From the NCBI RefSeq assembly GCF_007747995.1, contig NZ_CP036276.1, forward strand, positions 7,244,001 to 7,308,000: DNA of 64,000 nt, in the 5' to 3' direction. Each line of letters begins with the position of its first letter. Within the stretch, counting starts at the first letter, position 1. The stretch is from Symmachiella dynata. GTDB lineage: Bacteria; Planctomycetota; Planctomycetia; Planctomycetales; Planctomycetaceae. Made by a program: the position numbers and the translations under genes. Of this stretch, positions 1 through 64,000 are shown piece after piece. The notes beneath the pieces were generated by a model that did no database searches, was not told the origin of the DNA, and saw only the letters and a list, made by a program, of their open reading frames with translations.

Positions 1-429
1 CTGGATGCACTCAACCCGGAAAAACTGCTTGCCGACCGAAATGGTTCAGGGGATCAACCGCTGTATGTGATCTGCAATAGCGGCAATCGGTCAAGCAAAG
101 CGTGCGAGAAACTGATCCATGCCGGTTGCGAAAATGTGGTGAATGTGGAGGGGGGCACGCAGGCTTGGGAACAAGCCAATCTCCCGGTCGTCCGCGGCAA
201 GAAGACAGTCTCACTGGAGCGGCAAGTCCGCATCGCCGCCGGCAGCTTGGTGTTACTGGGCAGCGTGTTAGCTTTGACGGTGCATCCCTATTTCGCCGGA
301 CTGGCCGCCTTTGTGGGAGCGGGCTTGGTATTCGCCGGCGTGACCGACACCTGTGGCATGGCCATGCTGCTCGCCAAGATGCCTTGGAACCGCGTCAGCA
401 GCGACGATCAACAATGCCGTGTTGCTTGA
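1..429 (+). CDS. Rhodanese-DUF2892 membrane protein (5' partial)
   Basis: The frame is open from the first base of the window, so the N-terminus lies outside. The visible 142 residues begin inside a rhodanese domain whose active-site loop CNSGNRS carries the catalytic cysteine and the usual arginine, followed by the typical VNVEGGTQAW segment. The C-terminal half has two hydrophobic segments separated by a short turn (GSLVLLGSVLALTV and LAAFVGAGLVFAGV) ending with DTCGMAMLLAKMPWN, which matches the DUF2892/YgaP-type membrane module. Proteins of this kind carry sulfane sulfur at the membrane. It lies 47 bp upstream of the persulfide-dioxygenase-like gene on the same strand, which supports a shared sulfur role. 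The domain calls are firm. The exact sulfur acceptor is unknown. Confidence 0.85.
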   Translation: MDALNPEKLLADRNGSGDQPLYVICNSGNRSSKACEKLIHAGCENVVNVEGGTQAWEQANLPVVRGKKTVSLERQVRIAAGSLVLLGSVLALTVHPYFAGLAAFVGAGLVFAGVTDTCGMAMLLAKMPWNRVSSDDQQCRVA

Positions 430-476
430 TGCCCGATTCCATCAGCGAACACGAAACAGATGAAAGGAACAATGTC

Positions 477-1889
477 ATGTACTTCCAACGTTATTACTTA
501 GAATGCCTGTCGCATGCCTCCTACATGGTGGCCGACGAACAAACGGGCGTCGCTGCAGTGATTGATCCACAGCGGGATATTGAAATCTATCTCGAGGATG
601 CGAAAGAGCACGGTTTTAAAATCGAGCATGTGATCCTCACGCATTTCCACGCCGACTTTATCGCCGGGCACATCGAACTGCGAAATCAATGCGGAGCTAA
701 GATCTATCTCGGCAGTCGCGCCGAGGCCGAATTTGAATTCCAAAGACTGGGTGACGGCGATGCGATTGAATTTGGCAACGTACGGCTGCAGGCGCTGGAA
801 ACACCGGGGCATACGCCCGAAGGCCTCTCGATCCTGGTCTTCGACAAGAGTGTCGACAGCGAGCAGCCGCAATCGGTTTTAACAGGCGACACGCTGTTCA
901 TCGGCGACGTCGGTCGGCCCGACTTGTTGGCATCGATCGGTGTCACGGCCGATGAATTGGCAGATATGCTCTACGATTCGTTGCACAACAAATTGATGAA
1001 ATTACCAGATGCGACACTCGTTTATCCTGCGCATGGCGCTGGATCGATGTGTGGTAAAAACTTGAGCGACGCCGCCTCAAGCACGATCGGGGAACAGAAA
1101 CAATACAATTACGCGCTGCAGCCGATGACGCTGGAGGCGTTTAAGGAATTAGTCACCGCCGAACAGCCCGAAGCTCCTGACTACTTCGTGCACGATGCCA
1201 TTTTGAACCGTCAAGAACGACCGGCAATGGACGAAACCATGCGTGACAAGTTGCGTCCGCTGGATGTCGACGAAGTCTTAAGCCTGCAGCACTCCGGCGC
1301 ACAAATTGTCGATGTCCGCAGCGCTTTGGACTTTGCCGGTGGACATCTGCAAGGAGCGCTGAATATCGGCCTGGATGGAAAATATGCCACATGGGCCGGA
1401 ACGATTTTAGACAAAGACCATGAGATTGTGGTCATCGCTGAACCTGGCCAGGAACAGGAAGCTGTCATGCGACTCGGACGGATCGGCTTTGATAACGTTG
1501 TCGGCTATTTACTTGGGGGGCTCAATGCCCTGGACGATCGCCCCGATCTTTTGCAGCGGACCGAACGGATTACGGCACAGGCACTGGCCGAACAACAGTC
1601 GGCGGCCAGTCACTACTTCATCCTCGATATACGTACGCCGACGGAGTATCAGCAGGGGCACATCGAGGGGAGCTACAACATACCGCTGAATCACCTGGAG
1701 GAACGGCTGCAAACCATTCCCAGCGATGAAACTGTGGTGATCCATTGTGCGGGAGGCTATCGCTCATCTCTGGGGGCCAGCTTATTACAAAAACATGGGT
1801 TGGAAAACGTCCTCGACTTAGTCGGCGGATTTGGGGCATGGAAAGCGTCTCAATTGCCGCAAGTCCCCGCGACCGCTTCAACAACTTGA
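477..1889 (+). CDS. MBL-fold persulfide dioxygenase-like protein with two rhodanese domains
   Basis: A 470-residue protein. Residues about 1-250 form a metallo-beta-lactamase fold with the motif THFHADF near residue 55, a GHTPEG motif and the later TGDTLFIGDVGRPDL and YPAHGAGS motifs, as in ETHE1/CstB-type persulfide dioxygenases with a mononuclear iron site. Two rhodanese domains follow. The first (about 260-360) has no cysteine in its active-site loop (IAEPGQEQ) and should be inactive. The second has HCAGGYRS with Cys424. This MBL-inactive rhodanese-active rhodanese order is that of CstB. The start was set at the ATG that begins MYFQRYYLE. The frame stays open further upstream but that part overlaps the preceding gene and is not protein-like. 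Expected role: oxidation or thiol transfer of low-molecular-weight persulfides in the cytoplasm. Substrate specificity is inferred. Confidence 0.88.
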   Translation: MYFQRYYLECLSHASYMVADEQTGVAAVIDPQRDIEIYLEDAKEHGFKIEHVILTHFHADFIAGHIELRNQCGAKIYLGSRAEAEFEFQRLGDGDAIEFGNVRLQALETPGHTPEGLSILVFDKSVDSEQPQSVLTGDTLFIGDVGRPDLLASIGVTADELADMLYDSLHNKLMKLPDATLVYPAHGAGSMCGKNLSDAASSTIGEQKQYNYALQPMTLEAFKELVTAEQPEAPDYFVHDAILNRQERPAMDETMRDKLRPLDVDEVLSLQHSGAQIVDVRSALDFAGGHLQGALNIGLDGKYATWAGTILDKDHEIVVIAEPGQEQEAVMRLGRIGFDNVVGYLLGGLNALDDRPDLLQRTERITAQALAEQQSAASHYFILDIRTPTEYQQGHIEGSYNIPLNHLEERLQTIPSDETVVIHCAGGYRSSLGASLLQKHGLENVLDLVGGFGAWKASQLPQVPATASTT

Positions 1890-1914
1890 GTCACAAGATC
1901 ATATAGGTAAACTC

Positions 1915-2751
1915 ATGGAGACCGTCATTCTCAGCTTGGGCTTTGGTCTCGTCATTGGGTTGGCTTTGGGGCTGACCGGTGGGGGCGGATCGATTTTCGC
2001 GGTGCCATTGTTGGTGTATGCGATGTCTGTACCGCCACACGAAGCTGTGGGGATTTCGCTGGCGGCCGTCGGGGCGACAGCCGCCTGGGGTGTGATCCAA
2101 CATCTACGAGGTGGTCAAGTCGAATTCCGTACAGGGTTGCTCTTCGCCGTGACCGGAATGCTGGGAGCGCCGCTCGGCACCTGGCTGAATTCATTGATGC
2201 CGGAAAAGCTATTGATGCTGCTCTTCGCCGGTTTGATGTTGGCAATCGCGTTACGCATGTGGCGCCGCTCGACAGCATCGAACACAGCAACAGAAAAGAC
2301 TGCTTGCCCCGCTGACGCAACCGTGGAATCGCCGAATGAGGCAACGTGCCGCCGCGATGCCCAGGGCCAACTGCAATTGACATCGCGCTGCGCGGTGCTG
2401 TTGATCGCACTGGGGTTTGCCACAGGCATCTTATCGGGACTGTTCGGAGTCGGCGGGGGATTTGTGATTGTCCCAGCACTGGTGTTATTCAGCGGTATGC
2501 CCATCCATCGCGCCGTTGCTACCTCGTTATTGGTGATCGCCTTAATCAGTGCGTCGGGGATCGCGTCCAACCTGCTTGCCGATCGGCCCCTCGATTTTCA
2601 CATCGCAGCGCTGTTCGCGGGAGGTGGGATTGTCGGTTTGTCGATGGGGACCCAACTGGGCCGTCGGATTTCAGGAGCTGCATTACAGAAGGGATTTTCC
2701 ATGGCCGTTGTGGCCGTGGCGGTATTGGTGGTCACAAAAAGCATGTTTTAA
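1915..2751 (+). CDS. TauE/SafE-family sulfite/anion exporter
   Basis: A 278-residue membrane protein. The two halves each start with the family's glycine-rich motif: GLTGGGGSIFAVPLL near residue 20 and GLFGVGGGFVIVPALV near residue 180. About eight hydrophobic segments are visible, with a charged Cys-containing loop (about residues 120-155) between the halves. Members of TauE/SafE export sulfite, sulfoacetate or related organosulfur anions. It starts 25 bp after the persulfide-dioxygenase-like gene, so co-transcription is likely. Export of the sulfite or thiosulfate made by that enzyme would complete the pathway, as in the staphylococcal cst locus. The start METVIL was chosen because the earlier codons overlap the upstream gene. 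The exact substrate cannot be read from the sequence. Confidence 0.88.
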   Translation: METVILSLGFGLVIGLALGLTGGGGSIFAVPLLVYAMSVPPHEAVGISLAAVGATAAWGVIQHLRGGQVEFRTGLLFAVTGMLGAPLGTWLNSLMPEKLLMLLFAGLMLAIALRMWRRSTASNTATEKTACPADATVESPNEATCRRDAQGQLQLTSRCAVLLIALGFATGILSGLFGVGGGFVIVPALVLFSGMPIHRAVATSLLVIALISASGIASNLLADRPLDFHIAALFAGGGIVGLSMGTQLGRRISGAALQKGFSMAVVAVAVLVVTKSMF

Positions 2752-2799
2752 AAAACGGGTCTCTGGTGAGCGGCCGTTTCATTTCAGTGGAGAACAATC

Positions 2800-3333
2800 A
2801 TGAGTACGACACGACGGATATTCCTGGCAGCGTTGGGCGGACTTCTTAGTTCGCACTTTGCCGGTCCTCTATTGGGTGCACCACAGCGCGGGCGCGGTAG
2901 ACGGGGACGCGGCGGCGGGCGGGGACAGAATGACCCGCAATTCCAAAGAGATCGCACCGTATTTCAATATCTGTTAGCGAATCACAAACAGATTCGGCGC
3001 GAGGTCAAGAAACTGCCCAATGGTGTGGAGACGGTCACCGAATCGGACGTGCCGGAAATCGTCGCCGCGATTCAGGAACACGTCGCTGCCATGCATCGCC
3101 GTGTTAAGAACAAACAACCGATCCGGCAGCGCGATCCCTTGTTTGCAGCCTTATTTCGCAACGTACAATGGACCTCGATGACTGTAAAAAACACCCCCAA
3201 AGGGGTGCACGTCGTGGTCACGTCGGAAAAAAAGGCTGTCGTCCCGTTGATTCAAGCCCACGCCCAAGTTGTGTCGGCATTTGTCAAACTGGGATTCGTG
3301 GAAGCACGCAAGAACCATGCTGTTCCCAAATAA
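2800..3333 (+). CDS. Small secreted protein of unknown function with a Tat-type signal
   Basis: A 177-residue protein. The N-terminus STTRRIFLAALGGLLSSHF resembles a twin-arginine signal (S/T-R-R-x-F-L). It is followed by a low-complexity Arg/Gly stretch (residues about 29-46) and a mainly helical domain rich in His and Lys. No catalytic motif is recognised. A GGAG ribosome-binding site precedes the ATG. It lies 48 bp after the TauE-like gene on the same strand and may be the last gene of that operon. Signal peptide plus operon position suggests a periplasmic accessory, but I do not recognise the family. Confidence 0.75.
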   Translation: MSTTRRIFLAALGGLLSSHFAGPLLGAPQRGRGRRGRGGGRGQNDPQFQRDRTVFQYLLANHKQIRREVKKLPNGVETVTESDVPEIVAAIQEHVAAMHRRVKNKQPIRQRDPLFAALFRNVQWTSMTVKNTPKGVHVVVTSEKKAVVPLIQAHAQVVSAFVKLGFVEARKNHAVPK

Positions 3334-3394
3334 CCGATGCGCGTGGCTGTCGGATGTCAAACTGACCTCGATGGTCGGCTGCGACAGCCGACGG

Positions 3395-4774
3395 CTACAG
3401 CAGCAATTGTGCCCGCAGGCCAAACACGACGGCTGTGTCGTTGAACTGCACCGACGGTTCCACGACTTGCAAGTCGGCGGTCAGATGAAACCAGGGCGTG
3501 ATGGTGGCGTTGTAATAGATTTCGCCCCCCTGCAAATTGTCGACGTCGAACTGCCGTTGCAACGACTTGAATTGTCCGCTGAGGCCGCTGTAGAAATATC
3601 CGACGCCCAGCGTATCGTTATCACGACCGCGAATCATACCTTGAGCTTGCAAGGCCACGTTGCCGGTCCACCGATACGGACTGGTCTCTTCGTCAGCCAA
3701 TCCCCACTGGCTCAATAGGCCGACATTGCGTTTCGGATTACACGGATCGACCATCAACTTTTGTTCCGCCACATAGAACAACGACCACGAACCGCTTTGT
3801 TGTCCGGCAGTAATCCCCTGCCCCGGAATGAAGGCCCAATCCAAACGATCCAACGAGGAAAAGTCCCCACTAGCCCATGTTCCGCCGAACAGGTGCGAGC
3901 CGGGCAACTCGTTGAATTCTGTAAAAAACCGCCATAAGCCGAGGACGACCGCACCGTTGTCGAACAATTCGTCGAAGCCACTGGTTGTGGTCGAGTTATT
4001 CGAGTCATAGGCAACCAACGCTCCTTGAATTTGCTTCTCCTTCATCCGCAAGACCCCACCCCCAAGCGTCGACAGCGGAAACGTGCGGGCCATTGTTAGT
4101 GGGAGAATCATCGAGGCATTCATAAAGCCCGTCACGCCGCGGCCGGTTTGAGGGTAGAGCATGTTCCACAGATCGAGTGCATTGAATTTCCCAAAAGAGA
4201 GCGCCCATTCTTCACTGAGCGCTTGCTGGAAGAGCAGTCCGGTAATCGCCGTTTCGTTATTGAGCGAGGGATACAGCAAGTTACCATTCACCGGGGCCAA
4301 TGGTGCCGCGTCCATGATTACGTCCTCGCCGTAGCGCGTCTCGGCATGCAAAATGGCCATGAACCCTTCATTGAGGCCCAGCTTGCCCCCTTCAAAGATC
4401 ACAAATTGATCCAGCTTGCCGCCGTTGTTAAACGTCTGCTGATTTCCGCCGCTGGTGACTCCCTGATAGAAGTTCGTCAACGAGGCGTTATACACAATGC
4501 CGCTCTCAGCCAACCCAGAACGCAACCCACCCAAATCCCCGAGCATGAACGGCGAGGACAACCAGTCGGTGCAGGGATCCGTATTGCTATCGCACATCCA
4601 GCTGGGTTGTGCCGTATCGCAGGCCGGAGCGCAATACTCCTGAGCACGTGCAGTGCCGCAGAACGAGATCGCCAGGCAAACAACACTGAATCCGAAGAGT
4701 TTTGCGGAGAGTTTCAAGATCGTGACTCCAATCCATCGGGGCCCGGGCGGAACAAAAGAAGACCGGCTTCTCAT
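3395..4774 (-). CDS. OprB-like carbohydrate-selective porin
   Basis: About 459 residues. After a signal peptide (KLFGFSVVCLAISFCGTARA) the protein has a short Cys-rich segment and then a beta-barrel rich in aromatic and glycine residues. OprB-family landmarks include GLRSGLAESGIVYNASLTNF near the start of the barrel, the central FGKFNALD segment, and the C-terminal ATITPWFHLTADLQVVEPS followed by a closing strand. The role is passive outer-membrane diffusion, probably of sugars. The start is uncertain. I used the ATG at 4774, but a TTG at 4717 sits directly before the signal peptide and would give a more normal leader. The open frame extends to 4876. The neighbouring minus-strand gene upstream is a separate membrane protein. 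Confidence 0.85.
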   Translation of the reverse strand: MRSRSSFVPPGPRWIGVTILKLSAKLFGFSVVCLAISFCGTARAQEYCAPACDTAQPSWMCDSNTDPCTDWLSSPFMLGDLGGLRSGLAESGIVYNASLTNFYQGVTSGGNQQTFNNGGKLDQFVIFEGGKLGLNEGFMAILHAETRYGEDVIMDAAPLAPVNGNLLYPSLNNETAITGLLFQQALSEEWALSFGKFNALDLWNMLYPQTGRGVTGFMNASMILPLTMARTFPLSTLGGGVLRMKEKQIQGALVAYDSNNSTTTSGFDELFDNGAVVLGLWRFFTEFNELPGSHLFGGTWASGDFSSLDRLDWAFIPGQGITAGQQSGSWSLFYVAEQKLMVDPCNPKRNVGLLSQWGLADEETSPYRWTGNVALQAQGMIRGRDNDTLGVGYFYSGLSGQFKSLQRQFDVDNLQGGEIYYNATITPWFHLTADLQVVEPSVQFNDTAVVFGLRAQLLL

Positions 4775-4905
4775 TGATCGTGCCTCTCCGTGCAAAACAT
4801 CACGGAAATCAGCAGCATCAGAAAATGCGTTGCGACCCGCAAAGATTAACAATTGGTCAAGAACGAGAAACTTCACGCTGTACGGTCAACGTGAAGGCAC
4901 TCAAC

Positions 4906-6357
4906 TCAATTGGTGACAGTCACTTCGGGAAGCTCGATTCCCAACTCCGCCGGCCATTGATCTGTGGGCACATCCCACGGCTCTGCGCGGAGCGGTTCTG
5001 TCAGCGGGACAATCCAGGGCTGGTGCCCCCATGTACGATCGACCGTTAGCAAATCAAGCTCCGGATCAATCATCAACTGAGGCTTACGCCCGTTGAGAGA
5101 CACAAGGACAACCGCACGGATCTCTACCTGCTCGATTCCCGCCTGGCGTGCCATCTCAGCAAAGAGCCGGGCAGTCGCCACAATCTGATCGGGCGAGACA
5201 ACCAGTTCGCGGAGTTGAAGAGCGTTCAACATCCGGTCAACGGGAATCTCGCCGGTTTCTCCTTTCGCTACGTCTGTCGCATAAAAGCGAATGAATACGT
5301 TCTTGTTACGAAGCATCATCCGCCATGCAAACTGATGCCCCTCTTCCGTCCAACTGGGATCCCCTGGATAGACCCAATGCCGCAGGGGAAAAACCAACTG
5401 ACACACCACAAACAGGGCCACCACACCCAACACCGCCCGTTGCCCGAGAGTTGTAGCGGCGGTTGGAACACTGTCCGTGGCCGGCAAAGGCCGGCGAAGA
5501 AGTTTTCGTGGCCAATCCGCTGAAAAATAGATGGTCGTCAGCAGTATCATCATCCAAGGGAAAACATCGATGTCGAACAGCATCGCGTTCATCAAGTGAA
5601 AGAGAGTGGCAGCGATGTAGGCAAACCAACGCGTTTTCTTCCACAGCAATAACGGCACAATCGACAGGTCGAATATCAAGCCCGCATAGCTTAAGGCCCA
5701 CGCCATCCATCGCTGCGTGAGATACGGACCAATAACCGGGAGATCGCTTTTATAGCTAATCCAAAACCCGACCGGCATCGCTTGTAGCCAGTCGCCGTTC
5801 AGCTTGGCGATTCCGCCATAGACATACGGCAGTGCCACCATAAACATCAATACCCACCGGCACCAGTTGGGAATGAATTGGCTTGCCCGCTCAGGCACGA
5901 CGGTCGCATCGACCGAGAAAGAACGGTGAGCGGGAATCAGAATCAGCAAAAACGCAAGCAAACTCATCATATAGTAGTGGTTCTGAAACAGACCCGCCTC
6001 TGCCAGAAACGTGTAGGTGTATGTCACAAAGAGCACGATTGCGCTGAGCCGATAGAACCATCCCAAGCCGACCCCGATCGCCGCCAGTCCCATCAGATAG
6101 AACACCTGCTGCATCCGTTCGCCGCTCATCGGCCGGACCCACTCAAAACCAAAATAGCTCAAGTGGTGCGGAGAGTCGGTAAAGTAGAAGGTCACCCAGT
6201 CCCGGCTCAGAAACAGCCCGACGTGCCACAGCATGACGCCGGCAAAAGCAATCCGGAAGAAGACCACGCTCCCAATGTCACAAGGCTCCCACAACCGACG
6301 CCACCAGGGAGTCGAGGGGTGTGCATCCTTCATCGCTGGTTCATCGGGCTGGTTCAT
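4906..6357 (-). CDS. HTTM-domain membrane protein (vitamin K-dependent gamma-carboxylase-like)
   Basis: A 483-residue protein with the HTTM (horizontally transferred transmembrane) architecture of bacterial gamma-carboxylase relatives. It opens with PCDIGSVVFFRIAFAGVMLWH, has several membrane segments, the conserved NHYYMMSLLAFLLILIPAHR-like region (about residues 125-145), YVYGGIAKLNGDWL and LFHLMNAMLFDIDVFPWMM. A soluble C-terminal domain of about 150 residues follows (FAWRMMLRNKNVFIRFY onward). In animals this fold carboxylates glutamates in secreted proteins. In bacteria the substrate is mostly unknown, and planctomycetes commonly encode copies. It is transcribed divergently from the DUF2339 gene and its start is a clear ATG. 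Confidence 0.85.
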   Translation of the reverse strand: MNQPDEPAMKDAHPSTPWWRRLWEPCDIGSVVFFRIAFAGVMLWHVGLFLSRDWVTFYFTDSPHHLSYFGFEWVRPMSGERMQQVFYLMGLAAIGVGLGWFYRLSAIVLFVTYTYTFLAEAGLFQNHYYMMSLLAFLLILIPAHRSFSVDATVVPERASQFIPNWCRWVLMFMVALPYVYGGIAKLNGDWLQAMPVGFWISYKSDLPVIGPYLTQRWMAWALSYAGLIFDLSIVPLLLWKKTRWFAYIAATLFHLMNAMLFDIDVFPWMMILLTTIYFSADWPRKLLRRPLPATDSVPTAATTLGQRAVLGVVALFVVCQLVFPLRHWVYPGDPSWTEEGHQFAWRMMLRNKNVFIRFYATDVAKGETGEIPVDRMLNALQLRELVVSPDQIVATARLFAEMARQAGIEQVEIRAVVLVSLNGRKPQLMIDPELDLLTVDRTWGHQPWIVPLTEPLRAEPWDVPTDQWPAELGIELPEVTVTN

Positions 6358-6758
6358 CAGGAGTCGTAACCTTCAATCGAGACAAACCGGTTGTATTCGA
6401 ACCCAGCAACGCGACCCTCCAAAGATATGCCGCCACGCGTCCTGGACGGAATCTGCGGGCTCGGCAGAGAAGTCGATGCATTCGCCATTCTTACCCGCGA
6501 CCAGTGCGTTCGATAATACCCGCAGACGACGTGCCCGTCAAAGACTTAGACGTCGTTGCCCCTTGCGTCTACCCGTTGGCGGAGTAAGGCGAGACGACCA
6601 GCGGATGCGGTGCTAGCAGAAAGATCGTTCGCTCGCGTTATATCCCGTGACCCAACAACGTCTATTCTCTAGATGCTTGTTGTTTCCGTTTCTGAACTAT
6701 GCGAAGCTCGCGATTGAAGTGTGGATATCGACGGGATTACTGATAGGGGAATGTCGGG
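6358..6758. other. Divergent intergenic region
   Basis: 401 bp between the divergent HTTM gene and the DUF2339-DUF3999 gene. It must hold both promoters. I see no recognisable gene, RNA or strong hairpin in it. Confidence 0.5.
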
Positions 6759-9700
6759 ATGGACGGAGTATTTATCCTTTTCGCGATTGGGATCGGGGCC
6801 TGGATTCTCCTGGGACCGATCGTCGTCTTCCTTCTATTTCAGCGCGTCCGTCACATGGAGGACCGCATCTATCGGCTCGAACGATCCAAAAACAGCAGCG
6901 CAACGGAAAAGACTCACATCGAGACCACCGAACCGGCAAAGCCTTCCGCACCGATCCACTCCGCAGATATTTGGCTGAATGATGTTAACCAGCCCCCGCA
7001 ACCGCGTTCGCGTTCCGTGCCGAAGAAAACGCCCACAGCTGCGACGGCGTCACCATCAGCAATATCTAGTCTCGCGGACAAAACAGAAACAAAGGTTTCC
7101 TTCGAAGAACTCTTAGCGGGCAAATGGCTGACGTGGATCGGGGCCGTAGCTGTGATTCTCGGCGTTGGTTTCTTCTTCAAATACACAATCGACACGGGCT
7201 TGATCGGCGAAACCGGGCGGGTTGTGTTAGGGGTGTTGGGCGGAATGCTCTGCTTTGCCGGTGGAGCGTTTGCCATGCTTCGCAATTACCGCTGGCTCTC
7301 GCAATCGCTGGTCGGTGCAGCGCTAGGCATTCTGTATTTCTCGCTGTTCGCCGGTTATCGCTGGTACGAGTTGATGCCGCAAGAGCTTGCGTTCGGTGGC
7401 ATGATTCTCTCGACAGCGGCTGTTCTCTCGTTCGCTGGTTATTTCAAAGCTCAACCGACCGCGGTACTGGGATTGATCGGTGGATTTCTAACGCCCGTCA
7501 TGCTCTCCACGGGTCAAGATGCACAATGGTCACTTTTCTCCTACATCTTTCTATTGGATGCAGGCGTGTTGGGACTTGCGACGTTTCGCAAGTGGCAACC
7601 GACGCAAGTGCTGGCGTTTGTCGCCACACTCTTCATGTGGTTAGGTTGGATTGAACAACACTATGCCCCAGAAAAGATGTCGGCAACTTTGATTCTGATG
7701 ACAGCCTTCTTTGTGCTCTTTGCCCTACTGGGCGTGTGGCACAACATCATCCGGCGTGAACAAGCCAAGGCAGCCGATTTCTTTCTGATCCTGGCCACAC
7801 CCGTCGCTTATTTCAGTGGTCTCTACGCAGTGACATTGAAAGAATTCTCCGCATTGCACGGGGTACTGGCAATTGCGATGGCTGCGGTTTATTTGGCGTT
7901 GGGGTTAGTAGCGCTTTCCCGCCACCCCGCAGGCCGTCGCGTCATCATTGCCATGGGTGGAATTGCTGCTTCGTTCTTGACGCTGGCAATTCCACTGCAA
8001 TTTACAGGGCACTGGGTCGTGATCGCGTGGGCAGCCGAGAGTTTGCTGTTGGTAGAACTGGGGCTGCGTTTCAACGAAGTCAGACTTCGTCAGGCGGGCT
8101 TTGGACTTTTGATCTTCGTGCAAATGTTGCTCGCTTATTATTCCGCTGGAACATTTTTGGAACCAAATCAATTCCAAACGCGGTTCACTAGAATCGATCC
8201 GATTGCTCTTGAAACAATGCCCGGAAGTGCGATGCAGCCGACCATCAATGCCACCCCGGACGATCCGTCCTGGACAAGCATATTCAATGGTCGTTCTCTG
8301 AGTTTTTTGGCATCGATTCTCGTGTTGGCAGTCCTGGGATGGGAATATCGTTCACGTTTCGCTGCCACATCCGATCAACTTTCGACAAGGGAAACAAATA
8401 TTTCGGATCCCACCCGCGCAGGGCCAAGTTCATGGCTGGGGATCTGGTTGCCCGCCTGTGTGCCGCTTGCTGCTTGGGCGATGCTCATTGTCGAATCGTT
8501 CGCCTTCGGCCATGCCCGGCATTGGCGGTTTCCCAATTATACAGGCATGTTTTTGATCTGGACGTCGTTGATTGCGGTTTCCGTGGCGTTGATGTCTCGG
8601 TGGTTAAACACGCGTGAGTTGCGAATCGTGACAGCGGGTCTCTTTACGATCTTGGGGGCTCTGCTGGCCATCACATTCGTCGGCACGCTTGCGGGCTGGC
8701 AATCGGACTGGCGAAGCCTAGAGACCGTTGCCAATGGCGGACTGTGGAATCTGTTCCTCGTCAATCCTCGTGGCTTGGGATTCCTCTTCGCGATTGCTGC
8801 CGCATGTTTTGTGGCGTTCTTGTTTCGACGCGACGATTCGGAGCAACCGACGGACACGGAATGGGAACGGCAGTTTTATGACCTCCCGCTGAAGACAATA
8901 CTGGGCCTATTCGCCAATATCACTGCCTTGATGATGCTGACCGCTGAAGTTTATGCCCAGGGTGTCGTCCGCGACTGGGGAACGACCAGTTCCCTGTTGA
9001 TCACCATCGTCTGGACCTGCTATGCCATCGGAACCCTGATTGCGGGCATCTATTTTCGGTCAAGTTCGATCCGCGTTCTTTCGTTATCGCTGTTTCTACT
9101 CACGACGTCAAAAGTCTTCTTTTATGATATTTGGCACCTCAACACAGCGATCCGTTTTATTGCGTTCGGCGGACTGGGGGTCTCGTTGTTCTTGGTTTCC
9201 TTCCTCTATCGCCGCTATCGCGAACGTATCCGTGCATGGATTGCCCCGGTCCTGATTGCGATTTTGGTGCCGCTCGCCGCATTGGCGAATTCGACGACCG
9301 CCTATGCTGCTGATTCGGCGGAAAACGTTTTGGAAACCCTCACCCATCGCTATCCAATTGATACAGATGAGACCACGACTGACGCCTACGGCGAGATGGT
9401 CTTGCCCCCAGGCTTATACGGCATCGCCCGACGTGACCTGGGTGACCTGGGTGACCTGCGAATACTCTCTGTCGATGTCGACACGGAGGCTTGGGAGGAA
9501 ATCCCGTATGTCTTGAGTCGGCAAACCGATGAAATACGCACGGTGACACCTAAAGCGGAAATGTTAAACCTCTCCGAAGTGGGGGGAACCACCCAGTTTC
9601 TGCTTGCGTTAGGAGAGACGCGCGAACCGGTCAACGAGATTGACATTGGCATTCAAAGTACCGATCGCAATTATGAACGGTCGGTCAAAATATTTGCCGC

Positions 9701-10592
9701 AAATCAGCGCGATCCCCAAGTCTGGAACCTGCTCACTGACAAAGGTTATCTCCTCGACGTCTCGCGTTCTGGACATCGTTTTCAGGTGCATCGCGTCCAT
9801 TTCCCGAAAAGCCGGTTCGCGTTTTACAAAGTGGAGATTCACAATGGCGATTTACCTCCATTAAAAATCACCGGCGTAACGATTCTCGACCACATTCACG
9901 TACAGGCCCCCCGTGTCGAATCGCCGGCTCGAATCGTTTCAAACGCCACCTCTCCTGAAACGAAGCAAACAACTGTTGTTTTCGATTTCGGATACGATCG
10001 TCTGCCAAGTGTTGGGATAAAACTCGACATCAATTTCGTCGGTAATTACTATCGCACGGTACAGCTTGACGCTACAGACAGTTTGGAGGAACCCGTTCGC
10101 TGGCGGACTGTTCGATCGGGACAACTGTATCGGATTCAGCGTTTGGGCGTGAACGTGGTGGAAGATCATTTGGAATATCAGCAGATCACTGGCCGATATC
10201 TCCGGCTAACCATCAACGATGGCGACGATCGCCCACTGAAAATTGCGGGTTGTACGGCAGAATCTTTGCAACAAACCGTCGTGGTGGAGAATCGGCACTT
10301 GAACGTCGCCGGTCGTGAAATCGCCCTGTATGTCGGCAGCGAAAGCTTGCAGCCTCCTCGTTATGACCTGGCCAAGACGATCGGCTCCACGCGCCAACTG
10401 GCCGCAAGCAAAATCAATTTTCGTCCTGTCGAAAAGAATCCATTCTTTACCGGGCCGATCCAACCCAAGCTTCCCTGGAGTGAGGAACATCAAGGATTGC
10501 TTTGGACGGTCACGATTTGCGGCGTTGTGGTACTCGGGACGCTCACCGCATTTCTACTCAAAAATGCCGCCCGCAACCCGGAGCCGGATTGA
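6759..10592 (+). CDS. DUF2339-DUF3999 fusion membrane protein
   Basis: A 1,277-residue protein. It starts with one membrane segment, a charged linker (residues about 30-105), and then the DUF2339 signature LAGKWLTWIGAVAVILGVGF, followed by roughly twenty more hydrophobic segments up to about residue 825. A stretch around residues 825-850 (APVLIAILVPLAALANSTTA, then YAADS) looks like a complete signal peptide with a cleavage site. After it comes a soluble beta-rich DUF3999-like region (about 850-1240), and the protein ends in a single membrane anchor. The two domains are often encoded by adjacent genes, so the internal signal-like segment probably marks the ancestral start of the second protein. 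The function of both families is unknown, with an envelope role most likely. A 9-bp unit (gtgacctgg) is repeated near 9432-9457, giving LGDLGDL. Confidence 0.85.
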   Translation: MDGVFILFAIGIGAWILLGPIVVFLLFQRVRHMEDRIYRLERSKNSSATEKTHIETTEPAKPSAPIHSADIWLNDVNQPPQPRSRSVPKKTPTAATASPSAISSLADKTETKVSFEELLAGKWLTWIGAVAVILGVGFFFKYTIDTGLIGETGRVVLGVLGGMLCFAGGAFAMLRNYRWLSQSLVGAALGILYFSLFAGYRWYELMPQELAFGGMILSTAAVLSFAGYFKAQPTAVLGLIGGFLTPVMLSTGQDAQWSLFSYIFLLDAGVLGLATFRKWQPTQVLAFVATLFMWLGWIEQHYAPEKMSATLILMTAFFVLFALLGVWHNIIRREQAKAADFFLILATPVAYFSGLYAVTLKEFSALHGVLAIAMAAVYLALGLVALSRHPAGRRVIIAMGGIAASFLTLAIPLQFTGHWVVIAWAAESLLLVELGLRFNEVRLRQAGFGLLIFVQMLLAYYSAGTFLEPNQFQTRFTRIDPIALETMPGSAMQPTINATPDDPSWTSIFNGRSLSFLASILVLAVLGWEYRSRFAATSDQLSTRETNISDPTRAGPSSWLGIWLPACVPLAAWAMLIVESFAFGHARHWRFPNYTGMFLIWTSLIAVSVALMSRWLNTRELRIVTAGLFTILGALLAITFVGTLAGWQSDWRSLETVANGGLWNLFLVNPRGLGFLFAIAAACFVAFLFRRDDSEQPTDTEWERQFYDLPLKTILGLFANITALMMLTAEVYAQGVVRDWGTTSSLLITIVWTCYAIGTLIAGIYFRSSSIRVLSLSLFLLTTSKVFFYDIWHLNTAIRFIAFGGLGVSLFLVSFLYRRYRERIRAWIAPVLIAILVPLAALANSTTAYAADSAENVLETLTHRYPIDTDETTTDAYGEMVLPPGLYGIARRDLGDLGDLRILSVDVDTEAWEEIPYVLSRQTDEIRTVTPKAEMLNLSEVGGTTQFLLALGETREPVNEIDIGIQSTDRNYERSVKIFAANQRDPQVWNLLTDKGYLLDVSRSGHRFQVHRVHFPKSRFAFYKVEIHNGDLPPLKITGVTILDHIHVQAPRVESPARIVSNATSPETKQTTVVFDFGYDRLPSVGIKLDINFVGNYYRTVQLDATDSLEEPVRWRTVRSGQLYRIQRLGVNVVEDHLEYQQITGRYLRLTINDGDDRPLKIAGCTAESLQQTVVVENRHLNVAGREIALYVGSESLQPPRYDLAKTIGSTRQLAASKINFRPVEKNPFFTGPIQPKLPWSEEHQGLLWTVTICGVVVLGTLTAFLLKNAARNPEPD

Positions 10593-10650
10593 CCATTGTC
10601 TGCTTCCCGTTCCTCACCAGCGAACCCAACGTCGCCCGGCCTGCCAGCTG

Positions 10651-10667
10651 ATGCGACAGTGTCGCAT
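10651..10667. repeat. Perfect 8-1-8 inverted repeat (ATGCGACA)
   Basis: ATGCGACA, one base, then TGTCGCAT, located 59 bp after the DUF2339-DUF3999 stop and 136 bp before the SGNH hydrolase start. It has no T-tract, so it may be a protein-binding dyad or part of a dispersed repeat rather than a classic terminator. Confidence 0.5.
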
Positions 10668-10802
10668 TGCGGTGTGGAGTCACCACCAGTAGCATGACTT
10701 TGCCAACGTCAAAGGCCGTGTCGCGAAACCGATGGCCGGTCACTTGTTTTTAGAAACCACAGCTCTGTTCCGAACAGAACATCCATACGCAGAGAGTACG
10801 TC

Positions 10803-11951
10803 ATGCCTGCTCAATCGAGATTGACATTGAAATTCACACTGTGGTTGTTCGCAATCGCGATTCTTAGTGCGGAGCCTTGCCGAGCTGAGGAAGTGGGTGG
10901 TCCGCTGCGTCTCACTTTGCCGGCGGACTGTTATGCGGTTCCCGGTGTCGAATTCAGCATTTACTACGATAATATTGTGCTCACGGAGACACCTGAGGAT
11001 TATGATTTCCAAGTAACGTGTGATATCGGAGAATCCGCAGCAAAGCGTTGGCGGATCACTCCACAAGAAGCTGATGTGGGCGATCATCCGTTGACGGTCT
11101 CCGTTTCTGATGCCGACGGAAAATCCCTCGGCACGGCCAAGACGGTGCTACATGTGACGAAATCTGATGCGGGAGAAAATCGTCCGCTCCGTTTGCTGAT
11201 CGTCGGCGACAGTCTGACGCACGCCACGCATTACCCCAACACAATCGCTGAGCATCTCACAAGCGCGGGAAACCCGCAGTGGACTATGCTGGGAACGCAC
11301 CGGCCTTCCGCAGCCAAGACCGGTGTCGCGCATGAAGGTTACGGCGGCTGGACCTGGCAACGCTTCGCCGCTCACCATGAACCCAACCCCGATGGCACCT
11401 ATCGCAAGCGAAGCAGTCCCTTTGTCTATCTGAACAAATCGGGAAAACCGCAGTTGGACCCGCAACAATATTTCGAGAAGGAATGCGACGGCAAGCCCGC
11501 TGATGTGATTGTGTTCCTACTGGGAATCAACGATTGCTTCCGACTCAATCCCAACGACCCGGAGAGCTTGGACGATGGGATCAATGCCGTCCTTGAGCAG
11601 GCAGAGATCCTCCTAGCCGCATTTCACAAAGCAGCCCCGCAGGCCAAGCTAGGCATCTGCCTCACCCCGCCGCCCAACACGCGGGAGTCCAGTTTTGAGG
11701 CCAACTACAAAGGCAAGTATCCGCGCTGGGGCTGGAAGCGCATCCAACACAGACTGGTCCAACTTGAAATCGCGCAGTTCAAAGGACGGGAGCAGGAACA
11801 GATCTTCATCATCCCAACAGAACTCAACCTCGATCCCGTCGACGGATATCCAACCAACAACGGCGTCCACCCCAACCCAGCGGGCTACGGTCAAATCGGA
11901 GCAGAGATTTTTGCGTGGTTGAAAGCGGAATTGGCGGCAGACGGTCGGTAG
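10803..11951 (+). CDS. SGNH/GDSL-family hydrolase, secreted
   Basis: A 382-residue protein with a signal peptide (residues about 1-28, ending SAEPCRA). Residues about 30-125 form a beta-rich N-terminal domain. The hydrolase domain follows with block I VGDSLTHATHYP (catalytic Ser), the GYGGWTWQRF segment, block III LGINDC (Asn of the oxyanion hole), and the late block V NNGVHPN (catalytic His with a nearby Asp). This supports an esterase or carbohydrate-deacetylase activity in the periplasm or outside the cell. It is a stand-alone gene, and a GCGGCATGCCGC palindrome lies just downstream at 11969-11980. The substrate is unknown. Confidence 0.85.
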   Translation: MPAQSRLTLKFTLWLFAIAILSAEPCRAEEVGGPLRLTLPADCYAVPGVEFSIYYDNIVLTETPEDYDFQVTCDIGESAAKRWRITPQEADVGDHPLTVSVSDADGKSLGTAKTVLHVTKSDAGENRPLRLLIVGDSLTHATHYPNTIAEHLTSAGNPQWTMLGTHRPSAAKTGVAHEGYGGWTWQRFAAHHEPNPDGTYRKRSSPFVYLNKSGKPQLDPQQYFEKECDGKPADVIVFLLGINDCFRLNPNDPESLDDGINAVLEQAEILLAAFHKAAPQAKLGICLTPPPNTRESSFEANYKGKYPRWGWKRIQHRLVQLEIAQFKGREQEQIFIIPTELNLDPVDGYPTNNGVHPNPAGYGQIGAEIFAWLKAELAADGR

Positions 11952-12041
11952 GGACGGGTTTTGATGCTGCGGCATGCCGCCAGAAATTTTCGGAGGCCAC
12001 CCGTGAAGCGACGAGCGTTCGGCTGAGCTATACAAACTTGT

Positions 12042-12665
12042 TCACACTGTATCGCCGTCTAGCCCCCACATACTCTTAAGCCTTTGAACCCTTTGCTCGT
12101 GTCGCTCATGCGGAGGGACACTTGCAAGGATATCGTCATCGGAAACGGGCTGCACCAGACGAGTGAAAGCCCCTGATCGCCATTCCACCCAATCGTCGTG
12201 TACCAGAGGTTCGCACAATTCCAATACGGACGCAGAAGTGTCGGCAACGACCTGTGATGCTGTCTCCCATACCTCAAGACACCCTTGAGGGTCCAGTCCC
12301 TGGACACTGAACAAGACCGCAGCAATATCTGTTTTCAAGGCGGTAAGCAGCTTCAGCCGAGTCTGTCGACTTGCCCCGATTTGTGAGACCGAATACCTAC
12401 CGTAGATTCCGTTCTCAGCCAGTACAGCTTCCGCAACAGGCTGTGATACTCGACAATTTCTAGCATACCACTCGACTGCCGACTTCGGTGAATGAAACGG
12501 AAAGGCCATCTCCATTCTTGAATCTGCGTCGCTACGCACACCTGTAGCATAAGTTTGATGGTACGTTCGGTCAGGGAATCGCAAGGCTACGTATTCACTC
12601 TGGACAAGTTCAATCGGCGGAAATACCGCTTTCTCACCACCCGAAAATACTATGCGTTCCTTCAT
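12042..12665 (-). CDS. Hypothetical protein
   Basis: About 207 residues from the ATG at 12665, which has a GGGAG-like ribosome-binding site about ten bases upstream. The frame is open to a TTG at 12770. No signal peptide, membrane segment or known motif is seen. The protein is rich in Val, Glu and Arg, with an aromatic N-terminal part and a helical C-terminal half. It lies downstream of, and on the same strand as, the ankyrin/DUF6891 gene. I do not recognise the family. The support is an open frame of protein-like composition in a position not covered by another gene. Confidence 0.55.
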   Translation of the reverse strand: MKERIVFSGGEKAVFPPIELVQSEYVALRFPDRTYHQTYATGVRSDADSRMEMAFPFHSPKSAVEWYARNCRVSQPVAEAVLAENGIYGRYSVSQIGASRQTRLKLLTALKTDIAAVLFSVQGLDPQGCLEVWETASQVVADTSASVLELCEPLVHDDWVEWRSGAFTRLVQPVSDDDILASVPPHERHEQRVQRLKSMWGLDGDTV

Positions 12666-12809
12666 TCTTGACCTACTCCCTTTGACGACGTCCTTCACTG
12701 CTGCAAAACGTTCATGCCTATTCACAAACAACTCCCACGGCTGAGTCCTGAAAGAATCTTTCGCGGCCAACCGTGCGGATTATTGAGTTTCTTTGAAGCA
12801 GGAATCCAA

Positions 12810-13640
12810 CTACACGGACCCGAGGAGATAAACTGCTGGCCGCCTTCCGCCAGAACCATCCCAGTTGACGTTAAACCCATTTCTTCGAAATGTGTCAACA
12901 ATCAACTGGCCAACCCGTTCCATGTCTTTCGGTTGTCCTTTGGGAGCACCCCAAAAAGCGAGCTGTAGCTGGCTGGTTTGCTTGGCGCGATCTAGGTCTT
13001 GACGTGTATAAAAACGGCATCCATGCAGACCGGCTTTTTCGCCGCCGCGATCGTGAAATACTTCGGCGCAATCGGAGAAGCCATCTTCTTGAGTGTATCC
13101 TGCGTCCTGAAGTGTAACCAAACCCGCTTCTGAGAGTTGATCAAATATCGAGTCGATGTGACGCTTGGCCTCGTTCCATTGCTTGGCTGTCATTTTAATT
13201 GGCTCGGGTTCAGGCGGCGGTGGCTCGGGCACAGGTTCGCCCGTAACTCGCGAAAGGAGTTCTTGCGCTTCAAGTGTCATTGCGTTGGTAACAATGTGAT
13301 TCCCGTTTCCATCGCGAGTATTTGGATTTGCGCCTGCATCAAGCAGTAGCTGAATTGGTTCAGTCGATGGAGAAAACTCTGCTGCGAGATAGAGCGGCGT
13401 GCGGCCCCCACCTCCTATCGACTCCAATGGGCTACCAGCATCGATAAGAAGTCGCATCACGGCAAGGATTTTGCTTAGATCACCAGTGTTCGTTCCCATT
13501 GCTGCGCAATGCAGGGCCGTGAATCCGTATTCATTCCTGGCGGCTGGCTTGGCCCCCGCTTCGAGGCAAGCGCGTGTCATCTCCAAGTCACCACCCTGAG
13601 CGGCATCGAAGATTTTTTTGCGGTTTATTTTCGATTTCAT
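12810..13640 (-). CDS. Ankyrin-repeat protein with DUF6891-like C-terminal domain
   Basis: A 276-residue protein from the ATG that begins MKSKINRKKIFDAAQ. The frame is open further upstream, but a protein starting directly at the first ankyrin helix is more likely. Residues about 1-125 contain three to four ankyrin repeats (for example EYGFTALHCAAMGT, GRTPLYLAAEF and QLLLDAGANPNTRDGNG). A proline/glutamate linker (EPPPPEPEPI) follows. The C-terminal about 120 residues (FDQLSEAGLVTLQDAGYTQE through FNVNWDGSGGRRPAV) resemble DUF6891. No signal peptide is present, so it should be cytoplasmic. Ankyrin repeats imply protein binding, but the partner is unknown. It sits between two other uncharacterised minus-strand genes. 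Confidence 0.75.
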   Translation of the reverse strand: MKSKINRKKIFDAAQGGDLEMTRACLEAGAKPAARNEYGFTALHCAAMGTNTGDLSKILAVMRLLIDAGSPLESIGGGGRTPLYLAAEFSPSTEPIQLLLDAGANPNTRDGNGNHIVTNAMTLEAQELLSRVTGEPVPEPPPPEPEPIKMTAKQWNEAKRHIDSIFDQLSEAGLVTLQDAGYTQEDGFSDCAEVFHDRGGEKAGLHGCRFYTRQDLDRAKQTSQLQLAFWGAPKGQPKDMERVGQLIVDTFRRNGFNVNWDGSGGRRPAVYLLGSV

Positions 13641-13740
13641 TGTGGATTCAAAAACAGAACGCTTGAAGACCACCGGGCGACAGCCAGTGCAGTTTGAACC
13701 TAGAGCCTCGCACAATCCAACGCTGCAGTACACGCATTGG

Positions 13741-14406
13741 CTATTTGCTGAGGTCTCGTTGAAGGGCGTCTGGAATAGCCGACCCGTTTTCCGACATACC
13801 AATGATAATGTAACGCTGGCTTGCAGTCTCCAGAATCTGTGGCAGAGCGAAACGCATCATGCCCGATATGGGTACGCGCGTTTCCGCTCCATCGGCGGCG
13901 ATTGCCACAAGCTCGTGCTTGGGTTCACGGCTGCCCGGGACTTGATCGATGTAGAGATAAGCTGTTTTTGTAAAATCAATACTGTGGCGAATCGGTTTAG
14001 CCTTGGTGCCGACCTCACGAGTAACGCGCGTGGGTGTGAGAGTGACGTTATGGTTGCTACTGACTATGTCGAATGTATTGAATGCCATCCATGCGGTTAT
14101 CGCGACAAGTGCAACGGAAAAGAAGCGATAAATCCCAGGTTGAAGTGCGAAGACAAACGCACCGATTCCCGTAAGTACAGGAAAGATGATGAAGGGCAGT
14201 TTGGATGACAAATTCTCGGTATAAACAGTCGAGTCCCCTTTGGTGGCAACGTTTACAGGGGGTGTTCCAGAAAACTGCAGGGCGATAATCATGACGAAGG
14301 CGGCAACGACGATGATCCGCGCCAGGTGAACCTGTATCGGGTGAACGGGGATGGGGTTCCCGTAATCGTCAACTGTTGCTGTTGTCGTTTCTTCCACGCC
14401 GGTCAA
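13741..14406 (-). CDS. Hypothetical membrane protein
   Basis: About 221 residues with two or three hydrophobic segments (IIVVAAFVMIIALQF, LPFIIFPVLTGIGAFVFAL and a weaker FFSVALVAITAWMAF) and a soluble C-terminal part. No ATG is available at the start. TTG at 14406 gives the full frame, and GTG at 14397 lies about 11 bases after a GGAG and may be the true start. No family is recognised. It is the first gene of a minus-strand trio with the ankyrin protein and the hypothetical protein downstream. Confidence 0.6.
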   Translation of the reverse strand: MTGVEETTTATVDDYGNPIPVHPIQVHLARIIVVAAFVMIIALQFSGTPPVNVATKGDSTVYTENLSSKLPFIIFPVLTGIGAFVFALQPGIYRFFSVALVAITAWMAFNTFDIVSSNHNVTLTPTRVTREVGTKAKPIRHSIDFTKTAYLYIDQVPGSREPKHELVAIAADGAETRVPISGMMRFALPQILETASQRYIIIGMSENGSAIPDALQRDLSK

Positions 14407-14726
14407 GGCTCCAGCAACTCACTGATGTTAGAGGGAGTTTCAATCCAGTACTGGCAGACGGCAAAGTTGCAGCCTATCGCCCGGGTCGCCCCATTTTAGA
14501 CGGATGTTTCCGCATTGTCACGTTTTTCCTGCGTGATACGACCCCAGTGATGCAAACAGCGAGATGCCATTTCTTGCCACAAATCGGCCACGATCAAACA
14601 GAACGCGGTCGCCCTTCATTCAGTGATTCACACAGCCTGTTTCGCTCGAATCATCGACAATCAACTTGAAAAGGGTGTGGACATGGTTAAGCTAGAATGG
14701 GGCTCTTTTTTTCGTAGGCTGAGGAA
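14407..14726. other. Divergent intergenic region
   Basis: 320 bp between a minus-strand membrane protein gene and the DUF1549/DUF1553 gene, presumably with both promoters. No gene, RNA or clear repeat is seen. Confidence 0.5.
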
Positions 14727-16949
14727 ATGCGCGTTTTGAGTATTCGATTGACGATCCTGGGCATTTTATTAGCGTGTGCCCCTGCTTGCGCGGTTGCGGG
14801 CGAGATTAGCTACCTCAACGACGTGATGGCTGTTTTTTCCAAAGCGGGGTGTAATCAGGGCGTTTGCCATGGCAATAAATTTGGCAAAGGGGGCTTTCGA
14901 CTTTCACTGCGTGGACAAGACCCGCGCTTTGATTATCTGTCTCTGTCGCGCAATCTATCCGGGCGTCGCGTGAACGTGCAGAATCCCGCCGAGAGCCTGT
15001 TGTTGCTCAAACCGACTATGGAGGTCGCCCACGAAGGGGGGCGGCGGTTTGATGTCGATTCGGTTGAGTACAAAATTCTCCTGCAATGGCTCGAAGCCAA
15101 CATGCCATTCGACTCCGATCAAGCAGAGCGCTTGACGGGACTCACGGTCACCCCGCAAGAGAAAATTGTTGTCGGTGATATAGACAAGATTCAACTGACG
15201 GTGCTGGCGCAATTCTCCAACGGCACCTCGCGCGATGTCACACGGCTGGCGGTTTATGAACCGGTCAATCAAAACGTAACCGTAAGCATCGGCGGTCTCG
15301 TGCAGCGCGAAGATTTTGGCGAAACCTGGGTCAATGTTCGCTACTTGGACCAACAATTCGCCGTGCGACTTGCATTCATTTCGCAGCAAAACGGCGACAA
15401 TTGGAAGGCCACGAATCCGCACAACTATGTGGACGAACATGTCTTCGCAAAATTGAAACAATTGCGACTGAACCCTACTCCTCTTTGCAGCGATGAAGTC
15501 TTTCTGCGGCGCTCGTATTTGGACCTGTTGGGTCTGCTGCCGACGCCCGTTGAAGCTCAGCGTTTCATTTCTGATCACCGGCCGGATAAGCGAGCGCGGC
15601 TGATTGAGGAATTATTGGACCGAACCGAATTCGCCGATTTCTGGGCACTCAAATGGTCCGACCTGTTGCGAAACGAAGAGAAGACACTCGACCGCAAAGG
15701 GGTGGAGAATTTCCACGCTTGGATTCGCCGCGCATTTGCACAGAACATGCCGCTGGACCAGTTCGTCCGAGAATTGATTGTCGCCCGGGGATCGACCTAT
15801 GAGAATCCTCCGGCAAATTTTTATCGCGGATTGCGTGATCCGATCACCCGCGCCGAATCGTCCGCCCAATTGTTTCTGGGCATCCGACTGCAATGCGCTA
15901 AATGCCACAATCATCCTTTTGATCGTTGGACGCAAGACGACTACTACGGCTGGGCGAATTTGTTTGCGCAGGTGAATTACAAAACAGTCGACAACACACG
16001 CAAGGACAAGCTCGACAAGAATGAGTTTATCGGTGAGCAGATCGTCTACATGACTTCCAAAGGTCATGTGAAGCATGCGGTCACAGGGCAGCCGGCTGCA
16101 TCAAGGTTTTTAGGAGCCTCGGACCGATCCATCGATGAGCAAGACGACCGACTGCTCCAGCTGTCCGCTTGGATCGTCTCTCCTGAGAATCGACTATTTG
16201 CCCGCGCGCAGGTCAATCGCATTTGGTACCAATTGATCGGTCGCGGGATCGTCGAACCGATCGACGATTTTCGGGTTACCAATCCTCCTTCGAACCCGAA
16301 GTTACTCGACGCTTTAACCGACGACTTCATCGCCAGCGGCTTCGACGTCAAGCACATGATTCGCACGATTATGAATTCGCACGTCTACCAAGCAGCATTG
16401 CCGACTGCGCCCGGCACAGCGATGGAGTTGGAGAACTTCGCGCGACCCGTTGTCCGCAGACTGACTGCCGAGCAAATCCTCGATGCCATTTCGCAGGTGG
16501 CCGGCAAACCGGTTGCATTCAATGGCTTTCCCGTGGGAATGCGAGCGTCGCAATTGCCCGGAGTCCGCGCGATTCGGCCGCGGGACAAACAACTCAGCCT
16601 AGGGGATCAATTCCTCCTGACCTTCGGAAAGCCGCAACGAATGCAAACCTGCGAGTGCGAACGCTCCAACGAAACGACGTTGAGTCAAACACTCCAAATG
16701 GTCAGCGGCCCGTTAATGAATCAATTGTTGGCCGCGGATGAAAACCGAGTGGATGAGCTACTGCAATCCAAACGGTCACACGAAGAGGTCATCAACGACA
16801 TCTTCTGGTCGACGTTGACACGGTCCCCCACAGCAGAGGAAATGGCCACCGTCCTGTCCAATGTTCAACAGGGCGATTTGACTCGCGAGACATTGGAGGA
16901 CTTGTTGTGGGCGCTGCTGAACTCGAATGAATTTCTTTTGCGGCACTAA
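14727..16949 (+). CDS. DUF1549/DUF1553 domain protein, planctomycete type
   Basis: A 740-residue secreted protein with a signal peptide (residues about 1-25). Near residue 40 it has the planctomycete CNQGVCHG motif (a C-x4-CH variant of a heme-type motif), then a Big2-like beta domain (about residues 130-220). DUF1549 follows with FLRRSYLDLLGLLPTP, the CAKCHNHPFDRW CxxCH motif and WTQDDYYG. DUF1553 follows with the RLFARAQVNRIWYQL and RRLTAEQILDAI segments. A GAGGA ribosome-binding site precedes the ATG. The next gene, 16 bp downstream, encodes the usual DUF1501 partner. These pairs are very abundant in planctomycetes and are thought to work in the cell envelope, but no reaction has been established. 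Confidence 0.92.
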   Translation: MRVLSIRLTILGILLACAPACAVAGEISYLNDVMAVFSKAGCNQGVCHGNKFGKGGFRLSLRGQDPRFDYLSLSRNLSGRRVNVQNPAESLLLLKPTMEVAHEGGRRFDVDSVEYKILLQWLEANMPFDSDQAERLTGLTVTPQEKIVVGDIDKIQLTVLAQFSNGTSRDVTRLAVYEPVNQNVTVSIGGLVQREDFGETWVNVRYLDQQFAVRLAFISQQNGDNWKATNPHNYVDEHVFAKLKQLRLNPTPLCSDEVFLRRSYLDLLGLLPTPVEAQRFISDHRPDKRARLIEELLDRTEFADFWALKWSDLLRNEEKTLDRKGVENFHAWIRRAFAQNMPLDQFVRELIVARGSTYENPPANFYRGLRDPITRAESSAQLFLGIRLQCAKCHNHPFDRWTQDDYYGWANLFAQVNYKTVDNTRKDKLDKNEFIGEQIVYMTSKGHVKHAVTGQPAASRFLGASDRSIDEQDDRLLQLSAWIVSPENRLFARAQVNRIWYQLIGRGIVEPIDDFRVTNPPSNPKLLDALTDDFIASGFDVKHMIRTIMNSHVYQAALPTAPGTAMELENFARPVVRRLTAEQILDAISQVAGKPVAFNGFPVGMRASQLPGVRAIRPRDKQLSLGDQFLLTFGKPQRMQTCECERSNETTLSQTLQMVSGPLMNQLLAADENRVDELLQSKRSHEEVINDIFWSTLTRSPTAEEMATVLSNVQQGDLTRETLEDLLWALLNSNEFLLRH

Positions 16950-16965
16950 GTGAAGCACCGAGATC

Positions 16966-18393
16966 ATGAATAGGCCACAGTACAATCAAAGCCAGTTGGA
17001 TTCCGCCGTCCGTCATTTTCAGGATGAGCAGTTTCTACGCCGGGATCTGCTGAAAATCGGCGGCGCTGGATTTTTGGGGCTCACGCTCCCGAAGTTGCTT
17101 TCCGCATCCGAACCGAAACAGCCCAGCGCAAAACCACCAGGTCGCGCTAAATCTGTGATTTTTCTGTTTCAGTTCGGTGGGCCGAGTCATGTTGACATGT
17201 TCGACATGAAGCCCGATGCGCCGGATGGAATTCGTAGCAAATTCGCACCGATTCAGACCTCCGTCCCTGGATTGGTCACCTGCGAACACCTGCCCGAAAC
17301 CGCTAAGGTGATGGACCGCGTCGCACTCGTCCGGTCGGTGCATCACAAAATGAAGAACCACAACTCAGCCGGTTACCACGCTTTAACAGGCGTTGCCCCT
17401 CCGCTCGACGATCAGCGCCTACGGGAATTGCCCGACCTTTATCCGGCCTATGGTTCGATTGTCGATCAAGTCGCCCCGGCCAGTTCGGAATTGCCGACGT
17501 TTGTTTCCTACCCTTACGTGATTGCCGACGGCTCGACCACGCCCGGCCAACGTGCCAGTTTTCTCGGCAAGAAATTCGATCCGCTGCTCATCACCGAAGA
17601 CCCCAACGATCCCCACTTTAAACTCCCCGAACTGAGCCTGCCTGCGAATCTTTCGCAGGACCGACTCTCGAACCGACGTCACATGCAACGTCTGTTGAAT
17701 CGACAGTCCCAACTGTGGGAGTCCTCCACACAAGCCCGCGGCCTGGACGACTACTATGAAAAAGTCCTGACCATGCTGGCCTCATCGCGTGTCCAACAAG
17801 CCTTCGACCTGACACAGGAATCGGAAAAAGTCCGCAACAATTATGGCCGCACCACCTACGGCCAAGGCTGCCTGTTGTCGCGACGATTAGTCGAAGCAGG
17901 TGTGAAGTTCGTCAACGTTTATTTTTCCAAGGGCATTGGAGGACAAAGTACCACCAGCGGAGGCTGGGACACGCATGGCTTTAACAACACGCGGATGTAC
18001 AAGATCCTGCCGGAATTTCATCTCCCGATCACCGAACAAACTTTGCCGACGTTACTTCTCGATCTGGAAACGCGCGGTTTATTAGATGAGACGTTAGTGG
18101 TCTGGATGGGTGAATTTGGACGCTCGCCGAGAATCAACAAAAACATCAGCCGCGATCACTGGCCGTTTTGTTACACCGTCCTGATGGCCGGCGGAGGAAT
18201 TCGCGGCGGGGCAATTCACGGAGCCTCCGACAAACAAGGCGCCTATCCCGATCGCGATCCCGTCACGCTAGGCGACATCGCTGCGACAATGTACGCCTTG
18301 CTGGGCATCGACCCGGAAACACAGATCTACGACCGGCTCGATCGCCCCTTGCCAATTGCTCAGGGCAAACCGATCCAGTCCATCATGGCCTAG
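16966..18393 (+). CDS. DUF1501 domain protein
   Basis: A 475-residue protein. The N-terminus has a Tat-like signal (LRRDLLKIGGAGFLGLTLPK) that begins at about residue 24, after a short leader. The alkaline-phosphatase-like DUF1501 fold is shown by FLFQFGGPSHVDMFDMKP near residue 65, then VRSVHHKMKNHNSAGYHALT, GGWDTHGFN and the late VVWMGEFGRSPRINKN and GRDHWP-like segment (SRDHWPFCYTVLMAGGG). It follows the DUF1549/DUF1553 gene by 16 bp and is surely co-transcribed with it. A sulfatase- or phosphatase-like role is implied by the fold only. It converges on the next gene with an 18-bp gap. Confidence 0.92.
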   Translation: MNRPQYNQSQLDSAVRHFQDEQFLRRDLLKIGGAGFLGLTLPKLLSASEPKQPSAKPPGRAKSVIFLFQFGGPSHVDMFDMKPDAPDGIRSKFAPIQTSVPGLVTCEHLPETAKVMDRVALVRSVHHKMKNHNSAGYHALTGVAPPLDDQRLRELPDLYPAYGSIVDQVAPASSELPTFVSYPYVIADGSTTPGQRASFLGKKFDPLLITEDPNDPHFKLPELSLPANLSQDRLSNRRHMQRLLNRQSQLWESSTQARGLDDYYEKVLTMLASSRVQQAFDLTQESEKVRNNYGRTTYGQGCLLSRRLVEAGVKFVNVYFSKGIGGQSTTSGGWDTHGFNNTRMYKILPEFHLPITEQTLPTLLLDLETRGLLDETLVVWMGEFGRSPRINKNISRDHWPFCYTVLMAGGGIRGGAIHGASDKQGAYPDRDPVTLGDIAATMYALLGIDPETQIYDRLDRPLPIAQGKPIQSIMA

Positions 18394-18411
18394 TGCGGAC
18401 CGACGATTAGG

Positions 18412-19257
18412 CTACACCAGCGATTGCTTAAACAACGCGAGCATGCGTGCCCAAGCTTTCTCTGCTTGTTTCTGGTTGTACACCTTGGTGTCGGGCGGAC
18501 ACCAACCATGTGCGGCGGGGTACACCTCGATCTCGGCGGTGAGTCCTGCGTCGGCAAAAGCTTTTTTGAGCACCTCTTTCGCTTCGGGATCGCGTTCGTC
18601 GTCGTTTTCGGCGACCGCATTGAGGAACTGTGCCTTCATTTTGGGGATCAGCAGATGCGGGCTGTCCGGTTTATCGGTGACCAAGCCGCCGCCATGAAAC
18701 GTCGCCCCTGCTCCGACACGGTCCGGCACAGCTGCCGCCGTCCGCATCACGATGGGGCCTCCCATGCAGTATCCGGTGGTACCGATCTTTTTGCTCTTGT
18801 CGACCTGCGGTTGCGCGTCGAGCCAAGCAATAAACGCCTTGGAGTCTGTGGTTTGCGTCTTTGCATTCAACGACCGCGCCAGCGGGATTACATCTGGAAT
18901 CGGCGTGTTCGCCCCTTTGGGAGCGGTCGGCGCCTTTTGGGTGCGATAAAACGGATTGACGACCAATACGCTGTACCCCGATTCGGCAAGCCGATTGCCC
19001 ATCTGACGAAACGCCGGGCGCAATCCGAAGATGTCCGGCCAGATAAGCACCGCTGGGTGCTTACCGGTTTTGGGAGCCACAAAGTAGGCATCGCATTTGC
19101 CGTCGGGAGTTTCAATCACGACGTCGCGTCCACTCACCTCTGCCGCATTCGCCGTACGCGGCAGCATGGCAGCACCGACTGCCGCAGCCGCCATCGCACC
19201 AAAGTCCCGACGAGAATATTTCTTAAGATCGTCTTCAAAATGATCTTGATCACACAT
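18412..19257 (-). CDS. Dienelactone hydrolase family protein, Tat-exported
   Basis: A 281-residue protein from the ATG beginning MCDQDHFE, preceded by a GGAG site. The N-terminus carries a Tat motif (KYSRRDFGAMAAAAVGAAM) and a cleavage-like ANA-A. The alpha/beta-hydrolase domain has the nucleophile elbow GYCMGG with Cys164, an acidic residue in ENDDERDPE and the histidine in AAHGWCPPD, which form the Cys-Asp-His triad of dienelactone hydrolases. Export is unusual for classic ClcD-type enzymes but common for the planctomycete variants. The natural ester substrate is not known. It stands alone between the DUF1501 gene (convergent) and the PEP-CTERM gene. Confidence 0.88.
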   Translation of the reverse strand: MCDQDHFEDDLKKYSRRDFGAMAAAAVGAAMLPRTANAAEVSGRDVVIETPDGKCDAYFVAPKTGKHPAVLIWPDIFGLRPAFRQMGNRLAESGYSVLVVNPFYRTQKAPTAPKGANTPIPDVIPLARSLNAKTQTTDSKAFIAWLDAQPQVDKSKKIGTTGYCMGGPIVMRTAAAVPDRVGAGATFHGGGLVTDKPDSPHLLIPKMKAQFLNAVAENDDERDPEAKEVLKKAFADAGLTAEIEVYPAAHGWCPPDTKVYNQKQAEKAWARMLALFKQSLV

Positions 19258-19616
19258 AAGGAGTCTCCAAATCAAAGGGGGCAGTACAGCTAAATTCTAT
19301 CCGGTCATAACGAAAATCATCGGATAAAAACAAGCCTACCAGCCCCGATTCTCATCTCCCCAATCTGCGACGCGTTGCTAGCTGCACGCCCTAAAAAGGG
19401 GGCCACAGGCGGCTTGTCCCCAGTGCAAAACGTGTGACCGGCAAAACACTGCTGGGCAAGTTAGGAGTGAATACCAACTCTTGGATGTATTCGTTTTTTC
19501 AACGGGCTGCTAGCGACCGTTCCTCTTCAACACGTGCGGATCGTGGATCCGACTCGAAGACTCCGGCGTGGTTTGGTCGGTTGGACCGCAACAGTGACGG
19601 CGCTATTGATTAAGAA
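19258..19616. other. Intergenic region between two minus-strand genes
   Basis: 359 bp holding the dienelactone hydrolase promoter and the 3' region of the PEP-CTERM gene. There are GC-rich segments with imperfect dyads but no strong terminator and no gene. Confidence 0.4.
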
Positions 19617-20336
19617 TCACGCGGCACAACTGGTCGATGCGTTTTTCAATCTTGCACGAAACAGGATCAAACAGAACGCTCCAAGTCCTGCCAAGATCAG
19701 GCCTTGCGGTTCAGGAACGACAGTAATCGGTTGTTCAACGGTGACCGAACCCGAAACCAACTGAGCGTCAACCGGTTGCCCAAGCAATGAGAGCACGGGA
19801 CTCCCCGGCGGCGTGCCGACCGCAAGAACCGTGCTTTCCCCTGGCGCGAGTGCAACAAAGTCGTAACTCAATACCGAAAATGTTTCACCGGGCAGGATCG
19901 TAAAGGGGAACGGGGAGAACAGCCCCACTGCACCAGCTCCCGATGCGAAACCAATCGGAGGAACAGCAAATTGCGCTGTCAATGGAGCACCGGTCGCAGC
20001 AAACTGCGGAAACGGTAAGCCAAACAGATCGATCGTTCCAGGATTGACTCCGGCCAATGCTCCGCCCAAATATCCAGTGGGACCGGCACCGAGAACGGCT
20101 CCTGCATCATTATAGGCGAGGTCGAACAAGATCGTATCGAAAATTGTGGGTGACAGGGGCAAGCCGTTATCGCTGATCACAACATCTACGGTGAAGATGT
20201 CGCCGAGCAGCACTGTCGTCGAGCTTTGAATCCCCGGCGTCAGTGGATCCATATCGACAGAAAGGACAGCTCCCGCATTTGTCACTGCCGGCGAAACAAA
20301 AAACGCCAGGATGGCAATCGGTAAAAAATTACGCAT
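19617..20336 (-). CDS. PEP-CTERM protein with a cohesin-like ectodomain
   Basis: A 239-residue protein from the ATG that begins MRNFLPIAILAFFVSPAVTN, a signal peptide. A TTG seven codons upstream is the alternative start. The mature domain begins with AVLSVDMDPLTPGIQ and continues as a beta-sandwich (GDIFTVDVVISDNGLP, TILFDLAYNDAGAVLG), which resembles cohesin-type domains. The C-terminus VVPEPQGLILAGLGAFCLIL, then FRARLKN, is a textbook PEP-CTERM sorting signal: the PEP motif, a membrane helix and basic residues, for processing by exosortase. It lies 102 bp downstream of the giant dockerin-bearing gene on the same strand, which makes a cohesin-dockerin relationship worth testing. The PEP-CTERM call is firm. 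The cohesin call is a visual judgement. Confidence 0.82.
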   Translation of the reverse strand: MRNFLPIAILAFFVSPAVTNAGAVLSVDMDPLTPGIQSSTTVLLGDIFTVDVVISDNGLPLSPTIFDTILFDLAYNDAGAVLGAGPTGYLGGALAGVNPGTIDLFGLPFPQFAATGAPLTAQFAVPPIGFASGAGAVGLFSPFPFTILPGETFSVLSYDFVALAPGESTVLAVGTPPGSPVLSLLGQPVDAQLVSGSVTVEQPITVVPEPQGLILAGLGAFCLILFRARLKNASTSCAA

Positions 20337-20438
20337 GAACACGAGCTTTCTAAACAATATCTTGGTTGGACGTCACGGTCTCGATTCAGCCCTACTTACA
20401 TTTAACCCAGTCTCTCTATTTCACGCAAACGATTCGAT

Positions 20439-23400
20439 TCAAAATTGTTCCGATTCCAAGAAAATATCATCAGGCAGTGAGCTGCCGACATTTCCGTAAA
20501 CGGACCAGAAGTCCAGAATATTCACTTGTCCATCGCCAGTGGTATCGGCGTCGGTATTGAATTGGCCAAAGTTTGAAGTGAGTTTCATCACATCGCTGAA
20601 TCCCACACTCCGGTCGCCGTCGATGTCACCTTCCAGGCGATGGAACCGATAGTCATAAATACCGTCGTCAACGCCATCCGTATCCTGCAAGACCGCATCG
20701 ACAAGTTGTGGGTTGAGGATTTCGCCCGTCTGAATTCGCAGTGCATAGTTGTCATTGCTCAAGAGAGTCTGACCGCTACCGCCAAATCCGTCCACGGTCA
20801 GGTCGACCGTGACTGAATTCGTCGCATCGTCCCAAACAAACCGGTCGGCGGACAGGACGACTTCTGTCGACGGAGAATTTGTCAAACCGTAGATCTGAAT
20901 AATCTCCACGATCTCACCGCTGGCGATCAACGCCCCGATGTTCGTATCGTCGCTGAACGTGACAGTGATATGCCGCACATTCGAACGGTTTTCTTCGCCA
21001 TCGTTCACAGACACGTCAACGATCGTAAATTCATTCACGGCTGCGACGTTCACATCAATGGTCACCGGTCCCGACGTAATCGCCGCATCGCTGCCATCTC
21101 CGGTATCAGTCACGTCGTAATCAAACGACGCTGGACCGTCCGCATCCGGTGTAAACCGTGCCGTGTAACCATCGGCCAGCAATTCCACCGTGCCGTTGAC
21201 CGCACCCGACACACTAAACAGCAGATCGTCGTCGGCTGTCTCAACATCGTCCACCAGCGTTCGTAGATCAATCTCAACGGCTGTGTCTTCGTCGGTATTC
21301 AGCGTCGTCGTACCAGCAATAGGAACATCATTCACCGCGGCCACAGTGATGTCGATGGTTTGCGGAGCGGATGTGATCGCAGCAGCACTGCCATCTCCCG
21401 TATCCGTCACGTCATAGACGAACGACGCCGGACCGTTGTAGTTCGCGCCGGGTGTGAACCGTGCGGTGTAGCCATCGGCCTGCAATTCCACGCTTCCATT
21501 CACAGCACCTGACACACTGAAGACGAGATCGTCGTCGGCTGTTTCCACATCCTCCACCAACGTACGCAGATCAATCTCAACCGGCGTATCTTCGCTCGTC
21601 GACATTGTCGTAGAACTTGCCACTGGATCGTCATTCACCGCAGCGACGTTGATGTCGATCGTTTGCGGAGCGGACGTGATCGCAGCAGCACCGCCATCTC
21701 CCGTATCGGTCACGTCGTAGACGAACAAAGCAGGACCGTTGTAATCCGCACCCGGTGTAAACCGTGCGGTGTAACCATCGGCCAGAAGTTCGACCGTACC
21801 ATTCACCGCGCCAGAAACATTGAACGCGAGATCGTCATCGGCCGTTTCCACATCGTCGACTAACGTACGCAGATCGATCTCCACCGGTGTATCTTCATCG
21901 GTATTCAGCGTCGTTCCCGTCGCGACCGGATCGTCATTCACCGCCGCCACATTGACGTCGATGGTTTGCGGTGCAGATGTGATTGCCGCAGCACTGCCAT
22001 CTCCCGTATCCGTCACGTCATAGTTGAACGAAGCGAGGCCGTTGTAGTTAGCACCCGGTGTGAATCGGGCGGTGTAACCGTTGGCCAGCAGTTCGATTGC
22101 ACCATTCACCGCACCAGAAACGCTGAATACGAGATCGTCGTCGGCCGTTTCAATGTCGTCCACCAGCGTCCGTAGATCAATTTCAACCGGCGTATCTTCA
22201 TCCGTCGCCAAGGTCGTCCCCGTCGCAACCGGATCGTCATTCACCGCGGCCACATCCACGATGAACGTCTGGCTAACGCTTAGTCCACCCGTATCAGTCG
22301 CTTGGACCGTGATGGTTGATGAACCGTTGGCATTCGGAGCGTAATCGAGCGTCAACTGGCCGGTGGTCGGATCGATCATCACCGACGCAAACAGCGATGC
22401 GTTGCTATTCGCTGTGATCTCAAGGTCCAACTCACTATCCGCATCTTCCAAATCTTCGAAGGCGGCAAACAAGTCGATCACGCTCGAGGGAGCATCCTCA
22501 ATCACAGCCACGTCGCCAATCGGTGTTTCCACAAACGGTCGGTCATTATCGCCACCGACTGTCACATCGATCGTGACGGGGCCGACTGTGATCGGATCAT
22601 CACCGCCATCACCCGTGTCCGTCACGCGATAGGCAAACGACGCTGGACCGTTGTAGTCCGCACCGGGGGTGAACCGTGCTGTGTAACCGTCAACCAGTAA
22701 CTCCACACTGCCGTTTTCGGCGTCTGACACGCTGAAAGTCAGATCATCATCGGATGTCTCGACATCGGAAACTAATGTTCGCAAGTCGATCTCGACGGGT
22801 GTATCTTCGCCGGTCGACAAAGTCGTGGAATCCGCCACGGGAGCGTCATTGACCGCTGCGACGTTGATGTCGATCGCGATCGGGCCTGCGATGATCCCCG
22901 GGTCATCCCCATCCCCACTGTCCGTCACATCGTAAACAAACGAAGCAGCGCCGTTGTAGTTCGCACCGGGCGTGAACCGCGCCGTATAACCGTCAGCCAG
23001 TAACTCCACGGTGCCGTTGACCGCACCAGAAACGTTGAACACCAACTCATCATCGGCGGTTTCCACGTCATCGACCAACGTTCGCAAGTCGATCTCCACC
23101 GGCGTGTCTTCGTCGGTATTCAGCGTCGTCGTGCCGGCCGTTGGATCGTCATTCACAGCAGCCACGTCAATGTCCACGGTTTGCGGAACGGATGTGATTG
23201 CAGCAGCGCTGCCATCGCCCGTGTCCGTTACGTCATATTCAAATGATGCTGCGCCGTTGTAGTTCGCACCCGGTGTAAACCGCGCCGTGTAACCATCAGC
23301 CAGCAATTCTACGATGCCATTCACAGCACCTGAAACACTGAATACGAGATCGTCATCGACGGTTTCGACATCGTCCACCAACGTTCGCAGATCAATCTCG

Positions 23401-26400
23401 ACAGGCGTATCTTCGTCAGTCGCTAAAGTCGTCCCTGTCGCCGTTGGATCATCATTGACGGCTGCCACGTTGATATCGATTGCGAGCGGCCCAACGGTAA
23501 TTGCTGGATCGGCGCCATCGCCGGTATCTGTCACGTCATAGACGAATGAAGCCGAACCGTTGTAGTTCGCACCGGGTGTGAACCGTGCCGTGTATCCATC
23601 AGCGAGGAGTTCCACGCTACCGTTAACCGCACCCGAAACGTTAAATACCAGATCATCATCGGCGGTTTCCACGTCATCGACCAGCGTTCGCAGGTCGATC
23701 TCCACCGGCGTGTCTTCGTCGGTATTCAGCGTCGTCGTACCAGCCACCGGATCATCATTCACCGCAGCCACGTTGACGTCCACGGTTTGCGGTGCAGACG
23801 TGATCGCACTAGTACCGCTGTCTCCCGTATCCGTCACACCATAGTTGAACGACGCGGGACCGTTGTAGTTCGCACCCGGTGTGAACCGGGCTGTGTAACC
23901 ATTGGCCAGCAGTTCGACCGTGCCGTTCACAGCGCCGGATACGCTGAACACGAGATCGTCATCGGCCGTCTCAACATCGTCCACCAGCGTCCGCAGGTCA
24001 ATCTCGACCGGCGTATCTTCATCGGTATTCAGTGTCGTCCCCGTCGCGACCGGGTCATCGTTCACTGCGTCCACGTTCACGGTCATCGTGAGCGGTCCGG
24101 TCGTGATTGCCGCTGCACTCCCGTCGCCGGTATCCGTCACGTCGTAGTTAAACGAGGCCGGACCGTTGTAGTTCGCCGTCGGTGTAAAACGAGCCGTGTG
24201 GCCGTCCGCCAGCAGTTCTACGGTGCCGTTCACCGCCCCCGAGACATTGAAAATCAAATCTTCGGCGGCCGTTTCGACGTCGGAAACAAATGTCCGCAGA
24301 TCGACTTCAAGCGGGGTGTCTTCCAAAATATTAAATGTCGTGACATCCCCTTGCGGAACGTCGTTTACCGCCGCCACGTCCACCACAAACGTCTGGCTGA
24401 TACTCAGTCCGCCCGTGTCGGTCGCCTGAACGGTGATCGTCGACGTCCCGTTGGCATTCGGAGCATAATCGAGTGTCAACTGGCCGGTAGTCGGGTTGAT
24501 CATCGCCGACGCAAACAGCGATGCGTTGCTGTTCGCTGTGATTTCAAAGTCCAAGTCGCTGTCCGCATCTTCCAAGTCGTCAAAAGCGGCAAACAGATCA
24601 ATCAGGCTTGAGGGAGCGTCTTCCAGAACGGCAACGTCTTCAATCGGTGTTTCCACAAATGGCTGATCATTGTCGCCACCGACATTGATATCGATCGTGA
24701 TTGGACCAACGAGGATCGCCGCTGCACTGCCGTCACCCGTGTCGGTCACGTCGTAAACGAAGGACGCCGGACCATTGTAGTCCGCACCGGGCGTAAACCG
24801 CGCCGTGTAGCCATCGGCGAGCAGCTCCACGGTCCCGTTCACAGCACCCGACACGCTGAAGAACAGATCGTCGTCAGCCGTTTCGACGTCATCCACCAGC
24901 GTACGCAAGTCGATCTCAACCGGCGTATCTTCATCAGTCGCCAAGGTCGCTGCCGTCGAATCCGGCTCATCATTCACCGCAGCCACGTTGATGTCGATCG
25001 TCAACGGCCCCACGATAATCCCCGGGGCATCACCATCGCCCATGTCCGTCACGTCATAAACGAACAACGCCGCACCATTGTAATTCGCACCCGGCGTAAA
25101 CCGTGCCGTGTAACCATCGGTCAGCAGTTCCACCGTGCCGTTCACGCCACCGGAGACATTAAAGACCAAGTCGTCATCAGCGGTTTCGAGATCGGCAACC
25201 AACGTTCGCAGATCGATTTCGACCGGTGTGTCTTCATCGGTCGCCAAGGTTGTTCCTGTCGCAACCGGATCATCATTCACCGCTGCCACAGTCACGTCGA
25301 TCGTCACCGGACTGACCGTAATCGGAGCATCACCGCCATCACCCGCATCCGTCACGTCGTAAGCAAATGAGGCCGGGCCGTTGTAGTTGGCACCGGGCGT
25401 GAACCGGGCCGTATAACCATTGGCCAGCAATTCCACCGTGCCGTTCACGGCTCCTGACACGCTAAAGACAAGATCGTCGTCAGCCGTTTCCACATCCTCG
25501 ACGAGCGTTCGCAGGTCAATCTCAACCGGCGTATCTTCATCGGTTGCTAAAGTTGTCGGATTCGCCACTGGATCGTCGTTCACCGCAGCCACGTTCACAT
25601 CGATCGTCAATGGGCCACTAGTAATCGCCGCCGCACCGCCATCCCCTGTGTCCATCACGTCATAGACAAATGAGGCCGGACCGTTGTAATCCGCACCCGG
25701 TGTAAACCGTGCCGTGTGACCATCGGCGAGCAATTCCACCGTCCCATTGACCGCACCGGAAACGCTGAACACCAGATCGCCGTCCGCCGTCTCGACATCT
25801 TCGACCAACGACCGCAGGTCAATTTCAACCGCTGTGTCTTCGTTCGTATTCAGCGTCGTCGCACCGGCCACCGGAGCATCATTCACCGCGGCCACATTGA
25901 TCTCGATGACTTGCGGAGCGGACGTGACCGCAGCGGCACTGCCATCTCCAGTATCCGTCACGTCGTAGACGAACAAAGCAGGACCATTGTAGTTCGCACC
26001 GGGTGTGAACCGCGCCGTGTGACCATTGGCCAGCAGTTCGACGCTGCCATTCACGGCACCCGATACATTGAACACGAGATCGTCATCGACCGTTTCAACA
26101 TCGTCCACCAGCGTCCGTAGATCAATTTCAACCGGTGTATCTTCATCAGTATTCAGCGTCGTTCCCGTCGCTACCGGATCGTCATTCACCGCCGCCACCG
26201 TGATGTCGATCGCGAACGGCCCGACGACAATCGCTGGGTCCACGCCGTCGCCGGTATCTGTCACGTCATAGACGAACGAAGCAGGACCGTTGTAATTCGC
26301 ACCGGGCGTGAACCGCGCCGTGTAACCATCTGTCAGCAATTCTACGCTACCATTGGTCGCGCCAGACACACTGAACACCAGATCGTCATCGGCCGTCTCG

Positions 26401-29400
26401 ACATCGTCCACCAACGTCCGTAGGTCAATTTCGACCGGTGTGTCTTCGACAGTATTCAGCGTCGTTCCAGTGGCTACCGGAGTATCATTCGTCGCACTGA
26501 CCGTCACATTGATCGTCACCGGATCGCTCGTGAGAGGAGTATCCGCACCATCGCCGGTATCAGTCACGTCGTAATCAAACGAGGCCGGACCGTTGTAGTT
26601 CGCGCCGGGTGTGAATCGTGCCGTGTAACCATTGGCCAGCAATTCCACGCTTCCATTCACAGCACCTGACACACTGAAGACAAGATCGTCGTCGGCTGTT
26701 TCCACATCCTCCACCAACGTACGCAGATCAATCTCAACCGGCGTATCTTCGCTCGTCGACATTGTCGTAGAACTTGCCACTGGATCGTCATTCACCGCAG
26801 CGACGTTGATGTCGATCGTTTGCGGAGCGGACGTAATCGCAGCAGCACTGCCATCTCCCGTATCCGTCACGTCGTAGACGAACGACGCCGGACCGTTGTA
26901 GTTCGCACCGGGAGTGAACCGCGCCGTGTAACCATCAGCGAGGAGTTCCACGCTGCCATTGACCGCACCAGATACGTTGAACACGAGATCGTCGTCGGCC
27001 GTTTCGACATCATCGACCAACGTTCGCAGGTCGATCTCAACGGCTGTGTCTTCGTCAGTATTCAGCGTCGTTCCCGTCGCCACCGGATCATCATTCACCG
27101 CCGCCACCGTGATGTCGATCGCGAACGGTCCGACGATGATCGCTGGATCCGCGCCGTCGCCGGTATCTGTCACGTCATAGACGAACGACGCCGGACCATT
27201 GTAGTTCGCACCCGGTGTGAATCGCGCCGTGTGACCATCTGCCAGCAGTTCGACCGTACCATTCACCGCGCCAGACACGTTGAACACCAGATCATCATCG
27301 ACCGTTTCGACATCATCGACCAACGTCCGTAGATCGATCTCCACCGGTGTATCTTCATCGGTATTCAGCGTCGTTCCCGTCGCGACTGGATCGTCATTCA
27401 CCGCCGCCACATTGACGTCGATGGTTTGCGGAGCAGATGTGATCGCAGCGTCGCTGCCATCGCCCGTATCCGTCACGTCATAGTTGAACGATGCGGAGCC
27501 GTTATAGTTCGCACCCGGTGTGAATCGTGCCGTGTAACCATCGGCCAGCAGTTCGACCGTGCCGTTCACAGCGCCCGATACGCTGAATACCAAATCGTCG
27601 TCGGCCGTCTCAATGTCGTCAACCAGCGTCCGTAGATCAATTTCAACCGGCGTATCTTCATCCGTCGCCAAGGTCGTCCCCGTCGCGACCGGATCGTCAT
27701 TCACCGCCGCCACATCCACGATGAACGTCTGGCTGATGCTCAAACCACCGGTATCAGTCGCCTGGACCGTGATGGTTGATGAACCGTTGGCATTCGGAGC
27801 GTAATCGAGCGTCAACTGGCCGGTCGTCGGGTCAATCATCACCGACGTAAACAGCGATGCGTTGCTGTTGGCCGTGATCTCCAAGTCCAACTCACTGTCC
27901 GCATCTTCCAAATCTTCGAAGGCGGCAAACAAATCGACCACGCTCGAGGGAGCATCTTCGATCACAGCCACGTCGCCAATCGGTGTTTCCACAAACGGTT
28001 GATCGTTATTGCCACCGACATTCACCGTAATCGTCACCGGCCCGACGGTGACGAATGGGTCGTCCCCACGGATTCCGTCATCAGTGACGTGATAGTCGAA
28101 CGCGGCAACTCCGCTGAAGTCTTCATCCGGGGTGAAGCGGGCTGTGTAGCCGTCAGGTAACAATTCGACCGTACCGTTCACCGGGTTGGATACGGCAAAG
28201 GTGAAGTTGTCATCCTCCGTCTCGACATCTTCAACCAAGGTCCGCAAATCGATCTCGACCGCTGTGTCTTCAGTGGTATTCAACGTCGTCGTGCTTGCCA
28301 CGGGTGGGTCGTTAACGTCTTCCACAATGATGCGGAACGTTTGTTCGACGAACAACCCGCCGGTATCGGTCGCGCGAACGGTGATGACGGTCAGCCCTGC
28401 GGCGTTTGCTGCATATTCCAACGTGAGTTCGCCGGTGACTTCGTCGATGGAGACGTTTTCGAACAATATAGCGTCGGTGTTGCCGGTCACCTCGAACACC
28501 AAGTCTTCATCCGGATCTTCGACGTCGCTGAAATATGTGAAGAGGTCCAGGACCGTCGGCGGGGCATCCTCATTGACATCAAAGTTAGACAAGACCAACT
28601 CGATCACGGGTGTGTCGTTCTCAGCAGCAATAACAACATTGTTCACGATCGGTCCCACAGTGATCGGTGCAGCACCAGAATCGCCCGTGTCCGTCACGTC
28701 ATACTGGAACGACGCTGGGCCGAAGTAATCCGCTCCGGGTGTGAATCTCGCCGTATAGCCATCCGCCAGCAATTCGACGGTGCCGTTGACCGCGCCTGAA
28801 ACGCTGAACACGAGATCGTCGTCAGCCGTTTCATCGTCTTCGACCAGCGTCCGCAGGTCGATATCGACAGCGGTGTCCTCGTTGGTATTCAAAGTTATAC
28901 CGACGGCGACCGGTGCTTGGTTCACGGCAAAAACGTTGACGTCGATTGTTACCGGACCGGAACTGATCGGCGCGTCGCCGCTGTCACCGGTATCTGTGAC
29001 TTCGTAATCGAATGCAGCGGGACCGTTGTAGCCATCAGCCGGCGTGAACACCGCCGTATACCCGTTGGCCAGGAGTTCAACGGTGCCGTTGACCGCGTTG
29101 GACACGGAAAATGCCAGATCGATATCCGGTGTTTCCACATCGTCAACGAGCGACCGCAGATCGATTGAGACCCCAGTCCCCTCGGTAGTGTTGAGCGTTG
29201 TCGTTTCCACAACCGGAGCGTCGTTGACAGGAGCGATGATGATGTTAACTATAAACGGGCCGACAGTGACCGGGCCGTCGACACCATCGCCAGTATCTGT
29301 GACTGTAAACTCAAAATTACCGAAACCGTTGTAATCGGGGACGGGAATAACAGTTGCAAAATGGAGGCTGTTCCAATTGAGAATGATGTTATCAACGCCG

Positions 29401-32400
29401 GTGATGTCGAAGACCAAATCTTGACCGGTCGTTTCTACATCGCTAATCAATGACGTCAGGGAAAAGTCGAACCGCTCGTCTTCATTCAAGTTCAACGTTG
29501 TGAATATATAGATGGGTGCATCATTGACGGCAGCGACGTTGACGTTGATTACTATCGGGCCAACCGTGATCGGAGAATGAATACCATCCCCCGTATCGGT
29601 CACGCCATAGAGAAATGACGCCGCACCATTGTAATCCGCTCCTGGCGTGTATCGCGCCGTGTAGCCGTCAGACAGCAATTCCACCGTGCCGTTGACAGCA
29701 CCGGAAACACTGAACACAAGATCGTCATCAGCCGTTTCAGCATCATCAACCAGCGTTCGCAGGTCGATTTCGACAGCCGTATCTTCGTTAGTATTCAAAG
29801 TCGTGCCAACGGCGACCGGTGCTTGGTTCACATTGGCCACGTTGACGTCGATTGTCACCGGTCCGGAAGTGAGCGGTGCATCTCCATTGTCTCCGGTATC
29901 GGTGACATGGTAATCAAACGACGCAGGTCCGTTGTAACCGGCAGCGGGGGTGAACCGCGCCGTGTAACCGTTTGCTAACAACTCCACGGTACCGTTGACA
30001 GCATTGGACACGGAAAACGTCAGCGCGCCGTCCGGTGTTTCCACATCGTCGACCAGCGTACGCAAGTTGATATCGACGGCGGTCTCTTGGTCGGTGTTGA
30101 GCGTTGTCGTTTCCGCAACCGGGGCGTCATTGACCGGAGCGTAGTTGACGTTGACGATAAACGGGCCAACAGTGATCGGGGCGTCGGTTCCGTCACCGGT
30201 ATCCATCACGGTGAATTCGAATGAGGCGGGACCGTTGTAATTGGGAATGGGAAGAACAGTAGCATCACCGTTGGAGGCGAAGTTGAGAACGATGTGATCA
30301 ACACCGATGATATCGAAGACCAAATCTCCGCCCAGTGTTTCGACATCAGTGACATACGACGTCAGGAAGAAATCGATCCTCTCATCTTCATCTAAGTTGA
30401 GAGTTAGACCGGAAAAGACAGGGGCGTCATTGACCGCATTGACGGTCACCGCAAACGTCGTTTCGACAAACTCACCACCAAGGTCGGTGGCGCGAATCGT
30501 AATGTCAGCCACACCGTGCAAATTGGGAGCATAATCCAGCGTCAAGATTCCCGTGGCAGGACTGATCGATACTGCTGTAAACAGCGCGGCGTTCGAGTTG
30601 CCCACGACTTCATACGTCAACTGCTGATCGGCATCTTCTGCATCGTCGAATGCGGCAAAGAGGTCGATCTGGGTTGCCGCCGCGTCTTCGTCGACGGTGA
30701 CATCAGCGATACCGGTCGTAGTCGGCGGTTGGTTGGAGCCGATCTCTTCGACAATGGTCGTGGTGACTTGTTGCTGGCCAAGTTCTACCCCACCGGTAAC
30801 GTCAGTGATGTCGACGATGACCGTTTCGCTGCCTTCATCCAGTTCATCAGCGACTCCAGTGATGGTGATGCTGCCCGACAGACTGCCCGCTTCGATCACG
30901 ATCGAGTGATCTGACAGCCTGTAGTCGCCTGCCGAGGCTACGAACAACAAGCCCAATGGATCGACGAGCCCGCCGCCAGAAGACATGGTTCCCAGAAAAT
31001 CGCCCGTAGTCCCGTCGTACTTGAGAATCGCGCCGCTGGCGCTGCTGACATAAAGATTGCCATCCGGACCGAACGTGAAGTCGGTCGGTGCGTCTAGCCC
31101 GCCGCCGGATGCGAAGCTACCGAGAAACGCGCCCGTCGTCCCGTTGTAACGGAGGATCTCATCATCAGGCTCATCGATGAGGTAGAGATTACCATCCGGG
31201 CCGAACGCTAAACCGGTCGGCTCGTCCAGTCCACCGGCACCATCCCCAAACAACTCCTTGATATAGGCGCCAGTCGTGCCGTTGAACACCAAGACGTTGT
31301 ACGGTCCACGACTGCCACCACGCCCGTGATTTGAGACATACAGATTGCCGTCCGCGCCGAATGCCAGTCCGACCGGATTTCCCAAATCCTCCGTATTGGG
31401 TAAGACAAACTGGTCGATGAACGCGCCGGTTGTGCCGTTGTAACGGAGCACGCTGTCGGTCTGGTTGCTCGTCACGTACAGGTTTCCATCCGGGCCGAAC
31501 ACCAAACCCCGCGGATCGTTGAGGCCGCCGCCGCTTGCAAAGGTGCCAAGCAGCGCACCGGTCGCACCGTCGTATCTCAGGATCGAATCGGTCGCCACGT
31601 TGGCCACATAGAAATCGCCATCGGGGCCAATGATCATGTCGCCGGCAGCGCCCGTGAAGTATTCATCGATGAACGCACCCGTGGCCCCGTCATATCGCAG
31701 GATGCTATTCGTCGCGCCATTAGCGACAAGCAGCGACCCGCCTTCGATGAAATCGTCGGCCGTTCCGCCAAAGCCCAAGAAGACCGTCACGTCCTCAGTG
31801 GTGATCCCTGAGAGTGTCGCTGTGATGGTCACGGTACCGCCCGCTTCTTCGATGATGTTCGAAGAGGCGTCCAGCGTGACCTCGGGGACAAACGCCGCTG
31901 GAATGACGTTTATCAAAATGTATGTGAAATCGGTGGCAGCCTCCGAGTCGGTCACCCTGATTAAAATTCCTTCCATCCCGCTGGAACCGGGGTTGCTGCG
32001 ATATGACAGCGTGGCGAGTGCGGCGTTGATGTCTGCGACGGCGCCTTCCACCATGATATCGTCCGTGCCGTTTCCAGACACGGTCAACCCAGACGTATTG
32101 CCAAGCGTTATGTTGCCGAAGGTCGAACTCAACTCAAGTGCAACGGTGGCCGAATCGATGTCCGTGACGCTCACGCCATCGATATCCAATTGCGTATCTT
32201 CGTCCACAAACAACTGCCCCGGAACGGTAAGAACCGGGGCGTCGTTAATATTGTTGACGATGATCGAAAAGGTCTGTGCCTCACTGATGTTCACGCCACC
32301 GTTGGCGGTCCCACCGTTGTCCATGAGTCTTACAGTAACAACGGCCGTTCCCGCAGCGTCATCGGCCACTGCGAACGAGAGTGCTCCCGCCGCGTTGATC

Positions 32401-35400
32401 GTGGGACCGTCGGTGAAGAGGGCATCGTTGTCGGTCGACACCAAGAACGACAGCGTCTGACCACTTTCGTCTGTCGGACCAGCAGCAATATTGGTAGCAA
32501 ACGCATAATTCGTTAGCCCGCCCGAATCCTCATCCACCACCTGGTCGCCCGCCAAGGTAAAGGACGGACTATCGTTCACGCTGGTGATATCGACATTTAC
32601 TGTGATCGGCCCCAACGTGATGGCCGAATCGGCACCGTCACCCGTATCCGTCACGTCGAAGTCAAATGCAGCTGCTCCGAAGTAGTCGGCGGCAGGCGTA
32701 AACCGCGCCGTATAACCATCCGCCAGCAATTCAATTGTGCCATTCACGGCACCGGAGACGGTAAACGTCAGATCGTCGTCGGCGGTTTCCAAGTCATCGA
32801 CCAGCGTCCGCAGATCGACATCCAAAATCGTGTCTTCCACAGCATTGACCGATGTGGAGACAATCACCGGATCGTCGTTCACAGCAGTGATCGTCACATC
32901 GAACGACTGCGTTACGGTTTGTCCGGTGGTGTCCATCGCCTCAATGGTCAAGGTCGCCGTACCATTGGCATTGGCGGCATAGTCGAGCGTGAGCATGCCG
33001 GCGGCGATGTTCAGTGAGGTAAAGAGCGCCGGATTAGTATTGTCACTGACGCGGAAGGACAACTCCGTATCCAAATCCTCCGTGTCACCGAATGCGGCAA
33101 ACAAATCAACGATTGTCGAAGCCGCATCTTCTGCAACAGTGACATCGTCAATCTGGGCCTCAATGAACGGCGGCACACTTGTGGGAATGCGACTGCCGAA
33201 ATCGAGGTTACCAATCGTCTCACCCGGATGAACGGTTACGGTGTAGGAAAGCGGAATGACCGGCTCGACAAGTTCGTCATCCTCAATGGTCACCGTGGCA
33301 TAGCGCGGTGCACCGACCGTATAGCCACTGCCCGACTCCACCGTGATAACAATCGTCTCCAACCCTTCCGCAGCTCCATCCGTGAGCGGCGTCAGGTCGA
33401 CCGTGACGGAAGAGTCGCCATCCAGGATGGTCGCAATTCCGGAAAGTGCTACGAAATCGCTGCCAGCGGTCGCTGTGCCGCCGATGGAATAATGAACCTC
33501 CAGCGCGCCGGAAGTCGTATCCGTACGCGTGAACGTAAACGCCCCCGCGGTAGCCCCTTCTTCGTCAATTGTTGAAATCACGGTATCGACCGTGACAAAC
33601 GGTAAACTCGTTCCCGGCGGGCGATAGGACTGGGCTTGGTTGTAGTCGACTTCATATCCCAGGTCCGCCAACGCACCGACCGTCACCAGACTGATCATCG
33701 CATTCGGATCGCTGATCGAGGTCATCAACTCGTTATCGAAAACCGTCTCGCGCCAGTGACTGCCCACCGACCCTGGGCCACCTACATTTTCCAGAGGAAT
33801 TGAGGACGCTGAAATGTTAAAGATGTCCGCGTACTGCTGCACCGCCTCTGCGCCAATGTATCGCGGATCCGGAGTCCCCACGTTGACCCGTAAACCGTTT
33901 GCGTCCCACAACACCCCCAGTCCCAAAGCGTGACCGATTTCGTGGAGGATGGTGCCGAAGAGTTCCGGGTGATCAAGATCGTTGACATCGAGCACGACCT
34001 CTCCGCGCACAGGCAATAATGTTCCTTCATGATACCCGCCCTCTGGAATGAGCGGACGTGCTTGACCGAGGGTATTCCCCACACCATCGATGTCGATTGT
34101 ATACACATCCATTAGAAAATCATCGACAAAGAACCCGTCCGGGCTGACCATGTCGGACAAGTCCCCGACGATAATTGACTCCCAAATCGCCGCGGCATCG
34201 AGGAAGAGTTGTTCCTGCTGCGGCGTGAGCGTTGCCGACAAAAACCGGAAATCAATATCGAAACCGGCCTGTGTCTCCGCTTGCGAACCAGGGAACGTCT
34301 GCACCCGGTCGGTCCCGTCGGGATATTCGACGGCAACAGTATAAGTCCCCGGCGCAAGATTGGTGAATTCATACTCGCCTTGTGCGTTCGTGGTCGTAAA
34401 GGGTTCGTCGGCAACATCGCGGACACCGTTCCCATTGATGTCGAGATAGACCACAAATCCTGCCAGCGGATCTTCGACCGCGTCCTGCACGCCATCGCCG
34501 TTCGTGTCGTTCCATTTGATACCGCTGAGCGTTGAGGGCTCGAAAACCGTAAACGTGCGAGAAAAGACATTATTGTCTTCGCCACCAGGCCCTTCATCGA
34601 CGTCGTCGCCCGAGTCGACCGTCATTTCGAGCGTGTGTTCACCGGCCGACAGTTGACCTAAGAAGATGTCTTCAAATCCTGCAAAATTAAACACTCCAAG
34701 TGTACCGGTCTGTTGCAGGGTAGTGACTTCCACCCCGTCGAGCGTCAGAGTTACAGAATATGAACCGGACGGTATGCTGCCAAAATTACCGCTGCCCAGA
34801 TCGACGTAAATATCATCCGTCGTGAGCAGCAGCGGTGTCGACGTATTGGTTCCCGACTCCTTGGAAATCACGATGGGGTTGTCCCACCCCGCAGCTAAGC
34901 CGGGTCCGATATCCGCGTACCCCGCAGCACCGACGTTGATGACCTTGTAGAAGATGTTGTTGCCTTCACCGCCGGACAGCCCTTCATCGACGCTGCCCGT
35001 CGAATCGATGATCAACTCGATGGTGTGGATACCGTTGCTGAGCGTGCCAATCGCGATGTCCTGGAAATCGAGCGCAAACTCATTCACGCCCAACGGAGTC
35101 GAGCGCGTGAGAGTTGTGATCGTCGAGCCATCGATGCGAAGCGTCACCGAAAACGGACCCGCCTCGGCAATCCCGAGATTCGCCACTCCCAAATCGACAA
35201 ATAGGTTGTCCGTGGCGTTATATGCCAAAGCATCCGTATTGGTTCCCGTAACTGTGGAAACGACGATTGGGCTGTCCCACACACCGTCGATCACGTCCGG
35301 CACCAAGTCGGGCAATGGCGAGTCATCATTCTGAATCGTGGCGACTCCCTCGCCATCTTCGATGACCGCGCCGGAGGCGTTGTTGAGCACCACCGAAAAG

Positions 35401-38400
35401 GTTTCGTCATCCTCAAACAACGTGTCGCCGAGAATCTGTACAACAATTGTCCGCTGAGTCTCACCCGCGGCAAAGGTGATTGTTCCGTCGGTAGCAACGT
35501 AGTCCCTGCCTGCTTCAGCGTTATTTGCAAGTGGATTGACGAAGACCCGATCGACCAACCCCGCTGCGGACGAGTCGACGGTCGTGAAATCGACAGTAGC
35601 TTCACCGGAGGCATCGCCACTTCGAGTGACCGTGAAACTTGCCAGTGAGCCGACGGGACCGGCAAATCGCAGCACCTCATTCAACCGCGCGCTGATGACA
35701 TACAGGTTGCCGTCCGCATTCACCTGAATGTCGCTGATGTCATCTAACCCACCGGCACCTGGTGCTACAAAATCACCGATCAACTCACCCGTCGTCGCAT
35801 CAATTTGCATCACTGATGAGCCAGCACGGTTGGTGACAAACAGCAACGAGCCGTCGGCCGAAAAAGCGAGACCACTCGGGATCCGTGGACCGGGAATGGC
35901 GGCGAAACGCCCCAAGAACGCTCCCGAGTCACCGTCATAGCGGAGCACTCCAGCGGTGCTGTCATTGCGGGTGTCGTTCACGACGTACAAATCGCCGTCC
36001 GGACCGAAAACCATGTCCTGAGCACCGGTCAATCCGCCGGTTTCATCGACACCGCCGGTCAGCGGATCGTCACCGACGAAGATGTCGACAAATTCCCCCG
36101 TGACCGCGTCGAAACGCAAAACCTGATCGGGGAGACTACTTTGACCGATGAGCACATACAACAGCCCGTCTTCGCCGAAGAACATCGTCCGCGCGTTGAG
36201 CACTTGATCGGCGGGAATAAAGGTGTCCACGAACGTGCCATCCACCGGATTAAAACGATGAACACCATCTCCCAGGGTATAGACGTTATCGTCCGGTCCG
36301 AAGACAACCGCATCGAAGGTCAGCACGCCTCCATCGTTGTCGAGAATAAACTCCGCACCATGATTGAGCGGCGTGGACAGCGGTTCGCCCGTCTGCCCGT
36401 CATAGCGAAACACGCCGGCCCTCGAACCGACATAGAGATTTCCATCGGGGCCGAACGTAAGGGAACGTGGGATATTCACCCCCCCCTCGCCGGAGGAAAC
36501 GAAGGCATCCATGAATTCCCCGCCACCCAGCCCGGCCCCTTCAGTGACAGTCACGTCGCTGACAGAAATCGTCGGTTGCGCCGGCGGAGGGACGTCGTCA
36601 TTGATGATCGTACCGACCGCCCAGTCATCCGTAATCAGCGTGTCGTTAATCTCGAAGAAAAAGACCCCAAACGATTCGTCCGGTTCAACAACCAAATCAG
36701 AATAGACTGGAACCGCAATGATGATTTCCGACACGCCTGGTTCAAAGATTAAATATCCGCCCCACCCCCATTGTGCCGTCGGCCCGAAGTCAGCATTTGG
36801 ACCGCCATCCGCACTGCCGGCCTCAAATTCGAACCTAACACGCAATCGCTCGGAAGTGCTGCCGGGACGCGTCGCGACAAAGTTGAAGTTCTTGGTTCCC
36901 AAGTTGCCTTCGACATAGGTGACGTCGGAAATGAACAACTCGCGGACGTCGTCGTTGAGAATTCGGCCCTCCCCTTGGCCGACAGCGATCGCCCCTCCAG
37001 CAACATTGGACAAATTGACGAAGAAGGTCTCGTTGGCTTCGTCGTCGAAATCACCGGCGACCTGCACCGTGATCGTCTTCTCTGTTTCGCCGGCCAAAAA
37101 GGTAAGCGAGCCGCTTGTCGTTTGATAGTCGCCCCGCTCGCCGATCACACCGCCGTTGTTCTCGAACCAACGAATCGAATCGTCGCCGAAGGAGGCCGCA
37201 GCCACATCCACGTCGCCATCACCATCGATGTCGGTGAGGATAATTTTTTCAACCCCGACGGAAACTGTCGAAATATAGTGAAACCGATAATTCCCATAGC
37301 CGAGATTTTCATACCAAGCGATTTGCGACAAACCCGCAGTAGCGGCGACGACGTCCAGGTCACCATCGCCATCAATATCAGCAGTCGCCACCGAGTTTGA
37401 CGACCCCGCAAAATCATCAATGACATAATGTGTGAAGTTTTCATTTCCGTCGTTTTCGTACCAGTCAATGGCGTAAGTTGAGCCCGTAAGCACGTCGAGG
37501 TCGCCATCACCATCCATGTCGGCAGCCCACACCGATTCAATAGTCCAGACTTCGTCGGCAATGATATGCTTAGTAAAGTTCTCGCTACCATCATTTTCAA
37601 ACCACAAGACCTGCCGCGGACTTAGCATCGAACCAACAAAGTCTAGATCACCGTCCTGGTCGAGATCAATAACTTCGAAGTCATCAGCGCGTGCCGCGCC
37701 GGTACTCACCGTGTGGTAAGTAAAACCGCCGGCGCCGTCGGACTCATACCATACTAGGATGGAGTCAAAATTGACGGCCACGACGATATCTAGGTCCCCA
37801 TCCGCATCGAGATCGACCACTTTGACGTCCGAGGGACGATCAAGTTCACCTGCGCCACTAATCGTCCGCTCTGTGAAATTTTCACTGCCATCGTTCTCAT
37901 AAATGTTGACCTCGTTGCGGGCGTAGGAAGTCGCAATGATATCCACATCGCCGTCGCCATCGATGTCCGCTGTCGCCACCCCATAGACGTCGCCTAAAAT
38001 GACGATTTCGTGAAACGTATAATTCTCGTTGCCGTCGTTTTCATACCACGCGAGTGTGTTATCATCGCGCGACGAGGAAACCATGTCGAGATCGCCGTCA
38101 CCGTCCACATCGGCGACCTGTACGTTGCGAGCTCCATCGGCCGTGTTGTCGATCAGATGCTCTTCGAAGCGCGAGAACTCTGTCGAGACATCCACGATCC
38201 CCAATGCCGTGCCGTCTGCCGTGGTGAAATCGACGGTCGTTTCTCCCGACGTATCGCCGCTGCGGGTCACCGTGAATTCAACAGTTTTTGAAAGCAGATC
38301 GCCTTCTGTCACGACGGCATCGCCGATCGAAACAGTCGCCCCCGGCAAGGCGTCATCGTTGAGAATCGTGCCGCGCGCCTGACCGTCATCCACCGAACCG

Positions 38401-39887
38401 CCCACGGTGTTACTAAGGCTGACGAGTAAGTATTCGTCTTCCTCATGTGCGACGTCGCCATTGACGATGACCGTGATCGTCTGCTGGGTCACGCCATCGG
38501 CAAACATCAACGAACCGCTCGTCGCGAAGTAATCACCCAGCTTCTGATTTTCGTAGTAGGTGATCGTATCTTCGACCGTTGAGGCAGACAGGATCTCCAG
38601 GTTTCCATCACCATCCAAATCGTCGGTGAAGAGCGTCGGAGCCACCAGCTTACCCGCTGTCACCGTATGCAATGTCCAAAAGTTGCGGCCGAGGTTTTCA
38701 TGCCATTGAATGCCCGCATCATCCCCCCCCACGGAAACGACAACGTCCACATCACCATCGCCGTCCATATCGGCGGTCCGCACATCGCGTACCCCGTCAG
38801 GGGTGGTACGGATCTCTTGGTATGTAAAGTTCTCGTTGCCGTCGTTCTCAAACCATGTGATGGTATAGTCGCCGTCATAGACAGCCACCACGTCAAGATC
38901 GCCGTCATCGTCGAAGTCTGCGGAGGAGACCGCAGTGGGTGTCGCCTCACTCGGCGCTTCGAAAATCACATGCCGCGTGAAGATTTCATTCCCATCGTTT
39001 TCAAACCACGATACGGTGTTGTCACCGGGGTTTGATGTGAGAACGTCCAGATCACCGTCACCATCCAGATCCGTCGCCTCAAACGCATTCACTTGGTTTG
39101 CAATATTGGTCACAACCCGCGTTGTGAAATTTCCATTGCCATCATTTTCGTACCAGAAAACGGTGTGGTCGAAATCAGACGACGCCATCGCATCCAGGTC
39201 CCCGTCGCCATCAACGTCGGCAACAGCAACCCTTTTCTCGCCTGCAACGGCAGTGTCGATTGCATGGAACGTGAAGTTCTCGTTGCCGTCGTTCTCGTAC
39301 CACGCAATCGTGTTGTCTTCGCGCGAGGCCGTGAGGATATCCGTGTCGCCATCGCCATCGAAGTCACCACTGGTCACATCTTCGGCACCATTGGCCGACG
39401 TGGTTACGGTGTGCGTTGTAAATACTCCGCCGCCGAGATTTTCGTACCAATGAATCGTATCGGAAAAATACGAGGCGGACAGAATGTCACTGTCCCCATC
39501 GCCATCAACATCGGCCGACGACACCGCCTCAGCGCGATCGGCCGTGGAGCTCAGAGTCTGTTCATTGAAAAACGTTTGAACCGGCGTCGCGTTCCCGCCG
39601 CCGGTTTCGAAATCGACGGTAACCACTCCTGAGGAACTACCGGTCCGGTCGACAGTGAATTCGAACGTCGATGTGCCGGCATCGCCCTCGGAAATCGAAA
39701 GATCGCCAATGGTCAGCGACCCCGCCAACAACGTGCGGTCTTCCAGTCCTTCCAAGGACAGCGGGATCTGTCGTCGACAGGTGCTAAACTTCCGCCAACT
39801 GCGATTTCGGCGACGGCGTTGAGAGGTCAAGCGAGTATAACGTTGCGAGCGAGCCCAAGAGGTGGTGAGCAATGACCAGAAAGACAT
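20439..39887 (-). CDS. Giant multidomain secreted protein: Calx-beta, VCBS/NHL, metalloprotease, cadherin-like repeats, dockerin
   Basis: A 6,482-residue protein. The N-terminus is Arg-rich and then has SLEGLEDRTLLAG (about residues 44-56), a variant of the planctomycete LEPR-XLL export/anchoring motif. Visible modules in order are: Calx-beta with a VCBS/FG-GAP block (about 56-520, repeats of the DVDGDGDLD type), a second such pair (about 520-960), a further Calx-beta, an NHL-like block (about 1125-1415, GPDGNLYV repeats) with its Calx-beta, two CARDB-like domains (about 1535-1780), an SdrD-B-like domain (from about 1785), a zinc metalloprotease module (HEIGHALGLG at residue 1982), another Calx-beta, cadherin-like repeats from about 2235, a second NHL block inside a Calx-beta (about 2665-3050), and cadherin-like repeats to about 6285. 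The C-terminal dockerin has two calcium loops. It is likely a Ca2+-dependent, very long surface or matrix protein. The start ATG has only a weak ribosome-binding site. Confidence 0.9.
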   Translation of the reverse strand: MSFWSLLTTSWARSQRYTRLTSQRRRRNRSWRKFSTCRRQIPLSLEGLEDRTLLAGSLTIGDLSISEGDAGTSTFEFTVDRTGSSSGVVTVDFETGGGNATPVQTFFNEQTLSSTADRAEAVSSADVDGDGDSDILSASYFSDTIHWYENLGGGVFTTHTVTTSANGAEDVTSGDFDGDGDTDILTASREDNTIAWYENDGNENFTFHAIDTAVAGEKRVAVADVDGDGDLDAMASSDFDHTVFWYENDGNGNFTTRVVTNIANQVNAFEATDLDGDGDLDVLTSNPGDNTVSWFENDGNEIFTRHVIFEAPSEATPTAVSSADFDDDGDLDVVAVYDGDYTITWFENDGNENFTYQEIRTTPDGVRDVRTADMDGDGDVDVVVSVGGDDAGIQWHENLGRNFWTLHTVTAGKLVAPTLFTDDLDGDGNLEILSASTVEDTITYYENQKLGDYFATSGSLMFADGVTQQTITVIVNGDVAHEEDEYLLVSLSNTVGGSVDDGQARGTILNDDALPGATVSIGDAVVTEGDLLSKTVEFTVTRSGDTSGETTVDFTTADGTALGIVDVSTEFSRFEEHLIDNTADGARNVQVADVDGDGDLDMVSSSRDDNTLAWYENDGNENYTFHEIVILGDVYGVATADIDGDGDVDIIATSYARNEVNIYENDGSENFTERTISGAGELDRPSDVKVVDLDADGDLDIVVAVNFDSILVWYESDGAGGFTYHTVSTGAARADDFEVIDLDQDGDLDFVGSMLSPRQVLWFENDGSENFTKHIIADEVWTIESVWAADMDGDGDLDVLTGSTYAIDWYENDGNENFTHYVIDDFAGSSNSVATADIDGDGDLDVVAATAGLSQIAWYENLGYGNYRFHYISTVSVGVEKIILTDIDGDGDVDVAAASFGDDSIRWFENNGGVIGERGDYQTTSGSLTFLAGETEKTITVQVAGDFDDEANETFFVNLSNVAGGAIAVGQGEGRILNDDVRELFISDVTYVEGNLGTKNFNFVATRPGSTSERLRVRFEFEAGSADGGPNADFGPTAQWGWGGYLIFEPGVSEIIIAVPVYSDLVVEPDESFGVFFFEINDTLITDDWAVGTIINDDVPPPAQPTISVSDVTVTEGAGLGGGEFMDAFVSSGEGGVNIPRSLTFGPDGNLYVGSRAGVFRYDGQTGEPLSTPLNHGAEFILDNDGGVLTFDAVVFGPDDNVYTLGDGVHRFNPVDGTFVDTFIPADQVLNARTMFFGEDGLLYVLIGQSSLPDQVLRFDAVTGEFVDIFVGDDPLTGGVDETGGLTGAQDMVFGPDGDLYVVNDTRNDSTAGVLRYDGDSGAFLGRFAAIPGPRIPSGLAFSADGSLLFVTNRAGSSVMQIDATTGELIGDFVAPGAGGLDDISDIQVNADGNLYVISARLNEVLRFAGPVGSLASFTVTRSGDASGEATVDFTTVDSSAAGLVDRVFVNPLANNAEAGRDYVATDGTITFAAGETQRTIVVQILGDTLFEDDETFSVVLNNASGAVIEDGEGVATIQNDDSPLPDLVPDVIDGVWDSPIVVSTVTGTNTDALAYNATDNLFVDLGVANLGIAEAGPFSVTLRIDGSTITTLTRSTPLGVNEFALDFQDIAIGTLSNGIHTIELIIDSTGSVDEGLSGGEGNNIFYKVINVGAAGYADIGPGLAAGWDNPIVISKESGTNTSTPLLLTTDDIYVDLGSGNFGSIPSGSYSVTLTLDGVEVTTLQQTGTLGVFNFAGFEDIFLGQLSAGEHTLEMTVDSGDDVDEGPGGEDNNVFSRTFTVFEPSTLSGIKWNDTNGDGVQDAVEDPLAGFVVYLDINGNGVRDVADEPFTTTNAQGEYEFTNLAPGTYTVAVEYPDGTDRVQTFPGSQAETQAGFDIDFRFLSATLTPQQEQLFLDAAAIWESIIVGDLSDMVSPDGFFVDDFLMDVYTIDIDGVGNTLGQARPLIPEGGYHEGTLLPVRGEVVLDVNDLDHPELFGTILHEIGHALGLGVLWDANGLRVNVGTPDPRYIGAEAVQQYADIFNISASSIPLENVGGPGSVGSHWRETVFDNELMTSISDPNAMISLVTVGALADLGYEVDYNQAQSYRPPGTSLPFVTVDTVISTIDEEGATAGAFTFTRTDTTSGALEVHYSIGGTATAGSDFVALSGIATILDGDSSVTVDLTPLTDGAAEGLETIVITVESGSGYTVGAPRYATVTIEDDELVEPVIPLSYTVTVHPGETIGNLDFGSRIPTSVPPFIEAQIDDVTVAEDAASTIVDLFAAFGDTEDLDTELSFRVSDNTNPALFTSLNIAAGMLTLDYAANANGTATLTIEAMDTTGQTVTQSFDVTITAVNDDPVIVSTSVNAVEDTILDVDLRTLVDDLETADDDLTFTVSGAVNGTIELLADGYTARFTPAADYFGAAAFDFDVTDTGDGADSAITLGPITVNVDITSVNDSPSFTLAGDQVVDEDSGGLTNYAFATNIAAGPTDESGQTLSFLVSTDNDALFTDGPTINAAGALSFAVADDAAGTAVVTVRLMDNGGTANGGVNISEAQTFSIIVNNINDAPVLTVPGQLFVDEDTQLDIDGVSVTDIDSATVALELSSTFGNITLGNTSGLTVSGNGTDDIMVEGAVADINAALATLSYRSNPGSSGMEGILIRVTDSEAATDFTYILINVIPAAFVPEVTLDASSNIIEEAGGTVTITATLSGITTEDVTVFLGFGGTADDFIEGGSLLVANGATNSILRYDGATGAFIDEYFTGAAGDMIIGPDGDFYVANVATDSILRYDGATGALLGTFASGGGLNDPRGLVFGPDGNLYVTSNQTDSVLRYNGTTGAFIDQFVLPNTEDLGNPVGLAFGADGNLYVSNHGRGGSRGPYNVLVFNGTTGAYIKELFGDGAGGLDEPTGLAFGPDGNLYLIDEPDDEILRYNGTTGAFLGSFASGGGLDAPTDFTFGPDGNLYVSSASGAILKYDGTTGDFLGTMSSGGGLVDPLGLLFVASAGDYRLSDHSIVIEAGSLSGSITITGVADELDEGSETVIVDITDVTGGVELGQQQVTTTIVEEIGSNQPPTTTGIADVTVDEDAAATQIDLFAAFDDAEDADQQLTYEVVGNSNAALFTAVSISPATGILTLDYAPNLHGVADITIRATDLGGEFVETTFAVTVNAVNDAPVFSGLTLNLDEDERIDFFLTSYVTDVETLGGDLVFDIIGVDHIVLNFASNGDATVLPIPNYNGPASFEFTVMDTGDGTDAPITVGPFIVNVNYAPVNDAPVAETTTLNTDQETAVDINLRTLVDDVETPDGALTFSVSNAVNGTVELLANGYTARFTPAAGYNGPASFDYHVTDTGDNGDAPLTSGPVTIDVNVANVNQAPVAVGTTLNTNEDTAVEIDLRTLVDDAETADDDLVFSVSGAVNGTVELLSDGYTARYTPGADYNGAASFLYGVTDTGDGIHSPITVGPIVINVNVAAVNDAPIYIFTTLNLNEDERFDFSLTSLISDVETTGQDLVFDITGVDNIILNWNSLHFATVIPVPDYNGFGNFEFTVTDTGDGVDGPVTVGPFIVNIIIAPVNDAPVVETTTLNTTEGTGVSIDLRSLVDDVETPDIDLAFSVSNAVNGTVELLANGYTAVFTPADGYNGPAAFDYEVTDTGDSGDAPISSGPVTIDVNVFAVNQAPVAVGITLNTNEDTAVDIDLRTLVEDDETADDDLVFSVSGAVNGTVELLADGYTARFTPGADYFGPASFQYDVTDTGDSGAAPITVGPIVNNVVIAAENDTPVIELVLSNFDVNEDAPPTVLDLFTYFSDVEDPDEDLVFEVTGNTDAILFENVSIDEVTGELTLEYAANAAGLTVITVRATDTGGLFVEQTFRIIVEDVNDPPVASTTTLNTTEDTAVEIDLRTLVEDVETEDDNFTFAVSNPVNGTVELLPDGYTARFTPDEDFSGVAAFDYHVTDDGIRGDDPFVTVGPVTITVNVGGNNDQPFVETPIGDVAVIEDAPSSVVDLFAAFEDLEDADSELDLEITANSNASLFTSVMIDPTTGQLTLDYAPNANGSSTITVQATDTGGLSISQTFIVDVAAVNDDPVATGTTLATDEDTPVEIDLRTLVDDIETADDDLVFSVSGAVNGTVELLADGYTARFTPGANYNGSASFNYDVTDTGDGSDAAITSAPQTIDVNVAAVNDDPVATGTTLNTDEDTPVEIDLRTLVDDVETVDDDLVFNVSGAVNGTVELLADGHTARFTPGANYNGPASFVYDVTDTGDGADPAIIVGPFAIDITVAAVNDDPVATGTTLNTDEDTAVEIDLRTLVDDVETADDDLVFNVSGAVNGSVELLADGYTARFTPGANYNGPASFVYDVTDTGDGSAAAITSAPQTIDINVAAVNDDPVASSTTMSTSEDTPVEIDLRTLVEDVETADDDLVFSVSGAVNGSVELLANGYTARFTPGANYNGPASFDYDVTDTGDGADTPLTSDPVTINVTVSATNDTPVATGTTLNTVEDTPVEIDLRTLVDDVETADDDLVFSVSGATNGSVELLTDGYTARFTPGANYNGPASFVYDVTDTGDGVDPAIVVGPFAIDITVAAVNDDPVATGTTLNTDEDTPVEIDLRTLVDDVETVDDDLVFNVSGAVNGSVELLANGHTARFTPGANYNGPALFVYDVTDTGDGSAAAVTSAPQVIEINVAAVNDAPVAGATTLNTNEDTAVEIDLRSLVEDVETADGDLVFSVSGAVNGTVELLADGHTARFTPGADYNGPASFVYDVMDTGDGGAAAITSGPLTIDVNVAAVNDDPVANPTTLATDEDTPVEIDLRTLVEDVETADDDLVFSVSGAVNGTVELLANGYTARFTPGANYNGPASFAYDVTDAGDGGDAPITVSPVTIDVTVAAVNDDPVATGTTLATDEDTPVEIDLRTLVADLETADDDLVFNVSGGVNGTVELLTDGYTARFTPGANYNGAALFVYDVTDMGDGDAPGIIVGPLTIDINVAAVNDEPDSTAATLATDEDTPVEIDLRTLVDDVETADDDLFFSVSGAVNGTVELLADGYTARFTPGADYNGPASFVYDVTDTGDGSAAAILVGPITIDINVGGDNDQPFVETPIEDVAVLEDAPSSLIDLFAAFDDLEDADSDLDFEITANSNASLFASAMINPTTGQLTLDYAPNANGTSTITVQATDTGGLSISQTFVVDVAAVNDVPQGDVTTFNILEDTPLEVDLRTFVSDVETAAEDLIFNVSGAVNGTVELLADGHTARFTPTANYNGPASFNYDVTDTGDGSAAAITTGPLTMTVNVDAVNDDPVATGTTLNTDEDTPVEIDLRTLVDDVETADDDLVFSVSGAVNGTVELLANGYTARFTPGANYNGPASFNYGVTDTGDSGTSAITSAPQTVDVNVAAVNDDPVAGTTTLNTDEDTPVEIDLRTLVDDVETADDDLVFNVSGAVNGSVELLADGYTARFTPGANYNGSASFVYDVTDTGDGADPAITVGPLAIDINVAAVNDDPTATGTTLATDEDTPVEIDLRTLVDDVETVDDDLVFSVSGAVNGIVELLADGYTARFTPGANYNGAASFEYDVTDTGDGSAAAITSVPQTVDIDVAAVNDDPTAGTTTLNTDEDTPVEIDLRTLVDDVETADDELVFNVSGAVNGTVELLADGYTARFTPGANYNGAASFVYDVTDSGDGDDPGIIAGPIAIDINVAAVNDAPVADSTTLSTGEDTPVEIDLRTLVSDVETSDDDLTFSVSDAENGSVELLVDGYTARFTPGADYNGPASFAYRVTDTGDGGDDPITVGPVTIDVTVGGDNDRPFVETPIGDVAVIEDAPSSVIDLFAAFEDLEDADSELDLEITANSNASLFASVMIDPTTGQLTLDYAPNANGSSTITVQATDTGGLSVSQTFIVDVAAVNDDPVATGTTLATDEDTPVEIDLRTLVDDIETADDDLVFSVSGAVNGAIELLANGYTARFTPGANYNGLASFNYDVTDTGDGSAAAITSAPQTIDVNVAAVNDDPVATGTTLNTDEDTPVEIDLRTLVDDVETADDDLAFNVSGAVNGTVELLADGYTARFTPGADYNGPALFVYDVTDTGDGGAAAITSAPQTIDINVAAVNDDPVASSTTMSTSEDTPVEIDLRTLVEDVETADDDLVFSVSGAVNGSVELQADGYTARFTPGANYNGPASFVYDVTDTGDGSAAAITSAPQTIDITVAAVNDVPIAGTTTLNTDEDTAVEIDLRTLVDDVETADDDLLFSVSGAVNGTVELLADGYTARFTPDADGPASFDYDVTDTGDGSDAAITSGPVTIDVNVAAVNEFTIVDVSVNDGEENRSNVRHITVTFSDDTNIGALIASGEIVEIIQIYGLTNSPSTEVVLSADRFVWDDATNSVTVDLTVDGFGGSGQTLLSNDNYALRIQTGEILNPQLVDAVLQDTDGVDDGIYDYRFHRLEGDIDGDRSVGFSDVMKLTSNFGQFNTDADTTGDGQVNILDFWSVYGNVGSSLPDDIFLESEQF
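20475..20640 (-). other. Dockerin type I-like domain at the C-terminus of the giant protein
   Basis: Two EF-hand-like calcium loops are visible, GDIDGDRSVGFSD and DTTGDGQVNILDFW, separated by about 20 residues as in type I dockerins. A short acidic tail ends the protein. Such domains bind cohesins. In planctomycetes they end many giant proteins and their partners are mostly unknown. Confidence 0.8.
21484..22550 (-). repeat. Large internal duplication, copy 1
   Basis: This block closely matches 26641-28010. The match at 21484 is offset by 5,157 bp and the match at 22261 by 5,460 bp. The 303-bp difference is one repeat unit, so copy 2 carries one extra unit. Long stretches are identical or differ at single bases. 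Confidence 0.8.
26641..28010 (-). repeat. Large internal duplication, copy 2
   Basis: Partner of 21484-22550, with one additional unit of about 303 bp (around 26940-27240). It includes the same switch from the EDTPVEIDLRTLV repeat type to the EDAPSS/DLFAAF type, which shows that a multi-repeat block was copied or converted as a whole. Confidence 0.8.
33600..34240 (-). other. Zinc metalloprotease module within the giant protein
   Basis: The module runs from LTPQQEQLFLDAAAIWESII to about NQAQSYRPPG and contains HEIGHALGLG (HExxHxxxxG, His at residue 1982). Downstream are the segments GSHWRETVFDNELMTS and ISLVTVGALADLGYEVDYNQ, as seen in leishmanolysin-like and planctomycete secreted metalloproteases. 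Zinc ligands and the catalytic Glu are intact, so it may be active. Confidence 0.75.
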
Positions 39888-41289
39888 GCAGGTTCATCCC
39901 GTCAAAATAGGGGGGCGATGAATCGATTTTTAATAAGAAACAAAATGATTGAGATGGAATATAAAAATCAACGATCTGCCGATCCCGGAAGGCAACGACA
40001 GACGTGCGAATCCGCAGATTTGCGAATCCTAAGACTGGGGAGTTTGTGTGGCAGAGGGCCCGCAAAAGCGCACCACACAGAACCAAAGAATTAACAAAGC
40101 GAGCAGCGAAGCGATGTAGATGTAATAGAAGAATGGCCTAAGAGCGACGACGTGATAGCGAGCGCGAGTGATCCCGACATGAGCTGTCTCCGTAAATCCA
40201 AAGGTGTAACATCAGAGCGAAAATGTTCGACACGCGTATCAACTGCAACGCGAAGCTTGATTGAATAGCAGCTGACAAAACTGGAGCAGAAGAGTTCAAC
40301 GCAATACCCTAGCGAAACGAGCAAAAGCGACCGACGAAAAGAAGTGACAATGCGTCGGTGTCGTTGCGTTGTTTAGCAAAGCGAACTTGCGATGCGGGCC
40401 AGTCTAAACTGCGCAATTCGCGAAATCAACAAAAAAAGCAGAATCCCTCCAAACCCTCCGGCCTGCAGAGAATAGAAAGCGCGAGTCGGCACGCGATTTC
40501 ACGCGGGAGTCAATCAACCAAACAGCGAAAAAGCATCCGCACTTCCCCCGGCTTGCGCAAGGATTCCACAAGCGGAGACCCGACTCCACATTGATAGAGA
40601 ACGTTAATATTCTGCTAAGAACTAGTTCAATACCCTACTGCGTTTGTTCCTGAAACTTGCAAATCCGTGCCAACAGAATGCGGCAGCGGTTTTTGAATCG
40701 AATGAAAAGCAGACCACCTCACTTCCATTCCCGGCTTCAAAAAATGCTCTACCACTGACGGCCAAGCAACCATCCGCGATGAGAGCGTCTATCCCAAAGA
40801 CTGTCTCAACTGTTCCGTGGGCAAGATCGCGGGACACGACTTGTCACCATCAAAACTAGGGTTACTACCTAGCACAGATCTGCACCCCACCCCCGCCCAG
40901 CGGCTGATAGGCGTTGAGGATTGCGCGCTGGAATCGTTAAGCTTTCGTAATTGCGCAGCATTGGCTCTGAAATCTTCGGGATTGATCGCTTCTTGTTACT
41001 CAACGGTGCGACCAGCTCAGCCGCAACGTTGCCAACCAGCGACACCGGCGTCGTGAACAGGGACTGCGGAACGAAAGCCTGATACCCCACTCCAGCCGGC
41101 AAAGCCCTGGACAACTTTCCGGTAGGGGTTATGACAACATCGCACCGATTCACCACCAGCCGCCGCCGCTGGAATTTTGGCCAATTCATTTCGCCTGCCG
41201 CAATTCACTGGAGATTTGGATTGCCATTGACGATCGATAGGTAGCGGCGTACTATATTCGCATAGGCGAATTCAATAGGACCCCCCAAG
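39888..41289. other. Gene-free region of 1.4 kb
   Basis: No convincing coding frame is found on either strand. Open frames are short and of poor composition. The stretch next to the giant gene is AT-rich and is probably its promoter and leader. A short direct repeat TGCGAATCC occurs at 40005-40013 and 40021-40029. No RNA gene was recognised. Confidence 0.6.
41256..41271. promoter_or_regulatory. Candidate ArsR operator before arsR
   Basis: Perfect palindrome ATTCGC-ATAG-GCGAAT, 18 bp before the arsR start and inside the probable promoter. ArsR-family repressors bind such short dyads and autoregulate their operons. A related, imperfect copy lies before the ACR3 gene. Confidence 0.65.
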
Positions 41290-41646
41290 ATGGCCACAAA
41301 AACTGCCAGCATCTCACTCACGACAATCTTCCGAGCGCTGTCCGATCAGACGCGGTTGCGAATTCTGAATCTGCTGCGCGACGGAGAATTGTGCGTTTGC
41401 GATTTGGTCGATGTGCTGGATGTGCCGCAACCAACAGCTTCGCGGCATTTGGCCTATCTGCGGAAGTCCGGACTAGTGCTTGCTCGCAAAGAAGGACTGT
41501 GGCACTACTATCGATTGACCCCCAGTTCCTCGCCGTTTCACGAAAAGCTCTGGGAGTGTTTGGCGACCTGCGAAGCTGTCGAGTCTGAACTTGCCAGCGA
41601 CCGCCAACAACTCAAACATTCGCCTTGCCGTGACTGCTGCGACTAG
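41290..41646 (+). CDS. arsR: ArsR-family arsenic-responsive repressor
   Basis: A 118-residue winged-helix protein (ALSDQTRLRILNLL, then VPQPTASRHLAYLRKSG as the recognition region). The metal site ELCVCDLV gives Cys35 and Cys37, the As(III)-binding pair of classic ArsR alpha-3 sites. Additional cysteines in the tail (SPCRDCCD) may provide a further ligand. It is the first gene of the ars operon. As(III) binding should release it from the palindrome just upstream and so induce the permease, reductase and lyase genes. The start is the ATG immediately after that palindrome. Confidence 0.93.
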   Translation: MATKTASISLTTIFRALSDQTRLRILNLLRDGELCVCDLVDVLDVPQPTASRHLAYLRKSGLVLARKEGLWHYYRLTPSSSPFHEKLWECLATCEAVESELASDRQQLKHSPCRDCCD

Positions 41647-41663
41647 TTTTTTTTAACAAATAC

Positions 41664-41679
41664 ATTCGCCTAAGCACAT
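41664..41679. promoter_or_regulatory. Second, imperfect ArsR-like site
   Basis: ATTCGC-CTAA-GCACAT matches the first half and spacing of the arsR palindrome and lies 43 bp before the ACR3 gene start, after a T-run. It may be a second binding site for an internal promoter. The right half-site is degenerate, so this is tentative. Confidence 0.35.
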
Positions 41680-41722
41680 ATAATACCACACCAAAACAAC
41701 AAGAAATGGGAGATTAGCTCCG

Positions 41723-42856
41723 ATGGCCGATGGAGTCGCCAAGCGTCTGGGTTTCCTGGACCGGTATTTGACATTGTGGATTTTTCTAGCGATGGCGGTC
41801 GGAGTTGCCGCCGGCCGCTTGCTTCCCGGTTTGGAAGGTTGGATCAATTCGTTTCAGGTGGGCACAACGAACATTCCCATCGCGGCCGGTTTGATACTGA
41901 TGATGTATCCGCCGCTGGCCAAAGTCCGCTACGAAGAGATGGGCGAAGTGTTCCGCAATTGGAAACTACTCGCGCTGTCGCTGGTGCAAAACTGGGTCAT
42001 CGGACCGGTGCTGATGTTTGCCTTAGCGATCTTGTTCCTGCAAGACTACCCCGAATACATGGTGGGGTTGATCATGATCGGCCTGGCCCGTTGCATCGCG
42101 ATGGTCATCGTCTGGAATGAGTTGGCCAAGGGAGACAGCGAATACGCCGCCGGGTTGGTGGCTTTCAATAGTATCTTTCAAGTGCTGTTTTTCAGCGTCT
42201 ATGCCTGGGTATTCATCACCCTGTTGCCGCCGTTATTTGGATTGGCGGGAAGCACTGTCCAGATCGGTATCGGTGAAATCGCGCAGAGTGTCTTCATCTA
42301 CCTGGGCATCCCCTTTTTGGCCGGCATGGCCACACGGTTTGTTTTAATCCGGGCTAAAGGTCGGCAGTGGTATGAACAACAATTCATTCCCACCATTAGC
42401 CCGCTGACGCTCATCGCACTGCTGTTCACAATTCTGGTGATGTTCGGGCTGAAAGGAAATTTGATTGTACAGATTCCTGGTGACGTGGTGCGGATCGCTG
42501 TGCCGCTGTTGATTTACTTTGTCGTAATGTTCTTGGTGAGTTTCTGGATGGGGAAAAAGATCGGTGCGGACTATTCAAAAACGACCACGATCGCCTTCAC
42601 TGCGGCCAGCAACAATTTTGAACTCGCCATCGCCGTGGCCGTCGCCGTCTTCGGCATCAACTCCGGCGCCGCTTTCGCAGCTGTGATCGGACCGTTGGTC
42701 GAAGTCCCCGTGTTGATCGGATTGGTCAATGTCGCTCTCTATTTTCAAAAACGATACTTCGGTGACGAAATCTCAGACGACGAAACCCTGCAATCCGCCG
42801 CGGCGGCCGCCTGCCCGACAGTTCGTGGCAGCCACGCAGAAGCCGGGCAAGATTAA
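41723..42856 (+). CDS. acr3: ACR3-family arsenite efflux permease
   Basis: A 377-residue membrane protein with about ten hydrophobic segments. Family landmarks are [16 protein letters not shown] at the start, [14 protein letters not shown], and [20 protein letters not shown], which contains the essential Cys124 of the fourth helix. Later the segments [20 protein letters not shown] and [17 protein letters not shown] carry the conserved Glu. It exports As(III) driven by the proton gradient. It lies 76 bp after arsR, followed after 42 bp by arsC. The C-terminal tail is short and Ala/Asp-rich. Confidence 0.95.
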
Positions 42857-42898
42857 TCACCAATTGAAACGCGAACCATAAAAAAGGAATACCATCCG

Positions 42899-43336
42899 AT
42901 GCCAAAGCGAGTCTTAATTCTCTGCACCGGAAACTCATGTCGTTCACAGATGGCCGAAGCGCTCTGGGAATCGCTGGGCGGCGGCAGTTGGCAGTCTGAA
43001 TCCGCCGGCTCAAAACCCTCCGGCTACGTGCACCCTTTAGCCATCCAGGCGATGCAGGAAATGGACATCGACATTCCCGAACATCAAAGCAAATCGCTCG
43101 ATCAGTTCCAAAACCAACCGTTCGATCTCGTCGTGACAGTCTGTGACAACGCCAAAGAGTCCTGTCCGGTTTTCCCCGGGGCAAAGACCACGTTGCATTG
43201 GCCATTCCAAGACCCCGCCGATGCCACTGGTTCGGAAGAAGAACAAATGACCGTCTTTCGCCGCATCCGCGACGAAATCAGAGACAAAATTGAAACCTAC
43301 TTGCAAACTCTTAAACCTGAAGGAGAGTCAAAATGA
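42899..43336 (+). CDS. arsC: Arsenate reductase, thioredoxin-coupled type
   Basis: A 145-residue low-molecular-weight tyrosine-phosphatase-fold protein. The P-loop CTGNSCRS starts at Cys9, and the two further redox cysteines are Cys82 and Cys89 (VTVCDNAKESCPVFPG), the same arrangement as the thioredoxin-dependent ArsC of Staphylococcus. It reduces As(V) to As(III) in the cytoplasm for export by the ACR3 permease. An AAGGA ribosome-binding site precedes the ATG, and the stop overlaps the next start (ATGA). The family assignment is secure. Confidence 0.95.
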   Translation: MPKRVLILCTGNSCRSQMAEALWESLGGGSWQSESAGSKPSGYVHPLAIQAMQEMDIDIPEHQSKSLDQFQNQPFDLVVTVCDNAKESCPVFPGAKTTLHWPFQDPADATGSEEEQMTVFRRIRDEIRDKIETYLQTLKPEGESK

Positions 43337-43803
43337 CCAACGAATCCGCTGTCGATTTTCCCGGCAATTACCGTCTGCACGTCGCTTTGACCGTTTCCAA
43401 CTTGGAAAAGTCCAAGCATTTCTATGAAATCCTGTTCGGCCAACCCGCCTGCAAAGAACGGCCGCGGTATGCGAAATTTGAGCCGCATGACCCGTCAGTC
43501 AATTTGACACTGAACGAAGAAGATGGCAATGTGCGAATCGAAGGCGGATCCGCTCACTTCGGCGTTCAAGTCAAATCCATCGCAGCGGTGCACGCCGCCA
43601 TCGAGCGTTTCCAAGCAGCCAACATCGAAACGATCACCGAAGAAGGCACTACATGTTGCTACGCCGTACAAGACAAGGTGTGGGCCATCGATCCTGATGG
43701 ACATAAGTGGGAAGTCTTCGTTGTCCTGCAGGCCGACGCCAAAGATGAACGTTACGAAGCCGCCGGTTGCTGTGGTCCGGAGACCGTTCAACTGAATAAG
43801 TAA
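43333..43803 (+). CDS. arsI: ArsI/CadI-type VOC protein, probable C-As lyase
   Basis: A 156-residue vicinal-oxygen-chelate protein. The metal-binding residues are His16 (RLHVAL), His75 (SAHFGVQV) and a Glu in DGHKWEVF. The vicinal pair TTCCYA (Cys108-Cys109) is the substrate-binding motif that marks ArsI C-As lyases, which cleave trivalent methyl- or aromatic arsenicals with O2. The C-terminal AAGCCGPE adds two cysteines. It overlaps arsC by four bases. The related CadI group binds cadmium, but the ars context and the Cys pair favour ArsI. Confidence 0.88.
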   Translation: MTNESAVDFPGNYRLHVALTVSNLEKSKHFYEILFGQPACKERPRYAKFEPHDPSVNLTLNEEDGNVRIEGGSAHFGVQVKSIAAVHAAIERFQAANIETITEEGTTCCYAVQDKVWAIDPDGHKWEVFVVLQADAKDERYEAAGCCGPETVQLNK

Positions 43804-43829
43804 GACACTGGTTATTTAGTTAAGACACT

Positions 43830-43858
43830 GGCCTTCCCCACAAATCGTGGGGAAGGCC
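43830..43858. terminator. Bidirectional terminator-like hairpin
   Basis: A perfect 12-bp stem (GGCCTTCCCCAC) with a 5-base loop between the convergent ars operon and the His-rich lipoprotein gene. An 11-bp direct repeat TAAGACACTGG (43801-43811 and 43821-43831) overlaps its left side. There is no clear T-tract, so termination strength is a guess. Confidence 0.65.
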
Positions 43859-43882
43859 AAGCCGCAGCCCGCGCGATTTCCC

Positions 43883-45301
43883 TCAATGACCGTGATCTTC
43901 TTCCCCTAGGGCAATTAACTTAGTCGGCTTCCCACCAACCGGCATTGTGGCTAGCACCCCCAGATCCTTAAGCGACATGATCGAAATCGTACTGTCGCCG
44001 GGGTTGGTCCAAAATGCGTATTGACCGGCGTGATCAAACGTAATCTGGTGGTGTCCGTAGTGGCCTTCGACGGCGCTGTGTCCCACGGGAATCGTTTCCA
44101 GCAACTGTGCGTCGGAAAAATCGAGATCTTGGTTGGGATCAAGTTGGACGATGCTCAAGAATTCGTCCCCTTCGACATCAGCGGGATGGTTGTGAAAGAC
44201 AAACGCTAAGCGCCGCCCATCAGCTGTTTTGACGATTGCCGGAACCGTGGGCCCGTTTCCCGGTTACATAGGAAGTGGAACGTTCACGAGTTGTGGGGAG
44301 GTCTCGTGCGCATTCAACAGCCCCAGCATAGCATAGTCCTCCTCTCCATAAACAAAACTGACGTAGTCGCGGTGCGTTGCAAAAGCCCCCGTGCGCAATG
44401 GTTTTTTCGTCTCGGGATTCTCACCAAGCGCGATGTGATGAATTTCCGTATCCGCATGTTCCGCCATCGGATCAAGATCGGCTGCGACCCAACAGATCCC
44501 ATCGGCCGGCGCAAAGAAAACCTTGTCCGCTGCAGTGGTGGCGCCGTGAATCACCCCCGTAGGCAGTGCTAGCGAATAAGCGATCTCCTCGTTTCCCTCA
44601 GGCTGGATACGAGTCACGTCCACGCGTCCCTGATTGGGACCGCCACCGTCAATCCAGGTCCCATATCCGGTTCGGTTTTCCGCCACGGCCAACGTAATGT
44701 GATGTCCGCCGCCGGCATGGAACCCTTGTGATACGTTGACCTCCCCTTCTCCATCAACGACTGAAGGATCGATCCGGGTGTAACCGTTTTTGCGATCATT
44801 GGCTAAATAATAGACGTCTCGATAGACGTACAGATGGGCCGGGTTTCCTTGTTGATCGTCGAGTTTCCGGGCAATGATCCGTGGTTTGTCGTCGAAACTC
44901 CAATGCCCATGATCGCCGTGCGCTTCCTCTTCGACACCGGTTGCTAAGAGCACCCACCCGCTCTGAAATACACCGTCCGCGTCGTCCCGCACGCCGACCA
45001 GCAACGTACCTTGGCTGCTGTCCATCTGCACGAGATTTTGATGCTCAGCATCGAGCACCGGAAATTCGTCGACGTCATGCATCTCACCCAAACTGGGCGG
45101 GTTACCTTGTAAAACATCTGTCCAACGCAGCTTTCGCGTATCGTGGTCTTGAAGAAACAATCGGCAAATCACCGACGGCTCCGGTTCTTCGGCGGCGTGT
45201 GCCGATGCGTCAAATGTGATCAAATCCTGCTGCTGACCGCAGCCCACCAACATGAAGGCTGCGTGCAATAGTCCGACATAATTCCAAGTTTTCAGGTTCA
45301 T
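43883..45301 (-). pseudogene. His-rich lipoprotein gene interrupted by an in-frame TAA
   Basis: The gene starts at the ATG beginning MNLKTWNYVGLLHAAF, with a lipobox (MLVGC) and an AGGA ribosome-binding site. The first part is 345 residues and ends ...LVNVPLPM at a TAA (44264-44266). The same frame then continues for 126 codons without another stop (PGNGPTVPAIVKTADGRRLA ... LGEEDHGH, stop). Both parts have consistent protein-like, beta-propeller-like composition, so this is one gene with a single nonsense change. His clusters (EEEAHGDHGHWSFDD, FHAGGGHHITL, HGH at the end) suggest a periplasmic metal-binding role. It might still be expressed as a truncated protein or by read-through. It is the last gene after a small lipoprotein and a DUF1559 gene. 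The family is not recognised. Confidence 0.75.
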
Positions 45302-45347
45302 GTTATTTTCCTGCGCGAGTCGCATATGTGGGTTCGTAAGATAAATT

Positions 45348-45752
45348 TCATTCCGCAGCAGAGACAAAGGGCGGCCCGGTTCCCGCTTGAGTTTCCATAA
45401 ACCGGCCCCGGCGAAATCCGAGAAACACCCAATGGACCTCCGTGTCCGTTTGGGAGAGCCAATAAAACCGTCTGTCTCCCACTGGGGTACGATAGACCGA
45501 CGGATTTCCTTGCAGCAGTGGGTTCTCTGCCACCGAGGGTTGATGTCGCAGATAGTTGGTCAGCAACCGTTGGTCTCCCTCGGTCATTTCTGATTGCCGC
45601 TGCCACGTTGTGCTGTCGATGTGCAGTTTGTCCGGCGGTGTCGACATGGGCCGAAAGACAGCCGTGGTTTCCGCCGAGCAACCCTGTAGACCCCACAGCA
45701 TGAGCAAAGCGGCCAACTGTTGCACCGCTGAAGTGACAGTGATCAAGCGCAT
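45348..45752 (-). CDS. Small lipoprotein of unknown function
   Basis: A 134-residue protein with a lipoprotein signal (LAALLMLWGLQGC) and a lipobox LQGC. The mature part has no recognised motif. It contains RRFYWLSQTDTEVHWVF, a beta-rich segment. An AGGA ribosome-binding site precedes the ATG. It lies between the DUF1559 gene (67 bp upstream) and the interrupted His-rich lipoprotein gene (46 bp downstream), all on the minus strand, so these three probably form one operon, perhaps concerned with metal handling. Confidence 0.7.
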   Translation of the reverse strand: MRLITVTSAVQQLAALLMLWGLQGCSAETTAVFRPMSTPPDKLHIDSTTWQRQSEMTEGDQRLLTNYLRHQPSVAENPLLQGNPSVYRTPVGDRRFYWLSQTDTEVHWVFLGFRRGRFMETQAGTGPPFVSAAE

Positions 45753-45819
45753 ATTCCATTCCTATTCAATACCGGCAACGGCAACGATCCATTGCAGCCG
45801 AACAGCGAGCGAGTCATTC

Positions 45820-46782
45820 TTAAAATTCACTAACGACCTGACCATCACTGCGCGAAAACAGTTGTCGCATGGTCGCCAAGTCGATGTTTTCGTTCATAAA
45901 CTGCACGCTCCCGTCACACATCAAGATGTTGGCTCCGCCCGCATGCTGACTCCTCGGTCCGGAGACCAATTCGCCATGGTGTGACACATCCGGCTCAGCG
46001 GAATTCGGTGGAAAATGGGCGTTCACCAGCACGTGATAGCCTGTGCTGCGAATCCAAGCCCCGGCGCGGCGCCCCTCATAGCGGGTTGCGGGAAATGCCG
46101 TTAATGCATCCGCATTCACGGTACAGGGGCCGCCTCCACTCACCCGCTTCATTTGCCGTTGCGCGTCGACCAATTCAGTCGTGTCGTCGCCACGTGAGCC
46201 AAACAGAGTTTCAGCCATGAACACCGTCGTCGTTGTTCCATCTGAAATGTCTCTGAAACGAGTCGATGAACCGCGCCAAAACAGGCCATCGTTGAGTCCT
46301 GTGCAGTAATTCAATTCGCTCCCGCTGCCGCCATTCACCATATAATTTGCACCGGCAAACAAATCCCCGTTGCCGTCTTGATACATGACTTGACCGGCAT
46401 CACTCGGGCAGACAAAAACCGGCACAACCCGAGCAGCAGCAGTCGCCAAGAGCGGATTGACCTGAGGAGCCCAAGCCGGCCCCAACAGCAGCGGATCGTT
46501 GAAGTCAATCAGACCATGCAGATTCGACTGCTCAAGATAGGGAAGGACTTGAGCTTGCGGAGAATAGCCGTAGTTCGAATCCGCAGCCAACAGCGGAAAG
46601 GCAGTATGCACATCGTAATAATTGTGCATGGCAATCCCGAGTTGTTTGAGATTGTTGCGACACTGCGTGCGCCGCGCCGCTTCGCGCGCCTGCTGCACCG
46701 CCGGCAGCAATAAAGCAACAAGAATCGCAATGATGGCGATCACCACCAGCAATTCAATGAGTGTAAAACCAGAACGTTTCAT
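45820..46782 (-). CDS. DUF1559 domain protein with type IV pilin-like N-terminus
   Basis: A 320-residue protein from the ATG beginning MKRSGFTLIELLVVIAIIAI, a classic prepilin cleavage and methylation segment (cleavage after Gly5, then Phe) followed by VALLLPAVQQAREAARRTQC, the DUF1559 hallmark. The C-terminal region has GGANILMCDGSVQFMNENID, another family signature. Planctomycetes carry dozens of these pseudopilin-like proteins, and their role is not settled. It is the first gene of the minus-strand lipoprotein operon and lies 111 bp downstream of a long palindrome that may control the operon. Confidence 0.92.
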   Translation of the reverse strand: MKRSGFTLIELLVVIAIIAILVALLLPAVQQAREAARRTQCRNNLKQLGIAMHNYYDVHTAFPLLAADSNYGYSPQAQVLPYLEQSNLHGLIDFNDPLLLGPAWAPQVNPLLATAAARVVPVFVCPSDAGQVMYQDGNGDLFAGANYMVNGGSGSELNYCTGLNDGLFWRGSSTRFRDISDGTTTTVFMAETLFGSRGDDTTELVDAQRQMKRVSGGGPCTVNADALTAFPATRYEGRRAGAWIRSTGYHVLVNAHFPPNSAEPDVSHHGELVSGPRSQHAGGANILMCDGSVQFMNENIDLATMRQLFSRSDGQVVSEF

Positions 46783-47612
46783 AGGTGAGTTCCCAGTCGA
46801 TGAATACGAAACAATGACGAAAAGCGGCGAACCAGAAACACGCAACCGGCGCCGTCAACTAAGGCGCAAGTATGACCACACAACACCTATTTGTAAATGC
46901 AATCCTTTTGCATTTACGTCATTTCCGAAAAATACACCAGTTGCACCTGACGACACTATTCCGCACCAGCCCCACCGCCGGCTATAAATCCCCAGCCCAC
47001 ACCGCATTGGCTCAGGCTGTACCGGTAGCCAGCGACCCTGTTTTAGACTTGTATCTAAGCGTTTGCGGAAATCTAAGCACGCATGACAATTGCACCAGAG
47101 CAGTTCACACGCAGTGGCCGGTACTTCCAGAAAGCGCAGTCCAGCCCCAACCCCACGCCGACGGACACCGCACAACAAACAATGGTTCCGCCGATTTGCG
47201 TGCGTGCGTTCAACAAATAATTGCACATGCTATTTGGATGCACATACCCAGCAAGGGCCCGGCAAACACGCACCTAAGGCCATGCAGCGCGGCAGATGCG
47301 ATTACAGCAGCCTGCCGAGAACAGCCAACACAACTGAGCCCACCCAGAGCATTCGAAGATTGCGCATTAAACGCCCCCACGCAGCGCGGGTAGCAGCTGC
47401 TCTCGACATGACCGCAAAGCCGCATCAATGGCCTGGTTGCCGATTCACACTCGCCGCAACGGCGCTCGCGCATTTCCCGGCGCGCAAAATTTGCGCGGAA
47501 TGCACAGAGCGGTCCACATTCGAGCCGCCACCGCCACCCATGGCCATGACTGACCTAGCAGCCAATGGGACGTAAAAACGAACCGTGGGCGACGACCATA
47601 CTCAACACAGCA
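46783..47612. other. Intergenic region of 830 bp
   Basis: It contains the palindrome at 46893-46917 and the probable promoter of the DUF1559 operon. From about 46950 to 47580 the plus strand is rich in C and A, with no credible coding frame on either strand and no RNA gene that I recognise. Confidence 0.5.
46893..46917. promoter_or_regulatory. 10-5-10 palindrome, candidate metalloregulator operator
   Basis: GTAAATGCAA, five bases, then TTGCATTTAC, a perfect AT-rich dyad in a GC-richer background, 111 bp upstream of the DUF1559 start. Size and sequence resemble operators of the Fur/Zur family, and the operon downstream ends in a His-rich lipoprotein. Which regulator binds is not known. Confidence 0.5.
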
Positions 47613-47870
47613 TTACTCCAACGTCAATTGCGGACCCTGCTCAGTCTTCTTCAGATCCAATTCTTTATCAGACAAAGCCTCGTTGGTCGGCGCATCGAGT
47701 GCGAGGACCGTTTGCTCACCATGATCAAACGTTGTGTCCCCAGGAAGAACTTGTCCTACGCGCACCACCAAGCTATTGGCTTCGGGCACAAAACGCACGA
47801 CCGATTCTTCAGGTGAACTCGCGAGAATTTGCGACAAATGTTCAGCAGCATTTTCGGTAACGGTCAACAT
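47613..47870 (-). CDS. HesB/IscA-like small protein without cysteines
   Basis: An 85-residue protein from the ATG at 47870, which has an AAGGAG site six bases upstream. A TTG two codons earlier is less likely. The pattern LTVTENAAEHLSQIL followed by VRFVPEANSLVVRVGQ resembles the start of HesB/IscA-type proteins (helix, then beta strands), but the three iron-binding cysteines are absent, so it cannot assemble Fe-S clusters in the usual way. A related small protein is encoded divergently 340 bp away. The function is unknown. The family link is a visual judgement. Confidence 0.65.
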   Translation of the reverse strand: MLTVTENAAEHLSQILASSPEESVVRFVPEANSLVVRVGQVLPGDTTFDHGEQTVLALDAPTNEALSDKELDLKKTEQGPQLTLE

Positions 47871-48210
47871 CGGCAACTCCTTCTAAGAAAATTACATGGC
47901 CATTCACCGGCGTGCCGGCGGACAAGTACGATCTGACCGCCGATCGACACGCCGCAACACCGAGACTTCACCTGCCGGCAAGCCGCGGCACGGCCAAATA
48001 TTATTTTGTGCTGAATGCATTTTCAAGAACAATCCGCCTCTCAACCCGAGGAGCACTCCCCCGCACACCAAATAAATACCAGAAAACCGCCAAAACCAAT
48101 TGACACACACCCTCGCATTATATTAACTACACAAAGCATTCTGTCGGCACAACGCCACTCAGCCTGAACTTCACGCTTCGCCTGGCAAGTCAACAAAAGC
48201 TCCTCCACCC
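47871..48210. other. Divergent intergenic region
   Basis: 340 bp between the two divergent HesB-like genes, presumably with both promoters. No gene or strong inverted repeat is seen. Confidence 0.4.
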
Positions 48211-48492
48211 ATGTTCACCATCACCAGCACCGCAGCCTACAAACTCAACGATTTACTGAAGGAATTGAGCGATTCCGAGGCAAAGTGCCTCAGACTCGAA
48301 GTGCGCGATTGCCAAGCGATGCTGACCCTGGATGAGCCTCGCGATTTCGACCAAGTTTTTGTCGTCGGCGACCGCAAGGTGCTCGTTGCCGATGCGACAA
48401 CCTGCGACGAATGCTCGCAAGTCCACCTCGATTGTGGCTCAGCAGGAAACTTTGCACTTGTCTACTCCGGCAATCGCTTCGAACCGAACTGA
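48211..48492 (+). CDS. HesB/IscA-like small protein with cysteines
   Basis: A 93-residue protein, FTITSTAAYKLNDLLKEL followed by CLRLEVRDCQAMLTLDEP, similar in layout to the divergent neighbour and to HesB-type proteins. It has five cysteines (two in the first half, then TTCDECS and LDCGSAGN) in place of the canonical Cys-x(n)-CGC pattern, so metal or cluster binding is possible but not shown. There is no good ribosome-binding site. It lies upstream of floA on the same strand with a 144-bp gap. Confidence 0.65.
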   Translation: MFTITSTAAYKLNDLLKELSDSEAKCLRLEVRDCQAMLTLDEPRDFDQVFVVGDRKVLVADATTCDECSQVHLDCGSAGNFALVYSGNRFEPN

Positions 48493-48636
48493 CACAGGCA
48501 AACATCGGCCGCCGCGAATCGCGTTGACAATCGCCCCGAGGCCGCCCACAAGCCCGCGCGGCGACACTCTAACCCGCCGATCACACACAGCCTCGCAAAG
48601 CCAAAACGAAACCCCACAACACTGGAGCGCAACCCA

Positions 48637-49635
48637 ATGCTAAATGGATGGCTGACCGTTACCGGGATCGCGTTTGCGGTTGTATTGACACTGGTGTTCG
48701 CGTTTGTGTTTTCAAGATATGCCGGACTGTGGTTACGCGCCTTGGTTTCCCGTGCGCGCATAGGAATGCCCTCGCTTGTATCGATGACACTGCGACGGGT
48801 CAGCCCGCAAAAGATCGTCGACGCCAAAGTCATGGCAGTCCAAGCGGGACTCGAAGGAATTGACAAACGCAGCCTAGAGTCACATCAACTGGCCGGCGGA
48901 CGCGTTACGAATGTGGTGCGGGCACTGATCGCTGCTCACCGGGCAAAAATCGATCTCGACTGGAACACGGCAGCAGCAATCGACCTGGCCGGTCGGGATG
49001 TCCTGGACGCTGTGCGCATGAGCGTCGACCCCCGCGTGATCGACTGCCCAGCCCCGGATGCACCGGGACGCAACACACTCGACGGAGTCGCACGGGACGG
49101 AATCCAATTGAAAGTCAAAGCCCGCGTCACAGTGCGCGCAAACTTGGCACAACTAGTCGGCGGGGCGACAGAAGAGACAGTTGTCGCCCGAGTTGGCGAA
49201 GGGATTGTCTCGGCCATTGGCTCGTGCGCAAACCACAAAACAGTCCTAGCGAATCCGATGCTCATCTCTCAACGGGTCCAGGACCGCGGACTCGACGCGC
49301 AAACAGCGTTTGCCATCGTGTCGATCGACATTGCCAACATCGACGTAGGCGACAATATCGGAGCACGACTACAGATCGACCAAGCCCAGGCGGATATGCG
49401 GGTTGCCCGCGCAAAAGCCGAAGAGCGACGCGCCCGCGCAGTCGCGACCGAGCAAGAAATGATCGCCAAGACACGCGAAAACCAAGCCCAGGTTGTCGCA
49501 GCCGAAGCGCGGATCCCGCGCGCCCAGGCTTGCGCATTTCGCGAAGGGAACATTGGCACCCGAGACCACCGACGCCGCAGGCACAGTCCCCGGACCGTGA
49601 CCGCACCGCGCGCAAAAGAAACTGAACAACTCTGA
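48637..49635 (+). CDS. floA: Flotillin-like protein FloA
   Basis: A 332-residue protein matching FloA in length. The N-terminal membrane hairpin is followed by the flotillin/SPFH domain ([81 protein letters not shown]) and the C-terminal coiled coil ([20 protein letters not shown]). It should organise functional membrane microdomains. The final 30 residues (after EGNIGTRDH) are Arg-rich and unlike the usual ...NIxADTxMR ending. I checked the alternative frame there and found no better continuation. The nfeD gene that often sits beside floA is not present here. Confidence 0.92.
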
Positions 49636-49657
49636 CTTCAAGAAAAGGAGAACTGCC

Positions 49658-49906
49658 ATGCACGAAAATTCCGACAGCGTTGTCGATGTCGGCAACTGGG
49701 TTAACCTGACTGGATTCGAGCCCGGCGCTGAAGAAGAAAAAATCTATATCGTAGACGACGCAGCGGCACAACCGGCGGAGCTCAAGGTGGGCAAAAGCAG
49801 CCCGCTCGCCCAAGCTTTACTGGGCAAGCAAGTGGGAGATGAATTTTCGTTTCAGACACCGGCCGGGAATGTTCAGCTGACTGTTACCGCAACCGGACAG
49901 CCTTGA
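49658..49906 (+). CDS. GreA/GreB C-terminal-like (FKBP-fold) protein
   Basis: An 82-residue protein preceded by an AAGGAG site, 22 bp after floA. The segment NWVNLTGFEPGAEEEKIYIV to SPLAQALLGKQVGDEFSF and TPAGNVQLTVTATG matches the C-terminal domain of transcript cleavage factors and of Rnk-type regulators. The coiled-coil N-terminal domain with its acidic tip is missing, so it cannot act as a cleavage factor. It may bind RNA polymerase as a regulator. It converges on the MarR gene. Confidence 0.78.
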   Translation: MHENSDSVVDVGNWVNLTGFEPGAEEEKIYIVDDAAAQPAELKVGKSSPLAQALLGKQVGDEFSFQTPAGNVQLTVTATGQP

Positions 49907-49940
49907 CAGCAAGTCCACGCTTGCGACCGGTCACGATGCG

Positions 49941-50492
49941 CTATGCGGGCGGCTGTTCACTGAGACGATCGGCCGCCTTCTCGGCCGATTCATCGATCGC
50001 ACCGATGGCCAGCATGGGAGTTGCGTCGATCTCCTCAGCCTCCATCATAGAGACAATGCGCTGCAACGAAGAAAGCGTCTGGGTTTTTTCCCAATCGGCC
50101 AACTTGGCGAATTCGTGCACGAATTGCTCCTGAAGCAACGACGGAGCGCTACGGACAAGCTCAGTAGCTTGAGGCGTAGCAACGACAAGCATCCGGCGTT
50201 TATCGACGGGGCAGCGGCGGCGAACGACAAAATCACGGCGCGTCAGCCGATCCAGAATCCCAGTAACCGTGCCCTGGCTTAAGTGAACCCGTTTCGCCAA
50301 TTCACCGGCCGGCACCTCACCGATCTCACAAAGGGCTTTGAGCACAGTGAGTTGCGGCCCAGTGAGCCCATGTTTCTGCAACAGCTTACGGGAGCGTAAG
50401 TCGACAGCACGAATGATACGACGCAGCGCAATGAGCACTTGCTCGCAGAAGAAGTCATCGGGTTGCAGCGTCGTCGTCCGTTTAGCGGCCAT
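49941..50492 (-). CDS. ectR: MarR-family regulator, probable ectoine regulator EctR
   Basis: A 183-residue winged-helix protein. Residues about 20-150 form the MarR core (LIALRRIIRAVDLRSRKLLQ, LTGPQLTVLKALCEIGE, LAKRVHLSQGTVTGILDRLT, RRRCPVDKRRMLVVATPQ). It is encoded divergently from ectABCD, the position and family of EctR1-type repressors. The gap of 237 bp contains two TGTGTACA dyads and a 10-1-10 palindrome. By analogy it represses ect transcription at low osmolarity. The C-terminal acidic extension is longer than usual. The name rests on context and family. Confidence 0.85.
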   Translation of the reverse strand: MAAKRTTTLQPDDFFCEQVLIALRRIIRAVDLRSRKLLQKHGLTGPQLTVLKALCEIGEVPAGELAKRVHLSQGTVTGILDRLTRRDFVVRRRCPVDKRRMLVVATPQATELVRSAPSLLQEQFVHEFAKLADWEKTQTLSSLQRIVSMMEAEEIDATPMLAIGAIDESAEKAADRLSEQPPA

Positions 50493-50523
50493 GCATCACA
50501 TCCAGAAAATGCGGATATATTAC

Positions 50524-50531
50524 TGTGTACA
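50524..50531. promoter_or_regulatory. TGTGTACA dyad near the ectR start
   Basis: CTGT-GT-ACAG is a short dyad 32 bp upstream of the ectR start, followed by GAAAGTA. The same octamer, with a similar right flank, recurs at 50647. A candidate EctR half-operator for autoregulation. Confidence 0.45.
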
Positions 50532-50646
50532 GAAAGTATCGACAGGCGAGGATTTCGTTGCCTCAGGCACTACAGTAGATTAAAAACCAGTGAATTTAGC
50601 GAATCCTTAAATTTGCAGAGGATCACTGTGGACATTTATTTTCAAT

Positions 50647-50654
50647 TGTGTACA
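50647..50654. promoter_or_regulatory. TGTGTACA dyad near the ectA start
   Basis: TTGT-GT-ACAA dyad 76 bp before the ectA start, followed by AAGTA. Its match with the ectR-proximal copy suggests both sites serve one divergently acting regulator. Confidence 0.45.
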
Positions 50655-50668
50655 AAGTAAATGCTCGG

Positions 50669-50689
50669 TATTGGCAGTAACTGCCAATA
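50669..50689. promoter_or_regulatory. Perfect 10-1-10 palindrome before ectA
   Basis: TATTGGCAGT, one base, ACTGCCAATA, 41 bp before the ectA start, probably overlapping the promoter or the leader. It could be an operator for EctR or another regulator, or a hairpin in the mRNA leader. Confidence 0.55.
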
Positions 50690-50729
50690 ATGTGTTTTCG
50701 TCACGAAGCAACAGGGTAGTCAAATCTCT

Positions 50730-51218
50730 TTGAATTTCCGCGAGCCGACTTTAACCGACGCAGTTCGGATTACGCGGCTTGTCCGACGGTGTCCGCCGTT
50801 GGACGTGAATTCGCACTATCTCTCACTGTTGTTATGCCGCGATTTTCACGCAACTTGCGTCGTCGCGGAGCTTGACTCCCAATTGGCTGGGTTCCTGTCA
50901 GCATACCGTCCGCCCGGACGGAATGACACTGTTTTCGTTTGGCAAGTGGCCGTTGATCCTCAACATCGCTCTGCCGGCGTTGCTTCACAGATGCTCGACG
51001 AATTGTTGGCCCGCCCCGCGTGCGGTCAAGTCAACTGGCTGGAAACAACCGTGACACCCTCCAACACTTCGTCGCAAAAGTTATTCCGGTCTCTGGCAGC
51101 GCGGCTGGAGACTGAGTGTAACCGCGAAGATGGCTTCACAGCAGATTTATTCACTGAGGCCGATCCGCATGAACCAGAAGATCTGTACCGCGTCGGTCCG
51201 TTCGCACTGAATCACTAA
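50730..51218 (+). CDS. ectA: Diaminobutyrate N-acetyltransferase
   Basis: A 162-residue GNAT protein: LNFREPTLTDAVRITRLVRR, VNSHYLSLLLCRDFHATCVV, VWQVAVDPQHRSAGVASQML (acetyl-CoA loop), LETTVTPSNTSSQKLFRSLA. These are characteristic of EctA, which acetylates L-2,4-diaminobutyrate at N-gamma. The start is TTG, since no ATG or GTG occurs between the upstream in-frame stop at 50688 and the conserved N-terminus. An AGGG lies 12 bases upstream, so translation initiation may be weak. It is followed 23 bp later by ectB. Confidence 0.93.
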   Translation: MNFREPTLTDAVRITRLVRRCPPLDVNSHYLSLLLCRDFHATCVVAELDSQLAGFLSAYRPPGRNDTVFVWQVAVDPQHRSAGVASQMLDELLARPACGQVNWLETTVTPSNTSSQKLFRSLAARLETECNREDGFTADLFTEADPHEPEDLYRVGPFALNH

Positions 51219-51241
51219 TCAACCAGAAAGATTTTGGTCAT

Positions 51242-52537
51242 ATGTCTATTTTTAATCGTCTTGAATCGAACGTACGAGGCTACTGCCGCTCGTTTCCCAC
51301 GACTTTTACGACCGCTCAAAACGCAACACTCACCGATGAGAACGGGCAGGATTTCATCGATTTTCTCGCCGGTGCGGGAACCCTAAACTACGGCCACAAC
51401 AATTCAGACATCAAAGACCCGCTCATCGAGTACCTGCAACGCGATGGCGTACTGCATGGACTCGACATGCACACCGACGCCAAGGCGCAATTTCTGGAAG
51501 CATTTGAAGAACACATTCTGTGGCCGCTGGAACTCGACTACAAAATTCAGTTCACCGGCCCAACCGGAACAAACGCCGTCGAGGCTGCCTTCAAACTGGC
51601 CCGCAAAGTGACCGGCCGGACGAATATCGTTTCCTTCACCAACGGTTTCCACGGAGTCAGCCTCGGCTCGGTAGCTGCCACGGGAAATAGCCATTTCCGA
51701 GACGCGGCGGGGACTCCGCTGAACAATGTGACGTTTATGCCGTTCGATGGCTACCTTGGCGAAGACGTCGATACGCTGGATTATTTCGAGCGGCTATTGC
51801 GCGACAGCAGCAGCGGTCTGGACCTGCCGGCGGCCGTCGTTGTCGAAACCGTCCAGGGCGAAGGGGGCGTGAATGTCGCAAGCGTCGAGTGGTTGCAAAA
51901 GCTCGAAGAATTGTGCCATGAATTTGAAATACTTCTAATCGTCGACGACATCCAAGTCGGCTGCGGGCGAACGGGAACGTTCTTCAGTTTTGAAGAAGCC
52001 GGGATTGTGCCCGACATCGTGACGCTCTCTAAATCGCTCAGCGCCTATGGATTGCCCATGTCGTTGGTTCTGATGAAATCGGAACTCGACGAGTGGAAAC
52101 CGGGCGAACACAACGGCACGTTTCGCGGCAACAACCTGGCGTTCGTATCGGCCAAAGCAGCCATCGACCTGTATTGGCAAGATTATTCCATGACACGGTC
52201 GGTAAAACGCAAAGGGGCACTGATCGAGAAACGCTTGCAAGAGATTGCCGAAGACATCAATGATGTCGAACTGGAAGTCCGCGGGCGGGGGATGATCTGG
52301 GGCTTGGCCTGCCGGGAGTGCCCCGAACTGATGGAACTGGTCAGTGCTGCCGCGTTCAAACGCGGATTGATCATCGAAACCAGTGGCACGGACAGCCACG
52401 TTCTGAAGTGCTTACCACCGCTGACCATTGACGATGATCAACTGATCAGCGGACTGGAGACGATTACCGAAAGTTTCGCAGCCGTCCTCAATGATGCAGA
52501 GGCCATGAAGTCACTCGGCCTTGCCCACGCCAACTGA
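51242..52537 (+). CDS. ectB: L-2,4-diaminobutyrate aminotransferase
   Basis: A 431-residue class III PLP aminotransferase with all EctB features: FNRLESNVRGYCRSFPTTF at the start, FIDFLAGAGTLNYGHNN, GPTGTNAVEAAFKLARK, FHGVSLGSVAATGN, IVDDIQVGCGRTGTFFSFE and the PLP-lysine segment TLSKSLSAYGLPMSLVL. It converts L-aspartate beta-semialdehyde plus glutamate to L-2,4-diaminobutyrate. It sits between ectA and ectC with 23- and 38-bp gaps. The length is normal for the family. No dedicated aspartokinase (ask_ect) is present in the cluster. Confidence 0.96.
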   Translation: MSIFNRLESNVRGYCRSFPTTFTTAQNATLTDENGQDFIDFLAGAGTLNYGHNNSDIKDPLIEYLQRDGVLHGLDMHTDAKAQFLEAFEEHILWPLELDYKIQFTGPTGTNAVEAAFKLARKVTGRTNIVSFTNGFHGVSLGSVAATGNSHFRDAAGTPLNNVTFMPFDGYLGEDVDTLDYFERLLRDSSSGLDLPAAVVVETVQGEGGVNVASVEWLQKLEELCHEFEILLIVDDIQVGCGRTGTFFSFEEAGIVPDIVTLSKSLSAYGLPMSLVLMKSELDEWKPGEHNGTFRGNNLAFVSAKAAIDLYWQDYSMTRSVKRKGALIEKRLQEIAEDINDVELEVRGRGMIWGLACRECPELMELVSAAAFKRGLIIETSGTDSHVLKCLPPLTIDDDQLISGLETITESFAAVLNDAEAMKSLGLAHAN

Positions 52538-52575
52538 TTTGATTTTTTGATACTACTCATCCGGAATTTGCAAGA

Positions 52576-52971
52576 ATGATCGTAAAGAACTTAAACGAGA
52601 TTATCGGCACCGAACGTGATGTCCACGGCGAGACATGGAACAGCCGCCGACTGTTGCTGGCCGGGGAAAACATGGGTTTCTCGATGCACGACACGTTGAT
52701 CCACGCCGGCACTGAAACCACGATGTGCTATGAAAATCACCTAGAAGCAGTCTACACCATCGAGGGCGAGGGAGAAATCCAAGTGCTGCCGGACGGGCCG
52801 ACCTATCCGATTGGTCCCGGTACACTGTACGCGCTGAACGAAAACGACCGCCATTGCCTCCGCGCAAAAACGCAATTGCGGATGGTGTGCGTTTTCAATC
52901 CACCGGTGACCGGCCGCGAAGTCCACAACGCCAATGGAGCCTACCCTGCGGCGACTGTGGCGGAAACTTGA
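52576..52971 (+). CDS. ectC: Ectoine synthase
   Basis: A 131-residue cupin-fold protein: MIVKNLNEIIGTERDVHGET, WNSRRLLLAGENMGFSMHDT, TTMCYENHLEAVYTIEGEGE, IGPGTLYALNENDRHCLRA, MVCVFNPPVTGREVHNANG. These are EctC signatures, including the metal-binding residues in the cupin strands. It closes N-gamma-acetyl-diaminobutyrate to ectoine. It is followed by 234 bp without a gene before ectD, so ectD may have its own promoter. Confidence 0.96.
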   Translation: MIVKNLNEIIGTERDVHGETWNSRRLLLAGENMGFSMHDTLIHAGTETTMCYENHLEAVYTIEGEGEIQVLPDGPTYPIGPGTLYALNENDRHCLRAKTQLRMVCVFNPPVTGREVHNANGAYPAATVAET

Positions 52972-53205
52972 GACGAGTCGTCGTTGCGCGCCAGAGAGCA
53001 TCTATCAAACTGGCGGCAAAGTCGCGCCCGGCCAAACCATAACCACAGCCACAGCCAGATTTCCACCGAAGCGAAAAAGGGCCCTGTCCTTCTTTCTGCA
53101 TTTTTTCGTGTGTGCCGTCTCTTTCGTAGCCCTTAAATTTTTCTAAGGAAACCGAAAGCTTGTACGTCACGCAAAGATTTTGAAGGTTAGTAAATACGAT
53201 TCCCC

Positions 53206-54156
53206 ATGGAGACAACACCCCCACACAGCATCGATGCGCGGGAAGACTGTTATCCGTCAAGGGTCCAACCCGAACCGGAATTCCTGAAACGATGCGACCC
53301 GATCGTCTACAACCATGAAGCTCCAGGACCGCTCTCCGCGGCACAACTCAGCCAGTTTGAGCGCGATGGGTTTCTGATCCTGCCCGCTTTTTTTCCGGAA
53401 GCAGACATCGCCACCTATAAGGAAGAAATCCAAAGGCTCGGCGCATCTGATGAAATTCAACAGCGTCCGGAATCGATTCTGGAACCGGACCATTGCGAGT
53501 TGCGTTCACTATTTTCCGTGCATAAACCAGAAATCAGCCCCTGTTTTTCTGAGGTGGCTGCGGATCCGCGGATTGCCGGTATGGCGGCACAAATCCTTGA
53601 CGACGATGTGTATATTCATCAATCACGCGTCAACTTAAAACCGGGATTCGCCGGCAAAGAATTCTACTGGCATTCGGATTTCGAAACGTGGCACGTCGAG
53701 GATGGAATGCCGCGCATGCGAGCGGTCAGTTGCTCGCTGCTATTGACCGAGAACTACGAATTCAACGGTCCGCTCATGTTGATTCCTGGTTCGCACTGCC
53801 AATTCGTAGCGTGCGTGGGTGAGACGCCCGACGACCACTATCAAAAGTCGCTGCGGCGACAGGAATATGGCGTTCCAGACCAAGATTCGCTCGCGCGACT
53901 GGCCGAAGATGGCGGGATTGTCAACGTGGTGGGCCCGCCCGGCACGATTGTGTTGTTTGACTGCAACACGATGCACGGCTCGAATGGGAATATCACGCCG
54001 TTTCCGCGATCCAATTTGTTTTTTGTCTACAACAGCCTCAAAAATCGTCTCGTCGAACCGTTTTGCAGCAAAAAACCTCGCCCCGAATTTATCGCCAATC
54101 GCACCGCAGTTGCGCCGTTGACCATGCGAGAACTGAACGTCCAATCCCACGCTTGA
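53206..54156 (+). CDS. ectD: Ectoine hydroxylase
   Basis: A 316-residue Fe(II)/2-oxoglutarate dioxygenase. The EctD signature FYWHSDFETWHVEDGMPR begins at about residue 153 and carries the iron ligands His156 and Asp158. The distal ligand is His257 in TMHGSNGN, and PRSN supplies the 2-oxoglutarate arginine. It converts ectoine to 5-hydroxyectoine. It is separated from ectC by 234 bp and followed closely by a small gene of unknown function. The length and motifs are normal for the family. Confidence 0.95.
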   Translation: METTPPHSIDAREDCYPSRVQPEPEFLKRCDPIVYNHEAPGPLSAAQLSQFERDGFLILPAFFPEADIATYKEEIQRLGASDEIQQRPESILEPDHCELRSLFSVHKPEISPCFSEVAADPRIAGMAAQILDDDVYIHQSRVNLKPGFAGKEFYWHSDFETWHVEDGMPRMRAVSCSLLLTENYEFNGPLMLIPGSHCQFVACVGETPDDHYQKSLRRQEYGVPDQDSLARLAEDGGIVNVVGPPGTIVLFDCNTMHGSNGNITPFPRSNLFFVYNSLKNRLVEPFCSKKPRPEFIANRTAVAPLTMRELNVQSHA

Positions 54157-54174
54157 TGAGAGAGAGGGCCCGTG

Positions 54175-54474
54175 ATGCTCGAAGAACTACAAACCATTCG
54201 CACGGCGGCGCAATTGTTATCGGTCCGCGAACCAGCGTTGGCCGAGCCATTGCTCGACGCATCTGCTACGATCTGGAAACAGATGTACGAACTCAACGAC
54301 TGGCCGGCCGATCTAGCAGCAAGTGCCCTGCTATTGGCGAAGCAACTCAGTTCCACCGAGCACGATGTCGAAGGTACCGTCACGGCAATGGACCAAACAA
54401 CGGCAACTGCGATGGCTAAGGCAATTATGGATTTCGCTAACGAGTTCGAAACCAAGAGCGGAGCGCTGGTCTAA
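54175..54474 (+). CDS. Small helical protein in the ectoine cluster, unknown function
   Basis: A 99-residue protein from the ATG with an AGAGAGGG site upstream, 18 bp after ectD. It ends 3 bp before the ectoine-hydrolase-like gene, so it is translated from the same mRNA. The composition is almost wholly alpha-helical (LEELQTIRTAAQLLSVREPA, AKAIMDFANEFETKSGALV) and no known motif is present. It is not an enzyme by size. A regulatory or scaffolding role in the ectoine pathway is conceivable but is only inferred from position. Confidence 0.7.
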   Translation: MLEELQTIRTAAQLLSVREPALAEPLLDASATIWKQMYELNDWPADLAASALLLAKQLSSTEHDVEGTVTAMDQTTATAMAKAIMDFANEFETKSGALV

Positions 54475-54477
54475 ACG

Positions 54478-55641
54478 ATGAGACAACGCGACGACTTATC
54501 TTTTCCAATGCACGAATATGCACGGCGCATGCAGGCTCTCCGCGAACGAATGGCGGAACGGGGCCTCGACGCGGTGTTGATCACAACGCCGGAGAACATC
54601 TGCTATCTCACCGGTTTTGAAAGCCAAGGGCACTTTTCATTTTGCGCGCTGATCGTGCCGCTTGAAGGGGAACCGATCATGGTTCCCCGTCGACTGGAAG
54701 ACAGCGGCGTGCAGGCCCGTACCTGGGTTTCGATTAGCTGCCCTTACGAAGAGGTGGAAGATCCAATCCAAAAGGTGCGCGATACGCTGCGTTTGTACGA
54801 CTTGAGCGACAACCGCATCGGCTTTGAAAAAGATTGTTGGTTTTTCACCGCCGTGCAACAAGAGCGGCTGTTTGCTCTGTCGCACGAAACGTCGTTTGTC
54901 GACTGCGCGGGGATTGTCGAAGCGGGGCGATTGATCAAGTCGGATCTGGAAATCGAAATGATCCGCAGTGCAGCCCGTGTTGCAGAAGCGGGTATGCAGG
55001 CGGGCATCGAAGCGGTCCAAGAAGGAGCCACGGAAAATGACGTGGCGGCCGACATTCATTTTGCCATGTTCAAAGCCGGAGGAGAATGGCCGGCGATTTC
55101 GCCCTTTGTCGCCACCGGTCATCGCGGGTCGATCGGCCACCAAACCTGGGCGGGCGACATCATCAAGAAGAATGAATGCGTCTTTTTAGAAGTCGGTGGC
55201 TGCCTCAAGCGGTACCATGCAGCCATGATGCGGACCTGTTTTGTCGGTCAGCCCGACCAGCAAATCATCGATGCGATCAAGACCGTTCAAGAAGCAGTCG
55301 ACGCCTCAATCGCAATGATCAAGCCCGGGATTCGCCTTGGAGAAGTCGATGCGGTGAGCCGCAAGATCATCGCCCGCGCAGCTCCGAATTTTGGCGGCAT
55401 GCAAGTCACACGATCGGCCTATTCGATCGGGATCGCGTTTGCTCCGGATTGGGGTGAGGGTCATATCATGAGCATTCGCCACCGTGATCCGCGGGTCTTG
55501 CAGCCGAACATGACGTTCCACAACATTCCCTGGGTCCAAATCCCAGGAAAAGGGGGCATCGGCCTTTCGGAAACCATTCGTGTCACCGAAGATGGTTGCG
55601 AAGTCATTACGCAATTACCGCGTCAGCTTTACATCAAGTAA
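54478..55641 (+). CDS. doeA: Ectoine hydrolase-like M24 protein
   Basis: A 387-residue creatinase/Xaa-Pro-peptidase-fold protein (N-terminal about 140 residues plus a pita-bread domain). The normal M24 metal ligands are replaced: LEVGGCLKRYHAAMMRTC instead of the D-x-G and DxTR pattern. This replacement, and the late GLSETIRVTEDG segment, are typical of DoeA/EutD ectoine hydrolases, which open the ectoine ring to acetyl-diaminobutyrate. The start is ATG, 3 bp after the small gene. In Halomonas and Ruegeria it works with the deacetylase DoeB/EutE, but no such gene is seen in this window. A TRAP transporter follows 88 bp downstream. Confidence 0.85.
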   Translation: MRQRDDLSFPMHEYARRMQALRERMAERGLDAVLITTPENICYLTGFESQGHFSFCALIVPLEGEPIMVPRRLEDSGVQARTWVSISCPYEEVEDPIQKVRDTLRLYDLSDNRIGFEKDCWFFTAVQQERLFALSHETSFVDCAGIVEAGRLIKSDLEIEMIRSAARVAEAGMQAGIEAVQEGATENDVAADIHFAMFKAGGEWPAISPFVATGHRGSIGHQTWAGDIIKKNECVFLEVGGCLKRYHAAMMRTCFVGQPDQQIIDAIKTVQEAVDASIAMIKPGIRLGEVDAVSRKIIARAAPNFGGMQVTRSAYSIGIAFAPDWGEGHIMSIRHRDPRVLQPNMTFHNIPWVQIPGKGGIGLSETIRVTEDGCEVITQLPRQLYIK

Positions 55642-55729
55642 CGACCAATATCGGATCTCAAGTTGAGCGGGAGCGGCGAGCATTCATGGAGAGACAACCA
55701 AGACCGGCCGACCGGGGGAGAGGAACGCG

Positions 55730-56269
55730 ATGGCCTTTTTGACACGGCTGTTCGGCGGGATTCAACGCATCGAAGAGATACTCCTGGGCTGGTCGATCAT
55801 CGCGATTGCCGCATTGACAATCAGCAATGTCTTCTGCCGCGCCGTTTTGCAGTTCAGTCTGCCGTTCACGGGAGAATTGTCACAATTCTTCATGATCATG
55901 GTCACATTTGTTGGCCTTAGTTATGCGGCCAGCCGCGGTCGGCATATCCGTATGACGGCCCTCTATGACCAATTCACCCCGCGCGGGCGAAAGGTGCTGA
56001 TGATCATCATCAGCGCCTCGACAGCCGCCCTGATGCTGGTTCTTGCTTGGTATTCTTTCCAATACATTGATACCGTGAGGTTTTTAGAAAGCGTCTCGCC
56101 TGTTTTGCAGGTTCCGTTGTATCTGGTTTATATGCTGGTCCCGCTGGGATTGATTTCGGCTGCGATACAATATGCACTCACAACCGTACGCAACGTCATG
56201 TCACCCGACGTCTATATTTCATTCGACGTGAAAGACGAATACGAACAACCCCTCGACGGGGAAATCTAA
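55730..56269 (+). CDS. TRAP transporter small permease (DctQ/TeaB type)
   Basis: A 179-residue protein with four membrane segments (LLGWSIIAIAALTISNVFCR, FTGELSQFFMIMVTFVGLSY, VLMIIISASTAALMLVLAWY, LYLVYMLVPLGLISAAIQYA). GRHIRMTALYD matches the DctQ loop motif. A GGAG site precedes the ATG. It is the first of three TRAP genes directly after the ectoine hydrolase-like gene. Position suggests an ectoine/hydroxyectoine uptake system of the TeaABC/UehABC type, an inference from context. Confidence 0.88.
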   Translation: MAFLTRLFGGIQRIEEILLGWSIIAIAALTISNVFCRAVLQFSLPFTGELSQFFMIMVTFVGLSYAASRGRHIRMTALYDQFTPRGRKVLMIIISASTAALMLVLAWYSFQYIDTVRFLESVSPVLQVPLYLVYMLVPLGLISAAIQYALTTVRNVMSPDVYISFDVKDEYEQPLDGEI

Positions 56270-56297
56270 CGCGGCCCGACTGAGGCGGAGAGAATTC

Positions 56298-57587
56298 GTG
56301 GAAGCGTTACTGATTATCGGAATCATGCTCGTACTGCTGATGCTGGGCTATCCGATGAAGGTCCCCCTGTTGGCGGCGGCGTTGGCCGTCTTGTGGGTCT
56401 TTCATCCGGATGTCACCCCAGCGGTGCTCGTGCAACAGATGATCGGCGGCATAAAGCCGGCGGCGCTGATTGCCGTACCGATGTTTATTTTTGCAGCCGA
56501 CATCATGACACGGGGGCATTCCGCGCAGCGATTGCTCGACATGGTGATGGCCTATTGCGGACACCTTCGGGGCGGCCTGCCCATCGCCAGTGCGGTGAGC
56601 TGTACGTTATTCGGAGCCATGTCGGGTTCGACGCAAGCCACCGTCGTTGCTATCGGCGGTCCATTGCGGCCGCGACTTCTCCAAGCCGGTTATTCCGATG
56701 CGTTCACCACCGCCCTGATCATCAATGCCAGCGACATCGCCCTGTTGATTCCCCCCAGCATCGGCATGATTGTTTACGGCGTGGTCTCCGGCACGTCGAT
56801 TGGCGAACTGTTTATCGCAGGCGTGGGTCCCGGTTTGATGATCCTGGGCATGTTCTGTGTTTATTGCTGGATCGCCTCAGTACGCATGAACATCCCGCGT
56901 CAACCGAAAGCGGATTCCGCCACACGCTGGAAATCGGTTCGCGGGGCACTGTTTCCGCTGGGATTTCCCGTCATCGTGATCGGTGGAATCTATTCAGGAT
57001 TCTTCAGCCCCACCGAAGCGGCCGCTGTCTCGGTGTTGTATGCCGTGATTTTAGAGATTGCCGTTTTCCGCGAATTGTCGCTGCGAGATCTGCCGGACAT
57101 TGCCCTCTCGACCGGGGTCGTCACCGCTGTTGTGTTTGTCTTGGTCGGTGCGGGCGCCGCTTTCAGTTGGGTCATCTCCTTTGCCCAGTTGCCCGATGCA
57201 TTGATCAACGATTGGTTGGGCTTATCAGCGGCCTCGGGATATTGGACGATTATGCTCACAATCGCCGCCGCGTTTTTCATCGGATGCATGTTCGTCGACC
57301 CCATCGTTGTGATTTTAATTTTGACGCCGATCTTTCATCCGGTTGCCGCAGCAGCGGGGATTGACCCGGTCTTGGTGGGAATCGTGGTGACTTTGCAAGT
57401 GGCAATCGGTTCTGCGACGCCACCGTTCGGCTGCGATATCTTCACAGCAATCGCCGTGTTTCGCCGCCCGTACTGGGAGGTCATTCGCGGGACACCGCCG
57501 TTTATCGCGATCCTGTTGTTGGCCGCCGTTCTATTAATCGCGTTTCCCGGGATTTCCCTGTTTCTCCGCGATCTGGCGTTTGGGTGA
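56298..57587 (+). CDS. TRAP transporter large permease (DctM/TeaC type)
   Basis: A 429-residue membrane protein with a GTG start, preceded by GGCGGAG. Landmarks of DctM-type subunits: VPMFIFAADIMTRGHSAQRL, GLPIASAVSCTLFGAMSGST, INASDIALLIPPSIGMIVYG, GFFSPTEAAAVSVLYAV and the late ATPPFGCDIF motif. It carries the substrate with Na+. It starts 28 bp after the small permease gene, and its stop overlaps the start of the binding-protein gene. The substrate is inferred as ectoine(s) from the cluster. Confidence 0.9.
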   Translation: MEALLIIGIMLVLLMLGYPMKVPLLAAALAVLWVFHPDVTPAVLVQQMIGGIKPAALIAVPMFIFAADIMTRGHSAQRLLDMVMAYCGHLRGGLPIASAVSCTLFGAMSGSTQATVVAIGGPLRPRLLQAGYSDAFTTALIINASDIALLIPPSIGMIVYGVVSGTSIGELFIAGVGPGLMILGMFCVYCWIASVRMNIPRQPKADSATRWKSVRGALFPLGFPVIVIGGIYSGFFSPTEAAAVSVLYAVILEIAVFRELSLRDLPDIALSTGVVTAVVFVLVGAGAAFSWVISFAQLPDALINDWLGLSAASGYWTIMLTIAAAFFIGCMFVDPIVVILILTPIFHPVAAAAGIDPVLVGIVVTLQVAIGSATPPFGCDIFTAIAVFRRPYWEVIRGTPPFIAILLLAAVLLIAFPGISLFLRDLAFG

Positions 57588-58660
57588 TGAACATGTCTGC
57601 AGCAAAATTGATCCGCGTCCGCTGGCTATTGGCAATCTTGCCGTGTGTGGCGATGCTCTGCTCATGCGGTCGGCCTGCTGCGGAGCAATCGTCCAAGCCG
57701 ATCCAATGGCGATTTGCCATCGAAGAAACGATTGGCAGCGTCCAGCATGAATATGCGCTCAAATTCAAAGAATTGATCGAGTCGCGTTCCCAAGGCGCGA
57801 TTGAAGTCACGATCTACCCCTACGGCACGCTCGGGACGTCGGACCAGATCACAGAGTTGGTCGACATGGGCGTTATTCAATTCGCGATGGCCTCCCCCGG
57901 TCATCTCGGAAAACTGATCCCTGAAGTGCAGGTGTTCCTGTTGCACTTTGTGTTTTCCGATGACGAGGAAATCAATAACCAAGTACTCAACGACAATCCG
58001 GAGTTGCGACGCACATTCGATGAACTGTATGCCCGCAAACGACTGAAGTTGTTGTCGATCTATTCCGAGGGTTGGCAGGTGTGGACCACCAAAAAACCGA
58101 TTCGCACTCCGGAGGATTTTCGCGGCGTGAAGATGCGGGTGATGACCTCGCCATTGCTGTTGGCCGCCTACGCCGCTTATGGAGCCAGCCCGACCCCCCT
58201 GCCCTATTCGGAAGTTTATTCCGCTTTGCAGTTGAACATGATTGACGGCCAGGAAAATCCGGTGTTTGCGATCCAGGAGATGAGCTTTTACGAAGTGACC
58301 GACTGGATGATCTTCGCCAAGCAATCCCCGTTCATCACAACCTCCGTCACCAACCTGGAATTTTTCCAAGGCTTACCCGCTGAGCAACAGGAACTGGTGT
58401 TGGAAACCGTCGATGAACTGAATGGTTATATTCTCGACGTCCAACGCGATTTTAACCGCGACCGGCTGGAATTGATCCGAGAGAACAAGCCCGGCCTCAA
58501 CATCGTGTCTGACTTAACCGCGGAACAACGCGAGGCATTCCGCGGTGCCAGCCAGTCAGTGCGAGAACAGTTTGTCGAGTTAGCCGGCCCCGAAGGTCAG
58601 CGACTGCTCGACGAACTCATCCGGGCCATCAAAGCCGCTGAAGCAAAGCGCGCTCAATAG
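57587..58660 (+). CDS. TRAP transporter substrate-binding protein (DctP), lipoprotein
   Basis: About 357 residues. The ATG at 57587 overlaps the stop of the DctM gene. A GTG one codon upstream is possible. The signal ends in a Cys-rich LAILPCVAMLCSCG lipobox, so the protein is membrane-anchored rather than free. DctP motifs include YPYGTLGTSDQITELVDMGV, TPEDFRGVKMRVMTSPLLLA and LNMIDGQENPVFAI. It should bind a zwitterionic or carboxylate solute and present it to the permeases. In the classic TeaA it is soluble, so the lipid anchor is a difference. Confidence 0.9.
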   Translation: MNMSAAKLIRVRWLLAILPCVAMLCSCGRPAAEQSSKPIQWRFAIEETIGSVQHEYALKFKELIESRSQGAIEVTIYPYGTLGTSDQITELVDMGVIQFAMASPGHLGKLIPEVQVFLLHFVFSDDEEINNQVLNDNPELRRTFDELYARKRLKLLSIYSEGWQVWTTKKPIRTPEDFRGVKMRVMTSPLLLAAYAAYGASPTPLPYSEVYSALQLNMIDGQENPVFAIQEMSFYEVTDWMIFAKQSPFITTSVTNLEFFQGLPAEQQELVLETVDELNGYILDVQRDFNRDRLELIRENKPGLNIVSDLTAEQREAFRGASQSVREQFVELAGPEGQRLLDELIRAIKAAEAKRAQ

Positions 58661-59012
58661 CTCTCCAGGGTGCGAACACAACTGGTGCACAAAACACCAA
58701 AGCGAGTCCGCGGATCAAAACGAGACACACTTGAGAGACTCTTTATTTTTTTTGAGTTTTTTATTGAGTCGTTTCCGGAGATTCTGCGTTGCCTATAAGC
58801 CGACGGCAAGGTAAAACACAAAGGCATCTCTCGATCATTCATATGGTCAGCTGCAACATTTCCGGCGTCATTCGTCGCCCAAGTATCGCCCCATCGTCTT
58901 AAGGGGTAAATAATTTTTGCCGACGTTCGTCGCCAGTCTTGCGTAAAGATTGTCGATCGTTTTCCTAGGCCCCATCTGATTAGGTCCGCCATCATCTTGG
59001 ACCGCAAAAACA
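58661..59012. other. Intergenic region before nrfH
   Basis: 352 bp with a T-rich run (about 58741-58770) flanked by short GAGTC-type repeats. It should hold the end of the TRAP operon and the nrfHA promoter. No gene or RNA was recognised. Confidence 0.4.
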
Positions 59013-59591
59013 ATGGCCCAATCCGATAAAGCTGTTCCCGAGGATTCCGCAGGCTCTCCCCAGGAGAAGACGCCACAGCCCGCCCGTAAACGGACCGCGT
59101 TCATCTTGGCTGTGCTGTTTATCGTTGGCCTGGGATTTCTTTCAGGGGTCGGCACATTTACGTTTGGATACGGTAAGGGAGCCAGTTACTTCAGTAACAA
59201 TCCCCAATCGTGCGCCAACTGCCACGTGATGCAAGACCATTTTGATTCCTGGCAGAAGAGCAGCCATCATCATGTCGCTGTCTGCAACGATTGCCATCTG
59301 CCGCACGAATTTCCCGGCAACTTGATCACAAAAGCAGACAATGGGTTTTTTCATTCGGTGGCATTCACGCTGCACGACTATCACGACCCGATCCAAACCA
59401 AACCCCGCAACCAAAAAGTCACGCAGAACGCCTGCATTAGTTGCCACGGCGACTTTGTGCATGCCCTGCTGCCACAGGCTGCGGGGGGCGAATCGCTCTC
59501 CTGTGTCCACTGCCATGCGGACGTCGGCCATGCATTTCGGCCGTATTCCACCGGCAGCCAACGCGAACCAGCTTCCGTAGAATCCCACTAA
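59013..59591 (+). CDS. nrfH: Cytochrome c nitrite reductase small subunit
   Basis: A 192-residue NapC/NirT-family protein with one N-terminal membrane helix (FILAVLFIVGLGFLSGVGTF) and four CxxCH hemes: CANCH, CNDCH, CISCH and CVHCH. The spacing and the YFSNNPQSCANCHVMQDHFD segment fit NrfH, which takes electrons from menaquinol to NrfA. An unusual HHH cluster (SSHHHVAV) sits between hemes 1 and 2. It is 14 bp upstream of nrfA. Confidence 0.93.
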   Translation: MAQSDKAVPEDSAGSPQEKTPQPARKRTAFILAVLFIVGLGFLSGVGTFTFGYGKGASYFSNNPQSCANCHVMQDHFDSWQKSSHHHVAVCNDCHLPHEFPGNLITKADNGFFHSVAFTLHDYHDPIQTKPRNQKVTQNACISCHGDFVHALLPQAAGGESLSCVHCHADVGHAFRPYSTGSQREPASVESH

Positions 59592-59605
59592 CAGGCCCAT
59601 GAACT

Positions 59606-61156
59606 ATGGCAATCACTGATCGAATCCGCTTTCGCTGGCTGGTCTTACTCACACTGTTGGTAGCCGTCACTTCCTTTGGTGTCGTGGCACTGCTGGTCAG
59701 CATCATCGAACGCAAGCAAGAAGCCCGCACGCCGACGGTAAAAATCGTTGACGTCACAGAGATCAGTACCGATCCCGAACCGTGGGGCTTGAATCACCCA
59801 CTGCAATACGAAACGTATTTGCGGACGGCCGATTCGGAGCGAACAGATTACGGCGGCAGCAATGCGTTGCCGCCCAGCAAATTAGATAAATATCCGTGGC
59901 TGAAGCGGTTGTTTGCGGGGTATGCCTTCAGTGTCGATTACCGTGAAGCGCGCGGCCACGCGTTCATGCTGCATGATCAAGAAGTCACAAAGCGTGTCAC
60001 CGACTTTCAACAAGCCGGCGCTTGTTTGCATTGCCATGCCTCAATCATTCCGACCTATCGCCGCATCGGGCTAGAAGAACAAGGGGTCGAAGCCTCCCCG
60101 GAGCGTCTGGCCGAGTCGTTCGATCAAGAGGCGGTCATGGCCGGATTCAAAGCTGTGAGCCAGATGAATTACGAGGATGTCTATGCCGAACTGCTCAAAA
60201 CGCCCGATGGTAGCACCTCAGCCGACGACAAGGGCGATCCCCACATGGGGGATGCCCATCCGGTCTCCTGCGTGGATTGCCACGATCCCGATACCATGCA
60301 GATTCGCGTCACCCGGCCCGGATTCCTCGAAGGCATCGCCAAACTTGCCGAGAGCGACGACCCGGTGCCGCATCTCCCGAGTATCGCCCAATGGCGAAAG
60401 TCAAATTCCAAAACGCCCTACAATCCTAACGTCGATGCTTCACGGCAAGAAATGCGATCCTTTGTCTGCGGCCAATGCCACGTGGAGTATTACTGCGCGA
60501 ACAAGATGACGTTGACGTTTCCCTGGGGCAACGGCCTAAAAATGGAAGACCTCGAACAAGAGTGGGATGAGACCGAATTCCCCGAGGGGGGTAAGTTTTA
60601 TGACTACGTGCACAAGGAAACCGGCACCAAAGTCTACAAAGCCCAGCACCCGGAATTTGAATTGTGGAGTCAAGGCATCCACGCACGGGCCGGGGTCAGT
60701 TGCAGCGACTGTCACATGCCGTTCGAGAAACAGGGAGCGACCAAATTCAGCAGTCACTGGGTCCGCAGCCCCATGCTCAACATCAACCGCGCCTGCCAGA
60801 CGTGCCACAACGTTCCGGAAAAGGAATTACTGGCACGCGTCGATGGAATTCAAGCACGCACGATGTCACAAGTCGACCGTGCAGCCACAGCCATGACCGA
60901 CATGCTCGATGCCATCATCGCCGCGCAAAAAGCGGGTGCCACCGAGGAGCAACTCAAACCAATCCGCGACCTGCAGCGCAAGGCAATGTGGCGGCTGGAT
61001 TTTGTTGCCAGCGAAAACTCAAAAGGTTTCCATGCGGATCAAGAGGCGATGCGCATCCTCGGCGAATCGATTGATTACAGCCGCCAGGCACAGGGCTTGG
61101 CATTCAAACTGGGAACCGCCGCGAAAACGTCATCGCCCCCGGAAGAGTCGAACTAA
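59606..61156 (+). CDS. nrfA: Ammonia-forming cytochrome c nitrite reductase
   Basis: A 516-residue pentaheme protein with an N-terminal signal/anchor ([20 protein letters not shown]). The heme motifs are CLHCH (about residue 139), CVDCH (222), CGQCH (288), CSDCH (366) and CQTCH (397). The catalytic Arg ([11 protein letters not shown]), Tyr (GQCHVEYYC) and His (GIHARAG) are present. In most NrfA proteins the first, catalytic heme is CxxCK. Here the matching position is CLHCH, the CxxCH variant. It reduces nitrite to ammonium with six electrons in the periplasm, using NrfH as the quinol oxidase. Confidence 0.93.
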
Positions 61157-61477
61157 TCCACAGACGACTCTCCCCAAGCGACTAGATGGGTGGGTGGGCT
61201 CAATACCAGCAACGGGCTGCGTCCTATCGCCAGCGTCCCACCCTCAAGTCCAACGATATCCGTGCGCGCCTTGACCGCCCCCCCTGGGAATCTCGACAAT
61301 GCCATTGCACCAGAGATTCACCAGCTTCGGAATAGGATTCGCACACAGAAGCTTCCAGCCCTCTTGAGCAACATGCAGTCCAATCCTCAGCGACGCTGCT
61401 AGATTTTCTGGCAAACAGGGCTGTTTTCATGGGCACTCTGTCACAGTACATTCAACCGCTATCTGGATACAAAAACA
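61157..61477. other. Intergenic region after nrfA
   Basis: 321 bp with no credible gene. The frame used by the large downstream protein is closed by a TAG at 61400-61402, so that protein must begin after it. Confidence 0.5.
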
Positions 61478-64000
61478 TTGCATCGATCTTCATTTCTCCA
61501 CGATTCTCTGGGAGTCAACGAGGGGTTTGACGAGAACGTCAAGAACTCACGTCAGGACCGTTTACTCGACTATATCAACTTGCAACTGATCGCGCATGGA
61601 CTGCCACCCGCCGCAGCATATCGTGACGACAGTTTTATCCAATTGACGCACGGCCTGTTGGACAAACTCCAATCCCAATCGCAGTTGCTATCGGATTATC
61701 GTTGTCCCGCCGATACTCGAATCGAATCGTTTCTCGCTCAATATTTTGACGATCTGAATCTGGAGCAACCACTTCAACTGCCGGCCAATACTTTCGTCAT
61801 CGACCGCCACGGCATGGCCCGCGAGTTGTCCCTTCCGGCTGGGGGCGACGAATTCCAAACCGAAATCGTGCAATCGTATCGTGTGCGAAACGGTGTGCTC
61901 CACAATCCGCGACACGATCGACGTACGACCAAAGGGACGTTTCACGTCGCTGAGGGCGGACTTCCGATTCCTTTGGAAAAACGAGCCGTCCCCAAACATG
62001 TGGCTGCCGAATTATTCAGACGCGCGCTTTTGCCTCCGCAAGACCTAACGCGACTTCCCTACACGTCCAACCAGGAGGAGCAAGCACACTGCTTTGTCTC
62101 ATTGATGTTGCGTCCCATCGTCTGCCCGGAAGTGCTCTCGGTCACTCCCGTGAAATCGATGGAAGTTCGTTTTTTTGTACCAGGGACACTTGTCAGCAAC
62201 CTGGACTTTGTGGAATCGATTTTCGGAAACGCCGGTGATCCCCAGGTCCCGCAAAACGATGCCGGTCTCGACGTCGAACATTGGACCGGCCATACGGGAG
62301 CCGTCATCCTCGCGCCGCACTTGGAGCAATTGACCAAAAAAGAACTTGGCCTGCCCCCCTACAGTGAAGCTACGGAGCGGCAGCGACGGGACGAGATGTG
62401 TTGGAAGGATGAGCAAGAACTTTATAACGGAGGACAACCCTTCAAGCTGACTTGCCGTGATGCATCCGGGGTGATCGTAACCGTCATCTCCGATAATTAT
62501 TTTGGATACTGCAAGAAAGAAGTCAAAACACAGATCAGTTACGCGGCCAATCTGTCTGGAAATTACGAGGAAGAGCACGCGGGAGGCGCAATCGCGTTTG
62601 CCAGCTACAACCTTGGCGACGAATTCCAGTTCAACAGCGTCCGCTATAACGGCAGGACCTTTGCCGACGTTGTCGCCGATTACGGCACCTGCATCAACGT
62701 CTTCCCCGAAGGCTACGGACAAGACCGCGAATACCCGGACCTGATCTATGTGCGCGAAGACGCCCGTGCAGACATCAATAGCCAAAAGATTGTCTGGACT
62801 CACGAAGGGGTTGAACAGGCGATTCCCCTGTTGCCGGGAAAAGTCTATATGGGTCCATCCGGCTATCAGTTGCGAATGGAAAAACACCCGATGGCCCCCA
62901 CCTGGCGACTGGTTGGTACCGTCGGCGAAGGGGTCTTGTGCCACAAACCATGCACCGTCAGCGGTGGCGGCAAGAGTGAAATCAGCAAGTCGATTCGGGA
63001 CTACATGCATTTTGGTCCCTTGTTTGTGGTCGACTATGAGCACGACATGCAGCTCGTCAATGACATTTTTGACCGCGACTACCAAGATCGATGGAAAGTT
63101 GCTTCGGATCATACTCAACAACCGTCGCGACGCGTTCTCAGCCCGCTGAGGTCGTTGGGCAGTGTCATCAAACTGTTCACGCCGTCTCCCGAATATAGCG
63201 ATGAATACAATGCTTGGTTGAATACCATTCCCAGTCATGTATTTGCGATTGTATTCATGATCAAGCGATTTTATCGTCAAGAGTGGGGCAGCAATTGGAT
63301 TGATCATTTCAACGTCGATGTGATTAACGGCGAACCTGGCCACGAACTCAAATACCGGGATCGACCGCTTGTGGGAACTTACCTCAAAGTGGGCTTCGCT
63401 AATGATCACACGTGGAGGACGTTCAAAGTCCGCCAAGATTTCATTGCCTCCGAAAAAATCCAGGTTGAAGATGACATCACCGCTTCCATTGTGGTGCCAG
63501 CCGATCAGCTGAGTAATCCGCCTCGAGGTGTTCCCAAGTCCAGCTACAAATTTGTGCAGAACTGCGAATATCGTTTCTTCCAACGACCTGATGATGCCAT
63601 TCATCGAGGGCTGGATAAGCAAGCTGAGTACGACTTGTCTCAAAGCGACAATTTCATTTCGAACTTTGAGCCGCTCAGCCATCAACAGGTTGCTGAAATG
63701 GCAAAGTATGTCGTTGATTTCGATGCATTCAGCGCGCCGATGCAGAAAATCTTAAACGATGTGCTGGAGCACCAAGCAGGCTACGTCGTCTGTTCGGCCA
63801 ACCCACGGCAGGTCGACGGGAGACCAACGAAGAACCCACGGTATCTTCAAGTCAGACCTGATTTGGTCCAACCGATGACGCGTTATGTCTCCGAAATGGG
63901 AACGCGTCTGGCCCGCGCCTTGCCAATTGAGGCCCCGGTTCAGTTGCCGGTCGGTGCGGTCTTAATCGGAAGACGCAACAATCCCCCCGATCCCAGCAAT
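61478..64000 (+). CDS. Large protein of unknown function (3' partial)
   Basis: One plus-strand frame stays open from 61403 to the window end with no stop, giving at least 840 codons. The start is uncertain: TTG at 61478 (or CTG at 61463) fits the first protein-like residues ([20 protein letters not shown]). No ATG lies early in the frame, and no good ribosome-binding site is visible. The protein is soluble and has several cysteines and a glycine-rich [17 protein letters not shown] segment preceded by LCHKPC, which could be a phosphate-binding loop. I do not recognise a family with confidence. A PPi-type PEP carboxykinase (about 1,100 residues) is a weak possibility from length and that loop. 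A long antisense frame at 62099-63685 is a shadow. Confidence 0.7.

What the first reader, a model, noticed from the sequence alone, without database searches (positions are those of the whole stretch)
30945..39720. Beta-propeller blocks appear inserted inside Calx-beta domains of the giant protein
In Calx-beta domains the first half (EGDAGTSTFEFTVDRTG ... VTVDFETGGG) is normally followed at once by a GxDYxxTSGSLTF strand. Here the first half and the GDYFATSGSLMF strand are separated by about 350 residues of VCBS/FG-GAP repeats (nt about 38540-39590). The same split recurs at about 37135-38205 (VDFTTADGTA ... RGDYQTTSGSLTF) and at about 30945-31755 (FGGTADDF, NHL-like repeats, AGDYRLSDHSI). 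A fourth Calx-beta is split earlier, between TVTEGAG and SLASFTVTRSG, by another NHL-like block (about 35650-36510). Three insertions use the same loop, just before the DY strand. Repeated same-site domain insertion suggests a modular growth rule for these proteins that I do not know to be described.
Basis: partly seen in the sequence, partly recalled or inferred. Interest (0 to 1): 0.75.

Follow-up and report, generated by a model that had tools for sequence, protein, structure and literature searches.

The report
Propellers nested inside Calx-beta domains
In a giant planctomycete protein, whole beta-propeller domains sit inside loops of Calx-beta domains, and other bacterial proteins carry enzymes and other unrelated domains in the same two loops, which suggests that this common stalk domain serves as a socket for side-mounted heads.

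Summary
Four of six Calx-beta domains in the 6482-aa protein (window 20442-39887, minus strand) are interrupted at the stated places. A, B and F are cut between strands C and D, just before the DY motif; D is cut after strand A. Joined in a script, the parts of A and B score as one full domain (112 and 121 bits; uninterrupted neighbours 75 and 40). Two congeners share all four splits. Correction: A, B and a paralogue P look like one insertion copied with its host; F and D are separate. The rule is broader than proposed: in 163 non-redundant, non-randomly chosen loci I count 23 AB-loop and 16 CD-loop splits and none in BC, DE, EF or FG; simulated splits are listed in 99%, 100%, 99% and 62% of cases there. 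Guests include FG-GAP and NHL propellers, GH5 cellulases, PA14, NIDO and P-domain. Closest known: split Ig-like domains of RTX adhesins, which project ligand-binding domains. Nine searches of open-licence papers showed me no report of Calx-beta as host. Sideways display is inferred. The model supports a seven-bladed propeller; packing of the host halves is not shown.

The parts
20442..39887 (-). giant protein, 6482 aa (stop 20439-20441)
   Evidence: open frame
39588..39719 (-). Calx-beta A, first part (strands A-C)
38544..39587 (-). guest A: seven-bladed FG-GAP propeller
   Evidence: PF13517; 7 motifs; AlphaFold2 model and Foldseek
38352..38543 (-). Calx-beta A, second part (strands D-G)
   Evidence: profile 43-107
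38202..38339 (-). Calx-beta B, first part
   Evidence: profile 1-48
37143..38201 (-). guest B: seven-bladed FG-GAP propeller
   Evidence: PF13517; 7 motifs
36948..37142 (-). Calx-beta B, second part
   Evidence: profile 33-107, its start running into the guest
36594..36938 (-). Calx-beta C, uninterrupted
   Evidence: profile 2-107
36534..36575 (-). Calx-beta D, strand A alone
   Evidence: strand motif beginning 10 residues after the end of domain C
35655..36533 (-). guest D: NHL-like propeller, about 6 blades (5 found by motif, 1 by eye)
35322..35654 (-). Calx-beta D, strands B-G
   Evidence: profile 18-107
33273..33596 (-). Calx-beta E, uninterrupted
   Evidence: profile 8-107
31752..31889 (-). 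Calx-beta F, first part
   Evidence: Pfam LapA-model match; position in sequence
30939..31751 (-). guest F: NHL-like propeller, about 6 blades (5 by motif; a sixth shared by the two ends is my reading)
   Evidence: PF01436; motifs
30744..30938 (-). Calx-beta F, second part
   Evidence: profile 45-106, E 0.0012

Best explanation
These are nested domains. A complete guest domain, whose two ends lie side by side, was inserted into the AB or CD loop of a Calx-beta domain, and the two parts of the host still fold as one sandwich. The chain enters and leaves the guest at one point, so the host stays in line in the stalk and the guest (propeller, GH5 enzyme, PA14 and so on) would be held out to the side as a head. 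Once made, host plus guest can be copied as a cassette. Shown here at the level of sequence: complementary host parts, the loop preference in this sample, the variety of guests, conservation in the genus, and copying as a unit. Inferred: joint folding of the parts, sideways display, and ligand binding by the propellers.
For: Host parts complement each other in profile coverage apart from match ends that run into the guest. Joined in a script, hosts score 112 (A), 121 (B), 126 (P), 94 (D) and 37 (F) bits; the uninterrupted neighbours C and E score 75 and 40. Uninterrupted Calx-beta is the norm in the sample (1084 full-like matches in 161 of 163 loci; 145 of these start at profile position 9-20 and include AB-split hosts). 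Same four splits in G001 and G002. Strand A stands 4-10 residues after the end of the preceding Calx-beta in the 8 rows that list both. Loop tally with recall control. Guests named by Pfam: GH5, NHL, FG-GAP, NIDO, PA14, P-domain; 14 further GH5 guests are 58-81% identical to that of L062. AlphaFold2 model of A: pLDDT 80.7, pTM 0.76, with strands at all seven places expected of the host (assignment mine). Foldseek rows are mostly chains that I know, from recall, to contain propellers. In NCX the sheets are A-B-E and D-C-F-G and the Ca2+ ligands lie in AB, CD and EF loops (PMC9820601, passages), so a host cut between C and D can rebuild both sheets only if its parts pair. Precedent for projection: PMC10865825 (passages).
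Against: The D model is weak (pLDDT 66.6, pTM 0.64, two sequences). The F host matches the profile poorly. Blade by blade, the like-numbered blade is the best partner in only 3 of 7 (A-B), 4 of 7 (A-P) and 3 of 7 (B-P) cases, so duplication as a unit rests on the whole-propeller comparison. EF, the third calcium-ligand loop, has no split. No binding, secretion or localisation evidence.
Confidence: 0.78

Rival explanations
1. Beads on a string with remnants: each 'half' is a decayed or truncated Calx-beta, and propellers simply alternate with broken pieces.
For: The F host scores low (37 bits) and its first part was not reported by the profile.
Against: Apart from match ends running into the guest, the parts add up to one domain; joined A, B and P score above the uninterrupted neighbours; both parts are kept in three genomes of the genus; orphan strand A sits where the next Calx-beta should begin. 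Decay would hardly give the same two cut regions with unrelated guests.
Confidence: 0.07
2. Strand complementation in trans: free first parts pair with second parts of neighbouring repeats or other molecules, as in domain-swapped fibres.
For: Sequence cannot tell pairing within a chain from pairing between chains; four split hosts lie in one protein.
Against: A guest with adjacent ends holds the two host parts together, so pairing within the chain is simplest (inference); P has a single split Calx-beta in a 1013-aa frame.
Confidence: 0.07
3. The loop preference only reflects where Calx-beta tolerates length change, with no role for side display or calcium.
For: In 914 uninterrupted domains, short insertions of 8 or more residues within the domain lie almost only between strands C and D: 2 after profile position 42, 7 after 47, 25 after 51, and 1 elsewhere (after 94). 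EF, also a calcium-ligand loop, has no split.
Against: AB holds most of the domain-size guests yet no short insertion of 8 or more residues in the same 914 domains.
Confidence: 0.3

Closest known systems
Split Ig-like domains of RTX adhesins (FrhA of Vibrio cholerae, MpIBP; PMC10865825, passages read)
   Same: An Ig-like sandwich interrupted by a binding domain that is projected from the stalk. In FrhA a 12-residue first stretch precedes the guest, the layout of domain D here. That paper says a split domain orients PA14 in MpIBP; PA14 is also a guest in L091 here.
   Different: The host here is Calx-beta (PF03160); a second site, the CD loop, is used; guests include propellers, GH5 enzymes, NIDO and P-domain; no RTX family matched in the parts of the protein scanned. 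Whether the FrhA or MpIBP host is itself Calx-like was not tested.
NCX Calx-beta domains CBD1 and CBD2
   Same: Same family by sequence: 3us9, 8sgi, 2dpk and others match an uninterrupted bacterial domain of L107.
   Different: NCX domains are regulatory domains of an ion exchanger; no domain-size insertion is shown in the aligned NCX sequences.
BapP of Pseudoalteromonas tunicata (PMC12153261, passages read)
   Same: Adhesin with a beta-propeller, Calx-beta-type and BIg_9 repeats.
   Different: Five-bladed propeller placed end to end at the N terminus, not nested.
Domain insertion in general (ECOD survey, PMC13114784; abstract and passages read)
   Same: A1-B-A2 architecture, 48,551 events catalogued.
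   Different: That survey finds inserts usually smaller than hosts (77% of events) and cut positions spread evenly over hosts overall; here the propeller and GH5 guests are about 270-380 aa in a host of about 107 aa, and cuts fall in two loops. 'Calx' occurs 0 times in its main text; its supplement was not read.

Membership tests
Calx-beta (PF03160) | full-length profile match once both parts are counted | tested here: met
   joined A, B and P match 1-107, D of G000 and G002 too; D of G001 is reported as two matches (1-48, 41-107); F 12-106 or 13-107, weak (own profile, not Pfam's)
Calx-beta (PF03160) | Ca2+ ligands in the AB, CD and EF loops | not tested
   ligand residues were not mapped one by one
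Split Ig-like domain of RTX adhesins | Ig-like sandwich discontinuous in sequence around a guest | tested here: met
   profile coverage; at the level of sequence only
Split Ig-like domain of RTX adhesins | RTX repeats or type 1 secretion in the same protein or locus | tested here: inconclusive
   no RTX family at E 0.01 in residues 1-3300 or the last 300; residues 3301-6182 not scanned; no secretion-system family among 10 neighbouring ORFs scanned, the other ORFs of the window not scanned
Split Ig-like domain of RTX adhesins | guest binds a ligand | not testable with these tools
   needs a binding assay
FG-GAP / VCBS seven-bladed propeller | seven repeats forming a closed propeller | tested here: met
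   7 motifs in each of five guests checked; model matches propeller-bearing chains (identified from recall of the titles), best listed query-normalised TM 0.60

The most novel reading that the evidence does not exclude
Calx-beta is a general socket domain of bacterial surface and secreted proteins: two loops on its calcium side, AB and CD, repeatedly accept whole unrelated domains, including catalytic ones, and the filled socket then spreads as a cassette. Because these loops hold calcium ligands in NCX, the posture of the guest might depend on calcium.
Probability: 0.45. Interest if true: 0.68.

Novelty: new variant of a known kind. Interest (0 to 1): 0.57.

Why it matters
Calx-beta is common in these bacteria (28 of 40 related genomes have a match), and split copies are easily read as fragments or missed: an AB split leaves a lone strand of 12-14 residues. 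If Calx-beta is a socket with two preferred sites, annotation of such proteins changes, binding or catalytic heads can be found by looking for split hosts, and the sites are natural places to mount domains in protein design. It also gives a simple route by which long stalk proteins gain heads without breaking the repeat array.

Tried and rejected
Rejected: three independent same-site insertions in this protein (A and B look like copies). Rejected: FG-GAP in the CD loop as common in the class: a profile of the junction (A4) over 397 genomes gave full-span matches (from model position 1 or 2) at 7 places, all in the three genomes of the genus (only the best matches are listed). The search with A1 over 197 relatives gave the same 7 places. 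A few listed matches start at model positions 3-9 (for example G066, G341, G353, G372); the G066 and G341 places were fetched (L171, L184) and no split was flagged there; G353 and G372 were not looked at.

Mended after a check: I first called the two L160 splits 'DE loop'. They lie after the DY motif but before the strand that is D in model A (residues 404-408), so they are now counted with CD. The first recall control lacked the text filters used on the real data and a true DE site; the rerun has both. It shows FG recall of 154 of 250, and that the filter keeps only 10 of 250 simulated AB splits, so AB cases come from the by-eye reading of the listing and (run on 25 chosen loci), and AB is probably undercounted.

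Rows dropped from the tally: L025, L029, L144, L161 and L173 (strand A seems missing, but no orphan strand was found upstream or the locus starts too late); L102 and L106 (shorter inserts of about 25-40 residues); truncated loci such as L055, L071, L072. Called by eye, not by rule: strand A of L057a, L075a, L081 and L145, the first copy in L009, L010, and F in the three genomes (its second part in L008 is over the limit; E 0.0089). Loci fetched later (L198-L213) were not scanned for splits.

Led nowhere: Foldseek cannot show host packing because propeller chains fill the list; the VIA-align library was absent; three paper searches on Calx-beta hosts gave 0 papers and one gave three that I did not read.

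Full report
What is there. The window lies in a single-contig 7.77-Mb genome. The protein of 6482 aa begins with Calx-beta domains A, B, C and D, followed by CARDB, SdrD_B and M8-protease matches, Calx-beta E, cadherin/Big_9-type repeats with Calx-beta F among them, and a long further run of such repeats (by eye; residues 3301-6182 were not scanned) to a dockerin-like end (E 0.0048, below cut-off). Ten neighbouring ORFs were scanned; none names a secretion system.

The splits. A profile of 107 positions was made from 300 of 473 distinct intact Calx-beta domains of fetched loci and run on all frames. A matches 1-74 and 43-107, B 1-48 and 33-107, the paralogue P in genome G002 1-47 and 44-107; match ends beyond about 43-48 run into the guest. 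F matches 45-106 after its guest, D 18-107 after its guest with strand A left in front. The cut is thus between strands C and D (A, B, P, F) or between A and B (D). Joining the parts in a script gives 112, 121, 126, 94 and 37 bits for A, B, P, D and F, against 75 (C) and 40 (E) for the uninterrupted domains of the same protein. F is a weak Calx-beta, like E.

Conservation. Both same-genus genomes searched (G001, G002) have all four splits. G002 corresponds to the record 'MAG: Planctomycetales bacterium isolate IP29b_bin.173': L049 and L050 carry its matches on contigs of the same lengths. G002 also has P, a 1013-aa frame with one split Calx-beta.

One event or several. The database for held nearly all other fetched loci, including 15 regions of the own genome chosen for FG-GAP matches. 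Guests A, B and P find each other first in every query: 241 and 143-196 bits (A to P and B), 189 and 122-178 (B to P and A), 206-227 and 153-204 (P to A and B); the best other propeller gives 85.5, 82 and 103. Rotating one propeller by whole blades, the unrotated order scores best in all five comparisons: 675 against 618, 838 against 694, 727 against 639, 690 against 671, 876 against 706. Single blades are less clear: the like-numbered blade is the best partner in 10 of 21 rows, where 3 would be expected by chance. Hosts of A, B and P lean to each other over 147 background domains by small margins, for example P 113-139 against 107; for B, domain D of G002 ties with A (106). I read this as one insertion copied as host plus guest. 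The NHL guest of F is nearest to the guest of L035 (47% identity, 180 bits), which sits in an AB loop in another family of the class, and further from D's guest (35%, 110 bits), also in an AB loop. The same guest family has thus entered two different loops.

The wider pattern. Sources were 79 loci from one scan of genome contigs (the best 80 of 155 relatives), loci from genome searches, and 60 regions I chose for Calx-beta matches in large frames. After removal of duplicates 163 of 198 loci (2.13 Mb) remained, with 1084 full-like Calx-beta matches in 161 loci. Split domains: AB loop 23 (3 in the genus: D of window, L007, L008; 20 outside: L035, L037, L054, L057 twice, L062, L063, L069, L075 twice, L081, L083, L089, L091, L092, L107, L140, L145, L148, L195). 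CD loop 16: 14 before the DY motif (10 in the genus: A, B, F in three genomes, and P; 4 outside: L009 twice, L010, L103) and 2 after it (L160 twice). BC, DE, EF and FG none. The sample is not random, so these are not frequencies, and several rows were called by eye (see Tried and rejected).

Guests. AB loop: NHL (D, L035), FG-GAP (L037, L148), GH5 cellulase (15 copies in alphaproteobacteria and planctomycetes; Pfam on L062 at E 2.5e-50; the other 14 are 58-81% identical to it), PA14 (L091, E 2.5e-32) and NIDO (L145, E 4.4e-26). CD loop: FG-GAP, NHL, P-domain (L103, Vicinamibacteria, PF01483 E 1e-7), a domain of about 90 aa without Pfam match (L009; L010 by eye), and a domain of about 205 aa with a weak DUF4350 match, under its cut-off (L160, E 6.5e-4). 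The GH5 cases are probably one insertion that spread. Counting each guest family per loop once gives 5 at AB and 5 at CD. If the six loops were equally likely, all 10 in two loops has a chance of 1.7e-5 for loops named beforehand and 2.5e-4 for any two (my arithmetic); the true figure is weaker, since CD is the longest loop and FG splits are partly missed.

Control. Random 280-residue inserts were placed in 250 uninterrupted domains at each site and the listing rules applied with their text filters: listed AB 222, BC 248, CD before DY 250, CD after DY 250, DE 250, EF 247, FG 154 of 250 (an earlier run without these filters gave FG 209). So missing BC, DE and EF splits are not a blind spot; FG is partly one. 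Listing was followed by reading by eye, which the control does not test. Short insertions of 8 or more residues in 914 uninterrupted domains lie between C and D (34) with one elsewhere inside the domain and none at AB, so loop tolerance may explain the CD site but not AB.

Structure. AlphaFold2 with five aligned sequences gives guest A with good confidence (blocks mostly above 80) and the host with modest confidence. Strands at 4-13, 18-27, 33-42 (host A-C) and 404-408, 414-423, 432-439, 448-453 (host D-G) flank the strands from 50 to 396. Foldseek's listed rows include LGI1, KICSTOR, integrin alpha and the PLL lectin, which I know from recall as propeller proteins. Model D is weak. In NCX the Calx-beta sheets are A-B-E and D-C-F-G, and the Ca2+ ligands lie in the AB, CD and EF loops (PMC9820601, passages). 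EF has no split here.

Mechanism. Best reading: a socket. The guest's entry and exit are adjacent, the host stays in the stalk, and the guest stands out sideways. [quoted passage not shown] domain D has the same layout. Ligand binding by the propellers here is inferred from resemblance only.

Novelty. Nine searches of open-licence PubMed Central papers showed me no description of Calx-beta as host: 'Calx-beta' with 'split domain' 0 papers, with 'glycoside hydrolase' and 'inserted' 0, with 'Planctomycetes' and 'giant' 0, with 'cellulase' 3, listed and not read. A recent survey of domain insertion does not mention Calx in its main text; its supplement was not read. So: a new variant of a known kind.

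Noticed in passing
L062, L107, L054, L057, L075 and others: GH5 cellulase domains nested in the AB loop of Calx-beta, 15 copies in alphaproteobacteria and planctomycetes; probably one old insertion that spread.
   Followed up: partly
L160 (G128:C28), residues 2370-2695 and 2797-3124 of the minus-strand frame: Two neighbouring Calx-beta domains, each split after the DY motif by a similar domain of about 205 aa with a weak DUF4350 match (only the first copy was scanned with Pfam).
   Followed up: partly
window 33633-34235, minus strand, L007 and L008: The protease block differs between congeners: HEIGHALGLG in G000 (M8 match) and, by eye, G001; HEIGHQFGANHTF in G002 (by eye), in proteins that are alike at the N terminus.
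   Followed up: no
window 35484-35597, minus strand: Domain D, already split at AB, also carries about 20 extra residues before its DY motif, different in sequence in G002.
   Followed up: no
L009 and L010: A domain of about 90 aa (motif DATAATIQSELE in L009) sits in CD loops, in two neighbouring Calx-beta domains of L009; no Pfam match to the second copy there.
   Followed up: partly
window 36588-39887, minus strand: Pfam match to TcdB_toxin_midN (E 5.1e-7, 29.6 bits, cut-off 24.8) lies on the FG-GAP repeats; read as shared repeat type, not as a toxin.
   Followed up: no
L041 and L030: Other large proteins of the family join, by eye, a matrixin-like block and uninterrupted Calx-beta domains.
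   Followed up: no
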